Source: Hyphomicrobiales bacterium
GTDB taxonomy: Bacteria > Pseudomonadota > Alphaproteobacteria > Rhizobiales > Rhodobiaceae
Reading direction: 5' to 3'
Length of the DNA: 64,000 nt
NCBI GenBank assembly: GCA_002869065.1
Contig: PKTR01000004.1
Location: 248,001 to 312,000, forward strand
In this document: piece by piece, positions 1 to 64,000 of the stretch
Layout of the letters: every line of letters begins with the position of its first letter
Numbering within the stretch: position 1 is the stretch's first letter
Notes under the pieces: generated by a model
What the model saw: only the letters and a program-made list of their open reading frames with translations
What the model was told of the DNA's origin: nothing
Database searches by the model: none
Position numbers and translations under genes: made by a program

Positions 1-275
1 ACGCGGTCGGACGGCTGCTCGAGCGCAGTCACCATGACGACGGGAATGTGCAGCGTGCGCGGATCGGACTTCAGCCGCCGGCAGACTTCGAACCCGTCCA
101 TGCCGGGCATCATCACATCAAGGAGAACGATGTCACAGAGGCCCTGCTCACAATATTTGAGCGCTTCGACCCCGTTCATGGCCGTGATCACTTCGAAATA
201 CTCGGCCGTTAGCCGGGCTTCGAGCAGTTTCACATTCGCAAGGACGTCGTCGACCACCAAAACGCGCGCGGTCAT
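1..275 (-). CDS. pleD: PleD-type response regulator, N-terminal part (cut by window edge)
   Basis: Only the first 91 codons are in the window, read on the minus strand from ATG at 275. They form a CheY-like receiver domain with the acidic pair VVDD near residues 8-11 and the phospho-acceptor motif LLDVMMPGMDGFE around residue 53. In alphaproteobacteria a gene directly after divK with this receiver is normally pleD, a two-receiver GGDEF diguanylate cyclase that makes cyclic di-GMP during the motile-to-sessile transition. The GGDEF part lies outside the window, so the output domain is inferred. It follows divK by 11 nt, so the two are probably co-transcribed. Confidence 0.85.
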   Translation of the reverse strand, partial: MTARVLVVDDVLANVKLLEARLTAEYFEVITAMNGVEALKYCEQGLCDIVLLDVMMPGMDGFEVCRRLKSDPRTLHIPVVMVTALEQPSDR

Positions 276-286
276 GAATACTCTCC

Positions 287-658
287 TCAGCCTTCCCCGA
301 TATAGGAGCGCACCGTCTCCAGAAACCGGCTCACCGAAATCGGTTTCGACAGATAGGCCTCGCAGCCTCCCTGGCGGATTCGCTCCTCGTCCCCTTTCAT
401 CGCAAACGCGGTAACCGCGATCACGGGGATCATCTTCAGCTCATCGTCTTCCTTGATCCATTTTGTGACCTCCAGGCCGGACACTTCCGGCAACTGGATA
501 TCCATCAGAATCAGGTCGGGATGGTTGGCGCGCGCGATGTCCATCGCTTCAAGCCCGTTGCGCGTTTGCAGCGTCTTGTAGCCATGGGCTTCCAGCAGAT
601 CGCGAAAGAGCTTCATATTAAGCTCGTTGTCCTCGACGATCAGGACCGTCTTGGTCAT
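287..658 (-). CDS. divK: Single-domain response regulator DivK
   Basis: A 123-residue stand-alone receiver domain with no output domain. It has the acidic cluster VEDNELN at residues 8-14, phospho-acceptor Asp in [13 protein letters not shown] near residue 53, and the conserved Lys in LSKPISV near residue 104. DivK is phosphorylated by PleC/DivJ-type kinases and controls the CckA-CtrA cell-cycle circuit. The ATG at 658 is chosen because the product then begins right at the receiver fold; longer versions add a Gly-rich, non-conserved leader. The length and the downstream pleD match the usual locus. Confidence 0.93.
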
Positions 659-805
659 TGCACCATTACCCCTATTACCGCCCCCTCCGGCTACTCGCAA
701 AAACGGGAAACCGGTCCAGCCCGTCCGCTTTGCTCTGAAGAGATCGGCGGCGAACTGTGCTAGTACGATAGTCGGGAATTCTTTCAGAAAGGCAAACAGC
801 CGACC

Positions 806-1105
806 ATGTTACGCAAGGAAGAGTCGCGCCTCGAGAAGGGCGAAGCGGAGCGAATTGCCGTTGAAGGCCTGCAGTTTATCGCCAACGACATGGAGTTGTT
901 GGGGAAATTCCTCGCGCTCAGTGGCCTTGGCCCGCACAGTTTACGTGACGCAGCGGCAGATCCGGGCTTCCTGGCCGGCGTTCTGGAGTTCCTGATGGCC
1001 GATGAAACGACCCTTCTGGCCTTCCTCGAAACCCAGCGCATCCGCCCCACCATGATCGCCGCGGCCCATTTCAGGCTTGCCGGAGACGCGCCCGCCCATG
1101 ACTGA
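806..1105 (+). CDS. DUF3572 family protein
   Basis: A 99-residue, probably cytoplasmic and mostly helical protein with no signal peptide or membrane segment. The spacing of short helices and the ending [20 protein letters not shown] resemble the alphaproteobacterial DUF3572 family, whose function is unknown. It is divergent from divK, and its stop overlaps the start of the next gene (ATGACTGA), so the two genes are translationally coupled. This small gene is a common neighbour of divK-pleD in rhizobia. Confidence 0.75.
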
Positions 1106-1775
1106 GCCGGCCCCGCTGCACGCCGACACGCGCGCCCAGATCGATGCTTTCACCACCAGCGGCCGCCCGCTTATCGTCTGCGATGTCGACGAGGTCGTAC
1201 TGCATTTCATCGCCCCGCTCGAGCGCCATCTCGACGCCTATGGCTACGACCTGATCGCGCGCAGCTACAGCCTTGCCGGCAACGTCATCCACCGCGAGAG
1301 CGGCGCCGCCCTGCCCGGCCCCGAGGTACACGCGCTGCTGCATGGCTTCTTCGCCGAACGCATCCACGAACAGCCGCCGGTGGACGGTGCGGCGGAAGCA
1401 CTCGACGCGCTCAGCGCCGATGCCGATATCGTCATGCTGACCAACATGCCCGGCGAATACCGTGAGGAGCGCGCCGCCGTGCTCACCCGCCACGGCATTC
1501 CCTTCCCGGTAATCACCAACACCGGAACCAAGGGCGCAGCCGTCGCCGCCCTTGCCGAGCGTTCCGACGGCCCGGTCATCTTCCTCGACGACAGTCCTGC
1601 CAATCTGCGCTCGGTCCGCGATACGGCCGGCGACACCCGGCTCGTGCAGTTCATCGCCGACCCCCGCTTCCTGGCGCTTGCCGGCGACATCGACGGAATC
1701 GACCTGCTGACCGGCGTCTGGAGCGAGGCGCATCGCTTCATCGACACCCTGCTTGGCGGCGGGAAAGGCCGCTAA
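1098..1775 (+). CDS. HAD-superfamily hydrolase-like protein
   Basis: A 225-residue protein. HAD motif I appears as [12 protein letters not shown] (residues about 24-35), with the nucleophile and acid Asp in DVD, and a later acidic motif FLDDSPANL (about residue 163) is consistent with motif IV. A phosphatase activity is plausible but the substrate is not evident. The ATG at 1098 overlaps the upstream stop codon; a TTG at 1077 would extend the protein by seven residues and is less likely. It is followed after 4 nt by the polymerase IV gene, suggesting one transcript from 806 to 3117. Confidence 0.75.
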
Positions 1776-1779
1776 GTCC

Positions 1780-3117
1780 ATGGCCGAAGGGGCTGTTTCC
1801 GCAGTCAGACCAGGCGCAGATCAGGGTCTTTGCCGCGACTGTTCGACCCGCGTGAAGCCCGCCACGAAGCGGTGCCCGAAATGTCATAGCCCGCGCCTCA
1901 TCTTCCACGCGGAACTCTATTCGCTGACCATCGCCCATATCGATTGCGACGCCTTTTATGCGGCCATCGAAAAACGCGACGACCCGTCCCTGCGAGACAG
2001 GCCGGTGATCGTCGGCGGTGGCCGGCGCGGTGTCGTCGCCACCGCCTGCTATCTCGCCCGCATCAGCGGCGTGCGCTCGGCAATGCCCATGTTCAAGGCC
2101 AGAGAGGCCTGCCCCGACGCGGTCGTGATCACTCCCGACATGGAGAAATACGTCCGCGTCGGACGCGAGTTGCGCGCCATGATGCAGTCGCTGACCCCGC
2201 TCGTCGAACCGCTTTCGATCGACGAAGCCTTCCTCGACCTGTCGGGCACCGAAAAGCTGCACCGAGCCACACCCGCCGAAACGCTGGTCCGTTTCGCCCG
2301 CACCGTCGAGGCCGAACTCGGGATCACGATCTCGATCGGGCTCGCGCCCAACAAATTCCTCGCCAAGGTCGCCTCCGATCTCGACAAGCCGCGCGGGTTT
2401 TCGGTCATCGGCGCCGCCGAGGCCCGCAGCTTCCTCGCCGACAAGCCGGTCGGCATGATCTGGGGCGTCGGACGGGTCATGCAGAAGCGCCTCGCCGACG
2501 ACGGCATCCGCAATATCGGCATGCTGCAGAAGATGGACGAGGCCGATCTGATGCGCCGCTACGGCACACTCGGCCAGCGCCTAGCCCGCCTGTCGCGCGG
2601 CGAGGACAGCCGCACCATCTCTCCCGATTCCAAGGCAAAGAGCGTCAGTGCCGAAACCACCTTCGACACCGACATCGACGATCCGCACAGCCTCGAGCGG
2701 CATCTGCGCAGCCTGTCGGAAAAGGTCTCGGCCCGTTTGAAGGCCGCCGAGATCGCCGGCCACACCGTGACGCTGAAGCTGAAGGGGGCCGATTTCCGCC
2801 AGATCACCCGCAGCCGCCACCTCACGGATCCGACGCAGCTCGCCGACCGCATCTTCCGCGTCGGCCGCGAGTTGCTACTGCGCGAGACCAACGGGCGGCG
2901 CTACCGGTTGATCGGCATCGGCGTCGCCGACCTCGTCGATGGCGACCGCGCCGACCCGCCCGATCTCGTCGACATCGACGCGACAAGGCGCGCCAAGGCC
3001 GAGCTGGCGATGGATTCGGTGCGCGGACGCTTCGGCAAGCGCGCCGTCGAGCTTGGGCTCACGCTCGGCGGCAGCGGCCAAGAGAAGGTGCCGCGCGCCG
3101 ACAGGGAAGACGACTGA
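1780..3117 (+). CDS. dinB: DNA polymerase IV (Y-family) with N-terminal zinc-ribbon-like motif
   Basis: A 445-residue error-prone translesion polymerase. The catalytic palm carboxylates are in [17 protein letters not shown] (about residues 54-70) and [11 protein letters not shown] (about 146). A helix-hairpin-helix-like [12 protein letters not shown] lies near 227, and the little-finger domain follows. Ahead of the polymerase core is a 50-residue extension with paired cysteines, CRDC and CPKC at about 18-21 and 32-35, looking like a zinc ribbon. The ATG at 1780 sits 4 nt after the previous stop. This extended form is seen in some rhizobial DinB proteins; the role of the ribbon is unknown. Confidence 0.92.
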
Positions 3118-3151
3118 AAAAGCCTTCGAGAGGCCAGCTACACCGCTGAGA

Positions 3152-4051
3152 TTACTCGCACTTCTGCATGTCGAGGATGGTCAGCTCGGTGACCGTGCCT
3201 TCCAGAACGAAATCGCCGTAGTCGATCTCGAGCTTGCGGCTGACGCCGTTCTCATAAAGCACGAAGCGCATCTCGTAGACCGGCGTCTGCTCGCCGCTCA
3301 TTCCGATCGCACCATTGTAGTATCCGACACTGACCGGCCAGTGCTTGACGCCCTTGAGGCCCGGAACGTCGGCCGCCGGCTCGCTCTTGAAATCCTCCGC
3401 CTTGGTCATCGCCGGGCCGATCGCCATCGCGGTCGGAAACACTTTTTCGCCGCCCTCCGAGCCGTCATAGAGGTCGGCGGACACGAACCCGGCACCGGTC
3501 TTGGCACCATAGACCATTTCGACGAGATGCTGCGTCGGAAACACGATCGAGCCCGGCAGGTCGAACTGCTTGCGTTCTGGCAGCGTGAGAAGCGCCGCAA
3601 CGTCATCGTCGCCGCGCTCGACGGAGCCGCGCGTTTCCTCGCTCATCTTGTCGTTGACGAAGGTCTGCGTGACGAAGTCGAAGCGCTCCGCCTCGCCGCC
3701 TTCGAAGGTCGTCGTGCGAAGATCGGTGACACGGGTCTGGCCCTGCGTGTCACGAAGGCGGGTGACGAATCGGAAATTGACGGTGAAACCCTCGCAGGCC
3801 GACCCGTTGACCTCGAACACCATGCGCCCGGTCAGGCCGGATACGCTCGATGCGTTGGTCGACTTGACGAGTTTCAGATCGATGACTGCCCGATGGGGCA
3901 CCAGACCGCGCGCGACCGTGGCCCGCGTGACGGCATCGGCGATGCCGCTCGCCTGGGTTTGCGCCGCAACGGCAGCGGGAGACACCAGCACCGCTGTCGC
4001 GATCACCAGCCCGGCCAACCGCCGATGCGAAAACAGGTCGCGAATAGTCAT
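3152..4051 (-). CDS. eipB: Periplasmic cell-envelope integrity protein EipB (DUF1849)
   Basis: A 299-residue secreted protein. Residues 1-29 are a signal peptide (hydrophobic LAGLVIATAVLVSPAAV then AAA-type cleavage). The mature part carries DUF1849-like stretches such as HRAVIDLKL and DFVLEGTVTELTILDM, and two cysteines (in GSACEG and at the C-terminus, QKCE) that could form a disulfide. EipB in Brucella is a spiral beta-sheet periplasmic protein needed for envelope integrity. It stands alone, convergent with dinB and divergent from ridA. Confidence 0.88.
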   Translation of the reverse strand: MTIRDLFSHRRLAGLVIATAVLVSPAAVAAQTQASGIADAVTRATVARGLVPHRAVIDLKLVKSTNASSVSGLTGRMVFEVNGSACEGFTVNFRFVTRLRDTQGQTRVTDLRTTTFEGGEAERFDFVTQTFVNDKMSEETRGSVERGDDDVAALLTLPERKQFDLPGSIVFPTQHLVEMVYGAKTGAGFVSADLYDGSEGGEKVFPTAMAIGPAMTKAEDFKSEPAADVPGLKGVKHWPVSVGYYNGAIGMSGEQTPVYEMRFVLYENGVSRKLEIDYGDFVLEGTVTELTILDMQKCE

Positions 4052-4364
4052 GCCGCTTCGGTCTCCCTCATTCCCGACAGGTTCGAACGCCCGCCGTCTG
4101 TTATGGCCGCCTAACGCCGAAGCTGGGCGGAAGGAAGGCGCCGGCGGGACTCGGCCTAACCGACATCGCCTAACGCCCTCCCCTCCGACCTAGCGGAAAT
4201 CGCCGGCCTTGGCGAGCGGCAAGTTGACGGCAGATCCCGTTCACAAACGATGAAAAGACGCGCGTCCAAACGTCAAACCGGTTGCCCCACAGGCGTATTT
4301 CGGCAATCGTCGCGGCAAGCCCCAAACGGCAGATCCAACATCACCATTCCGGAAGGAGACCACC
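4052..4364. other. Intergenic region between divergent eipB and ridA
   Basis: 313 bases with no convincing gene. It must hold the eipB promoter (minus) and the ridA promoter (plus). A clear ribosome-binding site GGAAGGAG lies 8-15 bases before the ridA ATG. I see no repeat or RNA gene in it. Confidence 0.6.
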
Positions 4365-4829
4365 ATGGCCGGCCAGACCGAAGCCCGTATCGTCGAACTC
4401 GGAATCACACTGCCGCAGGCGGCAGCCCCCGCCGGCAGCTACGTGCCGTTCACCCGCACCGGCGATCTCCTGTTCACCTCCGGCCAGATCCCGGTCGGCC
4501 CCGACGGCATCGGCTTCGTCGGCAAACTCGGCGACACCATGAGCCTCGAAGACGGCCAGCAGGCGGCGCGCCAGTGCGCGCTGAACATTCTCGCTCAGGC
4601 CAAGGCCGCGCTTGGCGATCTCGACAAGATCATCCGCGTCGTCAAACTCGTCGGCTTCGTCAATTCGACTCCGGACTTCGGCGACCAGCCGAAGGTGATC
4701 AACGGCGCTTCCGACATCATGGTCGAGATCCTCGGCGACCGCGGCCGCCACGCCCGCTCCGCCGTCGGCGTCGCATCGCTACCTTTCGGCGTCGCCGTCG
4801 AAGTCGAAGCGATCCTCGAAGTCGAGTAG
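4365..4829 (+). CDS. RidA family protein (YjgF/YER057c/UK114)
   Basis: A 154-residue protein of the RidA superfamily. Family signatures are LLFTSGQIPVGPDG (about residues 36-49) and HARSAVGVASLPFGVAVEVE (about 127-146), with the Arg that contacts the carboxylate of the imine intermediate. RidA proteins hydrolyse reactive enamines and imines such as 2-aminoacrylate. The length and C-terminal sequence fit the longer sub-family often annotated as a RidA paralogue, so deaminase activity is inferred. A strong AGGAG site precedes the ATG. It heads a likely operon with the phosphodiesterase and GNAT genes. Confidence 0.9.
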   Translation: MAGQTEARIVELGITLPQAAAPAGSYVPFTRTGDLLFTSGQIPVGPDGIGFVGKLGDTMSLEDGQQAARQCALNILAQAKAALGDLDKIIRVVKLVGFVNSTPDFGDQPKVINGASDIMVEILGDRGRHARSAVGVASLPFGVAVEVEAILEVE

Positions 4830-4838
4830 GCCCCACAA

Positions 4839-5600
4839 ATGGTGCTCGCCGACATCTCCTGGCTGACCCGACGGCCAGTCGCCCATCGCGGCTTCCACGA
4901 CAAGGCCGCCGGGAGGGTCGAGAACACCTTGTCGGCGGTCGACGCCGCAATCGAACGTGGTTTTTCCATCGAGGTCGATCTGCAGGCATCCTCCGATGGC
5001 GTGCCGATGGTGTTCCACGACTTCACCCTTGACCGGCTGACCGACGAAAGCGGTCCGTTGCCCGCCCGCACCGCCGCCCAACTGAACGCGATCAGGATCT
5101 CGGGAACCGACGACCATATTCCGACACTGGCCGAGCTGCTCGACCGCGTGGCTGGCCGCGTCGGCCTCGTCATCGAGATCAAGTCGGACTTTCGCACACC
5201 ACCGGTTCTGATCCCGGCAATCGCCGCGCAGCTACGCACCTATGATGGCCCCGCCGTCGTGATGTCGTTCGATCCCCGCGTCGTCGAAGGCTTCCGCCGC
5301 AACGCACCTGACCTGCCGCGCGGTATCGTCGCCGAAAAGACCGAACCGGACGAGGAATGGGGCGACGCCACCGCCTTCCAGCGCTTCATGCTACGCCACA
5401 TGCTGCACGCGCCGTGGAGCCGGCCGCACTTCGTCGCCTACCACGTCAAGGCCCTGCCCGCGCCCGGCCCCTGGGTCATGCGTAAGGTGTTCGGCAAGCC
5501 GCTGCTGACCTGGACGGTGCGCACGGCCGAAGACCGCGCAACTGCCGCCCGCCATGCCGATCAGATGATCTTCGAAGGCTTCGACCCTGAAGCCGCTTGA
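4839..5600 (+). CDS. Glycerophosphodiester phosphodiesterase family protein
   Basis: A 253-residue GDPD-fold enzyme. It has the catalytic VAHRG motif (about residues 14-18), ENTLSAVDAAIERGFSIEVDLQ with the metal-ligand Glu/Asp, and the second catalytic His in VFHDFTLDRLT. Members hydrolyse glycerophosphodiesters to glycerol-3-phosphate and an alcohol. There is no signal peptide, so it should act in the cytoplasm. It starts 9 nt after ridA. The order ridA, GDPD, GNAT, HIT is often kept in rhizobia, but why is not known. Confidence 0.9.
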   Translation: MVLADISWLTRRPVAHRGFHDKAAGRVENTLSAVDAAIERGFSIEVDLQASSDGVPMVFHDFTLDRLTDESGPLPARTAAQLNAIRISGTDDHIPTLAELLDRVAGRVGLVIEIKSDFRTPPVLIPAIAAQLRTYDGPAVVMSFDPRVVEGFRRNAPDLPRGIVAEKTEPDEEWGDATAFQRFMLRHMLHAPWSRPHFVAYHVKALPAPGPWVMRKVFGKPLLTWTVRTAEDRATAARHADQMIFEGFDPEAA

Positions 5601-5678
5601 GGCTGGCTCGCAGCGCGTTACCTTTCAAGGAGACGGCGGATACCCTCCGTCCCTTTTGCAAGGACCGAACGCCACCCG

Positions 5679-7037
5679 ATGAGCGCCGAAAAAGCCGCCA
5701 CCATCCGCCTGCTGCCAAGCCTCGCCGAGATCGATCGCACGGCGTGGGACGCCCTTGCCAATCCCGGCTGGCGCGTCGGCCCACGCGGCGAAATCGCGCC
5801 CGAAGCGCCGTTGAATCAAAGTCTGAACTCCGATTTCGAATTCAATGAAAACAACAACTTAAATGAAACAGCGGAATCAGATTCACGGCCCGTTGAATCA
5901 CTTTCTGAACAACCCGATTCACACCCGCAAAGCGTTGAATCAGTTTCTCAACCGACCGCGCGCGCGCCTTACAATCCCTTCGTCAGCCACGATTTCCTGT
6001 GGTCTCTGGAGGAAGCCGGTTGCGCCGTGCCGGAGACCGGCTGGGCATCCTGTCACCTGCTTCTGGAAGGCCCGGACGGCGAAGCGGCCGGCATCGTGCC
6101 GGCCTATTTGAAGGGCCATTCGCAGGGCGAATATGTCTTCGATCACGGCTGGGCCGACGCGTTCGAGCGGGCCGGCGGGCGCTACTACCCGAAGCTCCAG
6201 ATCTCGGTGCCCTTCACACCGGCGACGGCGCCGAAGCTGCTCGTCGGCGCCGGGCCTGACGCCGCCGCGCGCCGACAGGCCCTTACCGCCGGCATCCTCG
6301 CCGCGACCCGCCAGCTACAGGCGTCGTCGGCGCACCTCACCTTCCTGCCGAAGGACGAGGCCGACCTGTTGACCGAGGAGGATTTCCTCCACCGCACCGA
6401 CCAGCAGTTCCACTGGTTCAACGACGGCTACGACAGCTTCGACGACTTCCTCGCCTCGCTCGCCTCGCGCAAGCGCAAGACCATCCGCCGCGAGCGCCGC
6501 GACGCGGCCCAGTCCGATCTGGAGATCACCTGGGTGACCGGCAACGACATCACCGAAGCCCATTGGGACGCCTTCTACAGCTTCTACATGGACACCGGCG
6601 CGCGCAAATGGGGCCGCCCGTATCTGAACCGGCTGTTCTTCTCTCTGGTCGGTGAGCGCATGGCCGACCGCATCCTGCTGGTCTTTGCCTGGCGCAACGG
6701 CGAAGCGATTGCCGGCGCGCTCAACTTCATCGGATCGAACACCCTCTACGGGCGCCATTGGGGCACCGTCGATCCGCAGCCCTTCCTGCATTTCGAGGCC
6801 TGCTACTATCAGGCCATCGACTACGCCATCGAACACGGCCTTGCCCGCGTCGAAGCCGGCGCGCAGGGGCCGCACAAGCTCGCCCGCGGCTACCGCCCGG
6901 TGACCACCCATTCGGCGCACTGGATCGCCCATCCGGGCCTTCGTGAAGCGGTCGCGCACTTCCTCGATCACGAACGCTCGGCAGTGGAGGAAGAAAACGC
7001 CCTGCTGGAGACCATGACGCCGTTCAAGAAGGCCTGA
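5679..7037 (+). CDS. GNAT-family N-acetyltransferase (DUF482/COG3146 type) with repeat-rich insert
   Basis: A 452-residue protein of the FemAB/GNAT-like COG3146 family, recognised from NPFVSHDFLW near residue 96, the long LASRKRKTIRRERRDA stretch and the C-terminal GRHWG and EAGAQGPHKLARGY motifs. Members are thought to transfer acyl groups to an amine; the substrate is unknown. The family normally passes quickly from the N-terminal segment to NPFVSH. Here residues about 44-90 are an Asn/Ser/Glu-rich linker encoded by AT-rich, repetitive DNA (5811-5950) that looks inserted. The frame remains open, so the protein is probably functional. Confidence 0.85.
   Translation: MSAEKAATIRLLPSLAEIDRTAWDALANPGWRVGPRGEIAPEAPLNQSLNSDFEFNENNNLNETAESDSRPVESLSEQPDSHPQSVESVSQPTARAPYNPFVSHDFLWSLEEAGCAVPETGWASCHLLLEGPDGEAAGIVPAYLKGHSQGEYVFDHGWADAFERAGGRYYPKLQISVPFTPATAPKLLVGAGPDAAARRQALTAGILAATRQLQASSAHLTFLPKDEADLLTEEDFLHRTDQQFHWFNDGYDSFDDFLASLASRKRKTIRRERRDAAQSDLEITWVTGNDITEAHWDAFYSFYMDTGARKWGRPYLNRLFFSLVGERMADRILLVFAWRNGEAIAGALNFIGSNTLYGRHWGTVDPQPFLHFEACYYQAIDYAIEHGLARVEAGAQGPHKLARGYRPVTTHSAHWIAHPGLREAVAHFLDHERSAVEEENALLETMTPFKKA
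5811..5950. repeat. In-frame repetitive insert with a cluster of GANTC sites
   Basis: Inside the GNAT gene this segment is clearly richer in A and T than its surroundings and repeats a motif close to GTTGAATCAnnnTCTnAAC at 5810, 5892 and 5934. Six GANTC sites lie at 5813, 5874, 5880, 5895, 5916 and 5937. GANTC is the target of the cell-cycle methylase CcrM in alphaproteobacteria. The last two units repeat at 42 bases (5874/5916 and 5895/5937), which preserves the reading frame (14 codons). Confidence 0.75.
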
Positions 7038-7158
7038 GCGGACTTCTCGCGGCACATGCAAGACCGACCCTTGACCGCGCCCATAGCAAGCGCGTAACCG
7101 AGTTGGACAACAGCGCCGTCCGGCGCATCCTCATCCGCGCCGAGCAGGAGACGAGACC

Positions 7159-7578
7159 ATGACCGCCTATGACGAAAACAACATCTTCGCCAAGATCCTG
7201 CGCGGCGAGCTGCCCGCTCACAAGGTGTACGAGGACGACAAGACCTTCGCCATGCTCGACATCATGCCGCGTTGCGACGGCCATACGCTGATCCTGCCGA
7301 AGGCGGCGGCGCGCAATATTCTCGATATTTCCCACGAAGACCTCGCCGCCGTCATGGCGACGACGCAAAAGATCGGCCACGCCGTTATGAAGGCGTTCGA
7401 CGCGCCAGGCCTCACCGTTCAGCAGTTCAACGAACCGGCCGGCGGCCAGGTGGTGTTCCACCTGCACGTCCACGTACTGCCGCGCCACGACGGCGTTTCG
7501 CTGAAGCGCCATACCGGCGAGATGGCCGATAACGATCTGCTCGCGCGTCACGCCGAACTGATCCGCGCGGCGCTCTAG
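7159..7578 (+). CDS. HIT family (histidine triad) nucleotide-binding protein
   Basis: A 139-residue protein with the histidine triad HLHVHVLPR at about residues 97-105. The N-terminal part, IFAKILRGELPAHKVYED, is typical of HINT/PKCI proteins. These hydrolyse nucleoside phosphoramidates or adenylated adducts; the physiological substrate here is unknown. A good AGGAG site lies 9-13 bases before the ATG at 7159. It follows the GNAT gene by 121 bases in the same direction. Confidence 0.93.
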   Translation: MTAYDENNIFAKILRGELPAHKVYEDDKTFAMLDIMPRCDGHTLILPKAAARNILDISHEDLAAVMATTQKIGHAVMKAFDAPGLTVQQFNEPAGGQVVFHLHVHVLPRHDGVSLKRHTGEMADNDLLARHAELIRAAL

Positions 7579-7595
7579 TTGCCTGCGCGCGAGTT

Positions 7596-7624
7596 CTTTT
7601 CCGAAAACCGGTTCCCACTTTTCG
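7596..7624. repeat. Rhizobial-type palindromic repeat core
   Basis: The stretch from CTTTTCCGAAAACCGG onward to CCCACTTTTCG closely matches the core of a short intergenic palindromic element that I know from many rhizobial genomes. Only the core is recognisable here; the usual flanking GAGCATGATC arms are missing. It sits between the convergent HIT and azlD genes. No second copy of this core was found in the window. Confidence 0.55.
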
Positions 7625-7655
7625 CTTACGCGGACCTTCGGTTCGGGAACACGCG

Positions 7656-7994
7656 TTAGCTGAAGAACAGGGCTCCAACGACGAGGAACACCTCGCCGGC
7701 GACGATGCCGGCGAGCATGTGACCGCGCGGCATGAAGGCGATTGTAAATCCGCCTGCAATCGCCGCGATGCGCAGCCACAGCGGCACCTCAACGAGCGCG
7801 CCATTGGGGAACAGCACCAGGCGGGCGATAACGCCGGCGATCAGCGTGGTCGCCACCGCCTTCACCCATTTCAGCAGTTCGGAATCCTCGTGCAGCTTGC
7901 CCGCAAGCAGAACGCCGAGCCAGCGCCAGAAATAGGTCGGCAGCGCGCCGGCGATGAGGATAAAGGCCAGCGGCCAGGTTTCGCTCAGGCTCAT
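7656..7994 (-). CDS. azlD: AzlD-family branched-chain amino acid exporter subunit
   Basis: A 112-residue integral membrane protein with about four hydrophobic segments (for example WPLAFILIAGALPTYFWRWL and LWLRIAAIAGGFTIAF). AzlD is the small partner of AzlC; together they form a branched-chain amino acid exporter in the inner membrane. The ATG at 7994 overlaps the stop of azlC in an ATGA arrangement, the classic coupling for this pair. Confidence 0.85.
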   Translation of the reverse strand: MSLSETWPLAFILIAGALPTYFWRWLGVLLAGKLHEDSELLKWVKAVATTLIAGVIARLVLFPNGALVEVPLWLRIAAIAGGFTIAFMPRGHMLAGIVAGEVFLVVGALFFS

Positions 7995-8725
7995 GCCGCG
8001 CCTCCATTGCGGAAGCGGCCGATGAGATAGGCGATCGTGCCGCCGACGAGCCCGGTCCACAGCAGATCGAAGCCCGGCGCGATGAGAAAGAAAATCGGCC
8101 CGAGCACGAGGCCGATGGCCATCGCCAGCTTGTCCATAGGGTTGCGCGCGGCACCCCACAGCGAAATCAGGAAATAGAGCGGCATCAGGAAGAAGAGCGC
8201 GCCGGCCAGCAGCCCCGGCAGATGCTCGATGCCGACATAGGCAATCGCCGTCACCAGCGTGTTGACCGCCGTCAGGCTGAGCGCGAAGCCGGAGAAATAC
8301 GGCATGCGCACCGCGCGCGGCACATCGGGCAGCTTGCCCATCGCAAACACCCACGAGGTGATCGCGACGAAATGCGAGATGCCGTAGAGCTGCCAGCGCG
8401 GGGTGTTTTCGTCACGAACGACCGGCACGAAGGCAACGATCATCGGCAGCAGGCGCACCGCGGACAGCGAGACCGCGAGCGCGGCCGCAAGAACGGAGGC
8501 CCCTGCCCCCATCGCACCGATCAATACCACCTGGCTCGGCAACGCCCAGATCGTCGCCGTCATCACCACCGTCTCGGCGAGCGAATAGCCGCTCTCGCGC
8601 GCCAGCCCGGCAAAGCCGACGAACGCCGCCATCAGGATGAAGGCGGGCGCCGAGATCGCGGCCAGAACACCGCGCAGGAACCAGCGCGAGGCAGCATCCG
8701 GCAAGGGACGGTTATCAGACGACAT
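7991..8725 (-). CDS. azlC: AzlC-family branched-chain amino acid exporter subunit
   Basis: A 244-residue polytopic membrane protein. The family pattern is FVGFAGLARESGYSLAE in the first loop, then AIWALPSQVVLIGAMGAG. AzlC/YgaZ proteins export branched-chain and related amino acids together with AzlD/YgaH. It overlaps azlD by 4 nt. The region upstream (8726-8974) divides it from the plus-strand secreted-protein gene and must carry both promoters. Confidence 0.88.
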   Translation of the reverse strand: MSSDNRPLPDAASRWFLRGVLAAISAPAFILMAAFVGFAGLARESGYSLAETVVMTATIWALPSQVVLIGAMGAGASVLAAALAVSLSAVRLLPMIVAFVPVVRDENTPRWQLYGISHFVAITSWVFAMGKLPDVPRAVRMPYFSGFALSLTAVNTLVTAIAYVGIEHLPGLLAGALFFLMPLYFLISLWGAARNPMDKLAMAIGLVLGPIFFLIAPGFDLLWTGLVGGTIAYLIGRFRNGGAA

Positions 8726-8974
8726 CGACGACAGATCCGGGAGCGGAATTCGGCAAAACGAGCCGCGACCTTAGCCCGGATGCGCCCGCGCCGACTACCC
8801 GCGCCGCGAACATGGGCCCATGCGCCTCGCGCAGAGCAGATTCGCCTGTCGAAAACTGTCGAGACGTCAGCAAACGGTCAGCTTCAATTTGGTACCTTGT
8901 ATGCCGGTTAGAGGGACGGCGCCGCGCCTGAGACGGCAGCAGCGTCCGGCAATGCCAAACTAGGGAGTCATCCA

Positions 8975-9274
8975 ATGAAACGCGTCACCCTCGGCGCAGT
9001 CGCCATTCTCACACTGATCGCCTCTCCTGCCCTCGCACAAGGCATGGGCATGGGCGGCCAGGGTATGGGCGGCATGGGAGGTCAAGGCATGGGCGGTCCT
9101 GGCCAGGGCTGGCTGTCGCAATATTGCAAGGCCGACATCGACAAGTTCTGCCCCGGGATGAAACACGGCACCGGCGCCATCCCGAAATGCCTCGCGACCA
9201 ACTATGGCGCCCTGTCGCCAGCCTGCAGGACCGCACTCAACAACAAGGGTCCCGGCTGGCGGCAAGCCCAATGA
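8975..9274 (+). CDS. Small secreted Met/Gly-rich protein with cysteine-rich repeat
   Basis: A 99-residue protein. Residues 1-22 are a signal peptide ending ASPALAQ. Then comes a low-complexity linker of MGGQ-type units (about residues 23-47), followed by one module with four cysteines: QYCKADIDKFCPG, then KCLATN and LSPACRTAL. That spacing matches the cysteine-rich repeat (GLG1-type) found in small bacterial periplasmic proteins, whose function is unknown. AGGGA lies 8 bases before the ATG. The Met-rich linker could bind copper or be a flexible spacer; both are guesses. Confidence 0.8.
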   Translation: MKRVTLGAVAILTLIASPALAQGMGMGGQGMGGMGGQGMGGPGQGWLSQYCKADIDKFCPGMKHGTGAIPKCLATNYGALSPACRTALNNKGPGWRQAQ

Positions 9275-9394
9275 TCGATGACCCGACTCACTTTCACGCA
9301 TCCTGACCGGAGAGGCACCCTCACTCCCCTGACGAGCCGCTTCAGTAGGGATGCGTGATTTTCCGTCGCTCTCCATCACCACCGGCGGGAAACG

Positions 9395-9426
9395 AAACGG
9401 CCCGGAGATCTCTCTCCGGGCCGTTT
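9395..9426. terminator. Bidirectional Rho-independent terminator
   Basis: A perfect 14-bp stem (9395-9408 with 9413-9426) around a 4-base loop, with an A run on the left and a T run on the right. It can therefore terminate both the plus-strand secreted-protein gene and the minus-strand clpA, which converge here. Confidence 0.85.
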
Positions 9427-9453
9427 TGCATTTCAATGGTCTTCGCACCGCGC

Positions 9454-11850
9454 TCAGTCGTTGAGCGGCACTTTCGGCACCAGACTGCGCGAGCCCTTCG
9501 ATTTCGGCTCGTCGCCATCCTCGCCGTCTTCATCATCCTTGTCGGCGCGGTTCGGGCGGGCGGTGTCCTCGATTGCCTCGAGAGCCAACCCGGTCTTGCC
9601 GTCCTCGCCGGTCTCGACCGTAACGCGGACCGTGCCGCCCTTCTTCAGCTTGCCGAACAGAACCTCGTCGGCGAGCGGCTTCTTGATGTGCTCCTGGATC
9701 ACCCGGCCGAGTGGCCGCGCACCCATATGCTCGTCGTAGCCCTTCTCGGCGAGCCAGGCGATCGCCTCGTCCGTCAGCTCGAACAGCACGCCGCGATCGG
9801 CAAGCTGCGCCTCGAGCTGCATGACGAACTTCTCGACCACACGATGGACGACACTCGCCGGCAGCGTGTTGAACGGAATGATCGCGTCGAGACGGTTTCG
9901 GAATTCCGGCGTGAACAGCTTGTTGATCGCCTCTTCGTCGTCGCCTTCGCGCTTGGTGCGGGCGAACCCGATCGGCTCGCGGGCCAGATCCGCCGCGCCC
10001 GCATTGGTCGTCATGATGAGAATGACATTGCGGAAATCGACGCTCTTGCCGTTGTGGTCGGTCAGCTTGCCGTGATCCATGATCTGCAGAAGGATATTGA
10101 ACAGATCCGGATGCGCCTTCTCGATTTCGTCGAGCAGCAGCACGCAATGCGGATGCTGGTCGACGCCATCGGTCAAAAGACCGCCCTGATCAAAGCCGAC
10201 ATAACCCGGAGGCGCGCCGATCAGCCGTGAAACCGTGTGCCGCTCCATATATTCCGACATGTCGAAACGCAGCAGCTCGACGCCAAGCAGTTCGGACAGC
10301 TGGCGCGCGACCTCGGTCTTGCCCACACCCGTCGGGCCAGAGAACAGGTAGGAGCCGATCGGCTTCTCCGGTTCGCGAAGCCCTGCGCGGGCGAGCTTGA
10401 TCGCCGATGCCAGCGCGTCGATCGCCTGATCCTGGCCGTAGACGACCCGCTTCAGGTTCTCGCGCAAATTCACCAGCAGTTCGGCGTCGTCCTTGGTGAC
10501 CGTCTTCGGCGGGATCCGCGCCATCGTGGCAATCGTCGCCTCGATCTCCTTGACGCCGATGGTCTTGCGCCGCTTGGCTTCCGGCACCAGCATCAGCGAC
10601 GCACCGGTCTCGTCGATCACGTCGATCGCCTTGTCCGGCAGCTTGCGGTCGTTGATGTACCGTGCCGACAGCTCCACCGCCGACTTGATGGCGTCATTGG
10701 TGTAGCGAACCTTGTGGTATTCCTCGAAATAGGGCTTCAGCCCCTTGAGGATCTCGATCGCATCCGGGATCGACGGCTCGTTGACGTCGATCTTCTGGAA
10801 ACGACGCACCAGCGCCCGGTCCTTCTCGAAGAACTGGCGATATTCCTTGTAGGTCGTCGAGCCGATGCAGCGCAGCGTGCCCGACGCCAGCGCCGGCTTC
10901 AGAAGATTCGAGGCATCCATCGCGCCGCCCGACGTCGCACCCGCACCGATCACGGTGTGGATCTCGTCGATGAACATGATCGCGCCGGGATAATCCTCGA
11001 TTTCCTTGATGACCTGCTTCAGCCGTTCCTCGAAATCGCCGCGGTAGCGCGTGCCGGCGAGCAGCGAACCCATGTCGAGCGAGAACACAGTCGAATCGGA
11101 GAGGACCTCCGGCACTTCGCCGTTGACGATGCGCCGTGCGAGCCCTTCGGCAATCGCCGTCTTGCCAACGCCCGGATCGCCGACGAAGAGCGGATTGTTC
11201 TTCGAGCGGCGGCACAGCACCTGGATCGTGCGCTGGATTTCCGCATCGCGACCAATCAGCGGGTCGATCTTGCCCTTGCGCGCCTTGTCGTTCAGGTTGA
11301 CGCAGTAGGCCTCGAGCGCGTCGGTCTTCTTCTTGCCGCCCTCTTCCGCCTCGTCGGCCTCCATCGACTCCTCGTCGATACCTTCGACATGGCGGTCCTC
11401 GGACATGCCCATGCGCTTGGCGATGCCGTGGCTGATGTAATTGACCGCGTCGTAACGGGTCATGTCCTGCTCCTGCAGGAAATAGGCGGCATGGCTCTCG
11501 CGCTCTGCAAAGATCGCAACAAGCACGTTGGCGCCAGTGACCTCTTCACGGCCCGACGACTGAACATGAATCACCGCACGCTGGATCACCCGCTGGAATC
11601 CGGCAGTCGGCTTCGACTCTTCCTCGGAATCGGTAATGAGGTTTTCCAGCTCGCCATCGACATATTCGATGAGATTGCGGCGCAGGAGATCGAGATCGAC
11701 ATTGCACGCGCGCATCACCGCCGCCGCGTCCTGATCGTCGATCAGCGCAAGCAGGAGATGCTCAAGCGTGGCGTATTCCTGATGTCGCTCATTTGCGAGC
11801 GAAAGCGCCTGATGAAGCGCTTTCTCAAGGCTGCGGGAGAATGACGGCAC
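9454..11850 (-). CDS. clpA: ATP-dependent Clp protease ATP-binding subunit ClpA
   Basis: A 798-residue class I AAA+ unfoldase. Residues 1-150 are the double Clp-N domain (starting [11 protein letters not shown]). The first AAA module has Walker A GDPGVGKT and Walker [10 protein letters not shown]. The second has GPTGVGKT and [13 protein letters not shown]. The sequence IGFARTK late in module 2 is the IGF/IGL-type loop that docks onto ClpP. ClpA feeds N-degron substrates and SsrA-tagged proteins into ClpP, with the adaptor ClpS encoded 9 nt upstream. Length and domain order are standard. Confidence 0.97.
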
Positions 11851-11859
11851 CGATCGACC

Positions 11860-12213
11860 TCACTTCTTTTCCATCACGCATTGCAGCGGATGTTGATGTT
11901 TGCGCGCGAAATCCATCACCTGCGTCACCTTCGTCTCGGCGACCTCATAGGTGTAGATCCCGCACTCCCCCACCCCGTGATGATGGACATGCAGCATGAC
12001 CCGTGTGGCCTCGTCCCGGTTCTTCTGGAAGAACCGTTCGAGCACGTGCACGACAAATTCCATCGGCGTGTAGTCGTCGTTCAGCAACAACACGCGGTAC
12101 ATGTTCGGCCGCTTCGTCTTCGGCCGCGTTTTGGTGACGACAGCCGTGCCGGAACCGCCATCCCCGCCGCCGTCTTCATGATCCGCCGTCGCCCTGATCG
12201 GTTCGATCCTCAT
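11860..12213 (-). CDS. clpS: ATP-dependent Clp protease adaptor ClpS
   Basis: A 117-residue N-recognin adaptor. After an acidic, Gly-rich N-terminal tail come the conserved [20 protein letters not shown] (about residues 42-61) and a [21 protein letters not shown] stretch, which shape the pocket for Leu/Phe/Tyr/Trp N-degrons and the ClpA contact. It sits just before clpA, so adaptor and unfoldase are made together. Confidence 0.96.
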
Positions 12214-12410
12214 CGAGCCTGATCGCGTCCTCTTTTAAAAAACCCAGCCGAAATGACAAAACCCCCAGTGCCGCCTTTGCGCCGCTCGGGGAAGGTCGTG
12301 ACCACGGCCGCTCACGTCTAATGTAAGCCTACCATGAGTGATTGTAAGGCCCTTGCGCAAAGGTGCAACGGATCAAACAGCGAAAAATGCCGCTGCGTGG
12401 TCACAAAAAC

Positions 12411-12443
12411 GCAAGAGCCCGGCCGCAACGGGCTGGGCTCTGC
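12411..12443 (-). terminator. Rho-independent terminator after phasin gene
   Basis: Read on the minus strand, a hairpin with a 7-bp core stem (AGAGCCC with GGGCTCT) is followed by GCGTTTTTG, placed about 45 bases after the phasin stop codon. The position and T run fit termination of the phasin transcript before it reaches clpS. Confidence 0.65.
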
Positions 12444-12488
12444 AATCCGATCAGCATTTTCGAAAGGGCCAAAGCGCCCCGAAAAAGC

Positions 12489-12821
12489 TTACTTCGCGGC
12501 CTTCGCGAAGGCATCTTCGAACGGCTTGTAGAAGTCCTTGGCAACATCGGCATACATCTCGCCGATCTTGGACATCTGGCCGACCATGCCCTCATAGGAA
12601 GACTTGGCATATTCGCTCTGCGCCTCGAGAACCGTGTCCAGCGACTTCGCGGTCATCACCTTGTTGGCAACCGCGGCGCTGTCCTCGAACGACTTCTTCG
12701 TGTAGTCGGCAACCTCGGCGGCAATCGCCTGGAAACCCTTGGACACCGTGCCGAAGCTCTTCATCGCCGTCTCGGCGTTGTCCTTGCTGAACTTCTGCAT
12801 GTCTTCAAAACCGGCAAACAT
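12489..12821 (-). CDS. Phasin family protein
   Basis: A 110-residue helical protein starting FAGFEDMQKFSKDN, with a phasin-like pattern of amphipathic heptads (MKSFGTVSKGFQAIAAEVADYTKKSFEDS) and SLDTVLEAQSEYAKSSYEG. Phasins coat polyhydroxyalkanoate granules; short ones can also act as regulators or chaperone-like proteins. The ATG at 12821 is preceded by AAAGGGG at a good distance; longer starts add a non-phasin leader. No PHA synthase gene is nearby. It is divergent from the carboxypeptidase gene and is probably its own transcript. Confidence 0.85.
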   Translation of the reverse strand: MFAGFEDMQKFSKDNAETAMKSFGTVSKGFQAIAAEVADYTKKSFEDSAAVANKVMTAKSLDTVLEAQSEYAKSSYEGMVGQMSKIGEMYADVAKDFYKPFEDAFAKAAK

Positions 12822-13206
12822 CACACATACCCCTTTTATCTGGCCTCGCGGGATCGTCCGGATCACCGCCGCTTTGTCGCGTCGATCATCAATATATGCG
12901 CCGCACAATAAATGTCAAATAATTTTTGCAGCGCACCATTTCCTTCGAAACACAATCACAAGCCGTGCAGATCGCAATTGCGATTTACCGATTCCTAACC
13001 CTGACGGCAGACAATCACCTCAATCGGCCATCGCTGAGCGACAGGCCGCAAAGACAAGACGCGAGGAAACGAAACGGTCCGTTCGGCCGCGCGTATAGAG
13101 TGGTTGCGCACCTTGGGCAGCCCTCGGCGAACGGACGAAACTGCGAGTTCATTTGTGTCCGCGCACAGGAAAGGCGGCGGGCACGGGTAGGTTTGAGGGT
13201 ATCACA
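12822..13206. other. Intergenic region between phasin and D,D-carboxypeptidase genes
   Basis: 385 bases between divergent genes, with an A/T-rich centre at about 12890-13000. No gene is convincing. It must hold both promoters. One GANTC site lies at 12990-12994, which could allow methylation-sensitive control but is a single occurrence. Confidence 0.5.
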
Positions 13207-14583
13207 GTGGTGTTCAAACGCGTTGTTTCCCGTGACCTTGGTTGGTCCGGTTGGGTAAAGGCGGTCGTTGTCGTTCTCTTCGCATCGATCCTTACCCTCG
13301 GCTCCCCGGCCGAAACCCGGGCAAATTCCAAATATGCCGCTTTCGTCATCGACGCCCGTACCGGCAAGGTACTGTTCTCGCGCAATGCGGACGCCCCGCG
13401 CTATCCGGCCTCGCTGACCAAGATGATGACGCTCTACGTGCTGTTCGACGAGCTGAAGGCCGGTCGCATGAAGATGACGACGCGCCTCAAGGTCTCCAAA
13501 TACGCCTCGCGTCAGGCCCCTTCCAAGCTCGGCCTGAAACCCGGCAGCACCATTCAGGTCCGCGACGCCATTCGCGCCCTCGTCACCAAATCCGCCAACG
13601 ACGTCGCCGTCGTCGTCGCCGAAAACATCTCCGGATCCGAATCCGCCTTTGCCCGCCGCATGACGACAGTCGCGCGCGGCATGGGCATGAGCCGGACCAC
13701 GTTCCGCAACGCGTCCGGCCTGCCCAACACTGCCCAGAAAACCACGGCCCGCGACATGGCCACCCTTGGCCGTGCCCTGCAGCAGCACCATCCGAAATAT
13801 TATCGCTACTTCGCGACGCGCTCGTTCAAGTATCGCGGCCGCCGCTACGGCAACCACAACCGCCTGCTCGGCCGGGTGAAGGGTGTCGACGGCATCAAGA
13901 CCGGCTACACACGCGCATCGGGTTTCAACCTCGTCAGCTCGGTCAAGCGCGGCAAGCGCCACATCGTCGCCGTCGTCATGGGTGGCAAGACGGGCCGCTC
14001 GCGCAATGCGCACATGACCCAGCTCATCAACGGGTATCTGCCGAAGGCCGGTACGCGCGGCCGCACCGACATGATCGCGCGCCACAGCTCGTCGCCGACA
14101 CGCCAGTTCGTCGCGCTGCCGAAATCCGGTGCGCCGCGTCCTGCCGCGAAGCCGGACTTCGAACTGGTCACCGCTTCGGTCACACCGCGCCGCGCGCCGG
14201 CAACCACCGGTTCCGTCACCATCAAATCGGTCAGGACCACCAAGGTGTCGATTGGTGCCCACAATGGGCCTTCCGAACCGGCGCCGGCACCAAAGGCCGC
14301 GCCGCAGGCGATCGCCAACGCGACGCCGGACATTCCGGACGGATGGCAGATCCAGATCGGCGCCCTTCCGAACCATGACGACGCGCTGTCGCTGATGAAG
14401 CGCGCGGCCCGTGACACCGGCTCGCTGCTCAAGCGCCGGACCTCATACACCGAAACGGTGAAAAAGGGCGGCACCACGCTGTACCGCGCCCGCTTCGCCG
14501 GCTTCGACAGCAAGGGAGCGGCCAAGTCGGCCTGCGCCAAACTCAAGCGGAAGAGCTATGCCTGCTTTCCGTTCCACCAGTAG
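13207..14583 (+). CDS. D-alanyl-D-alanine carboxypeptidase with C-terminal SPOR domain
   Basis: A penicillin-binding-protein-type serine peptidase of about 458 residues. After a hydrophobic export segment (VKAVVVVLFASILTLGS) come the three catalytic motifs: SLTK with the nucleophile, SAN, and KTG in GIKTGYTRA. Family S11 enzymes trim the terminal D-Ala of peptidoglycan pentapeptides in the periplasm. The C-terminal 80 residues (DGWQIQIGALPNHDDALSLM onward) form a SPOR domain, which binds denuded septal glycan and suggests division-site targeting. GTG at 13207 is preferred because GAGGG lies about 9 bases upstream; a TTG at 13153 is the alternative. Confidence 0.92.
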   Translation: MVFKRVVSRDLGWSGWVKAVVVVLFASILTLGSPAETRANSKYAAFVIDARTGKVLFSRNADAPRYPASLTKMMTLYVLFDELKAGRMKMTTRLKVSKYASRQAPSKLGLKPGSTIQVRDAIRALVTKSANDVAVVVAENISGSESAFARRMTTVARGMGMSRTTFRNASGLPNTAQKTTARDMATLGRALQQHHPKYYRYFATRSFKYRGRRYGNHNRLLGRVKGVDGIKTGYTRASGFNLVSSVKRGKRHIVAVVMGGKTGRSRNAHMTQLINGYLPKAGTRGRTDMIARHSSSPTRQFVALPKSGAPRPAAKPDFELVTASVTPRRAPATTGSVTIKSVRTTKVSIGAHNGPSEPAPAPKAAPQAIANATPDIPDGWQIQIGALPNHDDALSLMKRAARDTGSLLKRRTSYTETVKKGGTTLYRARFAGFDSKGAAKSACAKLKRKSYACFPFHQ

Positions 14584-14638
14584 TGATCAGTTTCGGTCGG
14601 CCGGAAAGGGTACCGGCCGGCCCGTGTAAGCATATGCG

Positions 14639-15352
14639 TTAGTGGGGAGTATCATGTCGACGAAGAAGACGTTCCTTCGCCTCGTTGATCCGGGCAGCCA
14701 GAGCACTCGTTCCGCCGTGGTCGGGGTGGACAAGCTTCATAAGCCTTCGGTGCGCAGCCCGAATTTCCGCCTCCCCGGCGCCCGGCGAAATCCCAAGGAT
14801 CTCGTAGGCCTCCTTCTCTGTCATGCCGCCAGAACCCGCCGCACCGCCCGTCCGCGGACCCGCATCATCCTCGACGTGTTCACGCCAGTCGGCCTGCCGG
14901 CGGTCCAGATAGGTTTCCAGGAGGACGCGGCTGCGCTCCTCGTTGACGAATGATCGCCAAAGGTCGATCGCCTCGCCGAAGCTGAGCGAGTCGAGATCGC
15001 GGCCGTGGTAAGGGCCGCTCAGAACGCGCCCGCGCATCTCCCCGCTGTCATGGTCGAGTTCCATCTCGAGATGGTCCGAACGCACCTGCGATGAACTGCC
15101 CGCCGTGCGTTGCCCGCGCCAGCCGAAGCCGCTCATTCCCGACGAGCCGAGCACCGACAGGCCGAACGCACCAAGCGGCGCGGCAATCGCCCAGCGCCCG
15201 ATCGCGGCAAGCCCGGCCGCAATCCCGAGAAGCGCAATCCCGCCGCCGATCTTCAGCCGTTTGGCCAGAACCGCCGGATTGGCCTTGAGGAACGCCTGCG
15301 CCAGAATGAGAAGCAGCACGATGCCGCCAAGGATGAGAATGATCCGCGCCAT
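14639..15352 (-). CDS. Membrane-anchored DnaJ-domain protein
   Basis: A 237-residue protein with two N-terminal membrane segments (IILILGGIVLLLILAQAFL and IGGGIALLGIAAGLAAIG), a central region, and a C-terminal J domain of about 60 residues. The J domain carries the invariant HPD in KLVHPDHGG after EAYEILGISPGAGEAEIR. The layout recalls TIM14/DjlA-like co-chaperones that recruit DnaK to the inner membrane. It starts only 3 nt after the stop codon of the VWA-like gene, so the two are an operon. The partner process is unknown. Confidence 0.85.
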   Translation of the reverse strand: MARIILILGGIVLLLILAQAFLKANPAVLAKRLKIGGGIALLGIAAGLAAIGRWAIAAPLGAFGLSVLGSSGMSGFGWRGQRTAGSSSQVRSDHLEMELDHDSGEMRGRVLSGPYHGRDLDSLSFGEAIDLWRSFVNEERSRVLLETYLDRRQADWREHVEDDAGPRTGGAAGSGGMTEKEAYEILGISPGAGEAEIRAAHRRLMKLVHPDHGGTSALAARINEAKERLLRRHDTPH

Positions 15353-15355
15353 CGT

Positions 15356-16081
15356 CTACCGCATCTGTTCGAGCAACAGGCGGGCCTCGCCCTTGCCCTG
15401 GTTCGACAGCGCCGTCAGCGCTTTGCGCCCGCCCGCAGCATAGGCAGCCACCGCCCGCAGCAACTCGCCAAGCCTGTGTGCCGAGCCCGCATCGAGCCGG
15501 CAATAGGCGCCCTTGCTAAGCCGGGCGATTTCGCGAAACGCCGCTTCAGCCTCCGGATCGCCGCCATCCTGAAACAGGAACACCGGCACGCCGAGCATGC
15601 CGAGTTCTCCGGCCTTCTGCGCCAGATCGTCGACATCCTCTTCCATGCAGTCGCCGACATAGATGAGCGCGCTGACCTTTTCCTTGCGCGTCTCGGAAAG
15701 CGCATGCGCCAGCACCTTGCGGATCTGCGTGTGTCCGCCGCGACAATCGATTTGCGTCATCAGCCCAGCCAGCGCCTTGGCGTTGCGCACCCATTTGCTC
15801 GACCGGCACTCGCCGAAGCCGCGGAAATAGACGAGTTGGACGTCGAGCCCACCGATGGCCGCCGCCTCTTCGAACATCTGACCCTGCAGCGAACAGGCGC
15901 GATCCCAGGTCGGCTGCCGGCTCATCGTCGCATCGAGCGCGAAGATCAGCCGCCCCTGCCCCTGCGCGGGCGGGGTCAGCGTCTGCGCCTTTTGCAGAAA
16001 CGCGTCGATCTCGGAGTCGCTCGACCGCCCGGCGAGCGCACCTCCCGCCGTCGGCTTTGCCGGTGTCTTGTCTTTCGACAT
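15356..16081 (-). CDS. VWA-like domain protein
   Basis: A protein of about 241 residues with a von Willebrand A-like fold. LIFALDATMSR at about residue 40 stands where the MIDAS DxSxS motif normally is, but reads DATMS. VSALIYVGDCMEEDVDDL fits the fourth-strand region and GVPVFLFQDGGD the late strand. There is no signal peptide or membrane span. ATG at 16081 begins SKDKTPAKP, with GGAAAGGG about 15 bases upstream; earlier starts add a low-conservation leader. It is followed immediately by the DnaJ-domain gene. The function is unknown. Confidence 0.75.
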   Translation of the reverse strand: MSKDKTPAKPTAGGALAGRSSDSEIDAFLQKAQTLTPPAQGQGRLIFALDATMSRQPTWDRACSLQGQMFEEAAAIGGLDVQLVYFRGFGECRSSKWVRNAKALAGLMTQIDCRGGHTQIRKVLAHALSETRKEKVSALIYVGDCMEEDVDDLAQKAGELGMLGVPVFLFQDGGDPEAEAAFREIARLSKGAYCRLDAGSAHRLGELLRAVAAYAAGGRKALTALSNQGKGEARLLLEQMR

Positions 16082-16298
16082 GCCGCCTGTGTTCCCTTTC
16101 CTCATGCCGCCGAACGCGCCGGGCACGGCGCACTGCCCCATAATGTGGCCCTGCCGGGAAAAATCGCAACGCCGCGAGCCGCCCTCGCGGCCACGAAGTG
16201 AATGAAGGGCAAAGTCTATGCTTTCAGCGAATTGGCGGAAACTGAGCAGAGTGATAGGGTCCCGCACCTTTTGACAGTCAGGCATGAGAGCGCGCCCA

Positions 16299-17153
16299 AT
16301 GACCGCTTACCCCGCTATCGCTTCCACGGTGGACGATCTCCGCCGCCGGGTTTCGATCTGGCGCAGCGACGGCAAGACCGTTGCCCTTGTCCCGACGATG
16401 GGCGCGCTACATGCCGGCCATTTGAAACTGATCGAGGAAGCCCGCAATCGCGCCCAGAAGGTCATCGTCTCGATCTTCGTCAATCCGACCCAGTTCGCGC
16501 CGACCGAGGATTTCGACTCCTATCCACGCACCTTCGACGACGATGTCGCCAAGATGCTGCCCTACGGCGTCGACGCGGTTTTCGCGCCCAACGCGGCGGA
16601 AATGTACCGCCCGGATTTCGCCACCGGCATCACGGTGAAGGGCCCCGCGCTCGGTCTCGAGACCGACTACCGGCCGCATTTCTTTTCCGGCGTTGCCGTC
16701 GTCGTCGCCAAGCTGCTCCTGTCGGCATTGCCCGACATCGCGCTGTTCGGCGAGAAGGACTATCAGCAGCTCCTCGTCGTGCGCCAGATGGTACGCGACC
16801 TCAACATCCCGACCGAAATCCTCGCAATTGAAACGGTGCGCGAGGATGACGGCCTCGCCATGTCGTCGCGCAACGCCTATTTGTCGAGCGCGGATCGCGT
16901 GACCGCCGCCCGCCTGAACGTCGAACTACGCGCGGTGGCCGACACGATTCGCGCCGGCGGCTCCGCCGAGACCGCCTTGAAGGCCGCACGGGCGGCCATT
17001 TCAGAAGCCGGTTTCCGCCTCGACTATCTCGAACTGCGCCACGCCGAGACCCTGCAGGCGATCGACCTGGACGCGGACAAGGATTTGCCGATGCGCCTGC
17101 TCGTCGCCGCCTGGCTCGGCAAGACGCGGCTGATCGACAATATCGGCGTGTAA
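16299..17153 (+). CDS. panC: Pantothenate synthetase
   Basis: A 284-residue enzyme joining pantoate and beta-alanine with ATP to form pantothenate, the precursor of coenzyme A. It has the class I-like HxGH motif in VPTMGALHAGHLKLI (about residues 31-45), IFVNPTQFAP, and the ATP-binding stretch ALFGEKDYQQL followed by a KMSKS-like MSSRNAYLS. An ATG 15 bases upstream (16284) is an alternative start. panB is not in the window. An intergenic repeat begins 8 bases after the stop. Confidence 0.95.
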   Translation: MTAYPAIASTVDDLRRRVSIWRSDGKTVALVPTMGALHAGHLKLIEEARNRAQKVIVSIFVNPTQFAPTEDFDSYPRTFDDDVAKMLPYGVDAVFAPNAAEMYRPDFATGITVKGPALGLETDYRPHFFSGVAVVVAKLLLSALPDIALFGEKDYQQLLVVRQMVRDLNIPTEILAIETVREDDGLAMSSRNAYLSSADRVTAARLNVELRAVADTIRAGGSAETALKAARAAISEAGFRLDYLELRHAETLQAIDLDADKDLPMRLLVAAWLGKTRLIDNIGV

Positions 17154-17160
17154 CGGCGCG

Positions 17161-17268
17161 GCTAGAGCATCGTGCAGCCAATTGGAACAATTGGCGTCGA
17201 CAAAGATGCAACTAAACAAAGGGATAGAGCATTTCGGCGATTCAACTCGAACGCAGAATGCTCTAGAG
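17161..17268. repeat. Intergenic repeat element, copy A
   Basis: The first 50 bases are identical to copy B (31655-31704). The element holds an inverted repeat CCAATTG/CAATTGG (17178-17184 and 17188-17194) and a perfect 9-bp inverted repeat TAGAGCATT/AATGCTCTA (17225-17233 and 17257-17265). A further TAGAGCAT at the left end could compete for the same right arm. It fills the gap between convergent panC and the DUF1489 gene, and the last codons and stop of the latter lie in the right arm. Confidence 0.85.
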
Positions 17269-17697
17269 CAGCCCGAGCTCGGAAAGGTCCCGCCGCATGT
17301 CCTCCGGCATCGCCTCGTCGCCGGGCCGCTCGAGGATATCGGCCGGCACGTCCTTTTCCTGCAGATAGCGCCAACCCTGAAACGGCCTCCGCGGCTGGAT
17401 CGCGGTCAACTGCACGGTCGGTTCGAACACGAGCTGACAGCGCGAGATGCCGTCCTCGCCGGTGACCGATCGGATATCAAGAATGCGCTGGCGCGCCTGC
17501 ACCGCACCCTTGATCACCCAATAGAGCGAGCCGCCGTCGAGCAACTCCTCGCGCCGTTTCGGCATCATCCGCGTGGTGTGGATCTGCTCGAACGGACGCC
17601 CGGTCGCTTCGGCAAGCCGCCGGCGGTCTTCAATCCAGTCGTGAAGATCCTCGACGCTCTCCGCGCCAACGCAAAGCTTGATCAGGTGCAGGGCCAT
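17263..17697 (-). CDS. DUF1489 family protein
   Basis: A 144-residue cytoplasmic protein beginning ALHLIKLCVGAESVEDLHDW, the signature start of the alphaproteobacterial DUF1489 family of unknown function. Other typical stretches are TTRMMPKRREELLDGGSLYWV and RRPFQGWRYL. ATG at 17697 is chosen from this conserved start. The final codons and TAG stop lie inside the inverted-repeat arm of intergenic repeat copy A, so the repeat helps define the C-terminus. Confidence 0.85.
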   Translation of the reverse strand: MALHLIKLCVGAESVEDLHDWIEDRRRLAEATGRPFEQIHTTRMMPKRREELLDGGSLYWVIKGAVQARQRILDIRSVTGEDGISRCQLVFEPTVQLTAIQPRRPFQGWRYLQEKDVPADILERPGDEAMPEDMRRDLSELGLL

Positions 17698-17923
17698 GAG
17701 GGGAGTTTTGCGGCTTTCCGTCGATCCGGTCAAACCTCGCGGCACGCTATCCACAGCTACGCGCGATGCCGTGACCGTGAGCATTTTCGCGGGCGACTAG
17801 TCCAAGCGTCGTATTTTGAAAGTGCCCCGATTTTCTGTAGGAATGCGCGTATTGCCCTGGAGCAGCTTGATCTCCGGTCGACTCGCACGGTCGAAACCGG
17901 TCGGAAACGGAAGGACGGACGGA

Positions 17924-18127
17924 ATGTCGATTGCCCGCGTTACCGAAATCACCTCGTCGTCGACCAAGAGCATCGAGGATGCCATCGATACCGGCATCGA
18001 CCGCGCCAACCGAACGCTCGACAACATCGAGGGCGCGTGGGTTCAGGACATCAAGGTGACCTGCAAGGACGGCAAGATCGACGAATGGCGGGTCAACATG
18101 AAGCTGACCTTCGTCCTTAAGGACTAG
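17924..18127 (+). CDS. Dodecin family flavin-binding protein
   Basis: A 67-residue protein with the dodecin pattern ARVTEITSSSTKSIEDAI at the N-terminus and WVQDIKVTCKDGKIDEWRV in the middle, including the Trp that stacks on the isoalloxazine ring. Dodecins form hollow dodecamers storing riboflavin, FMN or lumichrome. ATG at 17924 has a purine-rich GGAAGGACGGACGG just upstream. It stands as a single gene. Confidence 0.92.
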   Translation: MSIARVTEITSSSTKSIEDAIDTGIDRANRTLDNIEGAWVQDIKVTCKDGKIDEWRVNMKLTFVLKD

Positions 18128-18149
18128 CCCCGGTCCGTCACGCAGCGAT

Positions 18150-20102
18150 TTACGCGGCAGCCTCGTCCTCGATATCGGCAAGCGTCACGACCTCGGCGCC
18201 GTCATCGACCTGATCGCCCTCGCCCGCCAGCACGGCCGCGACGATGCCCGGCCCCGGCGCGACGACGACGTGCTCCATCTTCATCGCCTCAACGATGAAC
18301 AGCCGGTCGCCGGCAGCAACCGTCTGGCCTTCTTCGACGAAGACGGCGATCACCTTGCCGTGCATCGGCGCACGCACATGGCCATGCTCGTCCTCGCCTT
18401 CCGCCTTGCGGGTCAGCGCATCCTCGAGTGCGACACGCACCGCCCGCCCATCTTCGAGCGCATAGGCAACATCGCCGCACAGCGCGACAGACCCCGTCGC
18501 CGCGTCCGAGCTGCTTGTCTCGCCGAGCCCGACCGAAAACTGTCCGCCATTCCACACCAGCCGAACCTCGAGCGGCTCACCCTCGACGATCAACGTGCGG
18601 CCAATGTCGCGCACGCCGCCAAGCTGGAAGCCGTCATTGGCCTCGAACGGGTCGTTCCAGCCGCCGGCCGGCGCATCGCCGGTCCGCAGCAGCGCTGAGG
18701 CTGCCGCCGCAATTGCCGCATCGCCGACGCCGCCGTCAGTCAGCGCGCCGATCTCTCGATCGACCAGACCGGTGTCGAAGCCGCCATCGCGCACATGCGG
18801 GTGCCGCAGCACCGCGCGCAGGAAGCCGAGATTGGATTTCGGACCCGCCACAACCGTCTCGGCTAGCGCGGCCGCCAGCTTGTCGAGCGCTTCGCCCCGG
18901 GTGGCGCCGTGGGTGATGATCTTGGCAATCATCGGATCGTAGAACGGCGACACCACGCCGCCCTCGACGACGCCGGAGTCGACGCGCGCCAGATCGTCCG
19001 GCAGGCGCAGCACATCGAGCCGGCCCGACGACGGCAGGAAGCCCGTGTCCGGGTCTTCCGCGTAGAGCCGCACCTCGACCGCATGGCCGGAAAGCTGCAG
19101 TTCGTCCTGCGCCTTCGGCAGGGACTCACCTGAGGCCACGCGAAGCTGCCACTCGACCAGATCGACGCCGGTGATCGCTTCCGTCACCGGATGCTCGACC
19201 TGCAAGCGGGTATTCATTTCCATGAACCAGAAGCGGTCGGTACGCAGCCCCTCGCTGCCGTCGACGATGAACTCGACCGTGCCGGCGCCGACATAGCCGA
19301 CCGCCTTGGCCGCCGCCACCGCCGCCTCGCCCATCACCGAGCGCATCTCCGCGCTCATCCCCGGCGCGGGCGCTTCCTCAACCACCTTCTGGTGGCGCCG
19401 CTGCAGCGAGCAGTCGCGCTCGAACAGATGCACCGCATTGCCATGACCGTCGGCGAACACCTGCACTTCGACATGGCGCGGCGCGGCGACGAATTTCTCG
19501 ATCAGCACACGCTCATCGCCGAAGGCATTGCGCGCCTCGCGCTGCGCGGCTTCGAGCGCGGCCTCGAACTCGACCGCCTTGTCGATACGGCGCATACCCT
19601 TGCCGCCACCGCCGGCAACGGCCTTGATGAGCACCGGATAGCCAATCTCGTAGGCCTTCTGTTTCAGGAAGGCCGGCTCCTGCCGCTCGCCGTGATAGCC
19701 CGGCACCACCGGCACATCCGCGTCGGCCATGATCGCCTTGGCGCGGTCCTTCAGACCCATCTTGCGAATGGCGTCCGCCGGCGGGCCAACGAAAACGATA
19801 CCGGCCGCGGCGCAGGCCTCGGCAAACTCGGCGTTCTCGGAAAGGAAGCCGTAGCCCGGATGGATGCAGTCGACCCCCGTCGCCTTGGCAGCCGCGAGGA
19901 TCTTCTCCTTGACCAGATAGGATTCGGTCGCCGGCGCCGGGCCGATCGCCACCGCCTCGTCGGCGAAGCGGACATGCGGCGCATCTGCATCCGCGTCGGA
20001 ATAGACCGCGATGGTGCGCATCCCGAGACGCTTGGCGGTGCGCATGACGCGCACGGCGATTTCACCGCGATTGGCAACCAGGACGGAAGTGAGAAGCGCC
20101 AT
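18150..20102 (-). CDS. mccA: Methylcrotonyl-CoA carboxylase, biotin-containing alpha subunit
   Basis: A 650-residue acyl-CoA carboxylase alpha chain: biotin carboxylase N-domain (SVLVANRGEIAVRV), ATP-grasp with the Gly-rich AVAGGGGKGMRRI, biotin carboxylase C-domain with EMNTRLQVEHPVTE, a linker, and a C-terminal biotinyl domain with the biotin Lys in VEAMKMEHV. It carboxylates biotin and passes CO2 to the beta subunit in leucine breakdown. I assign it to MCC rather than PCC because the matching beta subunit (26142-27749) and isovaleryl-CoA dehydrogenase (34370-35542) lie on the same strand, and a separate PCC pair lies at 49.5-55.3 kb. The assignment is an inference. Confidence 0.8.
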   Translation of the reverse strand: MALLTSVLVANRGEIAVRVMRTAKRLGMRTIAVYSDADADAPHVRFADEAVAIGPAPATESYLVKEKILAAAKATGVDCIHPGYGFLSENAEFAEACAAAGIVFVGPPADAIRKMGLKDRAKAIMADADVPVVPGYHGERQEPAFLKQKAYEIGYPVLIKAVAGGGGKGMRRIDKAVEFEAALEAAQREARNAFGDERVLIEKFVAAPRHVEVQVFADGHGNAVHLFERDCSLQRRHQKVVEEAPAPGMSAEMRSVMGEAAVAAAKAVGYVGAGTVEFIVDGSEGLRTDRFWFMEMNTRLQVEHPVTEAITGVDLVEWQLRVASGESLPKAQDELQLSGHAVEVRLYAEDPDTGFLPSSGRLDVLRLPDDLARVDSGVVEGGVVSPFYDPMIAKIITHGATRGEALDKLAAALAETVVAGPKSNLGFLRAVLRHPHVRDGGFDTGLVDREIGALTDGGVGDAAIAAAASALLRTGDAPAGGWNDPFEANDGFQLGGVRDIGRTLIVEGEPLEVRLVWNGGQFSVGLGETSSSDAATGSVALCGDVAYALEDGRAVRVALEDALTRKAEGEDEHGHVRAPMHGKVIAVFVEEGQTVAAGDRLFIVEAMKMEHVVVAPGPGIVAAVLAGEGDQVDDGAEVVTLADIEDEAAA

Positions 20103-20244
20103 CGAAGACCCCGTATGCATGACAGGGTGCGCGGCGGATGCCGCGACACCGGGCTCTATCGATACGATCCCGCAACGATGCGATCAACGGCTGAGCGCAC
20201 CCCTCCCCGCAATTTTGCGGGAAGACGGCATTCGGGGCGCTTCC

Positions 20245-21120
20245 TTACGAAGCCAGTTCGACCGGAAGCTTGAGGTAGCGCACGCCGTTATCCTCGGCTT
20301 TCGGAAGCTGCCCGGCGCGAATATTGACCTGGATCGACGGCAGCAGGAGCAGCGGCACGGCAAGACCGGAATCGCGCGTCTCGCGCATGGCGACGAACTC
20401 GTCTTCGCTGATCGCGTCATTGACGTGGACGTTTTCCGCCCGCTCCGCCGCGACCGTCGTTTCCCAGGCAAATTCGTCACGCCCCGGCGCCTTGTAGTCG
20501 TGGCACATGAACAGCCGCGTTTCCGGCGGCAGCGACAGGAGACGCTTGATGGACTGGAAGAGCGTGCGTGCATCGCCGCCGGGGAAGTCCGCCCGCGCGG
20601 TGCCGAAATCCGGCATGAACAGCGTATCGCCAACGAACACCGCATCGCCGATGCGGTACGAGATGCAGGCCGGCGTATGGCCCGGCGTCGCGATCACCTC
20701 AACCGTCAGCCCGCCGATCGAAAACGTCTCACCATCGGAGAAGAGCTGATCGAACTGGCTGCCGTCCACCGTCATGTCGGTCAGGTTGAAGATCGGCCGA
20801 AAGATCTTCTGTACCTCGCGGATGCGCTCGCCGATACCGATCCGCGCGCCGGTCTTGGCCTTGATGTAGGGCGCGCCGGACAAATGGTCGGCGTGGGCGT
20901 GGGTTTCGAGCACCCAGTCCACCGTCAGGCCTTCCTCGGCAACGGCCTCCAGCACCCGGTCGGCGGCAGTTGTCGAGGCCTTACCCGAGCGGTTGTCGAA
21001 GTCGAGCACGGGATCGATCACCGCCGCGCGGCGGCTTTCGCTGTCCCAGACGAGATAGCTGACGGTGTTGGTCGCTTCGTCGAAAAACGCGCGCATCGCA
21101 AATCCGGTGTTGTTCGGCAT
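20245..21120 (-). CDS. MBL-fold metallo-hydrolase, Blh/persulfide-dioxygenase-like
   Basis: A 291-residue metallo-beta-lactamase-fold protein. Metal ligands are THAHADHLSG (HxHxDH), the later His in ATPGHTPAC, Asp in FVGDTLFMPD, and His in FMCHDYKA. The sequence resembles the Blh enzyme of BigR-regulated sulfide-detoxification loci and ETHE1-type persulfide dioxygenases, which oxidise glutathione persulfide. A BigR-like repressor and two rhodaneses nearby support a sulfur role, but that is inference. Start at 21120 begins PNNTGFAMRAFFD. Confidence 0.82.
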   Translation of the reverse strand: MPNNTGFAMRAFFDEATNTVSYLVWDSESRRAAVIDPVLDFDNRSGKASTTAADRVLEAVAEEGLTVDWVLETHAHADHLSGAPYIKAKTGARIGIGERIREVQKIFRPIFNLTDMTVDGSQFDQLFSDGETFSIGGLTVEVIATPGHTPACISYRIGDAVFVGDTLFMPDFGTARADFPGGDARTLFQSIKRLLSLPPETRLFMCHDYKAPGRDEFAWETTVAAERAENVHVNDAISEDEFVAMRETRDSGLAVPLLLLPSIQVNIRAGQLPKAEDNGVRYLKLPVELAS

Positions 21121-21232
21121 GAAATTCTCACCTTTCCACCAGTGATAGGTCTTGGTTCCCGGTGGCATATATGGGAGCGGTTTGTTTTTCCAAGGCGCAC
21201 CGCGACGAAACGCGCCGCGGGGTCGAACACAA

Positions 21233-21259
21233 AAGGCCCCGCGGAGCCCGCAGGGCCTT
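21233..21259 (-). terminator. Rho-independent terminator after DUF2147 gene
   Basis: On the minus strand a GC-rich stem AAGGCCC.GCGG with CCGC.GGGCCTT is followed by TTTTG. It lies 40 bases past the DUF2147 stop codon and ahead of the hydrolase gene, so the two are probably separate transcripts. Confidence 0.65.
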
Positions 21260-21298
21260 GCTTTGCCGGCAGACGAAACTGCGCGGGGTCTGCGCGCC

Positions 21299-21640
21299 CT
21301 AGAGGCGCTTCCAGGTCTGCGTCTTGCAGAAGACCGCCATCACGCAACCCTTCATCTTCAGCGAATCGCCGGACACTTTGGCAGACCCGCTGTAAGTCTT
21401 GTCGTCCTTCGGATCAGTAATCTCACCCGAATACTTCGCACCCGATCCCGACATCTTTCCGATGCGCTTTCCGGCATGCGCGCCCGATTTCAGCGTCACG
21501 CAGAACGACCCGCCGCAGCGCTTGATTTCGGCTTTGGAGCCGGCCTGCGTCCGCCAGTTGCCCTCGATCGGCTCGGCCGCAATCGCCGGCATGGCAACAC
21601 CGGCGAGCAACGCGCCGGCCACGATCAAACCCCGTATCAT
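21299..21640 (-). CDS. DUF2147 family secreted protein
   Basis: A 113-residue protein with a signal peptide (residues 1-22, LIVAGALLAGVAMPAIAA). The mature part starts EPIEGNWRTQAGSKAEI and continues with CGGSFCVTLKSGAHAGKRIG, typical of the short DUF2147 periplasmic beta-barrel-like family. Four cysteines (two in the CGGSFC region, two near the end in KGCVMAVFCKT) could make disulfides. The role is unknown. Confidence 0.8.
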   Translation of the reverse strand: MIRGLIVAGALLAGVAMPAIAAEPIEGNWRTQAGSKAEIKRCGGSFCVTLKSGAHAGKRIGKMSGSGAKYSGEITDPKDDKTYSGSAKVSGDSLKMKGCVMAVFCKTQTWKRL

Positions 21641-21873
21641 ATTGTCCTCCCGATATTTTTGCCCCGCTCGCACGCGGGTGTCGTCGCTGCTGAAGTCGAT
21701 GGAAACCCGGTATCCGTCGCGGCTCAGCATGATCAGGGAGAATTACACGGTTTTCGCTCCGCGCCCATTCCCCGCAGAAACGAATGCGCGTTTTGTGAAA
21801 AATCTGAGTTGCGATCGGTGATTTGGCAGGTACGAATTTCCGTATTTTGTTGCTGTCTTCATTTTGCCATTCC

Positions 21874-21902
21874 TTGACGGATATATGAGGACAAACTAAT
21901 TT
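21874..21902 (+). promoter_or_regulatory. Putative sigma-70 promoter of the ArsR/BigR-like gene
   Basis: TTGACG (21874-21879) is followed after 17 bases by TAATTT (21897-21902), 30 bases before the regulator ATG. An AT-rich ATATAT block lies between them. BigR-type repressors bind AT-rich imperfect palindromes over their own promoters, so autoregulation is plausible but not shown. Confidence 0.45.
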
Positions 21903-21931
21903 TCCGAAGAGAAAACAAACGGAGCGGGAAG

Positions 21932-22276
21932 ATGGCGGTGGTTGAACTGGAACCGATGGTGGGATTTGAAGACCGGGCCGAAGACGCGGCCCGGATGATG
22001 AAATTGCTCGCCAATGAAAAGCGCCTGATGATCCTGTGTCGCCTGGCTGAAGCCGGCGAAGCAAGCGTCGGCACGCTGGCCGACTCGGTCGGCCTGTCGC
22101 AGTCCGCCCTCTCCCAGCACCTCGCCAAGATGCGCCAGGAAGGTCTCGTCTCGTACCGCCGCGACGCGCAGACCCTGTTCTATCGCGTCGACGATGCCGA
22201 CGCCGGCCGCATCCTGATGTTGCTGAAGGACATCTATTGCGGCGCCCCGGGCATGCCGGAAGCCGGCAACGCCTGA
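21932..22276 (+). CDS. ArsR-family transcriptional regulator (BigR/SqrR-like)
   Basis: A 114-residue winged-helix repressor. The recognition region reads SVGTLADSVGLSQSALSQHLAKMRQEGLVSYRRDAQ, and the C-terminal helix LLKDIYC matches BigR/SqrR proteins. Those sense persulfides through two cysteines. Here one Cys lies in the helix after the turn (LMILCRLAE, residue about 36) and one in DIYCG (about 106), spacing that could serve the same dithiol switch. Its targets may include itself and the MBL hydrolase or rhodaneses nearby. It ends with a strong terminator. Confidence 0.82.
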   Translation: MAVVELEPMVGFEDRAEDAARMMKLLANEKRLMILCRLAEAGEASVGTLADSVGLSQSALSQHLAKMRQEGLVSYRRDAQTLFYRVDDADAGRILMLLKDIYCGAPGMPEAGNA

Positions 22277-22301
22277 CCGACCGCTTTTCAGCGAAAGTTC
22301 G

Positions 22302-22337
22302 AACGCTCCCGACCGCAGCCGCGGCGGGAGCGTTTTT
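22302..22337 (+). terminator. Rho-independent terminator after ArsR-family gene
   Basis: A 10-bp stem AACGCTCCCG with CGGGAGCGTT, a 13-base loop and a run of five T, placed 26 bases after the stop codon of the regulator. Confidence 0.8.
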
Positions 22338-22361
22338 CGTTTCAGCCGCACTCGCGGAACG

Positions 22362-23747
22362 TCAGCACTCGATGACGCTCGCCGCCAGCCCGCCGGTCGA
22401 GGTCTCCTTGTACTTCTCGCTCATATCGATGCCGGTCTGCCGCATCGTCTCGATGCAGTGGTCGAGCGGCACGAAGTGCGTGCCATCGCCGCGCAGCGCC
22501 AGCGACGACGCCGTCACCGCCTTGACCGCGCCGAGCGCATTGCGCTCGATGCATGGCACCTGGACCAGCCCCTTGATCGGATCGCAGGTCATGCCGAGGT
22601 GATGTTCGAGCGCGATCTCGGCCGCATTCTCGATCTGCATGTTGGTGCCGCCGAGCACCGCCGTCAGCCCGGCCGCCGCCATCGCCGCCGCCGACCCCAC
22701 TTCGCCCTGACAGCCGACCTCGGCGCCGGATATCGAGGCGTTGTGCTTGATGATGCCGCCAACGGCGGCGGCTGTCAGCAGGAAGGTCCGCACCCCCGCC
22801 TGATCGGCGCCGTTGCAGTGATCGAGATAGTAGCGGATGACGGCAGGGATCACGCCCGCCGCGCCATTGGTCGGCGCCGTCACCACCTGACCGCCCGCGG
22901 CGTTTTCCTCGTTGACCGCCATCGCGTAGACGCCGAGCCAGTCCATCACCGTGTGCGCGAAGCGATCGTTGGCATAGGCCTCACCGAGAAGCTGGGCGTG
23001 GATCTCGCGAGCCCGCCGCCGCACGTTGAGACCGCCGGGCAGAACGCCGGTGCGGGCCAGCCCGCGCTCGATACAGCCGCTCATCGTCGCCCAGATACGG
23101 TCGAGGCCATCGATGATATCCTCTTCCGGGCGCCGCGCGCTTTCGTTGGCCATCTTCATGTCGGCAATCGAGTGCCCGGAACGCGCGCCCATGTCGAGCA
23201 TCTCGCGCGCGCTGGCGAACGGATACGGCACCGAGGTCTCGTGCGTTACCGGCGACTGGTCCTCGCCGAGCCCGTCGAGCTCCTCGCCGCTGACGACGAA
23301 GCCGCCACCAACCGAGTAATAGACACGGGCGTACAGCGACGCCCCGTCTTCCCCGACAAGCGAAAACGCCATGCCGTTGGCGTGGCCCGGCAGCGGCGGC
23401 CCATAGTCGAAGACGATGTCCTGATCGGGATCGAAGGCAAGCGTCACACCGCCCGCGTCGATGGTCTTGTCACCCTTCACAGCCGCGACGATGTCGTCCA
23501 TGCGCGCCGGATCGACGGTGTCGGGTTTTTCGCCGGCAAGGCCGAGAATCAACGCCCGGTCGGTGCCATGACCCTCGCCGGTATAGGCTAGCGAGCCATG
23601 CAGGCGGATTTGCACGCGGCCGGTCTTTCCCGGGCAATTCGCCGAGACCGAGGACAGGAACCGCTGCGCGGCCACCATCGGCCCAACCGTGTGCGACGAC
23701 GACGGGCCGACCCCGATCTTGAACAATTCGAACACCGACAAAAACAT
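22362..23747 (-). CDS. sdaA: L-serine ammonia-lyase (iron-sulfur dependent, single chain)
   Basis: A 461-residue enzyme deaminating L-serine to pyruvate. It starts with FELFKIGVGPSSSHTVGP, the signature of the beta domain. The alpha domain carries the cysteines that hold the 4Fe-4S cluster: SGAEVGCQGEVGSA, HHLGMTCDP and VQVPCIERN. The fused beta-alpha length matches the bacterial type 2 enzyme. It lies convergent with the ArsR gene and is probably a single-gene transcript. Confidence 0.95.
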   Translation of the reverse strand: MFLSVFELFKIGVGPSSSHTVGPMVAAQRFLSSVSANCPGKTGRVQIRLHGSLAYTGEGHGTDRALILGLAGEKPDTVDPARMDDIVAAVKGDKTIDAGGVTLAFDPDQDIVFDYGPPLPGHANGMAFSLVGEDGASLYARVYYSVGGGFVVSGEELDGLGEDQSPVTHETSVPYPFASAREMLDMGARSGHSIADMKMANESARRPEEDIIDGLDRIWATMSGCIERGLARTGVLPGGLNVRRRAREIHAQLLGEAYANDRFAHTVMDWLGVYAMAVNEENAAGGQVVTAPTNGAAGVIPAVIRYYLDHCNGADQAGVRTFLLTAAAVGGIIKHNASISGAEVGCQGEVGSAAAMAAAGLTAVLGGTNMQIENAAEIALEHHLGMTCDPIKGLVQVPCIERNALGAVKAVTASSLALRGDGTHFVPLDHCIETMRQTGIDMSEKYKETSTGGLAASVIEC

Positions 23748-24083
23748 GCAACCGTCCTGTCTGCACTGCCGTTACGCCTGCCCTCACAGGCATATCATTC
23801 ACCGCTAACCGCCGAACCCGCCACCGTCTTTCCCAGCGACGACGCGCCAACGCGCATTCGCGGCATGACCGCGAGTAGCGCTGCACACGAAACACCGAGC
23901 TTTTCAGAAACCGGAACCGGAAACCACCCCGCCCCCCGCATAGGTGACGAACCGCGAAGCATTGCCAGGCGACGGGCTCACCCGGCCCCTTCGCAAATGC
24001 AATTTTGCTGATATAAGGCGGAAAACCTGTCGCCAACGCTGGCCCGGCCGACGCCGCCGGACCAACAACGAACGGATCGCCCG
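23748..24083. other. Intergenic region between sdaA and rhodanese genes
   Basis: 336 bases between divergent genes with no convincing coding sequence. The plus-strand TTGCTGATATAAGG at about 24004-24018 contains a possible -10 box (TATAAG) for the rhodanese gene. No repeat or RNA gene was recognised. Confidence 0.45.
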
Positions 24084-24614
24084 ATGAGCCTGACGGAAAT
24101 TTCCGCCGCCGACGCCGCCCGCATGGTCGAAAAGAAACACGCCATCATCGTCGACGTTCGCGAGGCCCATGAGATCGCCCGCGAACGCATTCCCGGCGCC
24201 ATGATCAAGCCGCTGTCGACACTCGGTGAAGAAGCGCTGCCGCTGCCGAAAAAGACCAAGGCGCTGTTTATCTGCCATTCCGGCGCGCGCACCAATTCGA
24301 CGGCGCCGAAGCTCGCCCGCATCTCCGGCAATCGCGGCCACGTCGTGCGCGGCGGAATGATTGCCTGGAAGAACACCGGGCTTGCCGTCGAGGTGCCGAA
24401 CGACCCGGCCTCAAAGAAGGCGCGGCTGGTGTGGAACGGATCGAATTTCCTGCTGGTGGCGGCGCTCGGCCTGTCCGGTGCCGGACTGATGTCCGGTCAG
24501 ACCATGTACGGCCTCGCCGGCATGGCCGCCGCGCTTGCGGTCTTTGCCATGCGCGGCCCGGTCATCGCCTCGCTGATCGCCAAGGGCACGGCGCAGGGCG
24601 GCAAGAAGGGCTAA
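24084..24614 (+). CDS. Rhodanese-domain protein with C-terminal membrane segments
   Basis: A 176-residue protein. Residues 1-105 are a rhodanese domain with the catalytic Cys in LFICHSGARTN (about residue 71) and IVDVREAHEIARERIPGA at the front. The tail holds two hydrophobic spans (FLLVAALGLSGAGLMSG and GLAGMAAALAVFAM), as in DUF2892-type rhodaneses anchored in the inner membrane. Such proteins move sulfane sulfur and often accompany sulfide oxidation. The nearby MBL hydrolase and BigR-like regulator support that link. Confidence 0.87.
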   Translation: MSLTEISAADAARMVEKKHAIIVDVREAHEIARERIPGAMIKPLSTLGEEALPLPKKTKALFICHSGARTNSTAPKLARISGNRGHVVRGGMIAWKNTGLAVEVPNDPASKKARLVWNGSNFLLVAALGLSGAGLMSGQTMYGLAGMAAALAVFAMRGPVIASLIAKGTAQGGKKG

Positions 24615-24627
24615 ACCCCAACCAACC

Positions 24628-25176
24628 TCAAAGCATCGGCGGCGTGCCGCGCGAATGCTGCGGCCGATCCTCGAGGATCGACACCACGGCCTCGACCGAG
24701 ACCGGGCGGTAGTCGTGCGATTCGACGCCGACATCGAGGCTGCGCCCGATCGGGTGATCGTCGAGCCGGCCGTGCACGTGGCCGTAAAGGTGGCAGGCGC
24801 CGCGCACCGCGTTGGCCCAGTCGCGCATCGGATAGTGCAACAGCACGAAGCGCCAGCCCTGCCAGTCGACCTCTTCCATCAGCGAGACGGATTCGAACAG
24901 CCCGCCGGCCACCTCCACCAGCACGTCGTCATGATTGCCGCGCACCAGATGGAGGCGGCCATTGAGCTTGCGGATATAGTCCGCCGCCTCGAAGCAGGTC
25001 CGGTGCGAGAAATCGCCGAGGTGATAGACCGTATCGTCCGGCGCCACGGTCTCGTTCCAGTTGTTGATCAGCAACTCGTCCATATCGCCGACAGACGCGA
25101 ACGGCCGCTTGCGGATCCGCAGAACGTTCGGATCGCCGAAATGGGTATCGGAAGTGAAGAACAGTCGACCGGCCAC
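24628..25176 (-). CDS. Calcineurin-like metallophosphoesterase
   Basis: A 182-residue phosphoesterase. Motifs appear in order: LFFTSDTHFGDPNV (DxH), VYHLGDFSH (GDxx), LVRGNHDDV (GNHD), LLHYPMRD and YGHVHGRL (GHxH). These bind the di-metal centre. GTG at 25176 is preferred because AGGAGA lies 7 bases upstream; a TTG further up would add eight residues. The substrate is not predictable. It is convergent with the rhodanese gene. Confidence 0.85.
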   Translation of the reverse strand: MAGRLFFTSDTHFGDPNVLRIRKRPFASVGDMDELLINNWNETVAPDDTVYHLGDFSHRTCFEAADYIRKLNGRLHLVRGNHDDVLVEVAGGLFESVSLMEEVDWQGWRFVLLHYPMRDWANAVRGACHLYGHVHGRLDDHPIGRSLDVGVESHDYRPVSVEAVVSILEDRPQHSRGTPPML

Positions 25177-25282
25177 CAGGCACTCTCCTGCGCAATTCAA
25201 GTCGGCACTGCATAACCGGGTCGAGCGCGAAAGTGCAAGCCGTGATTGGAATGAGAGCCGCCGGACACAGCGCTGGTTACCC

Positions 25283-26044
25283 TCAGCGGCCTTCGACGTG
25301 CAGGACCCGGGTCGACTTCTTCAGCGTGCGCAGCGTCACGAAGACGACGAGCCCGACCACCAGCAGGACGATCCACGGCCAGTCTTCGTCGAACCATTCG
25401 GTAAAGGGTTCGCCCCGCACCACAAGGTCGGTCAGGAGATCATAGGCGAAGAAGGCCGCGAGCACGGCAAGAACCCCGTTATATTCGCGCTTCAGCACGG
25501 TGCGGAACGAAAACCCGGCATCCGTCGGCTGCCACTTCGAGAAAGTCGGCAGAAACGCCGGTGTCACCGCACACCAGTCGAGATAGGGCTTGCCGAACTT
25601 TTCGACCAGAAAGGCTTCCTCGGCGGCGATCACGCGCTCGATATAGACCCAGTAGGCGAACACCAGAAGCAGTGCCAACCACCACACGCCGGTGACCACG
25701 GTCAACCCGAACATGGCGAGGAAATTGCCGACATAGAGTGGGTTGCGCACGACCGAATAGACGCCGGTGGTGTTGAGCACATCGGCGCGCTGTTCGCGGG
25801 TGTTACGCCCTGATGTTCCCGCCGGAACGAAGCCGACGGTAACCCAGCGAACAGCGAGACCGAGAAACGAAATCGCCAGCCCGATCCAATAGAGAATGTG
25901 CTCGCCCTTGTTGCCGATCACGGCCAGCAGCGCGCTGCTTTCGCCCATCGCCAGCACAAAGAGCGGAATCAAGACCAGCGGCACGAAGCTGCGCCAACGA
26001 AACAGAAATCCGCCATCCGCGGCAAGCCGATCGGCAATACGCAT
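25283..26044 (-). CDS. Isoprenylcysteine carboxyl methyltransferase/phospholipid methyltransferase family protein
   Basis: A 253-residue integral membrane protein with about five to six hydrophobic segments. The SAM-binding signature of the ICMT/PEMT family is present: GVYSVVRNPLYVGNFL (about residues 95-110) and AAEEAFLVEKFGKPYLDW. Members methylate lipid or prenyl-cysteine carboxyl groups, or phospholipid amines; the substrate here is unknown. ATG at 26044 has GGGAAGGG about 8 bases upstream. Confidence 0.85.
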   Translation of the reverse strand: MRIADRLAADGGFLFRWRSFVPLVLIPLFVLAMGESSALLAVIGNKGEHILYWIGLAISFLGLAVRWVTVGFVPAGTSGRNTREQRADVLNTTGVYSVVRNPLYVGNFLAMFGLTVVTGVWWLALLLVFAYWVYIERVIAAEEAFLVEKFGKPYLDWCAVTPAFLPTFSKWQPTDAGFSFRTVLKREYNGVLAVLAAFFAYDLLTDLVVRGEPFTEWFDEDWPWIVLLVVGLVVFVTLRTLKKSTRVLHVEGR

Positions 26045-26141
26045 GAAAACGCCCTTCCCTGACATTTAGTGCCCCGCTCATAGCGGCAGCAAGCTGACAG
26101 GCGGCTGACAGGCGGCATTGCCGGTCACCCGGGAGGACTGG

Positions 26142-27749
26142 TTACATGCGAAATACGCCGAAATTCGTATTCTGGATCGGCGCGTTGAGCGCCGCGGAGA
26201 AGGCAAGGCCGAGCACCCGGCGGGTTTCCGACGGCGTGATGATGCCGTCATCCCACAGCCGCGCGGTGGCGTGGTATGGATGCCCCTCTTCCTCGTACTT
26301 CTCGCGGATCGGCGCCTTGAAGGTGGCCTCTTCCTCGACGCTCCAGCTCCCGCCATCGGCTTCGATGTTGTCGCGTTTGACGGTCGCGAGCACGCTCGCG
26401 GCCTGTTCGCCGCCCATCACCGAGATGCGCGCGTTCGGCCACATGAACATGAAGCGCGGGCTGTAGGCACGGCCGCACATGCCGTAATTGCCGGCGCCAT
26501 AGGAGCCGCCGACAATGACGGTGATTTTCGGCACGTTGGCGCAGGCGACCGCCATCACCATCTTGGCGCCGTCCTTGGCGATACCGCCCGCCTCATGCTC
26601 GCGCCCGACCATGAAGCCGGTGATGTTCTGCAGGAACAGGAGCGGGATCTTGCGCTGGCTGCACAGCTCGACGAAATGCGCGCCCTTCTGGGCGGATTCT
26701 GAAAACAGGATGCCGTTGTTGGCCAGAATGCCGACCGGAATACCCTCGATATGGGCGAAGCCGGTAACCAGCGTCGTGCCGTAGAGCGCCTTGAACTCGT
26801 CGAACTCGCTGTCGTCGACGAGGCGGGCGATGACCTCGCGCGCGTCGTACTGCTTTTTAAGATCGACCGGCACGACGGCTTCGAGTTCGGCCGGATCGAA
26901 GCGCGGCGGACGCGGCGCGACGAGCGGGATCTGGCTCTGCTTCTGCGTGTTGAGATTGGCAACGACCCGGCGCGCCATCGCGAGCGCTTGCGTGTCGTCG
27001 GCCGCATAATGGTCGGCAACGCCGGAGATGCGTGCATGCACGTCGGCACCGCCGAGGTCTTCCGCCGACACTTCTTCGCCCGTCGCCGCCTTCACCAGCG
27101 GCGGGCCGGCGAGGAAGATCGTCCCCTGCCGGCGCACGATGATGGTCTCGTCCGACATCGCCGGCACGTAGGCGCCGCCCGCCGTGCACGAGCCCATGAC
27201 GACGGCGATCTGCGGGATACCCGCCGACGACATCCGCGCCTGGTTGTAGAAGATGCGGCCGAAATGCTCCCGGTCCGGAAACACATCGGTCTGGTTCGGC
27301 AGGTTCGCACCGCCCGAATCGACCAGATAGATGCACGGCAGCCGGTTCTCGGTCGCGATCTCCTGCGCCCGCAGATGCTTCTTCACCGTCATCGGATAGT
27401 AGGTGCCGCCCTTGATGGTGGCGTCGTTGCAGACGATGACGCAATCGCGGCCCGACACGCGCCCGACACCGGTGATGAGGCCCGCGCCGTGGATCGCGTC
27501 GCCATACATGCCGTGCGCTGCAAGCGGCGAGAGCTCAAGGAAAGGCGTGCCCGGATCGATCAGCGCCATGACGCGCTCGCGCGGCAACAGCTTGCCGCGA
27601 TCGAGGTGGCGCTTGCGTGCCCGCTCCGGCCCGCCAAGCGCGGCTTGTGCCCGTTTCTCGCTCAGATCGGCAATGATGGTCTGCCAGGCTTCCGCGTTTT
27701 CCCGCGTTTCCGGCGCCTGAAGATTGATCGACGTGGAAAGAATGGCCAC
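26142..27749 (-). CDS. mccB: Methylcrotonyl-CoA carboxylase, carboxyltransferase beta subunit
   Basis: A 535-residue carboxyltransferase with two crotonase-like halves. Typical stretches are [20 protein letters not shown], the oxyanion-hole region [18 protein letters not shown], and the C-half [20 protein letters not shown]. The sequence matches the MCC-beta branch rather than PCC-beta. It carboxylates 3-methylcrotonyl-CoA in leucine degradation, working with the biotin subunit at 18.1 kb. The start is GTG at 27749 with AGGGGG upstream. In many bacteria mccA and mccB are adjacent; here six genes lie between them. Confidence 0.92.
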
Positions 27750-27962
27750 GACGCGCCCCCTACCCTGTTTTGCCTCGCGTCCCGGCCCTAGCGACCTTGC
27801 GCGAATTGTTCATGCGCGGCACCCGCCGCCGACCGCCGCCGAACGTCAATACGGACCAACGGTCGTTGCGCGCGACTATGCCTTTTCAGCGCGACAAGGC
27901 AAAGCCCCGATGCACCGCAAAATGCGCGACCGGATCCGACGTCAGTTTTTTATCAAGAAACC

Positions 27963-28610
27963 TCAGACCTCGTCGGCCTCGATGATCCGCGGCTCGGCTT
28001 CCGCCGCCGCGCACCATTTCTCGAACACCGGCAGGGTGAGAATGTCGTCCATATAGGCCCGACAGACGGAATCGACGGGGATCTGATAGGTCTCGAAGCG
28101 GTACACCACCGGCGCGTACATCGCATCCGCGGCACAGAACGAGCCGAACAGGAACGGACCGCCGGACGTTTCCAGGCAATCGCGCCAGATCTTCGTGATG
28201 CGCGCGATGTCCTTCGCAGCTTCCGGCGTCGGTTCGCGGGTGATCGCATCCTTGCGGATATTCATCGGGTAATGCGACCGCACGCCTGAGAAACCGGCAT
28301 GCATCTCCGCGCTGATCGAGCGCGCTTCGGCCCGCAACACCGGATCTTCCGGCCACACGCCCCGCTGCGGGAACGATTCGGCCAGATATTCCATGATCGC
28401 AAGGCTTTCCCAGATGGTCAGATCGCCAGCGATCAGGATCGGCACCTTGCCGGCCGGCGAATAGGACAGGATCTTTTCCTTGGTATCGGCCTCGTCGAGC
28501 GGGATGACCACCTCGTCGAACTCGATGCCGAGAACCTTCATGGCGAGCCAGGGCCGCAGCGACCAGGACGAATAGTTCTTGTTACCAATAACCAGGGTCC
28601 GTTCCGACAT
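27963..28610 (-). CDS. Glutathione S-transferase family protein
   Basis: A 215-residue GST: thioredoxin-like N-domain (LVIGNKNYSSWSLRPWLAMK, then AGKVPILIAGDLTIWESLAI with the cis-Pro and the ES glutathione contact) and an all-helical C-domain. The NKNYSSWS start places it in a bacterial GST subgroup common in proteobacteria; the substrate is unknown. It lies upstream of mccB on the same strand, separated by about 210 bases. Confidence 0.9.
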   Translation of the reverse strand: MSERTLVIGNKNYSSWSLRPWLAMKVLGIEFDEVVIPLDEADTKEKILSYSPAGKVPILIAGDLTIWESLAIMEYLAESFPQRGVWPEDPVLRAEARSISAEMHAGFSGVRSHYPMNIRKDAITREPTPEAAKDIARITKIWRDCLETSGGPFLFGSFCAADAMYAPVVYRFETYQIPVDSVCRAYMDDILTLPVFEKWCAAAEAEPRIIEADEV

Positions 28611-28709
28611 CGCCGCAATCCTCTCAATCGTTCACCGAACGGCAGAATCCGTTCGCACAGCAGCAGAGTGGCCGGACCATCGGCAAACGACAAGCGCTAA
28701 AGCACCTTA

Positions 28710-28733
28710 CCAAAAAGCTGACCAGCCTTTTGG
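28710..28733. repeat. Short intergenic inverted repeat
   Basis: An 11-base inverted repeat with one mismatch, CCAAAAAGCTG and CAGCCTTTTGG, around a 2-base loop. It lies between the GST start and the rhodanese stop, and may be a remnant of a rhizobial palindromic element or a terminator for the minus-strand rhodanese transcript. Confidence 0.45.
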
Positions 28734-28788
28734 ACAGGAAAACGTTGCAAGCTTTAACGAGCGGTTTAGGCGGCCGTTTACCCGCAGA

Positions 28789-29205
28789 TCAATCTTCGCC
28801 GATCGCGTGTTCGGGCTGCTGTACCGGCCCGCCGGCCTTCTCCCAGTCGCCAAAGCCGCCGCGGACATGCGCCACCGGCTGCAACCCCATGCGCTGTGCG
28901 GCAAGCGCGCTCAGCGCCGAACGCCATCCGCCGGCGCACAGGAAGACGAACTTCTTCTCCGCCGCGAACACCGGCTTGTGATACGGGCTCTCGGGATCGA
29001 TCCAGAATTCCAGCATGCCGCGCGGGCAGTGGAACGCGCCGGGAATACGCCCGCGCCGTTCCAGTTCGCGGATATCGCGCAAATCGATAAACACCACGTC
29101 GTCATGGCCATAGAGCGCAATCGCCTCTTCGGCGCTGAGATTCTCGATCTCGCGCTCGGCCTCGTCGATCAATGCCCGATAACCCTTGGTAATGACCTGA
29201 GCCAT
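28789..29205 (-). CDS. Single-domain rhodanese-like protein
   Basis: A 138-residue protein with one rhodanese domain: [21 protein letters not shown] near residue 38, and the active-site loop FVFLCAGGWRSALSA with catalytic Cys at about 89. There are no membrane segments. A strong purine-rich site AGAGGAGAGGGC precedes the ATG. It is the second rhodanese in 5 kb and probably has a different partner from the membrane-tailed one at 24.1 kb. Confidence 0.9.
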   Translation of the reverse strand: MAQVITKGYRALIDEAEREIENLSAEEAIALYGHDDVVFIDLRDIRELERRGRIPGAFHCPRGMLEFWIDPESPYHKPVFAAEKKFVFLCAGGWRSALSALAAQRMGLQPVAHVRGGFGDWEKAGGPVQQPEHAIGED

Positions 29206-29304
29206 GCCCTCTCCTCTCGAACCGTCCTGGCGACCACGCCGCCGAAGCAAAAACAAATGGCCGCGCGGACCCAAAAGACAAGGGGGAACCGGTGAACCAA
29301 AAAC

Positions 29305-29333
29305 AAAGGGCGCGGAATGCATCCGCGCCCTTT
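29305..29333. terminator. Rho-independent terminator
   Basis: A 12-bp perfect stem AAAGGGCGCGGA with TCCGCGCCCTTT around TGCA-type loop bases, with A and T runs on opposite sides. It lies 31 bases past the stop of the small membrane protein gene on the minus strand and can act in both directions. Confidence 0.8.
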
Positions 29334-29363
29334 TTGAAACTCTGATCCGCTTCCGGCCGGCTG

Positions 29364-29492
29364 TTAACGAGCGGCGATCGCCGTTGTTGCCTCGAAGCCG
29401 CCAAGAAGGCCGACAATCAGTAGCACCCCGCCAAGGACGGCTATGGTCCAAGCCATCACGCCCCAGCAGGACTTCCGTACCTCACCTTCCAT
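29364..29492 (-). CDS. Small membrane protein (42 residues)
   Basis: A short frame starting at ATG 29492, with GAGGG 5-9 bases upstream and a strong terminator after its stop. The product starts EGEVRKSCWG and has one hydrophobic span, MAWTIAVLGGVLLIVGLLGG. Signals at both ends support a real gene. The function is unknown; single-span proteins of this size often bind and tune larger membrane proteins. Confidence 0.55.
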   Translation of the reverse strand: MEGEVRKSCWGVMAWTIAVLGGVLLIVGLLGGFEATTAIAAR

Positions 29493-29834
29493 GGAACCCT
29501 CGTTCTCTAGTCGGCAGGAGATTGTCCCGGCTGCAGCAATGCACCGCAGCGGCACAGGGATTAATGCGGCCGGGCCGATTACGCAAGTGCGTTGTTTACG
29601 GACTGGTAACCATGATCGCGGTTGCCGACACGCGTTCGGCTGCGCTTTTTCCGGCAATGCGCACAGAAAAGCCTTTTGCCGCCTACGAATTTTCCGCGTT
29701 CTTTCAGCGTGTTAGAGAATCGTCATCAAGACTTCGCCGGCAACCACGCCACAACGCATGAACGCCTCGACCATTAACGGTGATGCACAGCTACTCCACA
29801 GGTGCAGAGCCATTCGTGTTGCGTTGCAAAAATG
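29493..29834. other. Intergenic region
   Basis: 342 bases with no convincing gene on either strand. It contains the promoter of the small membrane protein gene and the 3' flank of the YdcF-family gene. I see no clear repeat, RNA gene or terminator. Confidence 0.45.
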
Positions 29835-30620
29835 TCATGGCGCCGGCAGCAAAACACCCGTCCGGCCCGTGAGTCGGTAGGCCAACAACCCGATCCACTC
29901 GCGCACGGCGACGTCGGTGTAGCGCAATCCCTTGGCGACCGAGGGATAGGGTCGCCACGTCCCGGCGCTGCGATAATCGACCGGATAGGCGACCATCTCC
30001 GGCCAGCCCGCAGCGCGGAAGACGCCGATCGCGCGCGGCATATGATAGGCCGAAGTGACGAGCACCCAGCGCTCGCCGGGCTGCGGTTTCGCAACCTCTT
30101 TCGAGTTCACCGCGTTCTCAAATGTGTTGCGCGAGCCGTTTTCGACCACGAGCCGCGCCGGATCGACGCCGAGTCCGGTCAGCAGCTTCACCGTCTCATC
30201 GGCCTCGGTGAGCGCACCTGGAAACAGCGCGGGCTTCCCGCCCGACAGGACGATGGGAATAGCGGGATGCGCGCGCGCCAGAACGGCCGCCGCGACCACC
30301 CGCTCGCCGGCCTCCGCCAGAACCGGCACGCCGTGCTCCTCGGCGATCACCGTATCAAGCGCGCCGCCAAGCACCACGATGCCGGCAATCGGCTCGGTGA
30401 TTTCGGTGTGCGGGAAGCGCGTCTCAAGCGGTTGGAACAAGAGATTGGCGGTCGGCCCGAGCCCTGCGACGAGCAGCAAAACGGTCGCCATGCCCGTCAG
30501 CCAGAGCCCAGCCCGGCGCCAGCCGAAGACAAGCAGAACAACTCCGATGATGAGCAGGAAAAGCAGTGCATTCGACGGGCGAATGAAGAAGAACAACACC
30601 TTCGACAGAAACAGAAACAC
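29835..30620 (-). CDS. YdcF family protein (DUF218)
   Basis: A 261-residue protein with two N-terminal membrane spans (ALLFLLIIGVVLLVFGW and MATVLLLVAGLGPTA) followed by a periplasmic DUF218 domain: IVVLGGALD, PIVLSGGKP, ENGSRNTFENA and VLVTSAYHMPRA. The family includes ElyC and SanA, linked to envelope stability and lipid carriers. GTG at 30620 is chosen because AAGGGGAAA lies about 6 bases upstream. It is divergent from the DMT transporter gene. Confidence 0.87.
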   Translation of the reverse strand: MFLFLSKVLFFFIRPSNALLFLLIIGVVLLVFGWRRAGLWLTGMATVLLLVAGLGPTANLLFQPLETRFPHTEITEPIAGIVVLGGALDTVIAEEHGVPVLAEAGERVVAAAVLARAHPAIPIVLSGGKPALFPGALTEADETVKLLTGLGVDPARLVVENGSRNTFENAVNSKEVAKPQPGERWVLVTSAYHMPRAIGVFRAAGWPEMVAYPVDYRSAGTWRPYPSVAKGLRYTDVAVREWIGLLAYRLTGRTGVLLPAP

Positions 30621-30747
30621 CGCGCTTTCCCCTTCGCATCGAACCGCTTCGCAAGAAGCGATAATGCTGTAGTGTGACGGGAAATCGACGCACCGCCTAG
30701 GCTTCGACAACGACCCTTGTCCCTCAGCTCCAGTCCCGCCGCCAGCA

Positions 30748-31650
30748 ATGATCCGTAAACCGACCGCCCTCGACATCGCCTATCTGATCGCGATCACCGC
30801 GATCTGGGCGTCGGTGTTTCCGGCGATCAAGGTCGCGGTGCCGTCGCTTGGGCCGGTATGGATCGCGACGATCCGGGTGTTCCTCGGTTTTCTCGTGCTG
30901 CTGCCCTGGACGCTGTGGCGCGGAATCATCCTGCCGGAAGGCGCCGGCCAGTGGGGTCTCGTCGTCCTGCTTGCACTTCTGAACGCGGTCGTCCCGTTCT
31001 TCTTCATCTCCTATGCCGGCCTGCACATCAGCGCCGGCATGATCGCGCTGCTGATGGGCACAGGCCCGTTCTTCGCCCTCGTGCTGTCGCACTTCACGAC
31101 CGACGACGAACGCTTGAACTGGCTGAAGCTGGCGAGCGTGGCGTTCGGTTTTACCGGCGTCGCGATCATTGTCGGCCCGTCGGCCTTCGGCGAGGGTCAC
31201 GGCTCGCTGCTCGGCCACGCCGCAGTGCTCGCGGGCAGCCTGTGCTACGTCATTTCCGGCGTTCTGATCCGCCGCATCCGCGGAATCCCGCCGACCCGGC
31301 TTTCGACGCTGGTGCTGGCGCTTTCAAGCCTGATCCTGCTGCCGATCGCCTTCACGCTCGGCCAGCCCGATTGGGGCAGCGTGCCGAACAGCGCCATGCA
31401 GGCGGTGATCTATCTTGGCATCCTGCCGACCGGGCTGGGCTATCTGGCGCGCTATCATCTGGTACGCACCGTCGGCTACAGCTTCTTCGCGCTCGGGCTG
31501 AATCTGATTCCGGTCTTCGGCGTCGCACTCGGCGCCCTGCTGCTCGGCGAGGCGATCACCGTGAAGGTCATCGCCGCCCTGGTGCTGGTGCTGACCGGTC
31601 TGCTCTTCGCCCGCATGGGCGCCAACGTCCAGCCGCGCACCTCCGTCTGA
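30748..31650 (+). CDS. DMT superfamily (EamA) transporter
   Basis: A 300-residue inner-membrane protein with ten predicted helices in two EamA repeats (first: IAYLIAITAIWASVFPAIKVAV onward; second: LLGHAAVLAGSLCYVISGVL onward). The ending GALLLGEAITVKVIAALVLVLTGL is typical. These export amino acids or other metabolites; the substrate is unknown. Intergenic repeat copy B begins 5 bases after the stop. Confidence 0.9.
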   Translation: MIRKPTALDIAYLIAITAIWASVFPAIKVAVPSLGPVWIATIRVFLGFLVLLPWTLWRGIILPEGAGQWGLVVLLALLNAVVPFFFISYAGLHISAGMIALLMGTGPFFALVLSHFTTDDERLNWLKLASVAFGFTGVAIIVGPSAFGEGHGSLLGHAAVLAGSLCYVISGVLIRRIRGIPPTRLSTLVLALSSLILLPIAFTLGQPDWGSVPNSAMQAVIYLGILPTGLGYLARYHLVRTVGYSFFALGLNLIPVFGVALGALLLGEAITVKVIAALVLVLTGLLFARMGANVQPRTSV

Positions 31651-31654
31651 TCTC

Positions 31655-31764
31655 GCTAGAGCATCGTGCAGCCAATTGGAACAATTGGCGTCGACAAAGA
31701 TGCAGCAAAACAAACAGTTAGAGCATTTTTTGGCGACTCCATTTGAACGCAAAACGCTCTAAAA
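31655..31764. repeat. Intergenic repeat element, copy B
   Basis: Bases 31655-31704 are identical to copy A. It keeps CCAATTG/CAATTGG and an inverted repeat TTAGAGCATTTT/AAAACGCTCTAA (31718-31729 and 31751-31762), whose single A-C mismatch becomes a G-U pair in minus-strand RNA. Like copy A, it fills the gap between two convergent genes, here the DMT transporter and a small secreted protein. Confidence 0.85.
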
Positions 31765-31769
31765 GCGCC

Positions 31770-32111
31770 CTATTCGGGCCGCAGTGCCTTTCCGGGCACG
31801 TTGCCGACCTTGCCCGCCGCCTCGACCTCGCACCAGCGCTCGTCGAGCAGCTTGCGCTTCACCGAGCGAGAGCCGAACTGCCACTTGCCGAACGGAATCT
31901 CCGGCCGGCACCAGCGCAGGATGATGCCGCCCGTACCGCCCGGGATCGTCCCCTTCGCGCCAGCGCCATCCGACATGCCGGACCGCAGCGGCGTATCGCT
32001 GCGTACGCTGTAGGTCATGTCATAGGGACTCTTGCCCTGAGCGAACGCGGCAACGGGTGCGGCAACGGCGAGCGCCAGTGCGGTGGCGGCAATTGAGCGA
32101 AGACGGGTCAT
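31770..32111 (-). CDS. Small secreted protein of unknown function
   Basis: A 113-residue protein with a signal peptide (residues 1-25, LRSIAATALALAVAAPVAAFAQ). The mature part contains two cysteines (LRWCRPEI and ERWCEVE), many Gly residues (GAKGTIPGGTGGIIL) and a basic segment. I do not recognise the family. It is flanked downstream by repeat copy B. A secreted role is the only firm inference. Confidence 0.7.
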   Translation of the reverse strand: MTRLRSIAATALALAVAAPVAAFAQGKSPYDMTYSVRSDTPLRSGMSDGAGAKGTIPGGTGGIILRWCRPEIPFGKWQFGSRSVKRKLLDERWCEVEAAGKVGNVPGKALRPE

Positions 32112-32177
32112 GGCGTTCTCTCTCGCTGGAATCGGAAACCGGCCATCACGATAGCCCGGCACGGCCACAACGAAAAA

Positions 32178-32206
32178 GGCCGGAGCGGAAAGTTCCCGCC
32201 CCGGCC
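32178..32206 (-). terminator. Rho-independent terminator after ClpP-like gene
   Basis: On the minus strand, an interrupted GC-rich stem (GGCCGG.GCGG with CCGC.CCGGCC) is followed by TTTTTCG, 27 bases past the stop of the ClpP-like gene. Confidence 0.7.
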
Positions 32207-32232
32207 TCGATATTCCGTCGAATCCGCTTTGC

Positions 32233-32853
32233 TCAGCCGAGCTCGGAGACGTTGCTGACGACCTTCGTGACGAGACCGTAGTCGATCGCCTCGGCCGGCG
32301 TCATCCAGTAGTCGCGGTCGGTGTCCTTGTCGATGCGCTCGACCGGCTGGCCGGTCGCCGCCGCAAAGATCTCGTTCAGACGATCGCGCATCTTCAGCAT
32401 TTCGCGCGCCTGAATCTCGATATCGGTGGCCGGACCGCCGGCGCCGCCGGACGGTTGGTGCAGCAGGAAGCGCGTGTTCGGCGTACAGAACCGCTTGTCC
32501 TTTTCCGCCGCGACATAAATCAGCGCGCCGGCACTCGCCACCCAGCCCATGCCGAGCATGCGCACTTCGGCGTCGATGAACTTGATCGTGTCGTGGATCA
32601 TGTCGCCGGATTCGACGTGGCCGCCGGGCGAGGAAACGATGACCGTGATCGGATCCTTCGAGACATGCGACAGAGCCAGAAGACGGGCGCAGACGTCACG
32701 CGCCAGCTCCATCGAAATCTGGCCGGTGATCAGCACCGTGCGCGACTCGAAAAGATGCTTGTCGACCGGAATCGATTGCGGGGTCTTGGTCTTCTCCTCG
32801 TCTTCGTCCTCGTCGTCGAGATGGGGAAAAGCGGGATAGGGACGCTCGGTCAT
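32233..32853 (-). CDS. ClpP-like serine peptidase (orphan paralogue)
   Basis: A 206-residue ClpP-fold protein. The catalytic triad looks intact: Ser in WVASAGALIYVAA, His in FLLHQPSGG and Asp in DTDRDYWMTPAEA. It differs from housekeeping ClpP: the N-terminus is a highly acidic tail (DDEDEDEEKTKT, about residues 12-23) instead of the usual propeptide, and GQAASMG is replaced by GWVASAG. Such short paralogues occur in alphaproteobacteria beside the main clpP. It is not next to clpX, and clpA is 20 kb away. Whether it joins the main ClpP ring is unknown. Confidence 0.85.
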   Translation of the reverse strand: MTERPYPAFPHLDDEDEDEEKTKTPQSIPVDKHLFESRTVLITGQISMELARDVCARLLALSHVSKDPITVIVSSPGGHVESGDMIHDTIKFIDAEVRMLGMGWVASAGALIYVAAEKDKRFCTPNTRFLLHQPSGGAGGPATDIEIQAREMLKMRDRLNEIFAAATGQPVERIDKDTDRDYWMTPAEAIDYGLVTKVVSNVSELG

Positions 32854-33004
32854 GAAGATCTCACATGTGATGAACCAGAACGAAGACGGCGAATCCGCGA
32901 AACGCCGTCGACTCAACCAACTTGTTTAAGCGATGCGGCAAGGCCTCGCAAATGAAGAGATGCAGCATGGTTGACCGCAGACAAGGCCCGCGGTCGCGCA
33001 ATTG

Positions 33005-33520
33005 CTACCGTCCTTCGACCTCGATCACCCAATCGCGCAGCTCGAGCGCCCTCAGCGCCGTCGTCTCCATCAGGCAATAAGACATAGCCGGCCCGCCGCC
33101 GGTACCGCCCTCCCAGCGCGCCATCACGACACCGCATTTCGTGTCGCGCCACTTGATCCACAGCCGTTGCGCGTCGCGCGCCATCGTCCGCAATTCGCCG
33201 CTCGTGCCTTCACGGATCGAGCCGTACCAGCTGTTCAGCAACTCATCCCAGATCGTCTCCTCGCGCCGCGCGCAGCCGGACATGCCGTGCGTATGCTGGT
33301 TCGCCGGATTGTCGAGGCATGGATCGGCGACCGTACCGATGCACAGCGCGACGATCTTGCGGCGCGGCATCTCGCGCGCCGCCTCAAGACAATCGTAGAT
33401 CACCTGCCGGTGACTGTCTGTCGGCGCATACGGGTCCTGCGCCCGCGCGCTCCCCGCCACACTCGCCGCGACGCCAGCGCCAACCATCACCGCAAGTCCA
33501 AGGCGTTTCATCACCTGCAT
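33005..33520 (-). CDS. LprI-like secreted protein (DUF1311)
   Basis: A 171-residue secreted protein with a signal peptide to about residue 28 (LGLAVMVGAGVAASVAGSARA). The mature region fits the lysozyme-inhibitor-LprI/DUF1311 pattern: paired cysteines, GCARREETIWDELLNSWYG, then AQRLWIKWRDTKC and a final Cys in SYCLMETT. The role may be in the envelope or in lysozyme binding, as for mycobacterial LprI, but that is weak. ATG at 33520 follows GGAGGAGG closely. Confidence 0.8.
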   Translation of the reverse strand: MQVMKRLGLAVMVGAGVAASVAGSARAQDPYAPTDSHRQVIYDCLEAAREMPRRKIVALCIGTVADPCLDNPANQHTHGMSGCARREETIWDELLNSWYGSIREGTSGELRTMARDAQRLWIKWRDTKCGVVMARWEGGTGGGPAMSYCLMETTALRALELRDWVIEVEGR

Positions 33521-33682
33521 CGTCCCCTCCTCCACGAAACCGGAAAGCGAAGCGCCACCAGCATTTTCGCTGATGTGCCGGAATCACTTTCTCAAGCCGC
33601 CCGGAAGGAACGGTGAGCCATCGCCGGTGCGACGTCAACGCACAGCCATCGCCGGCATCAAACCTTGCGCGCCGCCTTCATC

Positions 33683-33708
33683 ATGTTATCTTGGTACCTA
33701 AATAACAT
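33683..33708. promoter_or_regulatory. Palindromic putative operator upstream of ribbon-helix-helix gene
   Basis: ATGTTAT (33683-33689) and ATAACAT (33702-33708) form a perfect 7-bp inverted repeat centred exactly on GGTACC (33693-33698); 11 of 13 base pairs are symmetric. It ends 12 bases before the ATG at 33721 and overlaps a possible -10 (TATCTT). The position and symmetry fit a binding site for a dimeric repressor, most simply the downstream protein itself. Confidence 0.6.
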
Positions 33709-33720
33709 TGGAGAGAGATA

Positions 33721-33969
33721 ATGATCGAACGGATCCAGACCGGCGTTCGCCTTGAAAAGCGGATCGTCAAGGTTCTCAAGGGCCTCGCCGAATTAAAAGA
33801 TATCTCATTGGGTGATCTTATCGAGGGGATCGTTCTGCACGCCTTCGAGAACAAGACTCCCTTTGACGACGACACTCTGGCGGCGATTGCCCAGCTCAAG
33901 GCCGTCTACGGCCTCGACCTGACCGCCACAGACTCCCATACCTTCCCGGAGGACCCCTCCAATGGATGA
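33721..33969 (+). CDS. Ribbon-helix-helix-like small protein
   Basis: An 82-residue protein. The first 45 residues look like a ribbon-helix-helix fold: a short strand ERIQTGVRLEK, then helix KRIVKVLKGLAELKD, turn ISLG and helix DLIEGIVLHAF. Such proteins bind DNA as dimers, often repressing their own operon. The rest is acidic and may contact the partner. GGAGAGAG precedes the ATG, and a palindrome lies just upstream. Its last codons overlap the next gene by 8 bases. DNA binding is inferred from sequence pattern only. Confidence 0.65.
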   Translation: MIERIQTGVRLEKRIVKVLKGLAELKDISLGDLIEGIVLHAFENKTPFDDDTLAAIAQLKAVYGLDLTATDSHTFPEDPSNG

Positions 33970-34345
33970 CGCGGATTTCCTCTTAGCCCTTGGTAACGCG
34001 ACCCTGCCTGCGGCGGAATTCAGCCATCGTGCCCATATTCGCGCCGGCTATCTGGTGCTGCGTGAAGAAGAGAGCTTCGGCCTCGCACTCGACCGCATCG
34101 CGCGCATGATCCGCGCCTTCGCTGCCGCCAACAATGCCGACGGCCTCTACCACGAGACCATCACCGTCGCCTTCATGAGCCTGATCGCCGCCGCCATGGC
34201 CGAAAACGATCCCGGTTCATGGCCCGATTTCGCCGATGCCCATCCCGAACTCTTTAAAGCCGGATTGCTGGAGCATCTTTACGGCGAAGAGGCGCTAAAA
34301 AGCGAACGCGCCCGCCAGGTATTTCTCCTGCCGGGCGCGGCGTAG
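33962..34345 (+). CDS. Conserved hypothetical protein with HRAH motif
   Basis: A 127-residue, mostly helical protein. Near the start is FSHRAHIRAGYLVLREEESF, and in the middle NADGLYHETITVAFMSLIAAAM. The conserved His residues (HRAH and YHET) suggest metal binding or catalysis. I recognise this as a widespread uncharacterised bacterial protein but cannot give it a function. It overlaps the ribbon-helix-helix gene by 8 bases, so the two are co-translated. Confidence 0.7.
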   Translation: MDDADFLLALGNATLPAAEFSHRAHIRAGYLVLREEESFGLALDRIARMIRAFAAANNADGLYHETITVAFMSLIAAAMAENDPGSWPDFADAHPELFKAGLLEHLYGEEALKSERARQVFLLPGAA

Positions 34346-34369
34346 CAACAAAATCAAGGCCTTGCGGGA

Positions 34370-35542
34370 TCAGGCGCTCTTTTCGAACAGCTCGCGGCCG
34401 ATCAGCATGCGGCGGATCTCCGACGTGCCAGCGCCAATCTCGTAGAGCTTGGCGTCGCGCAGCAACCGGCCGGTCGCGTAGTCGTTGATATAGCCGTTGC
34501 CGCCCAGCGTCTGGATCGCCTCGAGCGCCATCCAGGTCGCCTTCTCAGCCGCATAGAGGATGACGCCCGCCGCGTCCTGACGGGTCGTCTCGCCCCGGTC
34601 GCAGGCCCGCGCCACCGCATAGACATAGGCCTTGCAGGCATTCATCGTGACATACATGTCAGCGAGCTTGCCCTGCATGAGCTGGAACTCTCCGATCGGC
34701 TTGCCGAACTGCTTGCGCTCGTGGACATAGGGCATGACGATATCCATCGCCGCCTGCATGATGCCGATCGGGCCGGCTGCCAGCACGACGCGCTCATAGT
34801 CGAGGCCCGACATCAGCACGCGCACGCCCTTGTTGACCTCGCCAAGCACGTTCTCTTCCGGCACTTCGCAATCCTCGAACACCAGTTCACAGGTGTCGGA
34901 ACCGCGCATGCCGAGCTTGTCGAGCTTCTGCGCCGTCGAAAAGCCCTTGAAGCCCTTCTCGATGATGAAGGTGGTGATGCCCTTCGGGCCCGCCGCCGGA
35001 TCGGTCTTGGCGTAGACGGCCAGCGTATCGGCGACCGGACCGTTGGTGATCCACATCTTGTTGCCGTTCAAGATGTACCGATCGCCCTTCTTTTCCGCCC
35101 GCGTGCGCATCGACACCACATCGGAGCCGGCGCCCGGTTCCGACATCGCCAGCGCACCGACATGCTCGCCCGAAACGAGCTTCGGCAGGTAACGCTTCTT
35201 CTGCTCCTCGGTGCCGTTGCGCCGGATCTGGTTGATGCAGAGATTGGAATGCGCGCCGTAGGACAGACCAACCGACGCCGAAGCCCGGCTGACTTCCTCG
35301 ACCGCGATGCAGTGTTCCAGATAGCCGAGGTTCGAGCCGCCATATTCTTCCTCGACCGTGATGCCATGCAGGCCGAGCGCGCCCATTTCCGGCCACAGAT
35401 GGCGCGGGAACTCGTTGGTCTTGTCGATCTCGTCGGCAATCGGCGCAATCCGCTCCGACGAGAACGAGCGGACCGTATCGCGCAGCATGTCGGCGGTTTC
35501 GCCAAGGTCGAAATTCAGGCTCGGAAAATCATTGGGGATCAT
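34370..35542 (-). CDS. ivd: Isovaleryl-CoA dehydrogenase
   Basis: A 390-residue FAD-dependent acyl-CoA dehydrogenase that makes 3-methylcrotonyl-CoA in leucine degradation. Typical stretches are [52 protein letters not shown] and the C-terminal [21 protein letters not shown]. The catalytic Glu of the IVD branch lies in the helix containing [16 protein letters not shown] at 35542 gives the family length. MCC, the next enzyme in the pathway, is encoded at 26.1 and 18.1 kb on the same strand. Confidence 0.93.
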
Positions 35543-35579
35543 AATGGCGCCTCTCCCTGTGGGCGCCTTGGCACCCGGA

Positions 35580-36251
35580 TTATTGTTTGTCGCGGCGCGG
35601 GGCCTGTGCCTCGAAAAGGCCGACGAGACCGACCATTTCGAACCGTACCCGCTCAAAGCGCGTCTCAAGGTTCTGCCGCAAATCTTGCGGTCGGTCCAGA
35701 TGGTTGGAGAAGATTCCCCGGCCATTGTAGAGCCGCTGCAGAGCCCGCGCCGGGGCTGACGCTACGACACCCTGAAGGAATATCGTGGCCCCGAACAGCA
35801 CCCCGTCATCATCCATCACGGCGGCAAGATGATCGAACACCCTGCCCTTCTCGTTCATGCTGCCGGGCAGACAATGAAGCAGATAGGTCAGGCTGATGGA
35901 GCGGAACGGCCCGATCGCCGGCAGCGGCGAGAGAACGTCACCGCGCACCGTCTTGACAGGTCGTGGTGCGAGACGCGTTTCCGTGCGGGAAAGACAGGCC
36001 GGATTGAGGTCGAACAGCGTGATCGAAGGCTTCGCAACCGGCAAGCGCGCCTTTGAGAGGAAATAACCGGTCCCAACCCCGACATCGAGATGACGCCCGG
36101 AAACAAGCCGCTCATAAGGATCGATCAGTCGCCGCGTCGGACAGCGCCAGAGAAGCGGGTTCGACAGGCCATGCACCCAGAAATCGTAGAAGGCGAGCGT
36201 CAGCGGCGAATAGACCGCCGACCCGGCGCTGAGGCCGTCGCGACCGGCCAT
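35580..36251 (-). CDS. Class I SAM-dependent methyltransferase
   Basis: A 223-residue protein with a Rossmann-type SAM-binding domain: motif [14 protein letters not shown] at about residue 54, an acidic residue after strand 2 (LFDLNPACL), and [11 protein letters not shown]. The acceptor is unknown. It ends 37 bases upstream of ivd and is preceded by a membrane-protein gene, with small gaps on the same strand. Confidence 0.85.
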
Positions 36252-36257
36252 GGCCGA

Positions 36258-36797
36258 TCAGTGCCGGGGCTCGAACACGATCCGCCGCTCGCAGCGGCCA
36301 TCGTCGCAGGCCTGCAGCGTGAACCGCGCCGCATCGCGTGAGGCGCAGAAATTGTTGCCATTGTCGGCCACGCGGTTGGCTATGGCGTCCGGCGCGACCC
36401 GGTATTCACCGAGGATCTTGTGGTCGGCATCGAGCGCGACGAGAATCCAGTAGCCGCTCTCCAGATAGACCATGTGGTTGCGGTAGGGCGGAATCAGCAT
36501 CCCCTCCATCAGATCCGGATTGCGGGTTTTGCCCGGATCTTGGATCTGTGTGTTGAGAACGCAGATATCGGTCCATGCACCCGGCACGACCTTTTCGAAA
36601 CTGGCCGGCTCGCCCGTGGGAATAGCGGCAAAGCGCTCGGCCAGCGCCATCTCGCGTTGGTCGAGCGAGAACCCGGTCATCACGAAAGCGAGCACCGACC
36701 CGGCGATGCCAATGGCGACCAGCACGAGAAAGAGCGAACCGATGCCGAAGCGGCGCTCCCGTCGTGGCGGCAGCGCGCCGTTGCCCGTCTCGCTCAT
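36258..36797 (-). CDS. Single-span membrane protein of unknown function
   Basis: A 179-residue protein: a basic cytoplasmic start (PPRRERRFGIGS), one membrane segment (LFLVLVAIGIAGSVLAFVM) and an extracytoplasmic domain with four cysteines (DICVLNT, NNFCASRD and QACDDGRCERR). I do not recognise a family. It stops 6 bases before the methyltransferase gene start and is likely co-transcribed with it. Confidence 0.75.
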   Translation of the reverse strand: MSETGNGALPPRRERRFGIGSLFLVLVAIGIAGSVLAFVMTGFSLDQREMALAERFAAIPTGEPASFEKVVPGAWTDICVLNTQIQDPGKTRNPDLMEGMLIPPYRNHMVYLESGYWILVALDADHKILGEYRVAPDAIANRVADNGNNFCASRDAARFTLQACDDGRCERRIVFEPRH

Positions 36798-36838
36798 ACT
36801 CACTCTCCTATCGTGGATAGATGCCTTGTGCCGAACCG

Positions 36839-37324
36839 CTAGCCGGCCGACCCCGATGCGCCGCCCGGCAGACCTTTCGCGTCGGACCGCCCGGCCATGA
36901 CCATCATGGTGAAGAGCGCCGTTGCGATCTCCCGCTCCTCGCCCCCGGTATACGCCACCACTCCGGCGCTGCACACCATCAATTGCCGTCCGGCCTTGAC
37001 GACACGGCCGATCGCCCGGATCCCCTCACCTTCGGCCGGCCGCACGAGGTTGATCTTGTATTCGACCGTCAACACCGAGGACGACGCATCCATCAGAGAA
37101 AAGGCGGCATAGCCCGCCGCCGAGTCGGCGACCGCACCAACCGCGCCGCCATGGATGAAACCATGCTGCTGGGTCAACTCGGATTTGAACGGCAGATCGA
37201 TCTCGACATGACCGGGTGACACGCGGGCAATCCGCGCGCCCATCAAATCCATGAATGGCTGGCGCGCGAAGCTGTCACGCACACGCGTTTCGTAGTCAGG
37301 AGTCAAAGGCTTGAAATCGGTCAC
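36839..37324 (-). CDS. PaaI-family thioesterase (hotdog fold)
   Basis: A 161-residue hotdog-fold protein with the PaaI pattern: LMGARIARVSPGHVEIDLPF, then QQHGFIHGGAVGAVADSAAGYAA, which holds the HGG active-site loop and the catalytic Asp. Members hydrolyse acyl-CoA thioesters. GTG at 37324 is chosen because GGGGAT lies about 8 bases upstream; no ATG gives a better start. It may support acyl-CoA metabolism alongside ivd, but there is no direct link. Confidence 0.87.
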   Translation of the reverse strand: MTDFKPLTPDYETRVRDSFARQPFMDLMGARIARVSPGHVEIDLPFKSELTQQHGFIHGGAVGAVADSAAGYAAFSLMDASSSVLTVEYKINLVRPAEGEGIRAIGRVVKAGRQLMVCSAGVVAYTGGEEREIATALFTMMVMAGRSDAKGLPGGASGSAG

Positions 37325-37442
37325 GCTGGCATCCCCGGAGATCACATGAAGGGATGCACAATAGCGTATCGGCACGCGCCGGAAAGGGGTGCGCGGACTT
37401 GGCGGCACAAGCCTGGCCGCGCATCCGGATAGATATGGACTG

Positions 37443-37820
37443 CTAGAAGACGATCTGCGGATACGGACGCGGCTGCGGCACCCGCGCATTCGGGAACGGG
37501 TTTTCCGTCTGCGACGTGATCACCATCGGCTCGCCGTCGAGATCGTCATCCGCGACCGGCTCGGCCCCGGCCGGCGCAGGCTCGACCGGCTGCGGGTCGC
37601 TGGCGCTGATTACCAGCGGCTCCTCCTCCGGTGCCGGCATGGATGCCATCCCCGCCCCGATCGGCTCGACAAACACCAGCCCGTTGATCGTGCACATTCT
37701 GTGTGCCCCGCTTCCCGGCAGCGACGTCACCGAACAATTCGGATTGGGACCACCGCTCGACCCGAGACAACCCCCGAGCCCTACGGCGAGGACAGGCACA
37801 ATCAGCCAGGCGGTACGCAT
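37443..37820 (-). CDS. Putative lipoprotein with acidic Pro-rich tail
   Basis: A 125-residue protein. A signal peptide ends in the lipobox LGGC (Cys at about residue 18), so the mature protein should be lipidated. After a short Cys-containing region (NCSVTSLPGSGAHRMCTI) the rest is low-complexity, rich in Pro, Glu and Ala. I recognise no domain. It lies between the thioesterase and mgtE genes on the same strand. Confidence 0.7.
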   Translation of the reverse strand: MRTAWLIVPVLAVGLGGCLGSSGGPNPNCSVTSLPGSGAHRMCTINGLVFVEPIGAGMASMPAPEEEPLVISASDPQPVEPAPAGAEPVADDDLDGEPMVITSQTENPFPNARVPQPRPYPQIVF

Positions 37821-37924
37821 AATGTTTTCCTCGAATGAATTCGTCGGAAAACATGGTTAACGAACAGCGTTAATGCCGGGTAAAGAGCGGATCGATCCGT
37901 TGCAACCTGCAACGGGAAAACGGC

Positions 37925-39403
37925 TCAGCCGAGGCCGAACCACCAGGCGGCGAAGCCGAGGAATGCAAAGAAGCCGACCACATCCGTTACGGTCGTCACG
38001 AAGACGCCGGAGGCGACCGCCGGATCGACCTCCAGCTTGTCGAGACCGATCGGAATGAGAATCCCAGATACGCCGGCAACGAGCAGATTGACTAGCATCG
38101 CCGCGGCTATGACACCGCCGAGCTGCGCATTGGCGAACCAGAGCCCTGCGACAAGCCCGATGATCAGCGCAAACAGAACCCCGTTGACGAAACCGACCAC
38201 GGTTTCACGACCGATCAGCCGGCGGGCGTTGTAGATGTCGAGTTCGCGGGTCGCGAGCGCGCGCACCGCAATGGTCATGGTCTGCGTCGCCGCATTGCCG
38301 CCCATCGAGGCCACGATGGGCATCAGCACGGCCAACGCCACCATCTGCTCGATTGTGGCGTCGAACAGCCCGATGACCAGCGATGCCAGAATGGCCGTTC
38401 CCAGATTGACCACGAGCCAGGGAAAGCGGCTGCGAACCGACGAGACGATAGAGTCCGACACCTCTTCGTCGCCGACACCGGCCATCAGCTTGAAGTCCTC
38501 GTCGGCTTCTTCGCGGATCACGTCGACGATATCGTCAATGGTCATCACACCGACCAGCCGCTCCGCGTCATCAACGACAGCCGCCGACACCAGATTGTAG
38601 CGCTCGAACAGATGCGCCACCTCTTCCTGGTCATCGGTCACTTCAACCAGGTTCCGCGTCTCATCGGTGAGTTCTGAAATCTTCGTCGGACGCTTTGCGC
38701 GCATCAGATGGCTGAGCGAAACCGTTCCCAGAAGCCGGAACGTCGGATCGACAACGAAAATCTCGTAGAACTCGTCCGGCAGCTCGTCGGCGTCGCGCAA
38801 GTAGTCGATGGTCTGGCCAACGGTCCAGAACGGCGGCACCGCGATGAAATCGGTCTGCATGCGCCGACCGGCCGAGTCTTCCGGATAGTCCAGCGAACGC
38901 TGCAGCTGAACCCGTTCGGGAAACGGCATCTCGTTGAGAATCGCCGTCTTGTCGGGTTCATCGAGGTCTTCGAGAATGTAGACCGCATCGTCCGAATCGA
39001 GCTCGCTGACGCCACGCGCGACCTGTTCTGGCGGCAGGTCCTCGAGAATGCGAACGCGAACCGTCTCATCGAGTTCGGTCAGGGCCGTGAAGTCGAAGTC
39101 CGCGCCAAGAGACCGGACCAGCTTACCCTGGTCGTCGGCCGGCAGCGCCTCGATCAGATCGCCGAGGTCGGCTTCGTGCAGGTCCTCGGTCGCCGCCCGC
39201 AACAGGTCGACATCGTCGTCCTCGAGCGCCGTTCGGATGACAGTGACGAATTCCTTCGACAGGCCATCGTCCTCATCCCGGATCTCCGGGATCAGATCGA
39301 CCTCTTCTTCCGTCGCTGCACTGGTCTCATGATCGGCCAAGCTAGTCTCCGAACAGCGGCTGCGTCTCGCGACACCGGAATCCTCGTGAGGTGTAGCGTG
39401 CAT
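37925..39403 (-). CDS. mgtE: Magnesium transporter MgtE
   Basis: A 492-residue transporter: an N-terminal helical superfamily domain with acidic repeats (LIEALPADDQGKLV, ELDSDDAVYILEDLD), two CBS domains (about residues 160-280) and five C-terminal membrane helices with family motifs VLMPIVASMGGNAATQT and NARRLIGRETVVGFVNG. The CBS part senses Mg2+ and gates the pore. ATG at 39403 has GGAG about 10 bases upstream; a TTG near 39340 after GGAGA is an alternative start. It marks the left edge of the accessory region. Confidence 0.93.
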   Translation of the reverse strand: MHATPHEDSGVARRSRCSETSLADHETSAATEEEVDLIPEIRDEDDGLSKEFVTVIRTALEDDDVDLLRAATEDLHEADLGDLIEALPADDQGKLVRSLGADFDFTALTELDETVRVRILEDLPPEQVARGVSELDSDDAVYILEDLDEPDKTAILNEMPFPERVQLQRSLDYPEDSAGRRMQTDFIAVPPFWTVGQTIDYLRDADELPDEFYEIFVVDPTFRLLGTVSLSHLMRAKRPTKISELTDETRNLVEVTDDQEEVAHLFERYNLVSAAVVDDAERLVGVMTIDDIVDVIREEADEDFKLMAGVGDEEVSDSIVSSVRSRFPWLVVNLGTAILASLVIGLFDATIEQMVALAVLMPIVASMGGNAATQTMTIAVRALATRELDIYNARRLIGRETVVGFVNGVLFALIIGLVAGLWFANAQLGGVIAAAMLVNLLVAGVSGILIPIGLDKLEVDPAVASGVFVTTVTDVVGFFAFLGFAAWWFGLG

Positions 39404-39973
39404 GCCGATCTATCTCCACCGAAAAATCGGCGGGGCAAACCGCGGATAAGCGGAATCAAAACGGCCGCCGCATCGGCGCGTCTCCAACGAGCCCTTCGCG
39501 GTTTGTCCGCTCCCGCGGCCACCCGCGAGCAAGGAACATATTCCGCATCCCCGAAGGCCATGTTACCACCGCAACGTCCCCTAGCATTCCCACGAGGCGG
39601 CACTCACGGACAACCGGGGACCTTGATCTGAAACTCTGTTTCCCACCAGATACTTAAATGCAAGGCGACGAGGAAAATCACCGCAAGAGAGAACCGGAAT
39701 TGGTCAAGACGTTCCCGATCCAACCGTCTTTGTGACATATCTTTGAGCAATACGACTCGTTGATGCCGTTTTTGATTGACGTTAAGATGCGCCAGCGCTT
39801 GATACCATGTCGCAGTGCGCAACATTCGGTTGCATGGTATCGGGGTTACCGCTTGATTCAGTTGCAATCAATCTACTTTGGTGCCGGAAACAATCTCTTC
39901 CGACCTGCACGTCGCCACAGGGCGCGTAAGTTAGCGTTTGTCGATTGGGAAAAGAAACGAGAAACCGTGAGTG
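39404..39973. other. Gene-poor region with sharp drop in GC
   Basis: 570 bases between divergent mgtE and the first glycosyltransferase. The first 200 bases are as GC-rich as the rest; from about 39600 the DNA turns noticeably A/T-rich, with different base composition into the next gene. A minus-strand frame at 39604-39867 (87 codons) has one hydrophobic span, LAVIFLVALHLSIWW, but no ribosome-binding site that I trust. I treat it as uncertain. Confidence 0.5.
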
Positions 39974-40999
39974 ATGGCCAAGAATAGTCCGGTTTTCAAT
40001 ACAACCAAATTGACGCAGTACATGCACCATATCGATGGTTTCGAGAAAGTGCTGCATATCGCGCACCACGAATGGCATGGAATCAGGCATGCGACCGGGT
40101 TTTGCCCGGGCCACAAACTGTTGATCGACTCCGAAGAACCAATAGAGCCGGCACAGCTTCAAAGAATCGAAGAGTGGATCGAGATCAACAAGATCGAGAG
40201 AATCGTATTTCAGGGCTACTCCATAATCGCCGACAAGCTGGCCGTGAATTTGCGGTCTAAATTTGGTGACACGATCCGCTTCTTTGTCATCACCCATGTG
40301 ACGACCGCGCAGTTCGATAATGTTTTCGAAATAAAAATGCAGAACACCGTGCTGACGCGCAAGAAGTATGGTGTTTTTTCAAAAATAGCCTCCGTGAAAC
40401 CGAAGTTCAGCGGGACATTTGAGGACTATTGGCCGCATACGATTATCAATTTCGCGCCGAATATCATCCAGGGCACGTTCCCGAAAGTGTTGAATGGCGT
40501 GGAAGTTCTGTCCCCACTTGAGCTTGGCTGGCGAAAGAATCTCTACACCAATATTTTCGCGAGCCATCTGGCGGAGAATGTGGATCGGGTGAAGGTGACC
40601 TTTTTCCCACCGGGAATCGAGTCGATCTTCGATATCTCGAAACTGCGTTATGTCGGCCTGCTGCGTGGTCCGGATCTCTTTGCCGAGATGGCGAACAGCT
40701 CGGCCGTCGTGATGGCGACGCTGGCTGAATGCCAGCCCATGACGCAGCTGGAAGCGTTCGCGGTCGGCACACCCGCATTGACGGGTCCCTTGAACATGTC
40801 CGAGTACGCCGACGATGAATTGATCCGTTTGTGCACAGCGAGCGCGCTCGACAACCCCGCCCTGCTGGCCCGCGACATTGAGCGGTTGATTGACCTCGTC
40901 AAAACAGATCCGGACCACATGGACGGCTTGATCCAGCAGCATCTTTTGCGGAGAAACAAGGATGCCGCGGAGCGCTACGCTTCGTTCCTTGACCTGTAA
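39974..40999 (+). CDS. GT-B-like glycosyltransferase
   Basis: A protein of about 341 residues. The C-terminal third resembles family 4 glycosyltransferases: SAVVMATLAECQPMTQLEAFAVGTPALTG (about residues 237-265) aligns with the donor-site region, where an acidic residue and E(x7)E normally sit. The N-terminal half is poorly conserved. Codon use is richer in A/T-ending codons than in the neighbours. A GTG 3 bases earlier is an alternative start. The stop overlaps the next ATG (TAATG), so both enzymes are coupled. Donor and acceptor are unknown. Confidence 0.7.
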   Translation: MAKNSPVFNTTKLTQYMHHIDGFEKVLHIAHHEWHGIRHATGFCPGHKLLIDSEEPIEPAQLQRIEEWIEINKIERIVFQGYSIIADKLAVNLRSKFGDTIRFFVITHVTTAQFDNVFEIKMQNTVLTRKKYGVFSKIASVKPKFSGTFEDYWPHTIINFAPNIIQGTFPKVLNGVEVLSPLELGWRKNLYTNIFASHLAENVDRVKVTFFPPGIESIFDISKLRYVGLLRGPDLFAEMANSSAVVMATLAECQPMTQLEAFAVGTPALTGPLNMSEYADDELIRLCTASALDNPALLARDIERLIDLVKTDPDHMDGLIQQHLLRRNKDAAERYASFLDL

Positions 41000-43581
41000 T
41001 GCGGCGCAGCGAGATTGAAGAGATTGTGATGCCGAAAACTTCGCGCCCTTCGATTTGTTTCATTACCAATGAGCTCTATCCGGCAGCCCCCGGCGGCATC
41101 GGGCGAATGCTCTATAATTTCGCAAAACAGAACGAAGCCCTGGGATTTCCGGCCGAGATCAATTTCCTCATCCCCACCGATTTCGCCAACAAGCCCGGCG
41201 CAATGGATGCCCTCGACGATGCGTTCGAGGGCATCGCGGAAATCCATGTGTTTCCGAAATTGCAGGACTTGCCCGACGCGTTCGCACACGCGCTGTTCAA
41301 GCATCGCCCCTGGACGCTGGAACTGCATATCTCGACGTCGTATCGCTACTACCTCGGTCTGCGTGAGCTCGAACGCAAGAGAAAGAAGAAGTTCGACTTC
41401 ATCGAGTTCCCCGATTTCGGCGGCTGGGGAACCGTATCGATCGAGGCGAAGCGGGCTGGCATCGCCTTCCAGGACACCATTATCGGGGTACGCATCCACT
41501 CCACGCTGGGGCTGATTTCCAGCTACGAACGTTACTCGCGCGACCCCGGCCCGTGGGATGGCGTGGTGCTGGATTCAGAACGCCACCAGCTCACCTATGC
41601 CGATCTCATCGTCGGCCACGACCCGCTGATCCTGGAGACGAACACGCGTTTTTATGATCTGGACGAAAGGTGGCGCGACCGGGTCGTCTGCGAGTTCCCG
41701 CCCATCATGCTCGATCTCGACAGCGACCAGACGGGCAGCAATACGAGAAGTGGCGAGACGGAAGAACACACCGACGTTTCTCCAGCGAACCGGGACTTCA
41801 TCTTCTCCTCACGGCTGCAGCCGTTCAAGCGCCCCGACCTTTTCGTCTATGCCGCCGTCGCCTTTCTTGAACGCAACCCCGACTACCAGGGAGTGTGCAG
41901 GGTTGTCTCCTATGGCTGGGACGACGAGTACATCGCCGGCCTCCAGGACATCGTTCCCCCGCACCTCGCCGACCGGATTCCGTTCATTTTCGATGCGACG
42001 CCTGCGGAGCGTGACGACTACCTGCAGAATTCCGTCGTCGTCATACCCTCCGAATACGAAAGCCTGTGCCTGTTCGCCTACGAGTCCTCGCAAATGGGCT
42101 GCCAGGTGATCTTGAACCGGGACTGCGTGGTGTTCGGTCAGAACGCGCGCTGGAAGGATGGCGACAACTGCGTGATGTTCGACGGCACCGTTGACGACCT
42201 CGTGTTGGCGATGGAGCGGGTCCGCGACTGGACGCCGCGTTCGCAGGTCGATTTTGCCGCCGACACCCCCTACTGGCTGCTCGATAAACTGCCATCCCAA
42301 GTCAGCATACGCGACGAAGAGCCTGGTCCCAGGGCAAATGTCAGCGTGGTTTGCTTCGGCTTTCAGGAAGTGCGGGAATTCCAGAAGCTCTTCAGTTCAC
42401 TGGTTCATATCGAACGAGAACTGCAGCTTGCCGACGGTAGCGACGAAATCGTGTTCTTGCTGCCGCGTGCCCTCTTCTCACCGGGCGGTAACGAGCAGCG
42501 GCTGATCGAGGAACGTGGCTGGAAGGCGGAGTTCATTCATGGCTTCCGCGAGAGCGCGGAGACATTCTCGCGCCGGCTCCGTCAGCGCGACAGCGAGTGC
42601 ATCCTGCTCGTCGAAGTGGGCTTCGAGCTCTATCCCGGTTTTGTCCCCGCGGCGAAAAAGGCGATGGAGAGAGATGGCTCGCTGCAGATCGTCGGTGGCC
42701 ACGTCGAAATTCTCGACAGCGACACAGGACACAGCGACTATCTGAAAGCCTATGGAGGCGAGATGCCCTCACTGGCTTTGGTGTCGAGCCAGATTGCACC
42801 GCCAACAAGCATGTTTCGGCGCTCTTTGCTGGAGCGGATCGGGTTCGATCCGCACGCAGCGGCGCTCTGGTTCGAGGTTTTCGTCCGCAAATGCGTGCTC
42901 GCAGGCGAAAAGATCGTCGTTGCTCCCCTCTTCTGCGCGTCCCTGGACCCTGTGTTCGCCGAAAAGCCCGACACGACGGTTCGCATCAATGGCGGCATAA
43001 CCGACGCGGTCGGCCGGGAACTGGGCTTCAGGGGACGCCTGCTGGCATTTGGTCCGCTGAAGCAACCCGACAAGACCGGTCAGCTCTCGGTGGTGCTGGG
43101 TCCCGACAAACTGAAGCAGGCGATCCGCATCAACCCGGTCGGCAGAGTCCGGAATTGGGAGCCGGTTTTCTATCGCAACGACCTCAAGGGATTGCAGGTT
43201 CACCCCCTGAACGGCGATGTCACGATTGCCGAGGTGATTGGCCCGAGCCGAAAGATGCGCCGCATTCAGGCTGTGATTCACAACGGGCACGCCGAAAACA
43301 CCGGGATTGAAGCCGCCATCGCAATCGTCCCGAAATCCGCGGAGACGCCGGAGATCGTCCAGTTTCTGACGAGCGAGAGCAAAAAGCCCGGGTTTGCGAT
43401 GAGCTCATGGGTGGAGGTGCCACCCAAGGAGACTCTCGAAATCGATCTGGCAACCCTCCGCGCCAGCAACGGGCGCGACAGAATCCTGATGGTCTCACGC
43501 CTGCCACTTTATTCGAATGAGGATTTCGGACATCTCGTTTTCAGGAAAATCGAGATCTGGCTGAATACCAATTTGCGCTGA
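40999..43581 (+). CDS. Large multidomain glycosyltransferase
   Basis: An 860-residue protein. Residues about 10-435 form a GT-B, family 4-like enzyme: ICFITNELYPAAPGGIGRML at the N-terminus, FIFSSRLQPFKRPDLF at about 266, and the donor-binding VIPSEYESLCLFAYESSQ with E(x7)E at about 347. From about 447 (NVSVVCFGFQEVREF) comes a second domain with a GT-A-like alternation of strands and helices but no clear DxD. The last about 150 residues look like a beta-sandwich. A linked polymerising or two-step enzyme is possible. It overlaps the upstream gene by one base. Confidence 0.75.
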   Translation: MRRSEIEEIVMPKTSRPSICFITNELYPAAPGGIGRMLYNFAKQNEALGFPAEINFLIPTDFANKPGAMDALDDAFEGIAEIHVFPKLQDLPDAFAHALFKHRPWTLELHISTSYRYYLGLRELERKRKKKFDFIEFPDFGGWGTVSIEAKRAGIAFQDTIIGVRIHSTLGLISSYERYSRDPGPWDGVVLDSERHQLTYADLIVGHDPLILETNTRFYDLDERWRDRVVCEFPPIMLDLDSDQTGSNTRSGETEEHTDVSPANRDFIFSSRLQPFKRPDLFVYAAVAFLERNPDYQGVCRVVSYGWDDEYIAGLQDIVPPHLADRIPFIFDATPAERDDYLQNSVVVIPSEYESLCLFAYESSQMGCQVILNRDCVVFGQNARWKDGDNCVMFDGTVDDLVLAMERVRDWTPRSQVDFAADTPYWLLDKLPSQVSIRDEEPGPRANVSVVCFGFQEVREFQKLFSSLVHIERELQLADGSDEIVFLLPRALFSPGGNEQRLIEERGWKAEFIHGFRESAETFSRRLRQRDSECILLVEVGFELYPGFVPAAKKAMERDGSLQIVGGHVEILDSDTGHSDYLKAYGGEMPSLALVSSQIAPPTSMFRRSLLERIGFDPHAAALWFEVFVRKCVLAGEKIVVAPLFCASLDPVFAEKPDTTVRINGGITDAVGRELGFRGRLLAFGPLKQPDKTGQLSVVLGPDKLKQAIRINPVGRVRNWEPVFYRNDLKGLQVHPLNGDVTIAEVIGPSRKMRRIQAVIHNGHAENTGIEAAIAIVPKSAETPEIVQFLTSESKKPGFAMSSWVEVPPKETLEIDLATLRASNGRDRILMVSRLPLYSNEDFGHLVFRKIEIWLNTNLR

Positions 43582-43588
43582 GGGGATT

Positions 43589-44233
43589 ATGGGCAAGAGC
43601 TTGCTCGGATTGAGAAACATCCGGATCGGGTCAAACAGGGGCCGCGACGTTCCGAGCCCGCTCGGTACCGAGAAGAAACACTTTGATTTCTACGGAACCA
43701 CATGGGGATTCTCCGACAAGAAAGCGTCGCGCGAGCTGAACATCGGCAGCATCAAGCCGTACGAGAGAATCCTGCCCGGAATGATCTGGGGCTGCGCGCG
43801 CGAACCGGAGCATCGTGCCGACGTCCAGCTGCACAAGGATGAAAGTAACGAGGACGCGTTGTTCCTGAATTTCCAGGCGCCGCATTCCCGCTTTCTGACC
43901 CTCGAATTCGACCTCGACCACACCGCGCTGGCGAATGGCGGCGTCGTAAGCCTGATGCTCGAAGCGTCCGCAGTGCCAACGACATCCTGCCGCGCCGCGG
44001 TGCGCTTCTCCACGCCCGACGTCGAGCGCGGCTTTCACGACGCTCCCCTTCGCAAGTTCGTTTTCACGAGCAATGCCGCGCCGATCACGATATCGGGCTT
44101 TGTCGACCCTGTGCTGGACAACAAGCGCTTGCCTGTCACGCGCGCCAAACTGATCCTGTTCATGTCGAAACGGGAACTCACGCTCGCCATTCGGCGAATT
44201 TCGATTTCGCCGGCTCCGATAGCAGCTCGGTAA
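43589..44233 (+). CDS. Protein of unknown function in glycan cluster
   Basis: A 214-residue protein without signal peptide or membrane span. GAGGGG lies 3 bases before the ATG and overlaps the previous stop. It alternates short hydrophobic strands with charged turns (SRFLTLEFDLDHTAL, GVVSLMLEASAVP, KLILFMSKRELTLAIRRISI), suggesting a beta-sandwich. Its ending resembles in style the end of the large glycosyltransferase (FGHLVFRKIEIWL). It may bind the glycan or scaffold the enzymes; I do not recognise the family. Confidence 0.65.
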   Translation: MGKSLLGLRNIRIGSNRGRDVPSPLGTEKKHFDFYGTTWGFSDKKASRELNIGSIKPYERILPGMIWGCAREPEHRADVQLHKDESNEDALFLNFQAPHSRFLTLEFDLDHTALANGGVVSLMLEASAVPTTSCRAAVRFSTPDVERGFHDAPLRKFVFTSNAAPITISGFVDPVLDNKRLPVTRAKLILFMSKRELTLAIRRISISPAPIAAR

Positions 44234-44437
44234 ACGTCAGGAGTTCTTCGACCGTCTCGGTTGCCGTGTCCCGCCGCCATTTGCGATCAATGGTCACCGG
44301 ATCCCGAAGCGCACATGCGCGTGGCTCGTGTAGCTGAACAGCCAAAAACGGCGCCATTTCCCTTTCCAAACCGGTGCTCGCATTGTACCTAAGCGGCATC
44401 GCATACACACCGGCGCAAACAAACAGGGAGCCATCCG

Positions 44438-45223
44438 TTGTCGGGTAACAAGTTCGGGATTTTGCTCGCTCGCCAACGCTCCGGCACCGGAGCGTTGGGC
44501 TCAATATTGGATCGCCATCGCCAGCTTCATTATCTCGGCGAAATCCTGCATCCGGGAAATCTCGGCCAGGAGAAGAACTTCTTCACGTACCTGTCCCAGG
44601 TGCTCGAAGAGGACAAGGAGGCGTTCCTCCCGAAGAACAGGCTCCACGTGCTGGACAAGTTCGTCGACACGATGCGGGAGGACGGCGTCACCCCGATCCT
44701 CGATGTCAAATACAGCAGCATTCATCACCTCTACGGCGACTGGCAGAGCCCTCTCTCCCGCCCCCAGATCCTCAACCACGCCGAAGGCCGCGTCGTCCCG
44801 ATCATTCACTTGACCCGGAAGAACCATGCAAAGACGTTTGTGTCCGGCCGATTGGCCGAAACGAACGCTGTCTGGCATACCAACGACAAGTCGGCCGCAC
44901 AAATCCGAAGCATTGAAATCAACCCTGCGCAGCTTCTGCGGTTTATCCGGAACTCGGTAAGAGAATCCAAGCTCGTCCAGAAGTGGCTGGCGGGGCACCC
45001 GCGCGTCGTGACTTTCGACTACTCCGATATGCTGGATCCGCAGGGACGACTGACCGACACCATTTGCGAAAAACTTTCGACGACGCTGGGTATTGAGAGT
45101 TTCGTTGAAAAGCAGCCGTCATTCGTCAAGCAGGCGCCGGACTCGCTGAAAGAGTCGATCAAGAATTACGATGAGGTCGCCGACCACCTGAGTGACACCA
45201 GTTTCCGTTGGATGCTGAAATAG
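44438..45223 (+). CDS. Sulfotransferase (Stf0-like)
   Basis: A 261-residue cytosolic protein with sulfotransferase PAPS-binding features. The 5'-phosphosulfate loop is LARQRSGTGALGSILD (residues about 10-25) and the 3'-phosphate site is IIHLTRKNHAKTFVSG (about 121-136). The acceptor side is variable; short relatives of this type sulfate glycolipids or sugars. The start is TTG at 44438 with AGGGAG about 9 bases upstream. A 204-base gap separates it from the unknown gene, so it may have its own promoter. Confidence 0.78.
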   Translation: MSGNKFGILLARQRSGTGALGSILDRHRQLHYLGEILHPGNLGQEKNFFTYLSQVLEEDKEAFLPKNRLHVLDKFVDTMREDGVTPILDVKYSSIHHLYGDWQSPLSRPQILNHAEGRVVPIIHLTRKNHAKTFVSGRLAETNAVWHTNDKSAAQIRSIEINPAQLLRFIRNSVRESKLVQKWLAGHPRVVTFDYSDMLDPQGRLTDTICEKLSTTLGIESFVEKQPSFVKQAPDSLKESIKNYDEVADHLSDTSFRWMLK

Positions 45224-45321
45224 AAAAAACATTCAGTTGAGGTTCCGCACTCTGGGTGTCGAGCGCGAGTGCCGCGGGGAAATCAGATGGAACAGGATTC
45301 CGTCTGGTATTCGGAGGATGC

Positions 45322-46500
45322 ATGGTACACAAACTTCTCATTAATGATGTCCTGCGCGACAGCGCCGTATCAAAAGAAGAAAAATACGCGTATTTTCCGA
45401 TCGGCAAAGCGGCAAACACAAATATTAAGAGGTGGCTTTGGGAAGTTGAATGCGCGCGCGGCTACGAAACACCTGTACCGCAGACGTATTTCGACGTTCA
45501 CAACTACGGCTGGATCAACGCCGATAGAGAAACGCCCTGGATCGCATTCTCTCGAAAAAGCGGCGCGGATTTCGCGACCGCGCTGGCGTCAAAATTCAAA
45601 TTCACCGTAGTCCGTAATCCGTTTCTTCGAACGCTGTCCGGCTACCGGGACAAGATCGAATCTGCCAAGCACCCCGGCCCTGCGACGGCTGCGAAGTTCA
45701 AACTGCCGAGCTATCCGGAAAGTTTCGAAGAATTCGTCGCAATGGTCTGCGACCAGGACGACAGCCAGTCTGATATTCATTTCCGCAGCCAGACCTATAG
45801 CTGCCTGTACAATTTCGTCAAATTCGACAAGATCGTCCACATCGAGAACCTTTCAGACGAACTGGGCGAGGTCTCGCAAAGCTGCTTCGGATCAAACCAT
45901 GCCGAAGCCAACTCCAGCGAGGCCAAGCATGCAACCGGCTCGTCGAGCGTGTTTGAAAAGTATTTTACGCCTGACCTGATCGACGCCCTCAAAAAGCGGT
46001 TCAAATCCGATTTCGAGCTGCTCGGTTACAGCGATGATCCCCTCGTCCAGGCGCCCGTACGTCCGGTCGGGAACTCCGGACGGTATGCCGAGATATTCCC
46101 CGACCTCCTTGCCCTCAGCGCCGGCGATCCGTCGGAACCGGCAAAAAACATCCAACAATGGCTGGCGAGAACCGAGGTCGATCAAGGCGCCGCGTTCGGC
46201 CTGACGAAGTATCTCGAACAGATGACGCGCATCTGGGACAACACGCAGGCGCGCAACGAACCGAGTTCCGAAATCACCACCAAGGATCTGTTGGCAGGAG
46301 CAGAGAATTCGCAACTGACCGGCGACCAGTTGGGCGGCGATGCGGCGTTCGAACTGGCCGATACGATACTGCGCAATCTTCGCCTCAAGATCAGCACGCA
46401 GGGAAGCGGCACCGTCGACGTCGAAGGCTTCGGCAGATTTTCTTTCAAGCGCAACAAGAACGGAGCGCGCCGCATCCTCTTTTCGCCGGGCGACCACTGA
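45322..46500 (+). CDS. Sulfotransferase family 2 protein
   Basis: A 392-residue protein. The N-terminal 230 residues match the carbohydrate sulfotransferase (Sulfotransfer_2, HNK-1/chondroitin type) pattern: YAYFPIGKAANTNIKRWLW for the 5'-phosphosulfate site and FTVVRNPFLRTLSGYRDK for the 3'-phosphate site. The last about 130 residues (ending GRFSFKRNKNGARRILF) are extra and unrecognised. No membrane anchor is seen, unlike eukaryotic relatives. ATG at 45322 follows GGAGG closely. It is distinct in type from the sulfotransferase just upstream, so two different positions may be sulfated. Confidence 0.8.
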   Translation: MVHKLLINDVLRDSAVSKEEKYAYFPIGKAANTNIKRWLWEVECARGYETPVPQTYFDVHNYGWINADRETPWIAFSRKSGADFATALASKFKFTVVRNPFLRTLSGYRDKIESAKHPGPATAAKFKLPSYPESFEEFVAMVCDQDDSQSDIHFRSQTYSCLYNFVKFDKIVHIENLSDELGEVSQSCFGSNHAEANSSEAKHATGSSSVFEKYFTPDLIDALKKRFKSDFELLGYSDDPLVQAPVRPVGNSGRYAEIFPDLLALSAGDPSEPAKNIQQWLARTEVDQGAAFGLTKYLEQMTRIWDNTQARNEPSSEITTKDLLAGAENSQLTGDQLGGDAAFELADTILRNLRLKISTQGSGTVDVEGFGRFSFKRNKNGARRILFSPGDH

Positions 46501-46950
46501 CGGATCTAGATGCGTTCCGTGCGCAGCGCGATCCTGACAGCAGGAGTCCTCTCCACGGCCACTGCGGGTCGGATCATCGCCGCGACACCCTACGGCATAG
46601 CCGCAGCGCTCAATGCGCCTTGAGAACCGCTCAGACGGCGGCCATCGCCGATGGCGGTTCCGATCGCATATCGGCCTGAAAGGCCGTGATACGCCGCATT
46701 GCGACCCCACAGGCCCGCGCTGTGGGAAAAGCGCTGCCGCGCTTCGGCTTTCGAGCCGCTCCGACCGCCGTCGGCTCCACGAGAACAAGCGACAAAAAGC
46801 CTGTTCGGATTTCGCCGTCTGCGCACCCGATCCGGGCAGCGCGCAGAAAAACCGAACCGGGGGAAGAGTTCTCAACGCCGGCCGGTGAATAGGCCGGCCG
46901 TGATTTGGCAGTCGTTGGCTACCTCTGTCGGCTGTTGGCGAACTCAGGCC
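46501..46950. other. Gene-poor stretch after the glycan cluster
   Basis: 450 bases without a convincing gene. A 37-codon frame at 46510-46623 reads like a signal peptide (ILTAGVLSTATAGRIIAA) and then stops, which may be a decayed gene. A GC-rich inverted repeat (GGCCGG type) lies at about 46870-46895 without a T run. No integrase or transposase remnant was seen. Confidence 0.45.
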
Positions 46951-47201
46951 TCACTGCGCATCATAGAGCGCGTATCTGCGGGCCTTCGCGGATTGGGTGC
47001 AGGTCTTCTTCGCAAACGTCGTGGCGGCGTTCTTCGGCGACTTGCCGTAGGAATAGCCGCAACAGAAGCCATCCGCGGAGACGTGGAAGGCCTTGTGCCC
47101 GTTCCTCCCCCGCGGTTGCTGAACATCCCCTTGCAGTCGCTCGATTGAATCGCAGGCGCTGCAAACACGGCGGCTGAACCGGATACGGCGACGCGCAACA
47201 A
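46951..47201 (-). pseudogene. Small secreted protein gene with a frameshift
   Basis: Two overlapping minus-strand frames together make a sensible protein. The first (TTG at 47201 after CGGAGG) encodes a signal peptide, RVAVSGSAAVFAAPA, and then CKGMFSNRGG. The second carries GHKAFHVSADGFCCGYSYG and ends TCTQSAKARRYALYDAQ, a Cys-containing domain style common in rhizobial secreted proteins. The switch falls at a five-C run (47107-47111; G run on the coding strand). One extra G there would join them into about 83 residues. It may be a real mutation or a sequencing error. Confidence 0.6.
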
Positions 47202-47232
47202 GGCGACCTCCGAAATACAACGGCAGAATCAA

Positions 47233-47257
47233 AAAGGGCTCCACGAAGGAGCCCTTT
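47233..47257 (-). terminator. Terminator after tRNA-Leu
   Basis: A perfect stem AAAGGGCTCC with GGAGCCCTTT and a T run on the minus strand, 4 bases past the CCA end of the tRNA. It ends the tRNA transcript before the frameshifted gene. Confidence 0.85.
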
Positions 47258-47260
47258 AAA

Positions 47261-47347
47261 TGGTGCGGTCGAGAAGACTCGAACTTCCACGGGTTTTACC
47301 CCACAGCGACCTCAACGCTGCGCGTCTACCAATTCCGCCACGACCGC
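47261..47347 (-). tRNA. tRNA-Leu (anticodon GAG)
   Basis: Read on the minus strand, 87 bases fold as a class II tRNA: acceptor GCGGTCG with CGACCGC, discriminator A, encoded CCA, D arm with GGTAGACGC, anticodon stem CAGCG/CGCTG around loop TTGAGGT (anticodon GAG, reading CUC and CUU codons), a long variable arm GGGGTAAAACCC, and T arm with TTCGAGT. The long variable arm identifies leucine. It lies at the right edge of the accessory region. Confidence 0.95.
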
Positions 47348-47487
47348 GAAAGGAAAGCGCGAACTGCCGTTCGGCGCGCCTTCATGTATCAAATCGATGT
47401 CCCCGGTTCAAGCGCCATGATCGATTGATCGCAATATCCCTTGCCGGGATTTTCCAGCCTTCCAGAGGCACGGATAAACTGTTGAAA

Positions 47488-47763
47488 TTATTGGGGGTCG
47501 ATACAGCGGACTGTTTGCCGGGTCTTGCTTTCCGCACCCCGCATCAGCACTTCCGTGATGGTAATGCCGATTTTTTCGCCCTGAAGCACGACGCGCCCGC
47601 GCGCAATCGGGATATCGTTTGCCAACACCTCGACGTCATCGTCCTCGTTCGTGTCGAGCTCGATGACCGCGCCACGGCCCATACGCAGCAGCTGATGCAC
47701 AGGCATGATCGACGAGCCGAGAACGACCGAGAGTTCGACATCGATCTTATCGAAAGTTGACAT
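47488..47763 (-). CDS. FliN/SpoA-domain protein
   Basis: A 91-residue protein consisting of one SpoA (surface presentation of antigens) domain: VELSVVLGSSIMPVHQLLRMGRGAVIEL, then VEVLANDIPIARGRVVLQGEKIGITITEV. This matches FliN, which forms the flagellar C-ring with FliM, and the related type III secretion protein. No other flagellar gene is near, so it is either a displaced fliN or a stand-alone SpoA protein. AAGG lies just before the ATG. Confidence 0.85.
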   Translation of the reverse strand: MSTFDKIDVELSVVLGSSIMPVHQLLRMGRGAVIELDTNEDDDVEVLANDIPIARGRVVLQGEKIGITITEVLMRGAESKTRQTVRCIDPQ

Positions 47764-47860
47764 ATGCGCGCCTTGACCAACAGTGCCCGTGCAGCTCGAA
47801 GCGAACCGCCGCGTCGAGTTAAGCTTGACGAGCGAACCGTTACCGGATGGTTAACGTCTT

Positions 47861-48607
47861 ATGGTTAACGAAAGACAAACAGCGCGGCAGCCCTTCCTTG
47901 CCACCGACCCCGCCGATGCGGTCGAATGGATGATCTCCGACGCGCTCATCCCCTACCCTGAAGCCGTTGCCGCGATGGAAGCCCGTGTCGCCGCGATTGC
48001 GGACGGCACGGCGGCGGAATGCGTCTGGCTGCTCGAACACCCGCCGCTCTATACCGCCGGCACCAGCGCCGATCCGGGCGACCTCGTCGCACCGGATCGC
48101 TTCCCCGTCTACCAGACAGGGCGCGGCGGCCAGTACACCTATCACGGCCCCGGACAGCGGGTCGCCTATGTCATGCTCGATCTGAAGCGCCGTCGCCCGG
48201 ATGTGCGCGCCTTCGTCGTCGCGCTCGAGGAATGGCTGATTCGCACCCTGTGGCAGTATCACGTGCGCGGCGAACGCCGTGACGACCGCGTCGGCGTCTG
48301 GGTCCGCCGGCCCGACAAGGGCGTGGCGGTCGAAGACAAGATCGCGGCAATCGGCATTCGCCTGCGACGCTGGGTCAGCTTTCACGGTATCTCGCTCAAC
48401 GTTGAACCGGAACTCGACCATTTCTCGGGAATCATCCCCTGTGGAATTCGCGAGCACGGCGTCACCAGCCTCGTCGACCTTGGCATTCCCGTAACCCTGG
48501 CTGAAGTAGACATGATCCTGCGTCGCGAGTTCGAGGAGCTTTTCGGCGAAACGGTTGCAGTCCCCCCGCTGCTGGCCAATATGGAAGAAGCAACGAACAC
48601 CGAGTGA
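47861..48607 (+). CDS. lipB: Octanoyltransferase LipB
   Basis: A 248-residue enzyme that moves octanoate from acyl carrier protein to lipoyl domains, the first step of lipoate synthesis. The substrate-binding [19 protein letters not shown] is at about residues 85-103, the active Lys in [15 protein letters not shown], and the catalytic Cys in [15 protein letters not shown]. The ATG at 47861 is divergent from the SpoA gene. A membrane-protein gene follows after 4 nt. Confidence 0.96.
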
Positions 48608-48611
48608 GGTC

Positions 48612-49172
48612 ATGGCGGCATCCGACTACGTCTACTCCGTCCGCGGCATCGTGCGCGGCTATCAGCTTTTCCCCGACAAGGGGCCGCTGAAGCTGTTCTT
48701 TCTGACGGTTCCCGGCGACCCGGAGGTTCCCGTTCGCCTGACCGGCGTGGATCTGGAGATGCGCGACGGTCACGACGTCGAGGTTTTCTACCTACACGAG
48801 GCCAAGAAGGACAAAGACCTGCCCTTGCTGGTGAACAATTATTCGAGCCAGGAAGTCGAGGAAGTTCGGGAAAAGGACAACAGGCCGCCGAAGAAATCGC
48901 GCGGCTGCCTTGCCGGCGGCGGTGCCTTCACCATTGCCGCGATCGTGCTCGGAGCCTTCTTCTGGCCGCTCTTGATCGGGCTTGCCGTCTGGTACACCTA
49001 CAAGCGCGTGCCGCTCGAGAAGAAGTTCGCCAACAAGAACCGTCTGCAGCGCAACCGGCAAATGCTCGAGGCCTACATCAAGAACCGCTACGGTCGTCTG
49101 ATCACCGCCGACGACATGATCCGCGACGCCGACCGGGTCCGCGTCGCCGACATGGACCTCGGGCGCGACTGA
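48612..49172 (+). CDS. Membrane protein of unknown function
   Basis: A 186-residue protein. The first 100 residues are soluble and beta-rich (RGYQLFPDKGPLKLFFLTV), then a Gly-flanked hydrophobic block, FTIAAIVLGAFFWPLLIGLAVWY, that could be one or two spans, followed by a basic helix (EKKFANKNRLQRNRQML) and an acidic end. GTGAGG precedes the ATG at 48612. It is probably co-transcribed with lipB. I do not recognise a family. Confidence 0.72.
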   Translation: MAASDYVYSVRGIVRGYQLFPDKGPLKLFFLTVPGDPEVPVRLTGVDLEMRDGHDVEVFYLHEAKKDKDLPLLVNNYSSQEVEEVREKDNRPPKKSRGCLAGGGAFTIAAIVLGAFFWPLLIGLAVWYTYKRVPLEKKFANKNRLQRNRQMLEAYIKNRYGRLITADDMIRDADRVRVADMDLGRD

Positions 49173-49190
49173 ACAGCCTCTATCGGCGTC

Positions 49191-49481
49191 TCAGAGCGTC
49201 GCCAGCACATCGAAAGTGGTTGCCGAGAGGGTTGGCGCGTCGGAGATGATGCGCACCGCATCGACGCGCGCCAGCGCCGGTCCGCGCTCGCACGCTTCAA
49301 GAATGGCGGCAACCGCGTCGTCGGGACCCGAAAACGCCGCCTCGACCTCGCCGGAACGGCGATTTCGCACCCAGCCGCCGAGCCCGAGCGCCTTCGCCCG
49401 TCCCGCGCACCAGGCCCGGTAGCCAACGCCCTGAACCCGTCCGGTAACGATCACATGAACCGCGCGCATCGGCGCCCTCAC
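49191..49481 (-). CDS. Acylphosphatase
   Basis: A 96-residue protein with the acylphosphatase signatures VTGRVQGVGYRAWC (residues about 11-24, with the catalytic Arg) and GWVRNRRSGEVEAAFSG (with the catalytic Asn). It hydrolyses acyl phosphates such as acetyl or carbamoyl phosphate. The start could also be the ATG four codons later. It follows pccA by 22 bases on the same strand. Confidence 0.92.
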   Translation of the reverse strand: MRAPMRAVHVIVTGRVQGVGYRAWCAGRAKALGLGGWVRNRRSGEVEAAFSGPDDAVAAILEACERGPALARVDAVRIISDAPTLSATTFDVLATL

Positions 49482-49503
49482 CCGATCTTCAAGCCGTTCC
49501 CGC

Positions 49504-51561
<2,058 letters not shown>

Positions 51562-51689
51562 GAGGCCCGTCCCGCAGAACTGTTTCTGCGGGTCGTTGTA
51601 CGGTCTTGTGCGCCGCCCGGCAACTCAGTCGAACGGCGGATATCGCTTTCCCGGCTCAGTTCGGTAAACGGCGGCGAAAAATGACCTGC

Positions 51690-52703
51690 TCAGGCCGCGT
51701 CGCGGATGAGGTCCAGCAGTTTCGGATCGATGTGCGAGGCTTCCGCACGAAGGAACGCAAGCAGCGCCTTTTCATTCTCGTGCAGAGTGCCGTCGCGCCC
51801 GATCCGGCTGACGACCCACAGCGCCTCATCGCCGTCGATGCGCTCGGACTCACTCTGTTGGGCCTCGAAATCCGCATTGCGGGCCGCATAGGCCGCTTCC
51901 ACCCGCTCCCCGAGAGTGGGTTCGAAGACGCCCTTCAGGCCGTTCAGCAGGGCACTGCCGATTGAGCCGGCCGACAGGCCGTCCCAGTCCAGCCCGGTCG
52001 GGCTGTCGAGCCAGGCCGCACGGCGGAGCGCCTCGTTGCGGCTCGGCACGCGGAACCCTTGCGCGGCCAGCAAATGGCTGGCGATTGCCTTGACGAACAG
52101 ATCCGACCACGCCGGCGCGTTGTCCGCCTCGATGGTCGCATCATTGAGATTGAACAGAATTTCGGCCTCGGTCCGGGTGATCGCCACCGCGCCGCTGCCG
52201 CCATAGGCATAGAGGATACGGCGCAGCATCGCCGTCTCCGCCTCGCCGATAGCGCCGGGAACCAGCGTGCCGCCACGGGCAAGAACACCCCGCCCCTCGA
52301 GCACCGCCGCTTCCACTTGTTCGAGCGTGAAGCCGACGAGGCGCTGCGGCACGTCCTTGGCGGCTTCCAGCACCTTGACCAGAAGTTCCAGCTCGCGTGC
52401 CGTATCAACCACGCCATCGCGCCCGACCTGGGCGATCAGCCAGTCGGCATTATCGCGACTGACATAGCCGCGCGGCTCAGCCTGATGGACGATGAAATCG
52501 GCTTGCGCTTCGATGAAGAGTTCGGTCCAGGCCGGTGTCGCGGCCTCACAATCGTCATTGAGGCGGAACAGCGCCAGCGCTTCACGCACATCGACGATGC
52601 CGTCGGGATAAACAGCGCGGCGTAGCGCGAAAACGTCTTCCGTCGTCATCCGCCTTTTCAGCCGGATCGCCTCGACCATGGACTCAAATTCACGAGCAGC
52701 CAT
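51690..52703 (-). CDS. Conserved hypothetical protein with internal repeats
   Basis: A 337-residue cytoplasmic protein built from two or three related segments. The clearest pair is VFALRRAVYPDGIVDVREALALFRLND (about residues 24-50) with ILYAYGGSGAVAITRTEAEILFNLND (about 182-207), each followed by a PAW.(E/D)LF.(E/K)A motif. The third copy may be the C-terminal WVVSRIGRDGTLHENEKALL, which also matches IAQVGRDGVVDTARELELL. I do not recognise a named family. It sits between pccB and pccA; AAGGGGG precedes the ATG. Confidence 0.75.
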   Translation of the reverse strand: MAAREFESMVEAIRLKRRMTTEDVFALRRAVYPDGIVDVREALALFRLNDDCEAATPAWTELFIEAQADFIVHQAEPRGYVSRDNADWLIAQVGRDGVVDTARELELLVKVLEAAKDVPQRLVGFTLEQVEAAVLEGRGVLARGGTLVPGAIGEAETAMLRRILYAYGGSGAVAITRTEAEILFNLNDATIEADNAPAWSDLFVKAIASHLLAAQGFRVPSRNEALRRAAWLDSPTGLDWDGLSAGSIGSALLNGLKGVFEPTLGERVEAAYAARNADFEAQQSESERIDGDEALWVVSRIGRDGTLHENEKALLAFLRAEASHIDPKLLDLIRDAA

Positions 52704-52843
52704 TACCGAACCCCCTTAACGCGAATCGCTCAGGGTTGAGGGTATCGGTCGAGACTTCCCAAGAAGTTAATCGGATAGATCGAAATCAACGAAGGATATC
52801 GCCTGAAGGAGAGGCTTTTCGGTGTCGCTTCGGAGGCTTCCCG

Positions 52844-53488
52844 TCACCAGGGCATGAACGAGTTCATGAAATTCATCGGCCGCGACACGTTGCGGTTCAT
52901 CTGCGCCATGTCCCAGCGCATCCGCCCCATATCGGCGGTGATGGTGCCGATCTTTGTGTTCATCGACGACATTTCACCCGCAATGGTCGTGACCCGCGTC
53001 TGGATGCCTTCCATCTGCTTGAGATATTTCATCTGCGCGCTGATATAGGCCATATCCTTGGCGATCGGCGTCATGTTTTCCAGATGATCCATCTTGGCGT
53101 TCATCGTTTCCATATTGGTGGAAATCGTCGCCACGCGGACGGTCATATCCTCGATGCTGCTGGTCAGCGTCTGCATGCTTTCCGTCAGGTGTGCCATGTG
53201 GACGCCCATCTTCGGGTCGAAGCGGTCGGCAATCATGCGGATGTCATAGGTCAGGCTGTAGACAAGATAGAAGCCGTAACCCATCAGACAGAAAACCAGC
53301 GCGATGCCCGGGTAGACGATGTATTCCCAACGCCGCGCCGTCCGCTCGAACGAACTGACGAAGCGCTCCAGCGCATCCACCGGCATCGTGATTGTTTCGC
53401 AGGGAAGCCTGTTCGACGGATTACCCGTCGCACCGACCGCTGCCGCTGAACCGTTTTCGGCGGCATCATCCTTGGAATTTTCGGCCAT
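52844..53488 (-). CDS. Single-span membrane protein with long coiled coil
   Basis: A 214-residue protein. A basic/aromatic stretch (SSFERTARRWEYIVYPG) leads into one membrane helix (IALVFCLMGYGFYLVYSL), then about 130 residues of Met- and Thr-rich heptads (MGVHMAHLTESMQTLTSSIEDM onward) that should form a coiled coil, ending in NFMNSFMPW. The N-terminus is probably cytoplasmic and the coil on the outer face, or the reverse. The function is unknown. Confidence 0.72.
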   Translation of the reverse strand: MAENSKDDAAENGSAAAVGATGNPSNRLPCETITMPVDALERFVSSFERTARRWEYIVYPGIALVFCLMGYGFYLVYSLTYDIRMIADRFDPKMGVHMAHLTESMQTLTSSIEDMTVRVATISTNMETMNAKMDHLENMTPIAKDMAYISAQMKYLKQMEGIQTRVTTIAGEMSSMNTKIGTITADMGRMRWDMAQMNRNVSRPMNFMNSFMPW

Positions 53489-53805
53489 GCAGACCCGTTT
53501 CCCCCTCGACTAGGTTTCCTCCGGCGGCTCTACCCGCCTCCGGTATCCCACGGCGGCTTTTGCCGCTCTTGTGATCAGCGCCCGCGTTCCCCGGCTTTGC
53601 GCTGACGTATCAGTATATCAGAATTTGTTCGCACCGGAACGAATGCGACGACTTTTCGCAGATTATTGTCAGTCAAAGCTTTTGGCCGTTGGTCGCACAA
53701 ACGAAAACACCGCGCCCATCGCCGAATCGGCAAGAGGCACGGTGGTTTTACTCATCGACCGGAATGGCACGACAAGGCGCCTTTGAACGACGCCCGTTCC
53801 CGCCC
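53489..53805. other. Intergenic region upstream of coiled-coil protein gene
   Basis: 317 bases with no convincing gene. It holds the presumed promoter of the minus-strand coiled-coil gene and the 3' flank of pccB. An A/T-rich stretch with TATCAGTATATCAG occurs near 53607. I see no repeat or RNA gene. Confidence 0.45.
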
Positions 53806-55338
<1,533 letters not shown>

Positions 55339-55451
55339 CGCGGCAATCCATTCACCGGTTCATTTGGGTCAGGCTTTAGCATGGGCTCATGCGCCGGCAA
55401 AGTCGACGTGCGGCTAATACCCGGAAATTGGCCGTTGAAACGCGGGAAGAA

Positions 55452-56228
55452 CTACGGTACGCGACCGAGAATGACCCGCGCGGCCGCCATCATTTCGGCG
55501 TGGCGCGTGGCGCGCTGCGCTTCCGCTTCCGGCACCGAACCCCAGCGCTCCGCGTTCCAGAGCTCGTCCACATGGGCGGCGTTAAACGCGGCTTCTGCCG
55601 TCAGCACCCCCTGCGCCAGCGCCAGCGCGATCAGCGCCGAGCCGGTCAGCGTCGTAATCACATGAAGCGCGGAAAGCCGGAACAGATCGAATTCGGCAAC
55701 CGAGCCCGCAACGGCAGCAAGCGCCTCGTCCGCCTGCTGGACGTGGGCGATTCCGCCGGCCAGCTCGAAGCGCGCACCCAGCCTGTCGGCGGCAAAGGCA
55801 ACAACCGGATCCCAGGCCGCACACTGCGCCTCAACGAGACTGTCGGGTCCATCTGCGCGGTAGCAGACCAGATCGCTGCCGGCATATTTGACGATTTCCG
55901 CGCGCACCGCCTCGATCTGCACGGAAACGCCATCGAGCGCGGAATTGACCAGTCGCGTCACCGGCATCTTCGCCGGGTCGATTTTCTCGCCCTGCGCGGC
56001 CCACTCAGCCGCCATCGCGTCGGCCAGATCCTTCGTCGGAACCTCGATCAGGGTCTTCGCCGGCGTGCGCACGCTGCGCCCGTCAAGCAGCACCGTGAAA
56101 CCGTTTTCGCAAGCCTCGACCGTCACGCTCTTGTAGAAGCGCTTCGGCAGCGCCTTGCGGGCATGCGCCTGCGCCTTGGCGTGAGCATCCTCGGGCGACG
56201 GCCCCTCTTCGAGCAGATCGCGCATCAC
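55452..56228 (-). CDS. ATP12-family F1-ATPase assembly chaperone
   Basis: A 258-residue protein of the ATP12 family, which helps assemble the F1-ATPase alpha subunit. It has KRFYKSVTVEACENGFTVLLDGRSVRTPAK (about residues 33-62), AAEWAAQGEKIDPAKMPVTRL, and the conserved AAWDPVVAFA. It overlaps the HAD gene stop by 4 bases. The order crcB, rluA, HAD, ATP12 is a common rhizobial operon. Confidence 0.92.
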   Translation of the reverse strand: MMRDLLEEGPSPEDAHAKAQAHARKALPKRFYKSVTVEACENGFTVLLDGRSVRTPAKTLIEVPTKDLADAMAAEWAAQGEKIDPAKMPVTRLVNSALDGVSVQIEAVRAEIVKYAGSDLVCYRADGPDSLVEAQCAAWDPVVAFAADRLGARFELAGGIAHVQQADEALAAVAGSVAEFDLFRLSALHVITTLTGSALIALALAQGVLTAEAAFNAAHVDELWNAERWGSVPEAEAQRATRHAEMMAAARVILGRVP

Positions 56229-56905
56229 TTCTGTCCTTCAAGTCCGACCGCGCGGCGCACCATCGCCGGCAGTTCGGCAAAATCGTCGAGCACGCAGCAG
56301 GCGCCGGCGTCGTGCAGCGCGGCAACCGGATGATAGCCCCAGGACACACCGATCGCTTCGATGCCGGCGGCGCGCGCCATCTCCATGTCGAAGCTGGTGT
56401 CGCCGACCATCACCGCCCGCGACGGCTCGACACCGGTCTCCGACAGCGCTCTGTAAATCATTTCGGGATGCGGTTTCGAGGCCGCATCGTCGGCGGTCTG
56501 GATGGTCGCGAAGGAAATGCCGAAATCATGCACTTTCAGGATCGACTCGACGCCGCGCCGCGACTTGCCCGTCGCCATGCCGAACAGCGCATTGTCGTCC
56601 CCGGCCAGTTCGGCAAGCGCATCGAGCGTGCCCGGATAAAGTGGCTCGTGGTGATCCGGCTCGGAGCGCAGCGCGAAAAACGCCTGCTTGTACTCGCCGA
56701 TCAGCGCCTCGACCGCCTCCGGCGTCGCTGCCTCGCCCAGAAGCCGGCTCATTGCGTGCGGCAGCGACAGCCCGACAATCGACAAAAGCTCCGAACGGTG
56801 CGGGGTTTCGCGCCCGACCGCGCTGAAGGCTCGTCCCATCGCTGCGGCAATGATGTTTTGGGAATCGACCAGAGTGCCATCGCAATCGAAGATCACCAGA
56901 TACAT
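56225..56905 (-). CDS. HAD-IA family hydrolase (phosphoglycolate phosphatase-like)
   Basis: A 226-residue HAD phosphatase: motif I VIFDCDGTLVDSQ at the N-terminus, motif II in MATGKSRRG, the Lys region DDAASKPHPEM and motif IV MVGDTSFDMEMARAAG. The helical cap domain lies between motifs I and II. The substrate is likely a small phosphoester; phosphoglycolate is only a guess. It is coupled to the ATP12 gene. Confidence 0.9.
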   Translation of the reverse strand: MYLVIFDCDGTLVDSQNIIAAAMGRAFSAVGRETPHRSELLSIVGLSLPHAMSRLLGEAATPEAVEALIGEYKQAFFALRSEPDHHEPLYPGTLDALAELAGDDNALFGMATGKSRRGVESILKVHDFGISFATIQTADDAASKPHPEMIYRALSETGVEPSRAVMVGDTSFDMEMARAAGIEAIGVSWGYHPVAALHDAGACCVLDDFAELPAMVRRAVGLEGQK

Positions 56906-56998
56906 GGGAGGAAATCTCTTTTCCGAAACAAGGTCAGGGCGCGGCGGGGGGCCCGCGCCGATCAGAAGTCCTTCATATGGCGCTCGCGTCCGCGAAGC

Positions 56999-57268
56999 TC
57001 AACCTTCTTGGCCGGCGTCCTTTGCCGCACGTTCCGTCTCAAGCCGGTGCAGCCGCGCCTCGTGGTCCTCGATATGCGCCTCGATGAGATCGTTGGAGCG
57101 TTTCAGCTCGCCGGCCAGATCGCCGAGCGCCTGCGCGAGATCGCCGCTGCCTGCAGCCGCATTCATGCGCTTCTGCTGCCGGCGGGCGAGCATGGCCGCG
57201 CCGATCAGCGCGGCGATCGCAATCACCATGGCAATGGTCAGTGTCGCGCCGAAACCGAGATCGGTCAT
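56999..57268 (-). CDS. Small single-span membrane protein
   Basis: An 89-residue protein with one N-terminal membrane helix (ATLTIAMVIAIAALIGAAML) followed by a basic QQKRM and a short coiled-coil-like helix rich in Glu and Leu (LAGELKRSNDLIEAHIEDHEARL). I do not recognise a family. It lies between rluA and the HAD gene in the same direction, so it is probably part of the operon. Confidence 0.68.
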   Translation of the reverse strand: MTDLGFGATLTIAMVIAIAALIGAAMLARRQQKRMNAAAGSGDLAQALGDLAGELKRSNDLIEAHIEDHEARLHRLETERAAKDAGQEG

Positions 57269-57310
57269 TGCCCCTTCCCTTTGCAGCCGGCCACCGGCTC
57301 GGTTGCCGTT

Positions 57311-58300
57311 CTAGTCGTCATCCTCGGAGGGATCATAGGCGCTGGTATCGAATCCGAGAAGGTTCCAACTCTGCTTCATGTGCGGCGGCAGCGGCGCGGT
57401 AACGTCGATGGTCCCGCCTGACGGATGCGGCAGCACCAGACGGCGCGCATGCAGATGCAGCTTGTTCTGGATCCCGCCGGGCAGTTCCCAGTTTTCTGTG
57501 TTGAAGTATTTCGGGTCGCCGATGATCGGGTGGCGGATATGGGCGCAATGGGCGCGCAGCTGGTGCGTCCGCCCCGTAACAGGCTTCAGCGTCAGCCAGG
57601 CGATGTTCTGCCCGACCTGGTCGACGACGGAATAGTTCGAGACAGCGTGGCTCGCGCCGTCCTCGCCGTGATGCGCGACGCGCATGCGCTCGTTTTCTTC
57701 CTCGCGCGCGAGATAGGTCGAGATGCGCCCCTGCTTCGGCTTCGGCACACCCTGCACCAGCGCCCAGTAGATCTTGCGCGTGGTACGCGCGCGGAAGCTC
57801 TTGGCCAGCGCCTGTGCGGCCTTGCGCGTCTTGGCGATCAAGAGGACCCCCGATGTATCCCGGTCGAGCCGGTGCACAAGGCGCGGTTTCTGTCCGTCCT
57901 TGCTGCGCATCGAATCGAGCATGCCGTCGACATGGCGCGTCAGCCCCGATCCGCCCTGAACGGCGAGCCCGGCGGGCTTGTTGAGGACCATCACCGCATC
58001 GTCCTCGTAGAGGATCATCGCTTCAAGCGCCGCGCGATCGCCATTGCCGCCGGCAAGCGGAGATTTCGGTTTCACCGGCTTGTCGGCGTCACTGCCGACG
58101 GTCGGGGGAATGCGCACTGATTGTCCGGCGGCAAGCCGCGTGTCGGTCTTAGCCCGCCCGCCATCGACGCGGACCTGGCCGGAGCGCAGCAATTTTTGAA
58201 GCTGCACGAAGCTCAGCCCCGGAAACCGGCTTTTGAACCACCGGTCGAGACGCATGCCCGCTTCGTCGCGGGTGACTTCGAGTGTTTGTACGCTGCTCAT
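57311..58300 (-). CDS. RluA-family pseudouridine synthase (RluC-like)
   Basis: A 329-residue enzyme: an N-terminal S4 RNA-binding domain (LQKLLRSGQVRVDGGRAK) and an RluA catalytic domain with the active Asp in HRLDRDTSGVLLIAK at about residue 148. RluC isomerises uridines 955, 2504 and 2580 of 23S rRNA; which sites this enzyme serves is not shown. It is preceded by crcB on the same strand. Confidence 0.93.
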   Translation of the reverse strand: MSSVQTLEVTRDEAGMRLDRWFKSRFPGLSFVQLQKLLRSGQVRVDGGRAKTDTRLAAGQSVRIPPTVGSDADKPVKPKSPLAGGNGDRAALEAMILYEDDAVMVLNKPAGLAVQGGSGLTRHVDGMLDSMRSKDGQKPRLVHRLDRDTSGVLLIAKTRKAAQALAKSFRARTTRKIYWALVQGVPKPKQGRISTYLAREEENERMRVAHHGEDGASHAVSNYSVVDQVGQNIAWLTLKPVTGRTHQLRAHCAHIRHPIIGDPKYFNTENWELPGGIQNKLHLHARRLVLPHPSGGTIDVTAPLPPHMKQSWNLLGFDTSAYDPSEDDD

Positions 58301-58366
58301 TCCGTCAGCCGGGGTTCCCGGCCCTCTCCTGCAATGCCCGGCGCCGCCGGATCCCCGTGTCCTGCC

Positions 58367-58747
58367 TCAGATGAGAACGCTGCGCGCCAGCGACAACCCG
58401 GCGAACAATCCGCCGATCGCGCCGATCACCGACACGCCGATATAGAGCGCCGCCAGCGCCATGTCGCCGCGCTCGATCATCACCGCGGTATCGAGCGAGA
58501 ACGCCGAAAACGTCGTGAAGCCGCCGAGAAAGCCCGTCGCGATCAAAAGGCGCAGATCCGCCGAAGCATTCAGCTTCAACGCCAGAAACTCGACGAACAG
58601 CCCCATCGCGAACGAGCCGACGATGTTGACCGTCAGCGTACCCCAGGGAAAGCCCGCGCCGATGAGTTTCAGCGTCGCCATGTTGACCAGATGGCGGCAG
58701 GCCGCTCCGACCCCGCCACCGACGGCGACCAGCAAGAGGTGCTTCAT
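58367..58747 (-). CDS. crcB: Fluoride efflux channel CrcB/Fluc
   Basis: A 126-residue protein with four membrane helices and the family motifs GGGVGAACRHLVN, PWGTLTVNIVGSFAMG and TGFLGGFTTFSAFSLD. The Asn and Phe box residues of the Fluc pore are present. CrcB dimers export fluoride. ATG at 58747 matches the family start. I see no fluoride riboswitch upstream. Confidence 0.94.
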   Translation of the reverse strand: MKHLLLVAVGGGVGAACRHLVNMATLKLIGAGFPWGTLTVNIVGSFAMGLFVEFLALKLNASADLRLLIATGFLGGFTTFSAFSLDTAVMIERGDMALAALYIGVSVIGAIGGLFAGLSLARSVLI

Positions 58748-58862
58748 GGGAATTCCGAGTTTGAACGCGTTCCCGACACCTATAGCCAATTTTCACGGCA
58801 AAAGGCGCGCGAAAACCGGCAAACAAAGCCTTTTTCGGTGAAAAACGCTGTGCACCCGTCGC

Positions 58863-59087
58863 TCAGAACGCGCCGGTCTGCTTCATCCGGATCAGCTTGA
58901 GAACGAGCAGGACGAACGGCCATGTATGCCAGAACAGATCGAAGATATCGAGCGGCCGCTTCAGCTGCCCATGCATCAACATGCGAACCTTTTCAACGAT
59001 ATGCGGCTCGGGAAAGAACGGCGCAAAACCGAGAAGAACGGTTATCAACAGCACCATAGAAAGAGAAATACCGTCGAGATACTGCAT
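58863..59087 (-). CDS. Small conserved membrane protein
   Basis: A 74-residue protein with two hydrophobic segments, SLSMVLLITVLLGFAPFFPEPH and LFWHTWPFVLLVLKLIRM, separated by a basic loop (KVRMLMHGQLKRP). The FFPEPH and WHTWPF pattern resembles a short uncharacterised family seen in rhizobia. The function is unknown. It lies between rarA and crcB on the same strand. Confidence 0.72.
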   Translation of the reverse strand: MQYLDGISLSMVLLITVLLGFAPFFPEPHIVEKVRMLMHGQLKRPLDIFDLFWHTWPFVLLVLKLIRMKQTGAF

Positions 59088-59175
59088 GTCCGAGGTCCCG
59101 GGTCGTCTGGTTCGCGAGAATGTCTATGGCGCGCTTATATATTAGAGAGTCTTAAAATACCAGTACCCAAAACGA

Positions 59176-60480
59176 CTAGCCGCGTTGCGCCCGCAGCCGC
59201 GCCCAATAGTCGAGGCGTTTCTTGATCTCCCGCTCGAACCCGCGGTCGACCGGATCGTAGAACGTCTGCCGTCCCAGCGCGTCCGGAAAGTAGTTCTGGC
59301 CGGAAAAGGCATCGGGCTCGTCGTGGTCGTAGCGATAGCCGTCGCCATAGCCTTCCGACTTCATCAGCTTGGTCGGCGCGTTGAGGATGACCTTCGGCGG
59401 CATCGGCGAGCCGGTTTCCTTGGCAAGTCGCATCGCGCCCTTGAACGCCGAATAAAGCGCGTTCGACTTCGGCGCCGTGGCGACATAGACAACTGCCTGC
59501 GCGAGCGCCAGTTCGCCTTCCGGGGGCCCAAGAAAATCGAACGCCTCCTTCGCCGCATTGGCGATCACCAACGCCTGCGGATCGGCCATGCCGATATCCT
59601 CGACCGCGGCCCGCACCACACGGCGCGCGATGTAGAGCGGATTTTCGCCCGCCACCAGCATGCGCGCGAGATAGTAGAGCGCGGCATCTGGATCGGACCC
59701 GCGCAGACTCTTGTGCAGGGCCGAAATCAGATTGTAGTGGCCGTCGTCGCCCTTGTCGTAGATCGGAGCACGCCGCTGCACGATCTCGCCAAGCGCGGCG
59801 CGGTCAAACACTTCGCCCTCCTGCGCCGCCCGCCAGACGTCCTCGGCAAGAGTGAGCACGGCGCGTCCGTCGCCGTCGGCCATGGAGACCAGCGCCTGCC
59901 GGGCGTCGTCGTCAAGCGGCAGCGGCGCACCCTGGCTCTCTTCGGCACGCGCGAGCAGCGTTGAAAGCGCCGCCTCATCGAGCGATTTGAAGACCATCAC
60001 ATGCGCCCGCGACAGCAGCGCCGCGTTGAGTTCAAACGACGGGTTCTCCGTCGTCGCCCCGACCAGCGTGACCGTGCCGTCTTCCGTCACCGGCAGGAAC
60101 GCATCCTGCTGTGCCTTGTTGAAACGGTGGATCTCGTCGACAAACAGCAGCGTCCCTTGGCCCGTCGAACGCCGCGCGCGCGCCTCCGCGAACAGCTTCT
60201 TGAGATCCGCCACGCCGGAAAAGATCGCCGACGCCTGCTCGAAATGCAGATCGGTCTCGTCGGCAAGAAGCCGCGCGACGGTGGTCTTGCCGGTGCCGGG
60301 CGGCCCCCAGAACACGAGCGAGCCGACCCGGCCGGTCGCCAGCATGCGTGTCAGCGTGCCCTGCGGTCCGGTCAGATGCTCCTGCCCGACGACTTCGGCG
60401 AGCTTGTGCGGCCGCAGCCGATCCGCCAGCGGCCGCGGCGCGGTGTCGTCCAGCCCGGCGGCCGCGAACAGATCGCTCAT
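59176..60480 (-). CDS. rarA: Replication-associated recombination protein A (AAA+ ATPase)
   Basis: A 434-residue AAA+ ATPase of the MgsA/RarA/WRNIP1 family, acting on stalled replication forks. It has PLADRLRPHKLAEVVGQEHL at the N-terminus, Walker A WGPPGTGKTTVA, Walker B LLFVDEIHRFNKAQQD, sensor 1 GATTENPSF, and the family's C-terminal tetramerisation region (YYLARMLVAGENPLYIARR). It begins 6 bases after the DegP-type gene, so the two share a transcript. Confidence 0.94.
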   Translation of the reverse strand: MSDLFAAAGLDDTAPRPLADRLRPHKLAEVVGQEHLTGPQGTLTRMLATGRVGSLVFWGPPGTGKTTVARLLADETDLHFEQASAIFSGVADLKKLFAEARARRSTGQGTLLFVDEIHRFNKAQQDAFLPVTEDGTVTLVGATTENPSFELNAALLSRAHVMVFKSLDEAALSTLLARAEESQGAPLPLDDDARQALVSMADGDGRAVLTLAEDVWRAAQEGEVFDRAALGEIVQRRAPIYDKGDDGHYNLISALHKSLRGSDPDAALYYLARMLVAGENPLYIARRVVRAAVEDIGMADPQALVIANAAKEAFDFLGPPEGELALAQAVVYVATAPKSNALYSAFKGAMRLAKETGSPMPPKVILNAPTKLMKSEGYGDGYRYDHDEPDAFSGQNYFPDALGRQTFYDPVDRGFEREIKKRLDYWARLRAQRG

Positions 60481-60486
60481 CGTTTC

Positions 60487-61923
60487 CTAGCCCCGAAATG
60501 CCATGCGCACCTTGCGCCCGTTGCGGTCGAGCGTGAAGCGCCAGAGCCGCGGCTCGGAATTGGCGATGTCGGCGAGCGCAGCGGTGGAGTCGATCGCACG
60601 GCCGTTGATTTCCTCGACGATATCGCCCGGCCGGATGCCGACCCGGTTGGCGGGCGAGCCACGCGCCACCTTGACCACCACAACACCCGAAACCTGCCCA
60701 TCAACGTGCAGCTGCTCGGCAAGTCGCGGCGAGAGATTGACCGCCGTCACCCCGGCAAAGGGCGAGTAACCGCGCAGCGTGATTTCCTCCGGCGGCACGG
60801 TTTCCGGCGCGGCCCGCAGGGGCACCTTGACGTCGCGCCCGCGCCCGTCGCGCAGGATTCCGAGTTTGGCTGTACCCTGCAGACCCTTGGTGACGAAGTG
60901 ATAGCCGAAGGTGTCGGGATCATCGATGGTTACCCCGTCGACAGTGACTATGAGATCGCCAACCAGCAGCCCCGCTTCGGCGGCCGGGCTCCCGTCGATG
61001 ACGCGCGTGACGAGAACACCGCGCGGCCGGTTGAGGCCGAGGCTTTCCGCGATATCGGAACTGACCGCCTGCAGCGACGCGCCAAGCCACGGTCGGGCGA
61101 CGGTGTCGCCACCCGAAAGCCCCGCATTGATGACGATCCGCGCCATGTTGGAGGGGATGGCGAAGCCGATGCCGTTCGACCCGCCCGAGCGCGAATAGAT
61201 CGCCGTGTTGATACCAACCAGCTTGCCGGTCATGTCTACCAGCGCGCCGCCCGAATTGCCCGGATTGATCGCGGCGTCGGTCTGGATGAAGAACTGGTAG
61301 TCCGTGACGCCGACGCGGGTGCGCGCAAGCGCCGACACGATGCCCTGCGTGACGGTCTGGCCGACACCGAACGGATTGCCGATCGCCAGCACCACATCGC
61401 CAACTTCGAGATCGTCGGAATTCGAGACCTCGACAAAGGGGAACTTCTGCCGCCCTGCATCGAGGATACGCAGCACCGCAAGGTCGGTGCGTTCGTCCTT
61501 CAGCACGATTTCGCAATCGAACTCGCGCTTGTCGGCGAGCGAAACGCGCACCGTATCCGCATCCTTGATGACGTGATGATTGGTCACGATGACGCCGTCT
61601 TCCGACACGATGACGCCGGAGCCGAGCGACTTCTGCATCCGCTTGCGCGGCTTGTCGAAACCCGGCTCATCGAAGAAATGGCGGAAGAACGGATCATCGA
61701 AGAACGGAGAAACCCGCCGCTGCTGCACCAGCCGGGTGGCATAGACGTTGACGACGGCCGGGGCGGTCTTCCTGACAACCGGCGCAAAGGAAAGTCGCAT
61801 CTGCGCAGCCGACTGCGGCACGACGCGCTCCTCCGCCCGTGCGCCCTCGCCTGGCGACGCGAAGATCGCAAAGCCGATCACCAATACGCCCAGGATCGTC
61901 CCGAAGGATGCCGCTCGCTTCAT
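60487..61923 (-). CDS. DegP/DegQ-family periplasmic serine protease
   Basis: A 478-residue HtrA protease. A signal peptide (FGTILGVLVIGFAIFASPG) is followed by the trypsin-like domain with His in VTNHHVIKDA, Asp in ERTDLAVLRI and Ser in INPGNSGGALVD, then two PDZ domains (about residues 275-365 and 390-478). It degrades or refolds misfolded envelope proteins. Three successive ATGs begin the frame; AAGGA lies 7 bases before the third (61923), which I prefer. Confidence 0.93.
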   Translation of the reverse strand: MKRAASFGTILGVLVIGFAIFASPGEGARAEERVVPQSAAQMRLSFAPVVRKTAPAVVNVYATRLVQQRRVSPFFDDPFFRHFFDEPGFDKPRKRMQKSLGSGVIVSEDGVIVTNHHVIKDADTVRVSLADKREFDCEIVLKDERTDLAVLRILDAGRQKFPFVEVSNSDDLEVGDVVLAIGNPFGVGQTVTQGIVSALARTRVGVTDYQFFIQTDAAINPGNSGGALVDMTGKLVGINTAIYSRSGGSNGIGFAIPSNMARIVINAGLSGGDTVARPWLGASLQAVSSDIAESLGLNRPRGVLVTRVIDGSPAAEAGLLVGDLIVTVDGVTIDDPDTFGYHFVTKGLQGTAKLGILRDGRGRDVKVPLRAAPETVPPEEITLRGYSPFAGVTAVNLSPRLAEQLHVDGQVSGVVVVKVARGSPANRVGIRPGDIVEEINGRAIDSTAALADIANSEPRLWRFTLDRNGRKVRMAFRG

Positions 61924-61967
61924 CATCATGTCCTTGATCGATAGTCGACGTCGCCCCACCAACTGGT

Positions 61968-62402
61968 TTAACGCCGATCCAGCTTGGTCGCCAGTATGAC
62001 AGACGACTCCGCCCGCTTGACACCCTCGACCCCGACGATGTGGTCGAGAACCATGTCGAGATCGCCGGTCGTGTGCGCGGCCGCCACCACCGCAAGGTCG
62101 AACCGGCCGCTGACCGTGTACACCGTCTCCACTTCGGGAATCTCGCACAGCGCCTTGATCGTGCGGGCGATGGTCCGCTGTTCGGCTTCGAGAAGAACCA
62201 GCGCGCTGACGCCCGGCCGCTTGTCTTCGGCAAGCCGAACGTCATAGCCGAGGATAACGCCGCTTTCCTCCAGCCGGCGCAGACGGTCCTGCACCGTTGA
62301 GCGCGACAGCCCCAGCTTGCGGGCCAGTGCGGCGACCGACTCGCGCGCGTTGACGCGCAAAAGCGCCAGCAGGTCTTCATCCCGTTGCGTTGGTTTGGCC
62401 AT
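61968..62402 (-). CDS. Lrp/AsnC family transcriptional regulator
   Basis: A 144-residue regulator: an N-terminal helix-turn-helix (AALARKLGLSRSTVQDRLRRLEE) and a C-terminal RAM effector domain (VETVYTVSGRFDLAVVAAAHT). It senses an amino acid and forms octamers. Its start is 136 bases from the start of the divergent decarboxylase gene, which is the likely target. Autoregulation is also usual. Confidence 0.9.
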   Translation of the reverse strand: MAKPTQRDEDLLALLRVNARESVAALARKLGLSRSTVQDRLRRLEESGVILGYDVRLAEDKRPGVSALVLLEAEQRTIARTIKALCEIPEVETVYTVSGRFDLAVVAAAHTTGDLDMVLDHIVGVEGVKRAESSVILATKLDRR

Positions 62403-62538
62403 TATGTCGCACCCGTCATTTCGCCGACTCTACCATCATATTACCGATCTTTCGGCAAAAAGCCGACGATGCAGCGTCTATCAACCGTCCGAAAATTCCA
62501 ACATTTTCGAACTCTGTTTTTTGAATCGGAGCACGAAC

Positions 62539-63759
62539 ATGATGGGAAAAAGCGGCAGCGCGAAGACCGTGACGCCATTTGACGGCCGGAAATCCGGTAG
62601 CGAAACCGCCGCACTGGCAGCGACATATACCGATATCGGCGCGCTGATCGCCGACCGCTGCCCGGACGAACCGCTGTTCTGTTTCAGCCGCCGTTTTGCC
62701 GAACAAAGTGCGCGCCGCTTCCGCGCCGGTTTCCCCGGCCTCGTCACCTATGCGGTGAAGGCGAATCCCGCGCGCGAAGTGCTGCATGCCTTCGTCGATG
62801 CCGGCATCACCACCTTCGATGTCGCCTCGCCGGGCGAGATGGCGCTGGTCCGCTCGATCTGCCCGACGGCCACGCTCCACTACAACAACCCGATCCGCTC
62901 CGACGCCGAAATCCATCGCGCCATCACCGAGTTCGGCGTCCGCCATTTAGTTGTCGACGACCTCGCCGGGCTGGAACGAATCGCCGCGCAGATCGCCGAC
63001 CCCGGCGGCATCGAAATCTCCGTGCGCCTGCGCCCGGTACGCAACATGGCCATGCACGATTTCCGCTCGAAGTTCGGCGCCGAACCCGACGACGCAAAGG
63101 CCCTGCTTGGCGCGGTTGCCGCTAAAGGCTTCCGCACAGCGTTGACCTTCCACCCCGGATCGCAGTGCACCGACCCGGCCGCCTTCGTCGGCCTCATATT
63201 CGATGCGGCCGGCGTTGCCCACGCGGCCGGCGTCACCCCGGACACACTGAATGTCGGCGGCGGCTTTCCCGCGCGCTACACCGACACTGAAGCCCCCCTG
63301 CTCGACCGCTATTTCGCCGACATCCGGCACGCCTTCGCCCGTACCTTCGACGCTGACAAGACTCGCCTCGTCTGCGAGCCCGGTCGCGCGCTGGCCGCCC
63401 CCGCGATGGCGTTGCTCACCCGCGTCAAGCATGTGCGCGAAAACGGCGACGTATTCCTCAACGACGGCATTTACGGCGGGCTGATGGAATTCATGACCGC
63501 GCCGTTGAAAGTGCCGCTGCGCGCCTGGCGCGGTACCCGTCCGCTCGCCGGCACCACCGGCGACCGGCGCGTCTATGGACCGACATGCGATCCGCTCGAC
63601 GTCCTGCCGATGCCGCTTGCCCTGCCCGAGAACATCGCCCCCGGCGACTGGCTCGAATTCGGCCTGGTCGGCGCCTACGGCATCAGCACCACCACCGGCT
63701 TCAACGGCTATGGTGGCCACGAGACGGTCGGCGTTGACAGGATCCTGTTTCCCGCCTGA
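62539..63759 (+). CDS. Type III PLP-dependent decarboxylase (ornithine/lysine type)
   Basis: A protein of about 406 residues with the alanine-racemase-like fold of group IV decarboxylases. The PLP Lys is in LVTYAVKANPAREVL at about residue 73; phosphate binding uses NVGGGFPARY; EPGRALAAPAM is the PLP-ring region; and CDPLD (with catalytic Cys and Asp) is in the C-terminal barrel. It should make putrescine from ornithine or cadaverine from lysine. ATG at 62539 has CGGAG about 7 bases upstream. An Lrp-type gene lies divergent. Confidence 0.9.
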   Translation: MMGKSGSAKTVTPFDGRKSGSETAALAATYTDIGALIADRCPDEPLFCFSRRFAEQSARRFRAGFPGLVTYAVKANPAREVLHAFVDAGITTFDVASPGEMALVRSICPTATLHYNNPIRSDAEIHRAITEFGVRHLVVDDLAGLERIAAQIADPGGIEISVRLRPVRNMAMHDFRSKFGAEPDDAKALLGAVAAKGFRTALTFHPGSQCTDPAAFVGLIFDAAGVAHAAGVTPDTLNVGGGFPARYTDTEAPLLDRYFADIRHAFARTFDADKTRLVCEPGRALAAPAMALLTRVKHVRENGDVFLNDGIYGGLMEFMTAPLKVPLRAWRGTRPLAGTTGDRRVYGPTCDPLDVLPMPLALPENIAPGDWLEFGLVGAYGISTTTGFNGYGGHETVGVDRILFPA

Positions 63760-63859
63760 ACCGCGGCCGCTCTGCGCACCATCGCCTCCCCTTCTCGCGC
63801 ATTGATCCTTGCCCGCAACCGGGCATAGGATCACGCGGGAAATTCATGGGGAGGCCGCA

Positions 63860-64000
63860 ATGGGCTCGTATCTGAAGACGATATCCGCCGCACTGGCTGT
63901 TTCGCTCGTCGCGAGCGTACCTGCCGCCGCCTATTCGAAAAATGCCGTCAGGCTGATCAAGGAACAGATCAAGGAGGCCTGCGACGGCCGCTCCGGCAGG
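63860..64000 (+). CDS. Secreted protein, N-terminal part (cut by window edge)
   Basis: 47 codons from ATG 63860, preceded by GGGGAGG, run off the right edge. They encode a signal peptide (TISAALAVSLVASVPAAA) and a start of the mature protein, YSKNAVRLIKEQIKEACDGR. No family can be assigned from this much. Confidence 0.6.
   Translation, partial: MGSYLKTISAALAVSLVASVPAAAYSKNAVRLIKEQIKEACDGRSGR

Follow-up and report, generated by a model that had tools for sequence, protein, structure and literature searches.

The window analyzed here, a stretch of 64,000 nucleotides from the genome of a Hyphomicrobiales bacterium, carries between a gene for an MgtE-type transporter and a tRNA-Leu(GAG) gene a cassette of five co-directional genes, designated g1 to g5 (Table 1), which unites glycosyltransferases and sulfotransferases in one cluster, as judged by Pfam matches, motifs, profile comparison, and fold. 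All five plus-strand genes proposed in a first-pass annotation of this DNA are present in the frame list, in which the frame of g1 is listed from GTG 39971. The coupled start of g1 and g2 (TAATG, 40997–41001) proposed at the same time is doubtful, because the annotated g2 of Chelatococcus begins at the equivalent of Met11; the true start of g2 is probably the corresponding ATG 41029, preceded in the window by GAAGAG at a distance of six bases. From its sequence, g5 may start at ATG 45322, with GGAGG four bases upstream, instead of GTG 45256. No Pfam family matches the antisense frame of 108 aa that lies between g3 and g4, and promoter and terminator scans gave results no better than those for shuffled sequences.

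Table 1 Features of the cassette and the edges of the variable site (positions are those of the window)
Feature	Description	Position	Strand	Evidence
mgtE	MgtE-type transporter, left edge of variable site	37925..39403	-	Pfam MgtE 1e-33; syntenic in both congeners
g1	GT4-like glycosyltransferase domain, 341 aa	39974..40999	+	Pfam PF13692 1.1e-5, below cut-off; E-x7-E at 252/260
g2	GT4-like glycosyltransferase, middle region, and C-terminal DUF6212, 860 aa	40999..43581	+	PF00534, PF13692, and TIGR03449 below cut-offs; DUF6212 above
g3	Beta-sandwich, predicted fold like a carbohydrate-binding module, 214 aa	43589..44233	+	Structure model; homologues after g2
g4	Putative divergent Stf0/NodH-like sulfotransferase, 261 aa, TTG start	44438..45223	+	Homologues, motifs, profile, fold
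g5	Sulfotransfer_2 family; residues about 260–414 without Pfam match	45256..46500	+	PF03567 8.5e-23, residues 37–259
tRNA-Leu(GAG)	3′ end is right edge of variable site	47261..47347	-	ARAGORN and Rfam

The mgtE, tRNA-Leu, fliN-like, and lipB-like genes are syntenic in both congeners (G001 and G002), and homology to both resumes at position 47260, at the 3′ end of the tRNA. Between mgtE and tRNA-Leu, both congeners lack the cassette and contain an aminotransferase-like gene (read from its translation), and g2 and g3 are without matches in either genome. The GC content of g1–g5 is 0.526–0.598, compared with 0.617–0.677 in nine other window genes checked. Because of its absence from the two congeners and its differing composition, the cassette appears to have been acquired, at a variable site next to a tRNA gene. 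Among the 20 of 29 direct-repeat families listed for positions 39300–48000, none was a copy of the tRNA-Leu end at the left edge, and none of ten frames scanned within or near the site was recognized as an integrase gene. Just beyond the tRNA lies the FliN-like gene.

Families and folds of the encoded proteins

The assignment of two glycosyltransferases in the first-pass annotation holds for g1 and g2, both of which look GT4-like, even though their Pfam and NCBIfam scores fall below the curated cut-offs: g1 reaches 26.2 bits against a cut-off of 27 for PF13692, and g2 matches PF00534 at 2e-4, with a GT4 score of 21.4 bits against 26.4, and the NCBIfam MshA model at 2.3e-8. The homologues of g1 and g2 in Chelatococcus CO-6 exceed the GT4 cut-off (28.6 and 32.0 bits against 27). 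The E-x7-E pair, which we take to be a hallmark of GT4 enzymes, is present in all 13 relatives found by the search described below; E252 and E260 of g1, as well as R272, K277, E354, and E362 of g2, are conserved in 13 of 13, and presumably play the roles that such residues have in GT4 enzymes.

The product of g3, previously taken as the one unknown protein of the five, models as a beta-sandwich resembling carbohydrate-binding modules (CBMs). It has no Pfam or NCBIfam family match at E ≤ 1, and its homologues lie directly after g2 in a Rhodobacteraceae MAG (L035) and in Sedimentitalea (L038), with 23–24% identity and E-values of 8e-9 and 2e-7. In the VIA comparison of the g3 model (pLDDT 62), the best matches are CBM4 structures with Z up to 10.8, and matches to CBM4, CBM22, CBM30, CBM11, CBM29, and CBM28 have Z of 8.1–10.8 over 124–149 residues; the same 50 matches also include, further down, agarase domains, tailspike domains, and human promeprin. 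By its predicted fold, g3 is thus a CBM-like protein, a shared fold being no proof of sugar binding. A relationship of g3 to the DUF6212 end of g2 was considered and rejected, the profile comparison giving a probability of 0.1%.

Of the two sulfotransferases claimed at first, g5 is a clear member of the Sulfotransfer_2 family, scoring 82.2 bits against a cut-off of 22 for PF03567 and containing the motifs GKAANTNIK and VVRNPFLRTLSGYRDK, whereas the evidence for g4, a divergent protein, is moderate and consists of motifs, a profile match, and fold. As a single sequence, g4 gives sub-threshold Pfam matches to Stf0 (0.023) and Sulfotransfer_3 (0.03); with 14.6 bits it is below the cut-off of 22 for PF09037 (Stf0) and is therefore not filed as Stf0. 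Searches of PDB with phmmer, using g4 and g5 singly, found nothing at E ≤ 1. Two motifs, QRSGTGA-x-GS-x-LD and HLTR-x-N-x4-FVSG, are invariant across six g4-family sequences and are presumably the 5′-phosphosulfate and 3′-phosphate binding motifs of sulfotransferases. The g4 family profile matches PDB 9vki, named lipopolysaccharide sulfotransferase NodH, at 8e-4 (no single stretch passes alone), and the match covers g4 residues 7–40, that is, the 5′ PAPS-binding-like motif. Foldseek alone returned nothing below 0.001 for the g4 model (pLDDT 70); the second comparison with VIA was informative, its 16 best matches all being sulfotransferases with Z of 8.8–6.8, headed by 4gox (Z 8.8) and including Stf0 (1tex, Z 8.1). 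The first non-sulfotransferase match is an adenylate kinase with Z 6.6; matches within one Z unit count as tied, and only three chains reach Z 8. The fold of the model and the motifs place g4, with moderate confidence, in the sulfotransferase superfamily.

A conserved module and its neighbours in related genomes

Relatives were sought with g2 only, by two short peptide patterns in one genome per species for 84,980 species, a search by which more divergent relatives are missed. It yielded 13 loci, all alphaproteobacterial: three in Chelatococcus, two each in Novosphingobium, Sphingomonas, and Kordiimonas, and one each in a Sphingomonadales MAG, Sedimentitalea, a Rhodobacteraceae MAG, and an alphaproteobacterial MAG. 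Two Chelatococcus plasmids add further g2 relatives, and a separate search added two more divergent g1–g2 pairs (G134 and G185). Each locus covers at most 10 kb on either side, and four of them (L033 and L040–L042) end at contig ends, so that absence of a gene means absence from that stretch. The number of independent cases is smaller than 15, as L029 and L031 are almost identical in the genes compared, and L030 and L043 seem, short of a direct comparison, to resemble each other.

The g2 relatives of the 13 loci and two plasmids are 32–47% identical to g2 over most of its length, and in all 13 loci g1 abuts g2 or runs slightly into its start, the identity of g1 to these adjoining genes being about 50–55%, or 40–41% in L040–L042. 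A GT2 domain precedes g1 in five Chelatococcus and five sphingomonad loci; in Chelatococcus CO-6 the GT2 and g1 form a single protein, whereas g1 is separate in the window and in L035. Homologues of g4 (44–47% identical) occur in five of the 13 loci and on the two plasmids, fused in Chelatococcus to an FkbM methyltransferase domain. When the g4 profile was run against 385 genomes of the class, five had matches with E ≤ 0.001 and only the window genome exceeded 120 bits (next best 114.6), so the recurrence of g4 near g2 is not background. The order g1-g2-g3-g4 of the window is repeated in L035. The expectation that the five genes travel together is therefore borne out fully for g1–g2 (13/13), partly for g3 (2/13) and g4 (5/13), and not for g5 (0/13) among these alphaproteobacterial loci, and g1-g2-(g3)-g4 is, on the evidence of gene order, a travelling module.

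The position of g5 deserves separate consideration. As none of the 13 stretches of up to 10 kb on each side contains a homologue, g5 appears to be a local addition to the module, and a functional unit made up of g1–g4 only, next to which g5 would be an unrelated or recruited gene sharing the tRNA-adjacent site, is a distinct possibility, although not the one that we favor. Besides its absence from the relative loci, the GC3 of g5 (0.672) is below that of g2–g4 (0.753–0.763), though that of g1 is also low (0.693), and the relatives found for it are domains elsewhere with 24–36% identity; both congeners have weak g5-like matches elsewhere in their genomes. On the other hand, the PAPS-binding-like motifs of g5 are intact and its frame is open, it lies on the same strand 32 bp after g4 (98 bp if it starts at 45322), and in L054 a g5-like gene stands beside FkbM and a GT2 resembling the one that precedes g1 in Chelatococcus. 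Since g5 falls outside the conserved module, the earlier suggestion that the cassette sulfates two positions is only weakly supported.

The neighbours of the module point to its likely role. In five Chelatococcus loci (three genome contigs and two plasmids), g1, g2, g4, and cysD-cysNC lie within about 11 kb; cysD-cysNC encodes PAPS synthesis. Upstream of the module, the two annotated Chelatococcus plasmids carry GDP-fucose genes and polysaccharide ABC exporters, and the exporter ATPase of Chelatococcus CO-6 has a Wzt_C domain. In the Sedimentitalea locus, Pfam recognizes three more sulfotransferase genes, one barely above the cut-off, at distances of up to about 9 kb from g2. A KpsE-like gene (cluster c6) accompanies g1–g2 in all five sphingomonad loci; in one of them (L037), KpsE-, KpsM-, and ABC-ATPase-type proteins are recognized, all below their NCBIfam cut-offs (253 bits against 437.5 for the KpsE-type protein). 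Among 50 sphingomonad-locus proteins, hand-chosen from 81 frames of at least 150 aa, the Pfam families listed include ABC_tran (four members), Poly_export (three), ABC2_membrane, Capsule_synth, and Wzz (two each), the list comprising 25 of 48 families, so that families with one member may be hidden. No sulfotransferase family appears among these 25 of 48, and the glycosyltransferase pair therefore seems not to require sulfation, which looks like an optional addition to g1–g2. These surroundings place g1–g2 near ABC-dependent capsule synthesis.

The proposal that the cassette makes a sulfated glycan thus stands for g1–g4, for which such a product is well supported: the genes recur together and adjoin PAPS-synthesis genes in Chelatococcus and polysaccharide-export genes on its two annotated plasmids. 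The acceptor could alternatively be a small glycolipid or a secreted lipo-oligosaccharide, in the style of Nod factors or mycobacterial sulfolipids, as might be expected of a NodH/Stf0-like g4, whose nearest named relatives are indeed NodH and Stf0. We consider this quite improbable; genes for polymer export and capsules are among the neighbours in relatives, and neither the five genes nor the two annotated Chelatococcus stretches include one named as a nod-type acyl gene or a chitin-oligosaccharide gene. Slightly more improbable still is a role in protein sulfation or in modifying a glycan attached to a protein such as flagellin, as might be suspected from the FliN-like gene just past the tRNA and from a TPR-Sulfotransfer_3 gene that adjoins a flagellin-like gene in the genome. 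That flagellin-like gene, however, lies on a different contig, next to a sulfotransferase gene of its own, whereas polysaccharide genes recur among the annotated neighbours of g1–g2 (a subset of all) and no flagellar gene was noticed there.

Sulfate supply, export, and comparison with known systems

As the first-pass annotation had stated, the cassette is without PAPS or export genes (no PAPS-synthesis gene is detected by Pfam among the five), and PAPS and capsule genes are located elsewhere in the window genome. The genome has one APS kinase, within a CysNC protein encoded beside CysQ and two nucleotide-sugar epimerase-family genes, and one Sat-type ATP sulfurylase, which is absent from both congeners. 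PF01507, which covers CysD and CysH, has no match in the window genome. It is found in 15 of the 21 genomes searched, with two matches in each congener; as 5 of the other 20 genomes also lack it, its absence is not unusual in the order. The window genome is 99% complete, and since it is in seven contigs, an assembly gap could account for the missing match. As CysN has no CysD partner in this genome, the PAPS supply rests on Sat and the APS-kinase domain. If the absence of PF01507 is real, PAPS would be made and not reduced by a CysH-type enzyme, fitting a role in sulfation, which the PAPS of this organism may serve.

With regard to export, the contig that bears the cassette also encodes, at a distance of about 230 kb, two Capsule_synth (KpsC/KpsS-type) proteins. 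Their genes come after one for a PKS-like protein (read from the sequence), one of the aminotransferase family, and one of the SDR family, an arrangement similar to that of the rhizobial rkp-1 region; Wzt_C has no match in this genome. A separate Wzz/Wzy-type polysaccharide locus lies on contig C1 at about 425–433 kb. Decoration by the module of the exopolysaccharide of this latter locus, rather than of a Kps/Rkp-type capsule, appears unlikely. The C1 locus contains a Poly_export-like protein (86.8 bits with the EpsE model, below the cut-off), a Wzz-domain protein, a Wzy_C/O-antigen ligase, and a GT4, about 15 kb from which is a Sulfotransfer_3 gene, and the two Wzz members among the sphingomonad proteins also speak for this alternative; in the relatives examined, however, g1–g2 accompany ABC-type capsule or O-antigen exporters.

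The explanation that we prefer, with a probability of roughly 60%, is an apparently acquired module that would assemble and sulfate a Kps/Rkp-type capsular polysaccharide. In this explanation, the genes, their families, motifs, conserved order, and neighbourhoods, and the existence of the supply genes are observations, and the enzymatic activities, acceptor, sulfated positions, location and role of g3, and export route are predictions. In the predicted pathway, g1 and g2 would add sugars to a capsular (K-antigen-like) polysaccharide precursor on the cytoplasmic side, the CBM-like g3, presumably also cytoplasmic, would recognize that capsular glycan, and g4 would transfer sulfate from PAPS onto it, while g5 may be a further carbohydrate sulfotransferase, recruited locally, that acts on this glycan or a related one. 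Sat and the APS-kinase part of CysNC would provide PAPS, with PAP being removed by CysQ, and the product would probably be exported through the capsule genes elsewhere on the chromosome. Counting against this explanation are the occurrence of g5 in none and of g3 in only two of the 13 loci, the pLDDT of the g3 model, the Foldseek and VIA limits on the fold of g4, the lack of a sulfotransferase among the families listed for the sphingomonad loci, the missing CysD partner of CysN, the frequency with which other genomes also lack PF01507, the distance to the Capsule_synth genes, and the Wzz/Wzy-type locus on C1. A more far-reaching and rather doubtful version is a capsule-sulfation module not described before, in which a cytoplasmic, stand-alone g3 would present the glycan to the glycosyltransferase pair and the sulfotransferase, the CysD/CysH-type genes having been lost and PAPS serving glycan sulfation only.

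Under the preferred capsule reading, a glycosyltransferase pair conserved in several alphaproteobacterial groups is tied to capsule-type export, with sulfation as an option. Descriptions of sulfated surface polymers from bacteria are scarce: a 2021 paper states that no such polymer had been reported outside cyanobacteria (PMC8205485), and the capsules of Vibrio (PMC11641403) and Cobetia (PMC11766843) came afterwards. In the open-access literature searched, nothing was found on DUF6212, on Chelatococcus with a sulfated exopolysaccharide, or on a sulfotransferase with FkbM, capsule, and glycosyltransferase, and matches for Chelatococcus with sulfotransferase had, by their titles, unrelated subjects only. 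Chelatococcus is cultivable and has glycan, PAPS, and export genes in one stretch, and is thus open to direct testing.

The cassette is worth comparing with the known systems. The sulfated capsule region of Vibrio sp. KMM 8419 contains glycosyltransferases, sulfotransferases, second copies of cysC, cysN, and cysD, and KpsDMET-type export, the co-occurrence of PAPS genes and sulfotransferases in a polysaccharide cluster being termed there a hallmark of sulfated polysaccharide synthesis (PMC11641403). It is a system of the same kind, the likeness being one of gene content and not of protein comparison; the window groups only five genes, with PAPS and capsule genes elsewhere, whereas Chelatococcus has the PAPS genes beside the module. 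The xss (synechan) cluster of Synechocystis likewise has two sulfotransferases of distinct subfamilies and several glycosyltransferases for a sulfated surface polymer; it also holds Wzx/Wzy-type polymerization and its own regulators (PMC8205485), neither of which is in the cassette, whose relatives indicate ABC-type capsule export; this likeness, too, is one of gene content. With mycobacterial Stf0 and rhizobial NodH, g4 shares the predicted sulfotransferase fold and the 9vki profile match, but it differs in its score below the Pfam Stf0 cut-off, in its neighbourhood, and in the FkbM fusion of its Chelatococcus relatives. The group 2 (Kps) capsules are approached by the g1–g2 relatives that lie beside KpsE-like and ABC-exporter genes, and by the Poly_export and Capsule_synth proteins of the sphingomonad loci, and the Capsule_synth pair of the window genome is comparable to the rhizobial Rkp K-antigen systems; in contrast to both, the glycosyltransferase genes of the cassette lie far from the Capsule_synth genes and are joined by genes for sulfation. 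Altogether, the module is set apart from the Vibrio capsule and synechan by its stand-alone CBM-like protein, by the FkbM-fused sulfotransferase of its relatives, and by the dispersal of its supply and export genes.

Sulfate activation and other sulfotransferase genes in the window genome

A search of the whole window genome with PF01507, the family covering CysD and CysH, gave no match, whereas each of the two congeners has two; among these three genomes, a Sat-type ATP sulfurylase is found only in the window genome. The same genome carries Sulfotransfer_3 genes elsewhere. As judged from reading the translations, the surroundings of one of these, together with its flagellin-like neighbor, look flagellar, which suggests that a flagellar glycan or protein may be sulfated. 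At another (L046), the two very long open frames that come after the Sulfotransfer_3 gene have similar N-termini.

Features in the window and in the compared stretches (L-numbers)
Feature	Stretch	Position	Remark
Genes near g2 with sulfotransferase-like N-terminal motifs	L040	9492-10547	
	L041	9501-10526	
	L042	9532-10569	
	L035	16925-17998	
DUF2793 protein gene	L029	19404-20858	Chelatococcus
Relative of DUF2793 gene	L038	about 5020-5637	Sedimentitalea
g5-like gene, FkbM gene and 860-aa protein	L054 (G023:C11:900000-919999)	13001-17091	
Two neighboring g5-like genes	L053 (G001:C4:250000-269999)	8348-9923	congener
TPR-repeat Sulfotransfer_3 gene; adjoining flagellin-like gene	L048 (G000:C3:296000-315999)	9369-11105; 11425-12846	
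Sulfotransfer_3 gene, then two very long open frames	L046 (G000:C1:435000-454999)	9234-20000	
108-aa antisense frame across the 204-bp g3-g4 gap	window	44178-44504 (-)	

Genes accompanying the cassette and its relatives

The motifs in the four genes near g2, such as HIGHPKCGSSTLQ or HIGHYKTGTSAIQ, were recognized by eye; at 0.01, neither the L040 protein nor the L035 protein matched a Pfam family. The antisense frame within the cassette had no Pfam match. In each of the five Chelatococcus loci, the DUF2793 gene sits between the g4-FkbM fusion gene and cysD; its Sedimentitalea relative is located upstream of g1.

g5-like genes outside the cassette

The paired genes of the congener are distantly related to g5 and carry the motif PKAANSSIK. 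In L054, GC3 is very low in the frames of both the g5-like and the FkbM gene, and the GT2 of the adjoining 860-aa protein is similar to the GT2 that precedes g1 in Chelatococcus.
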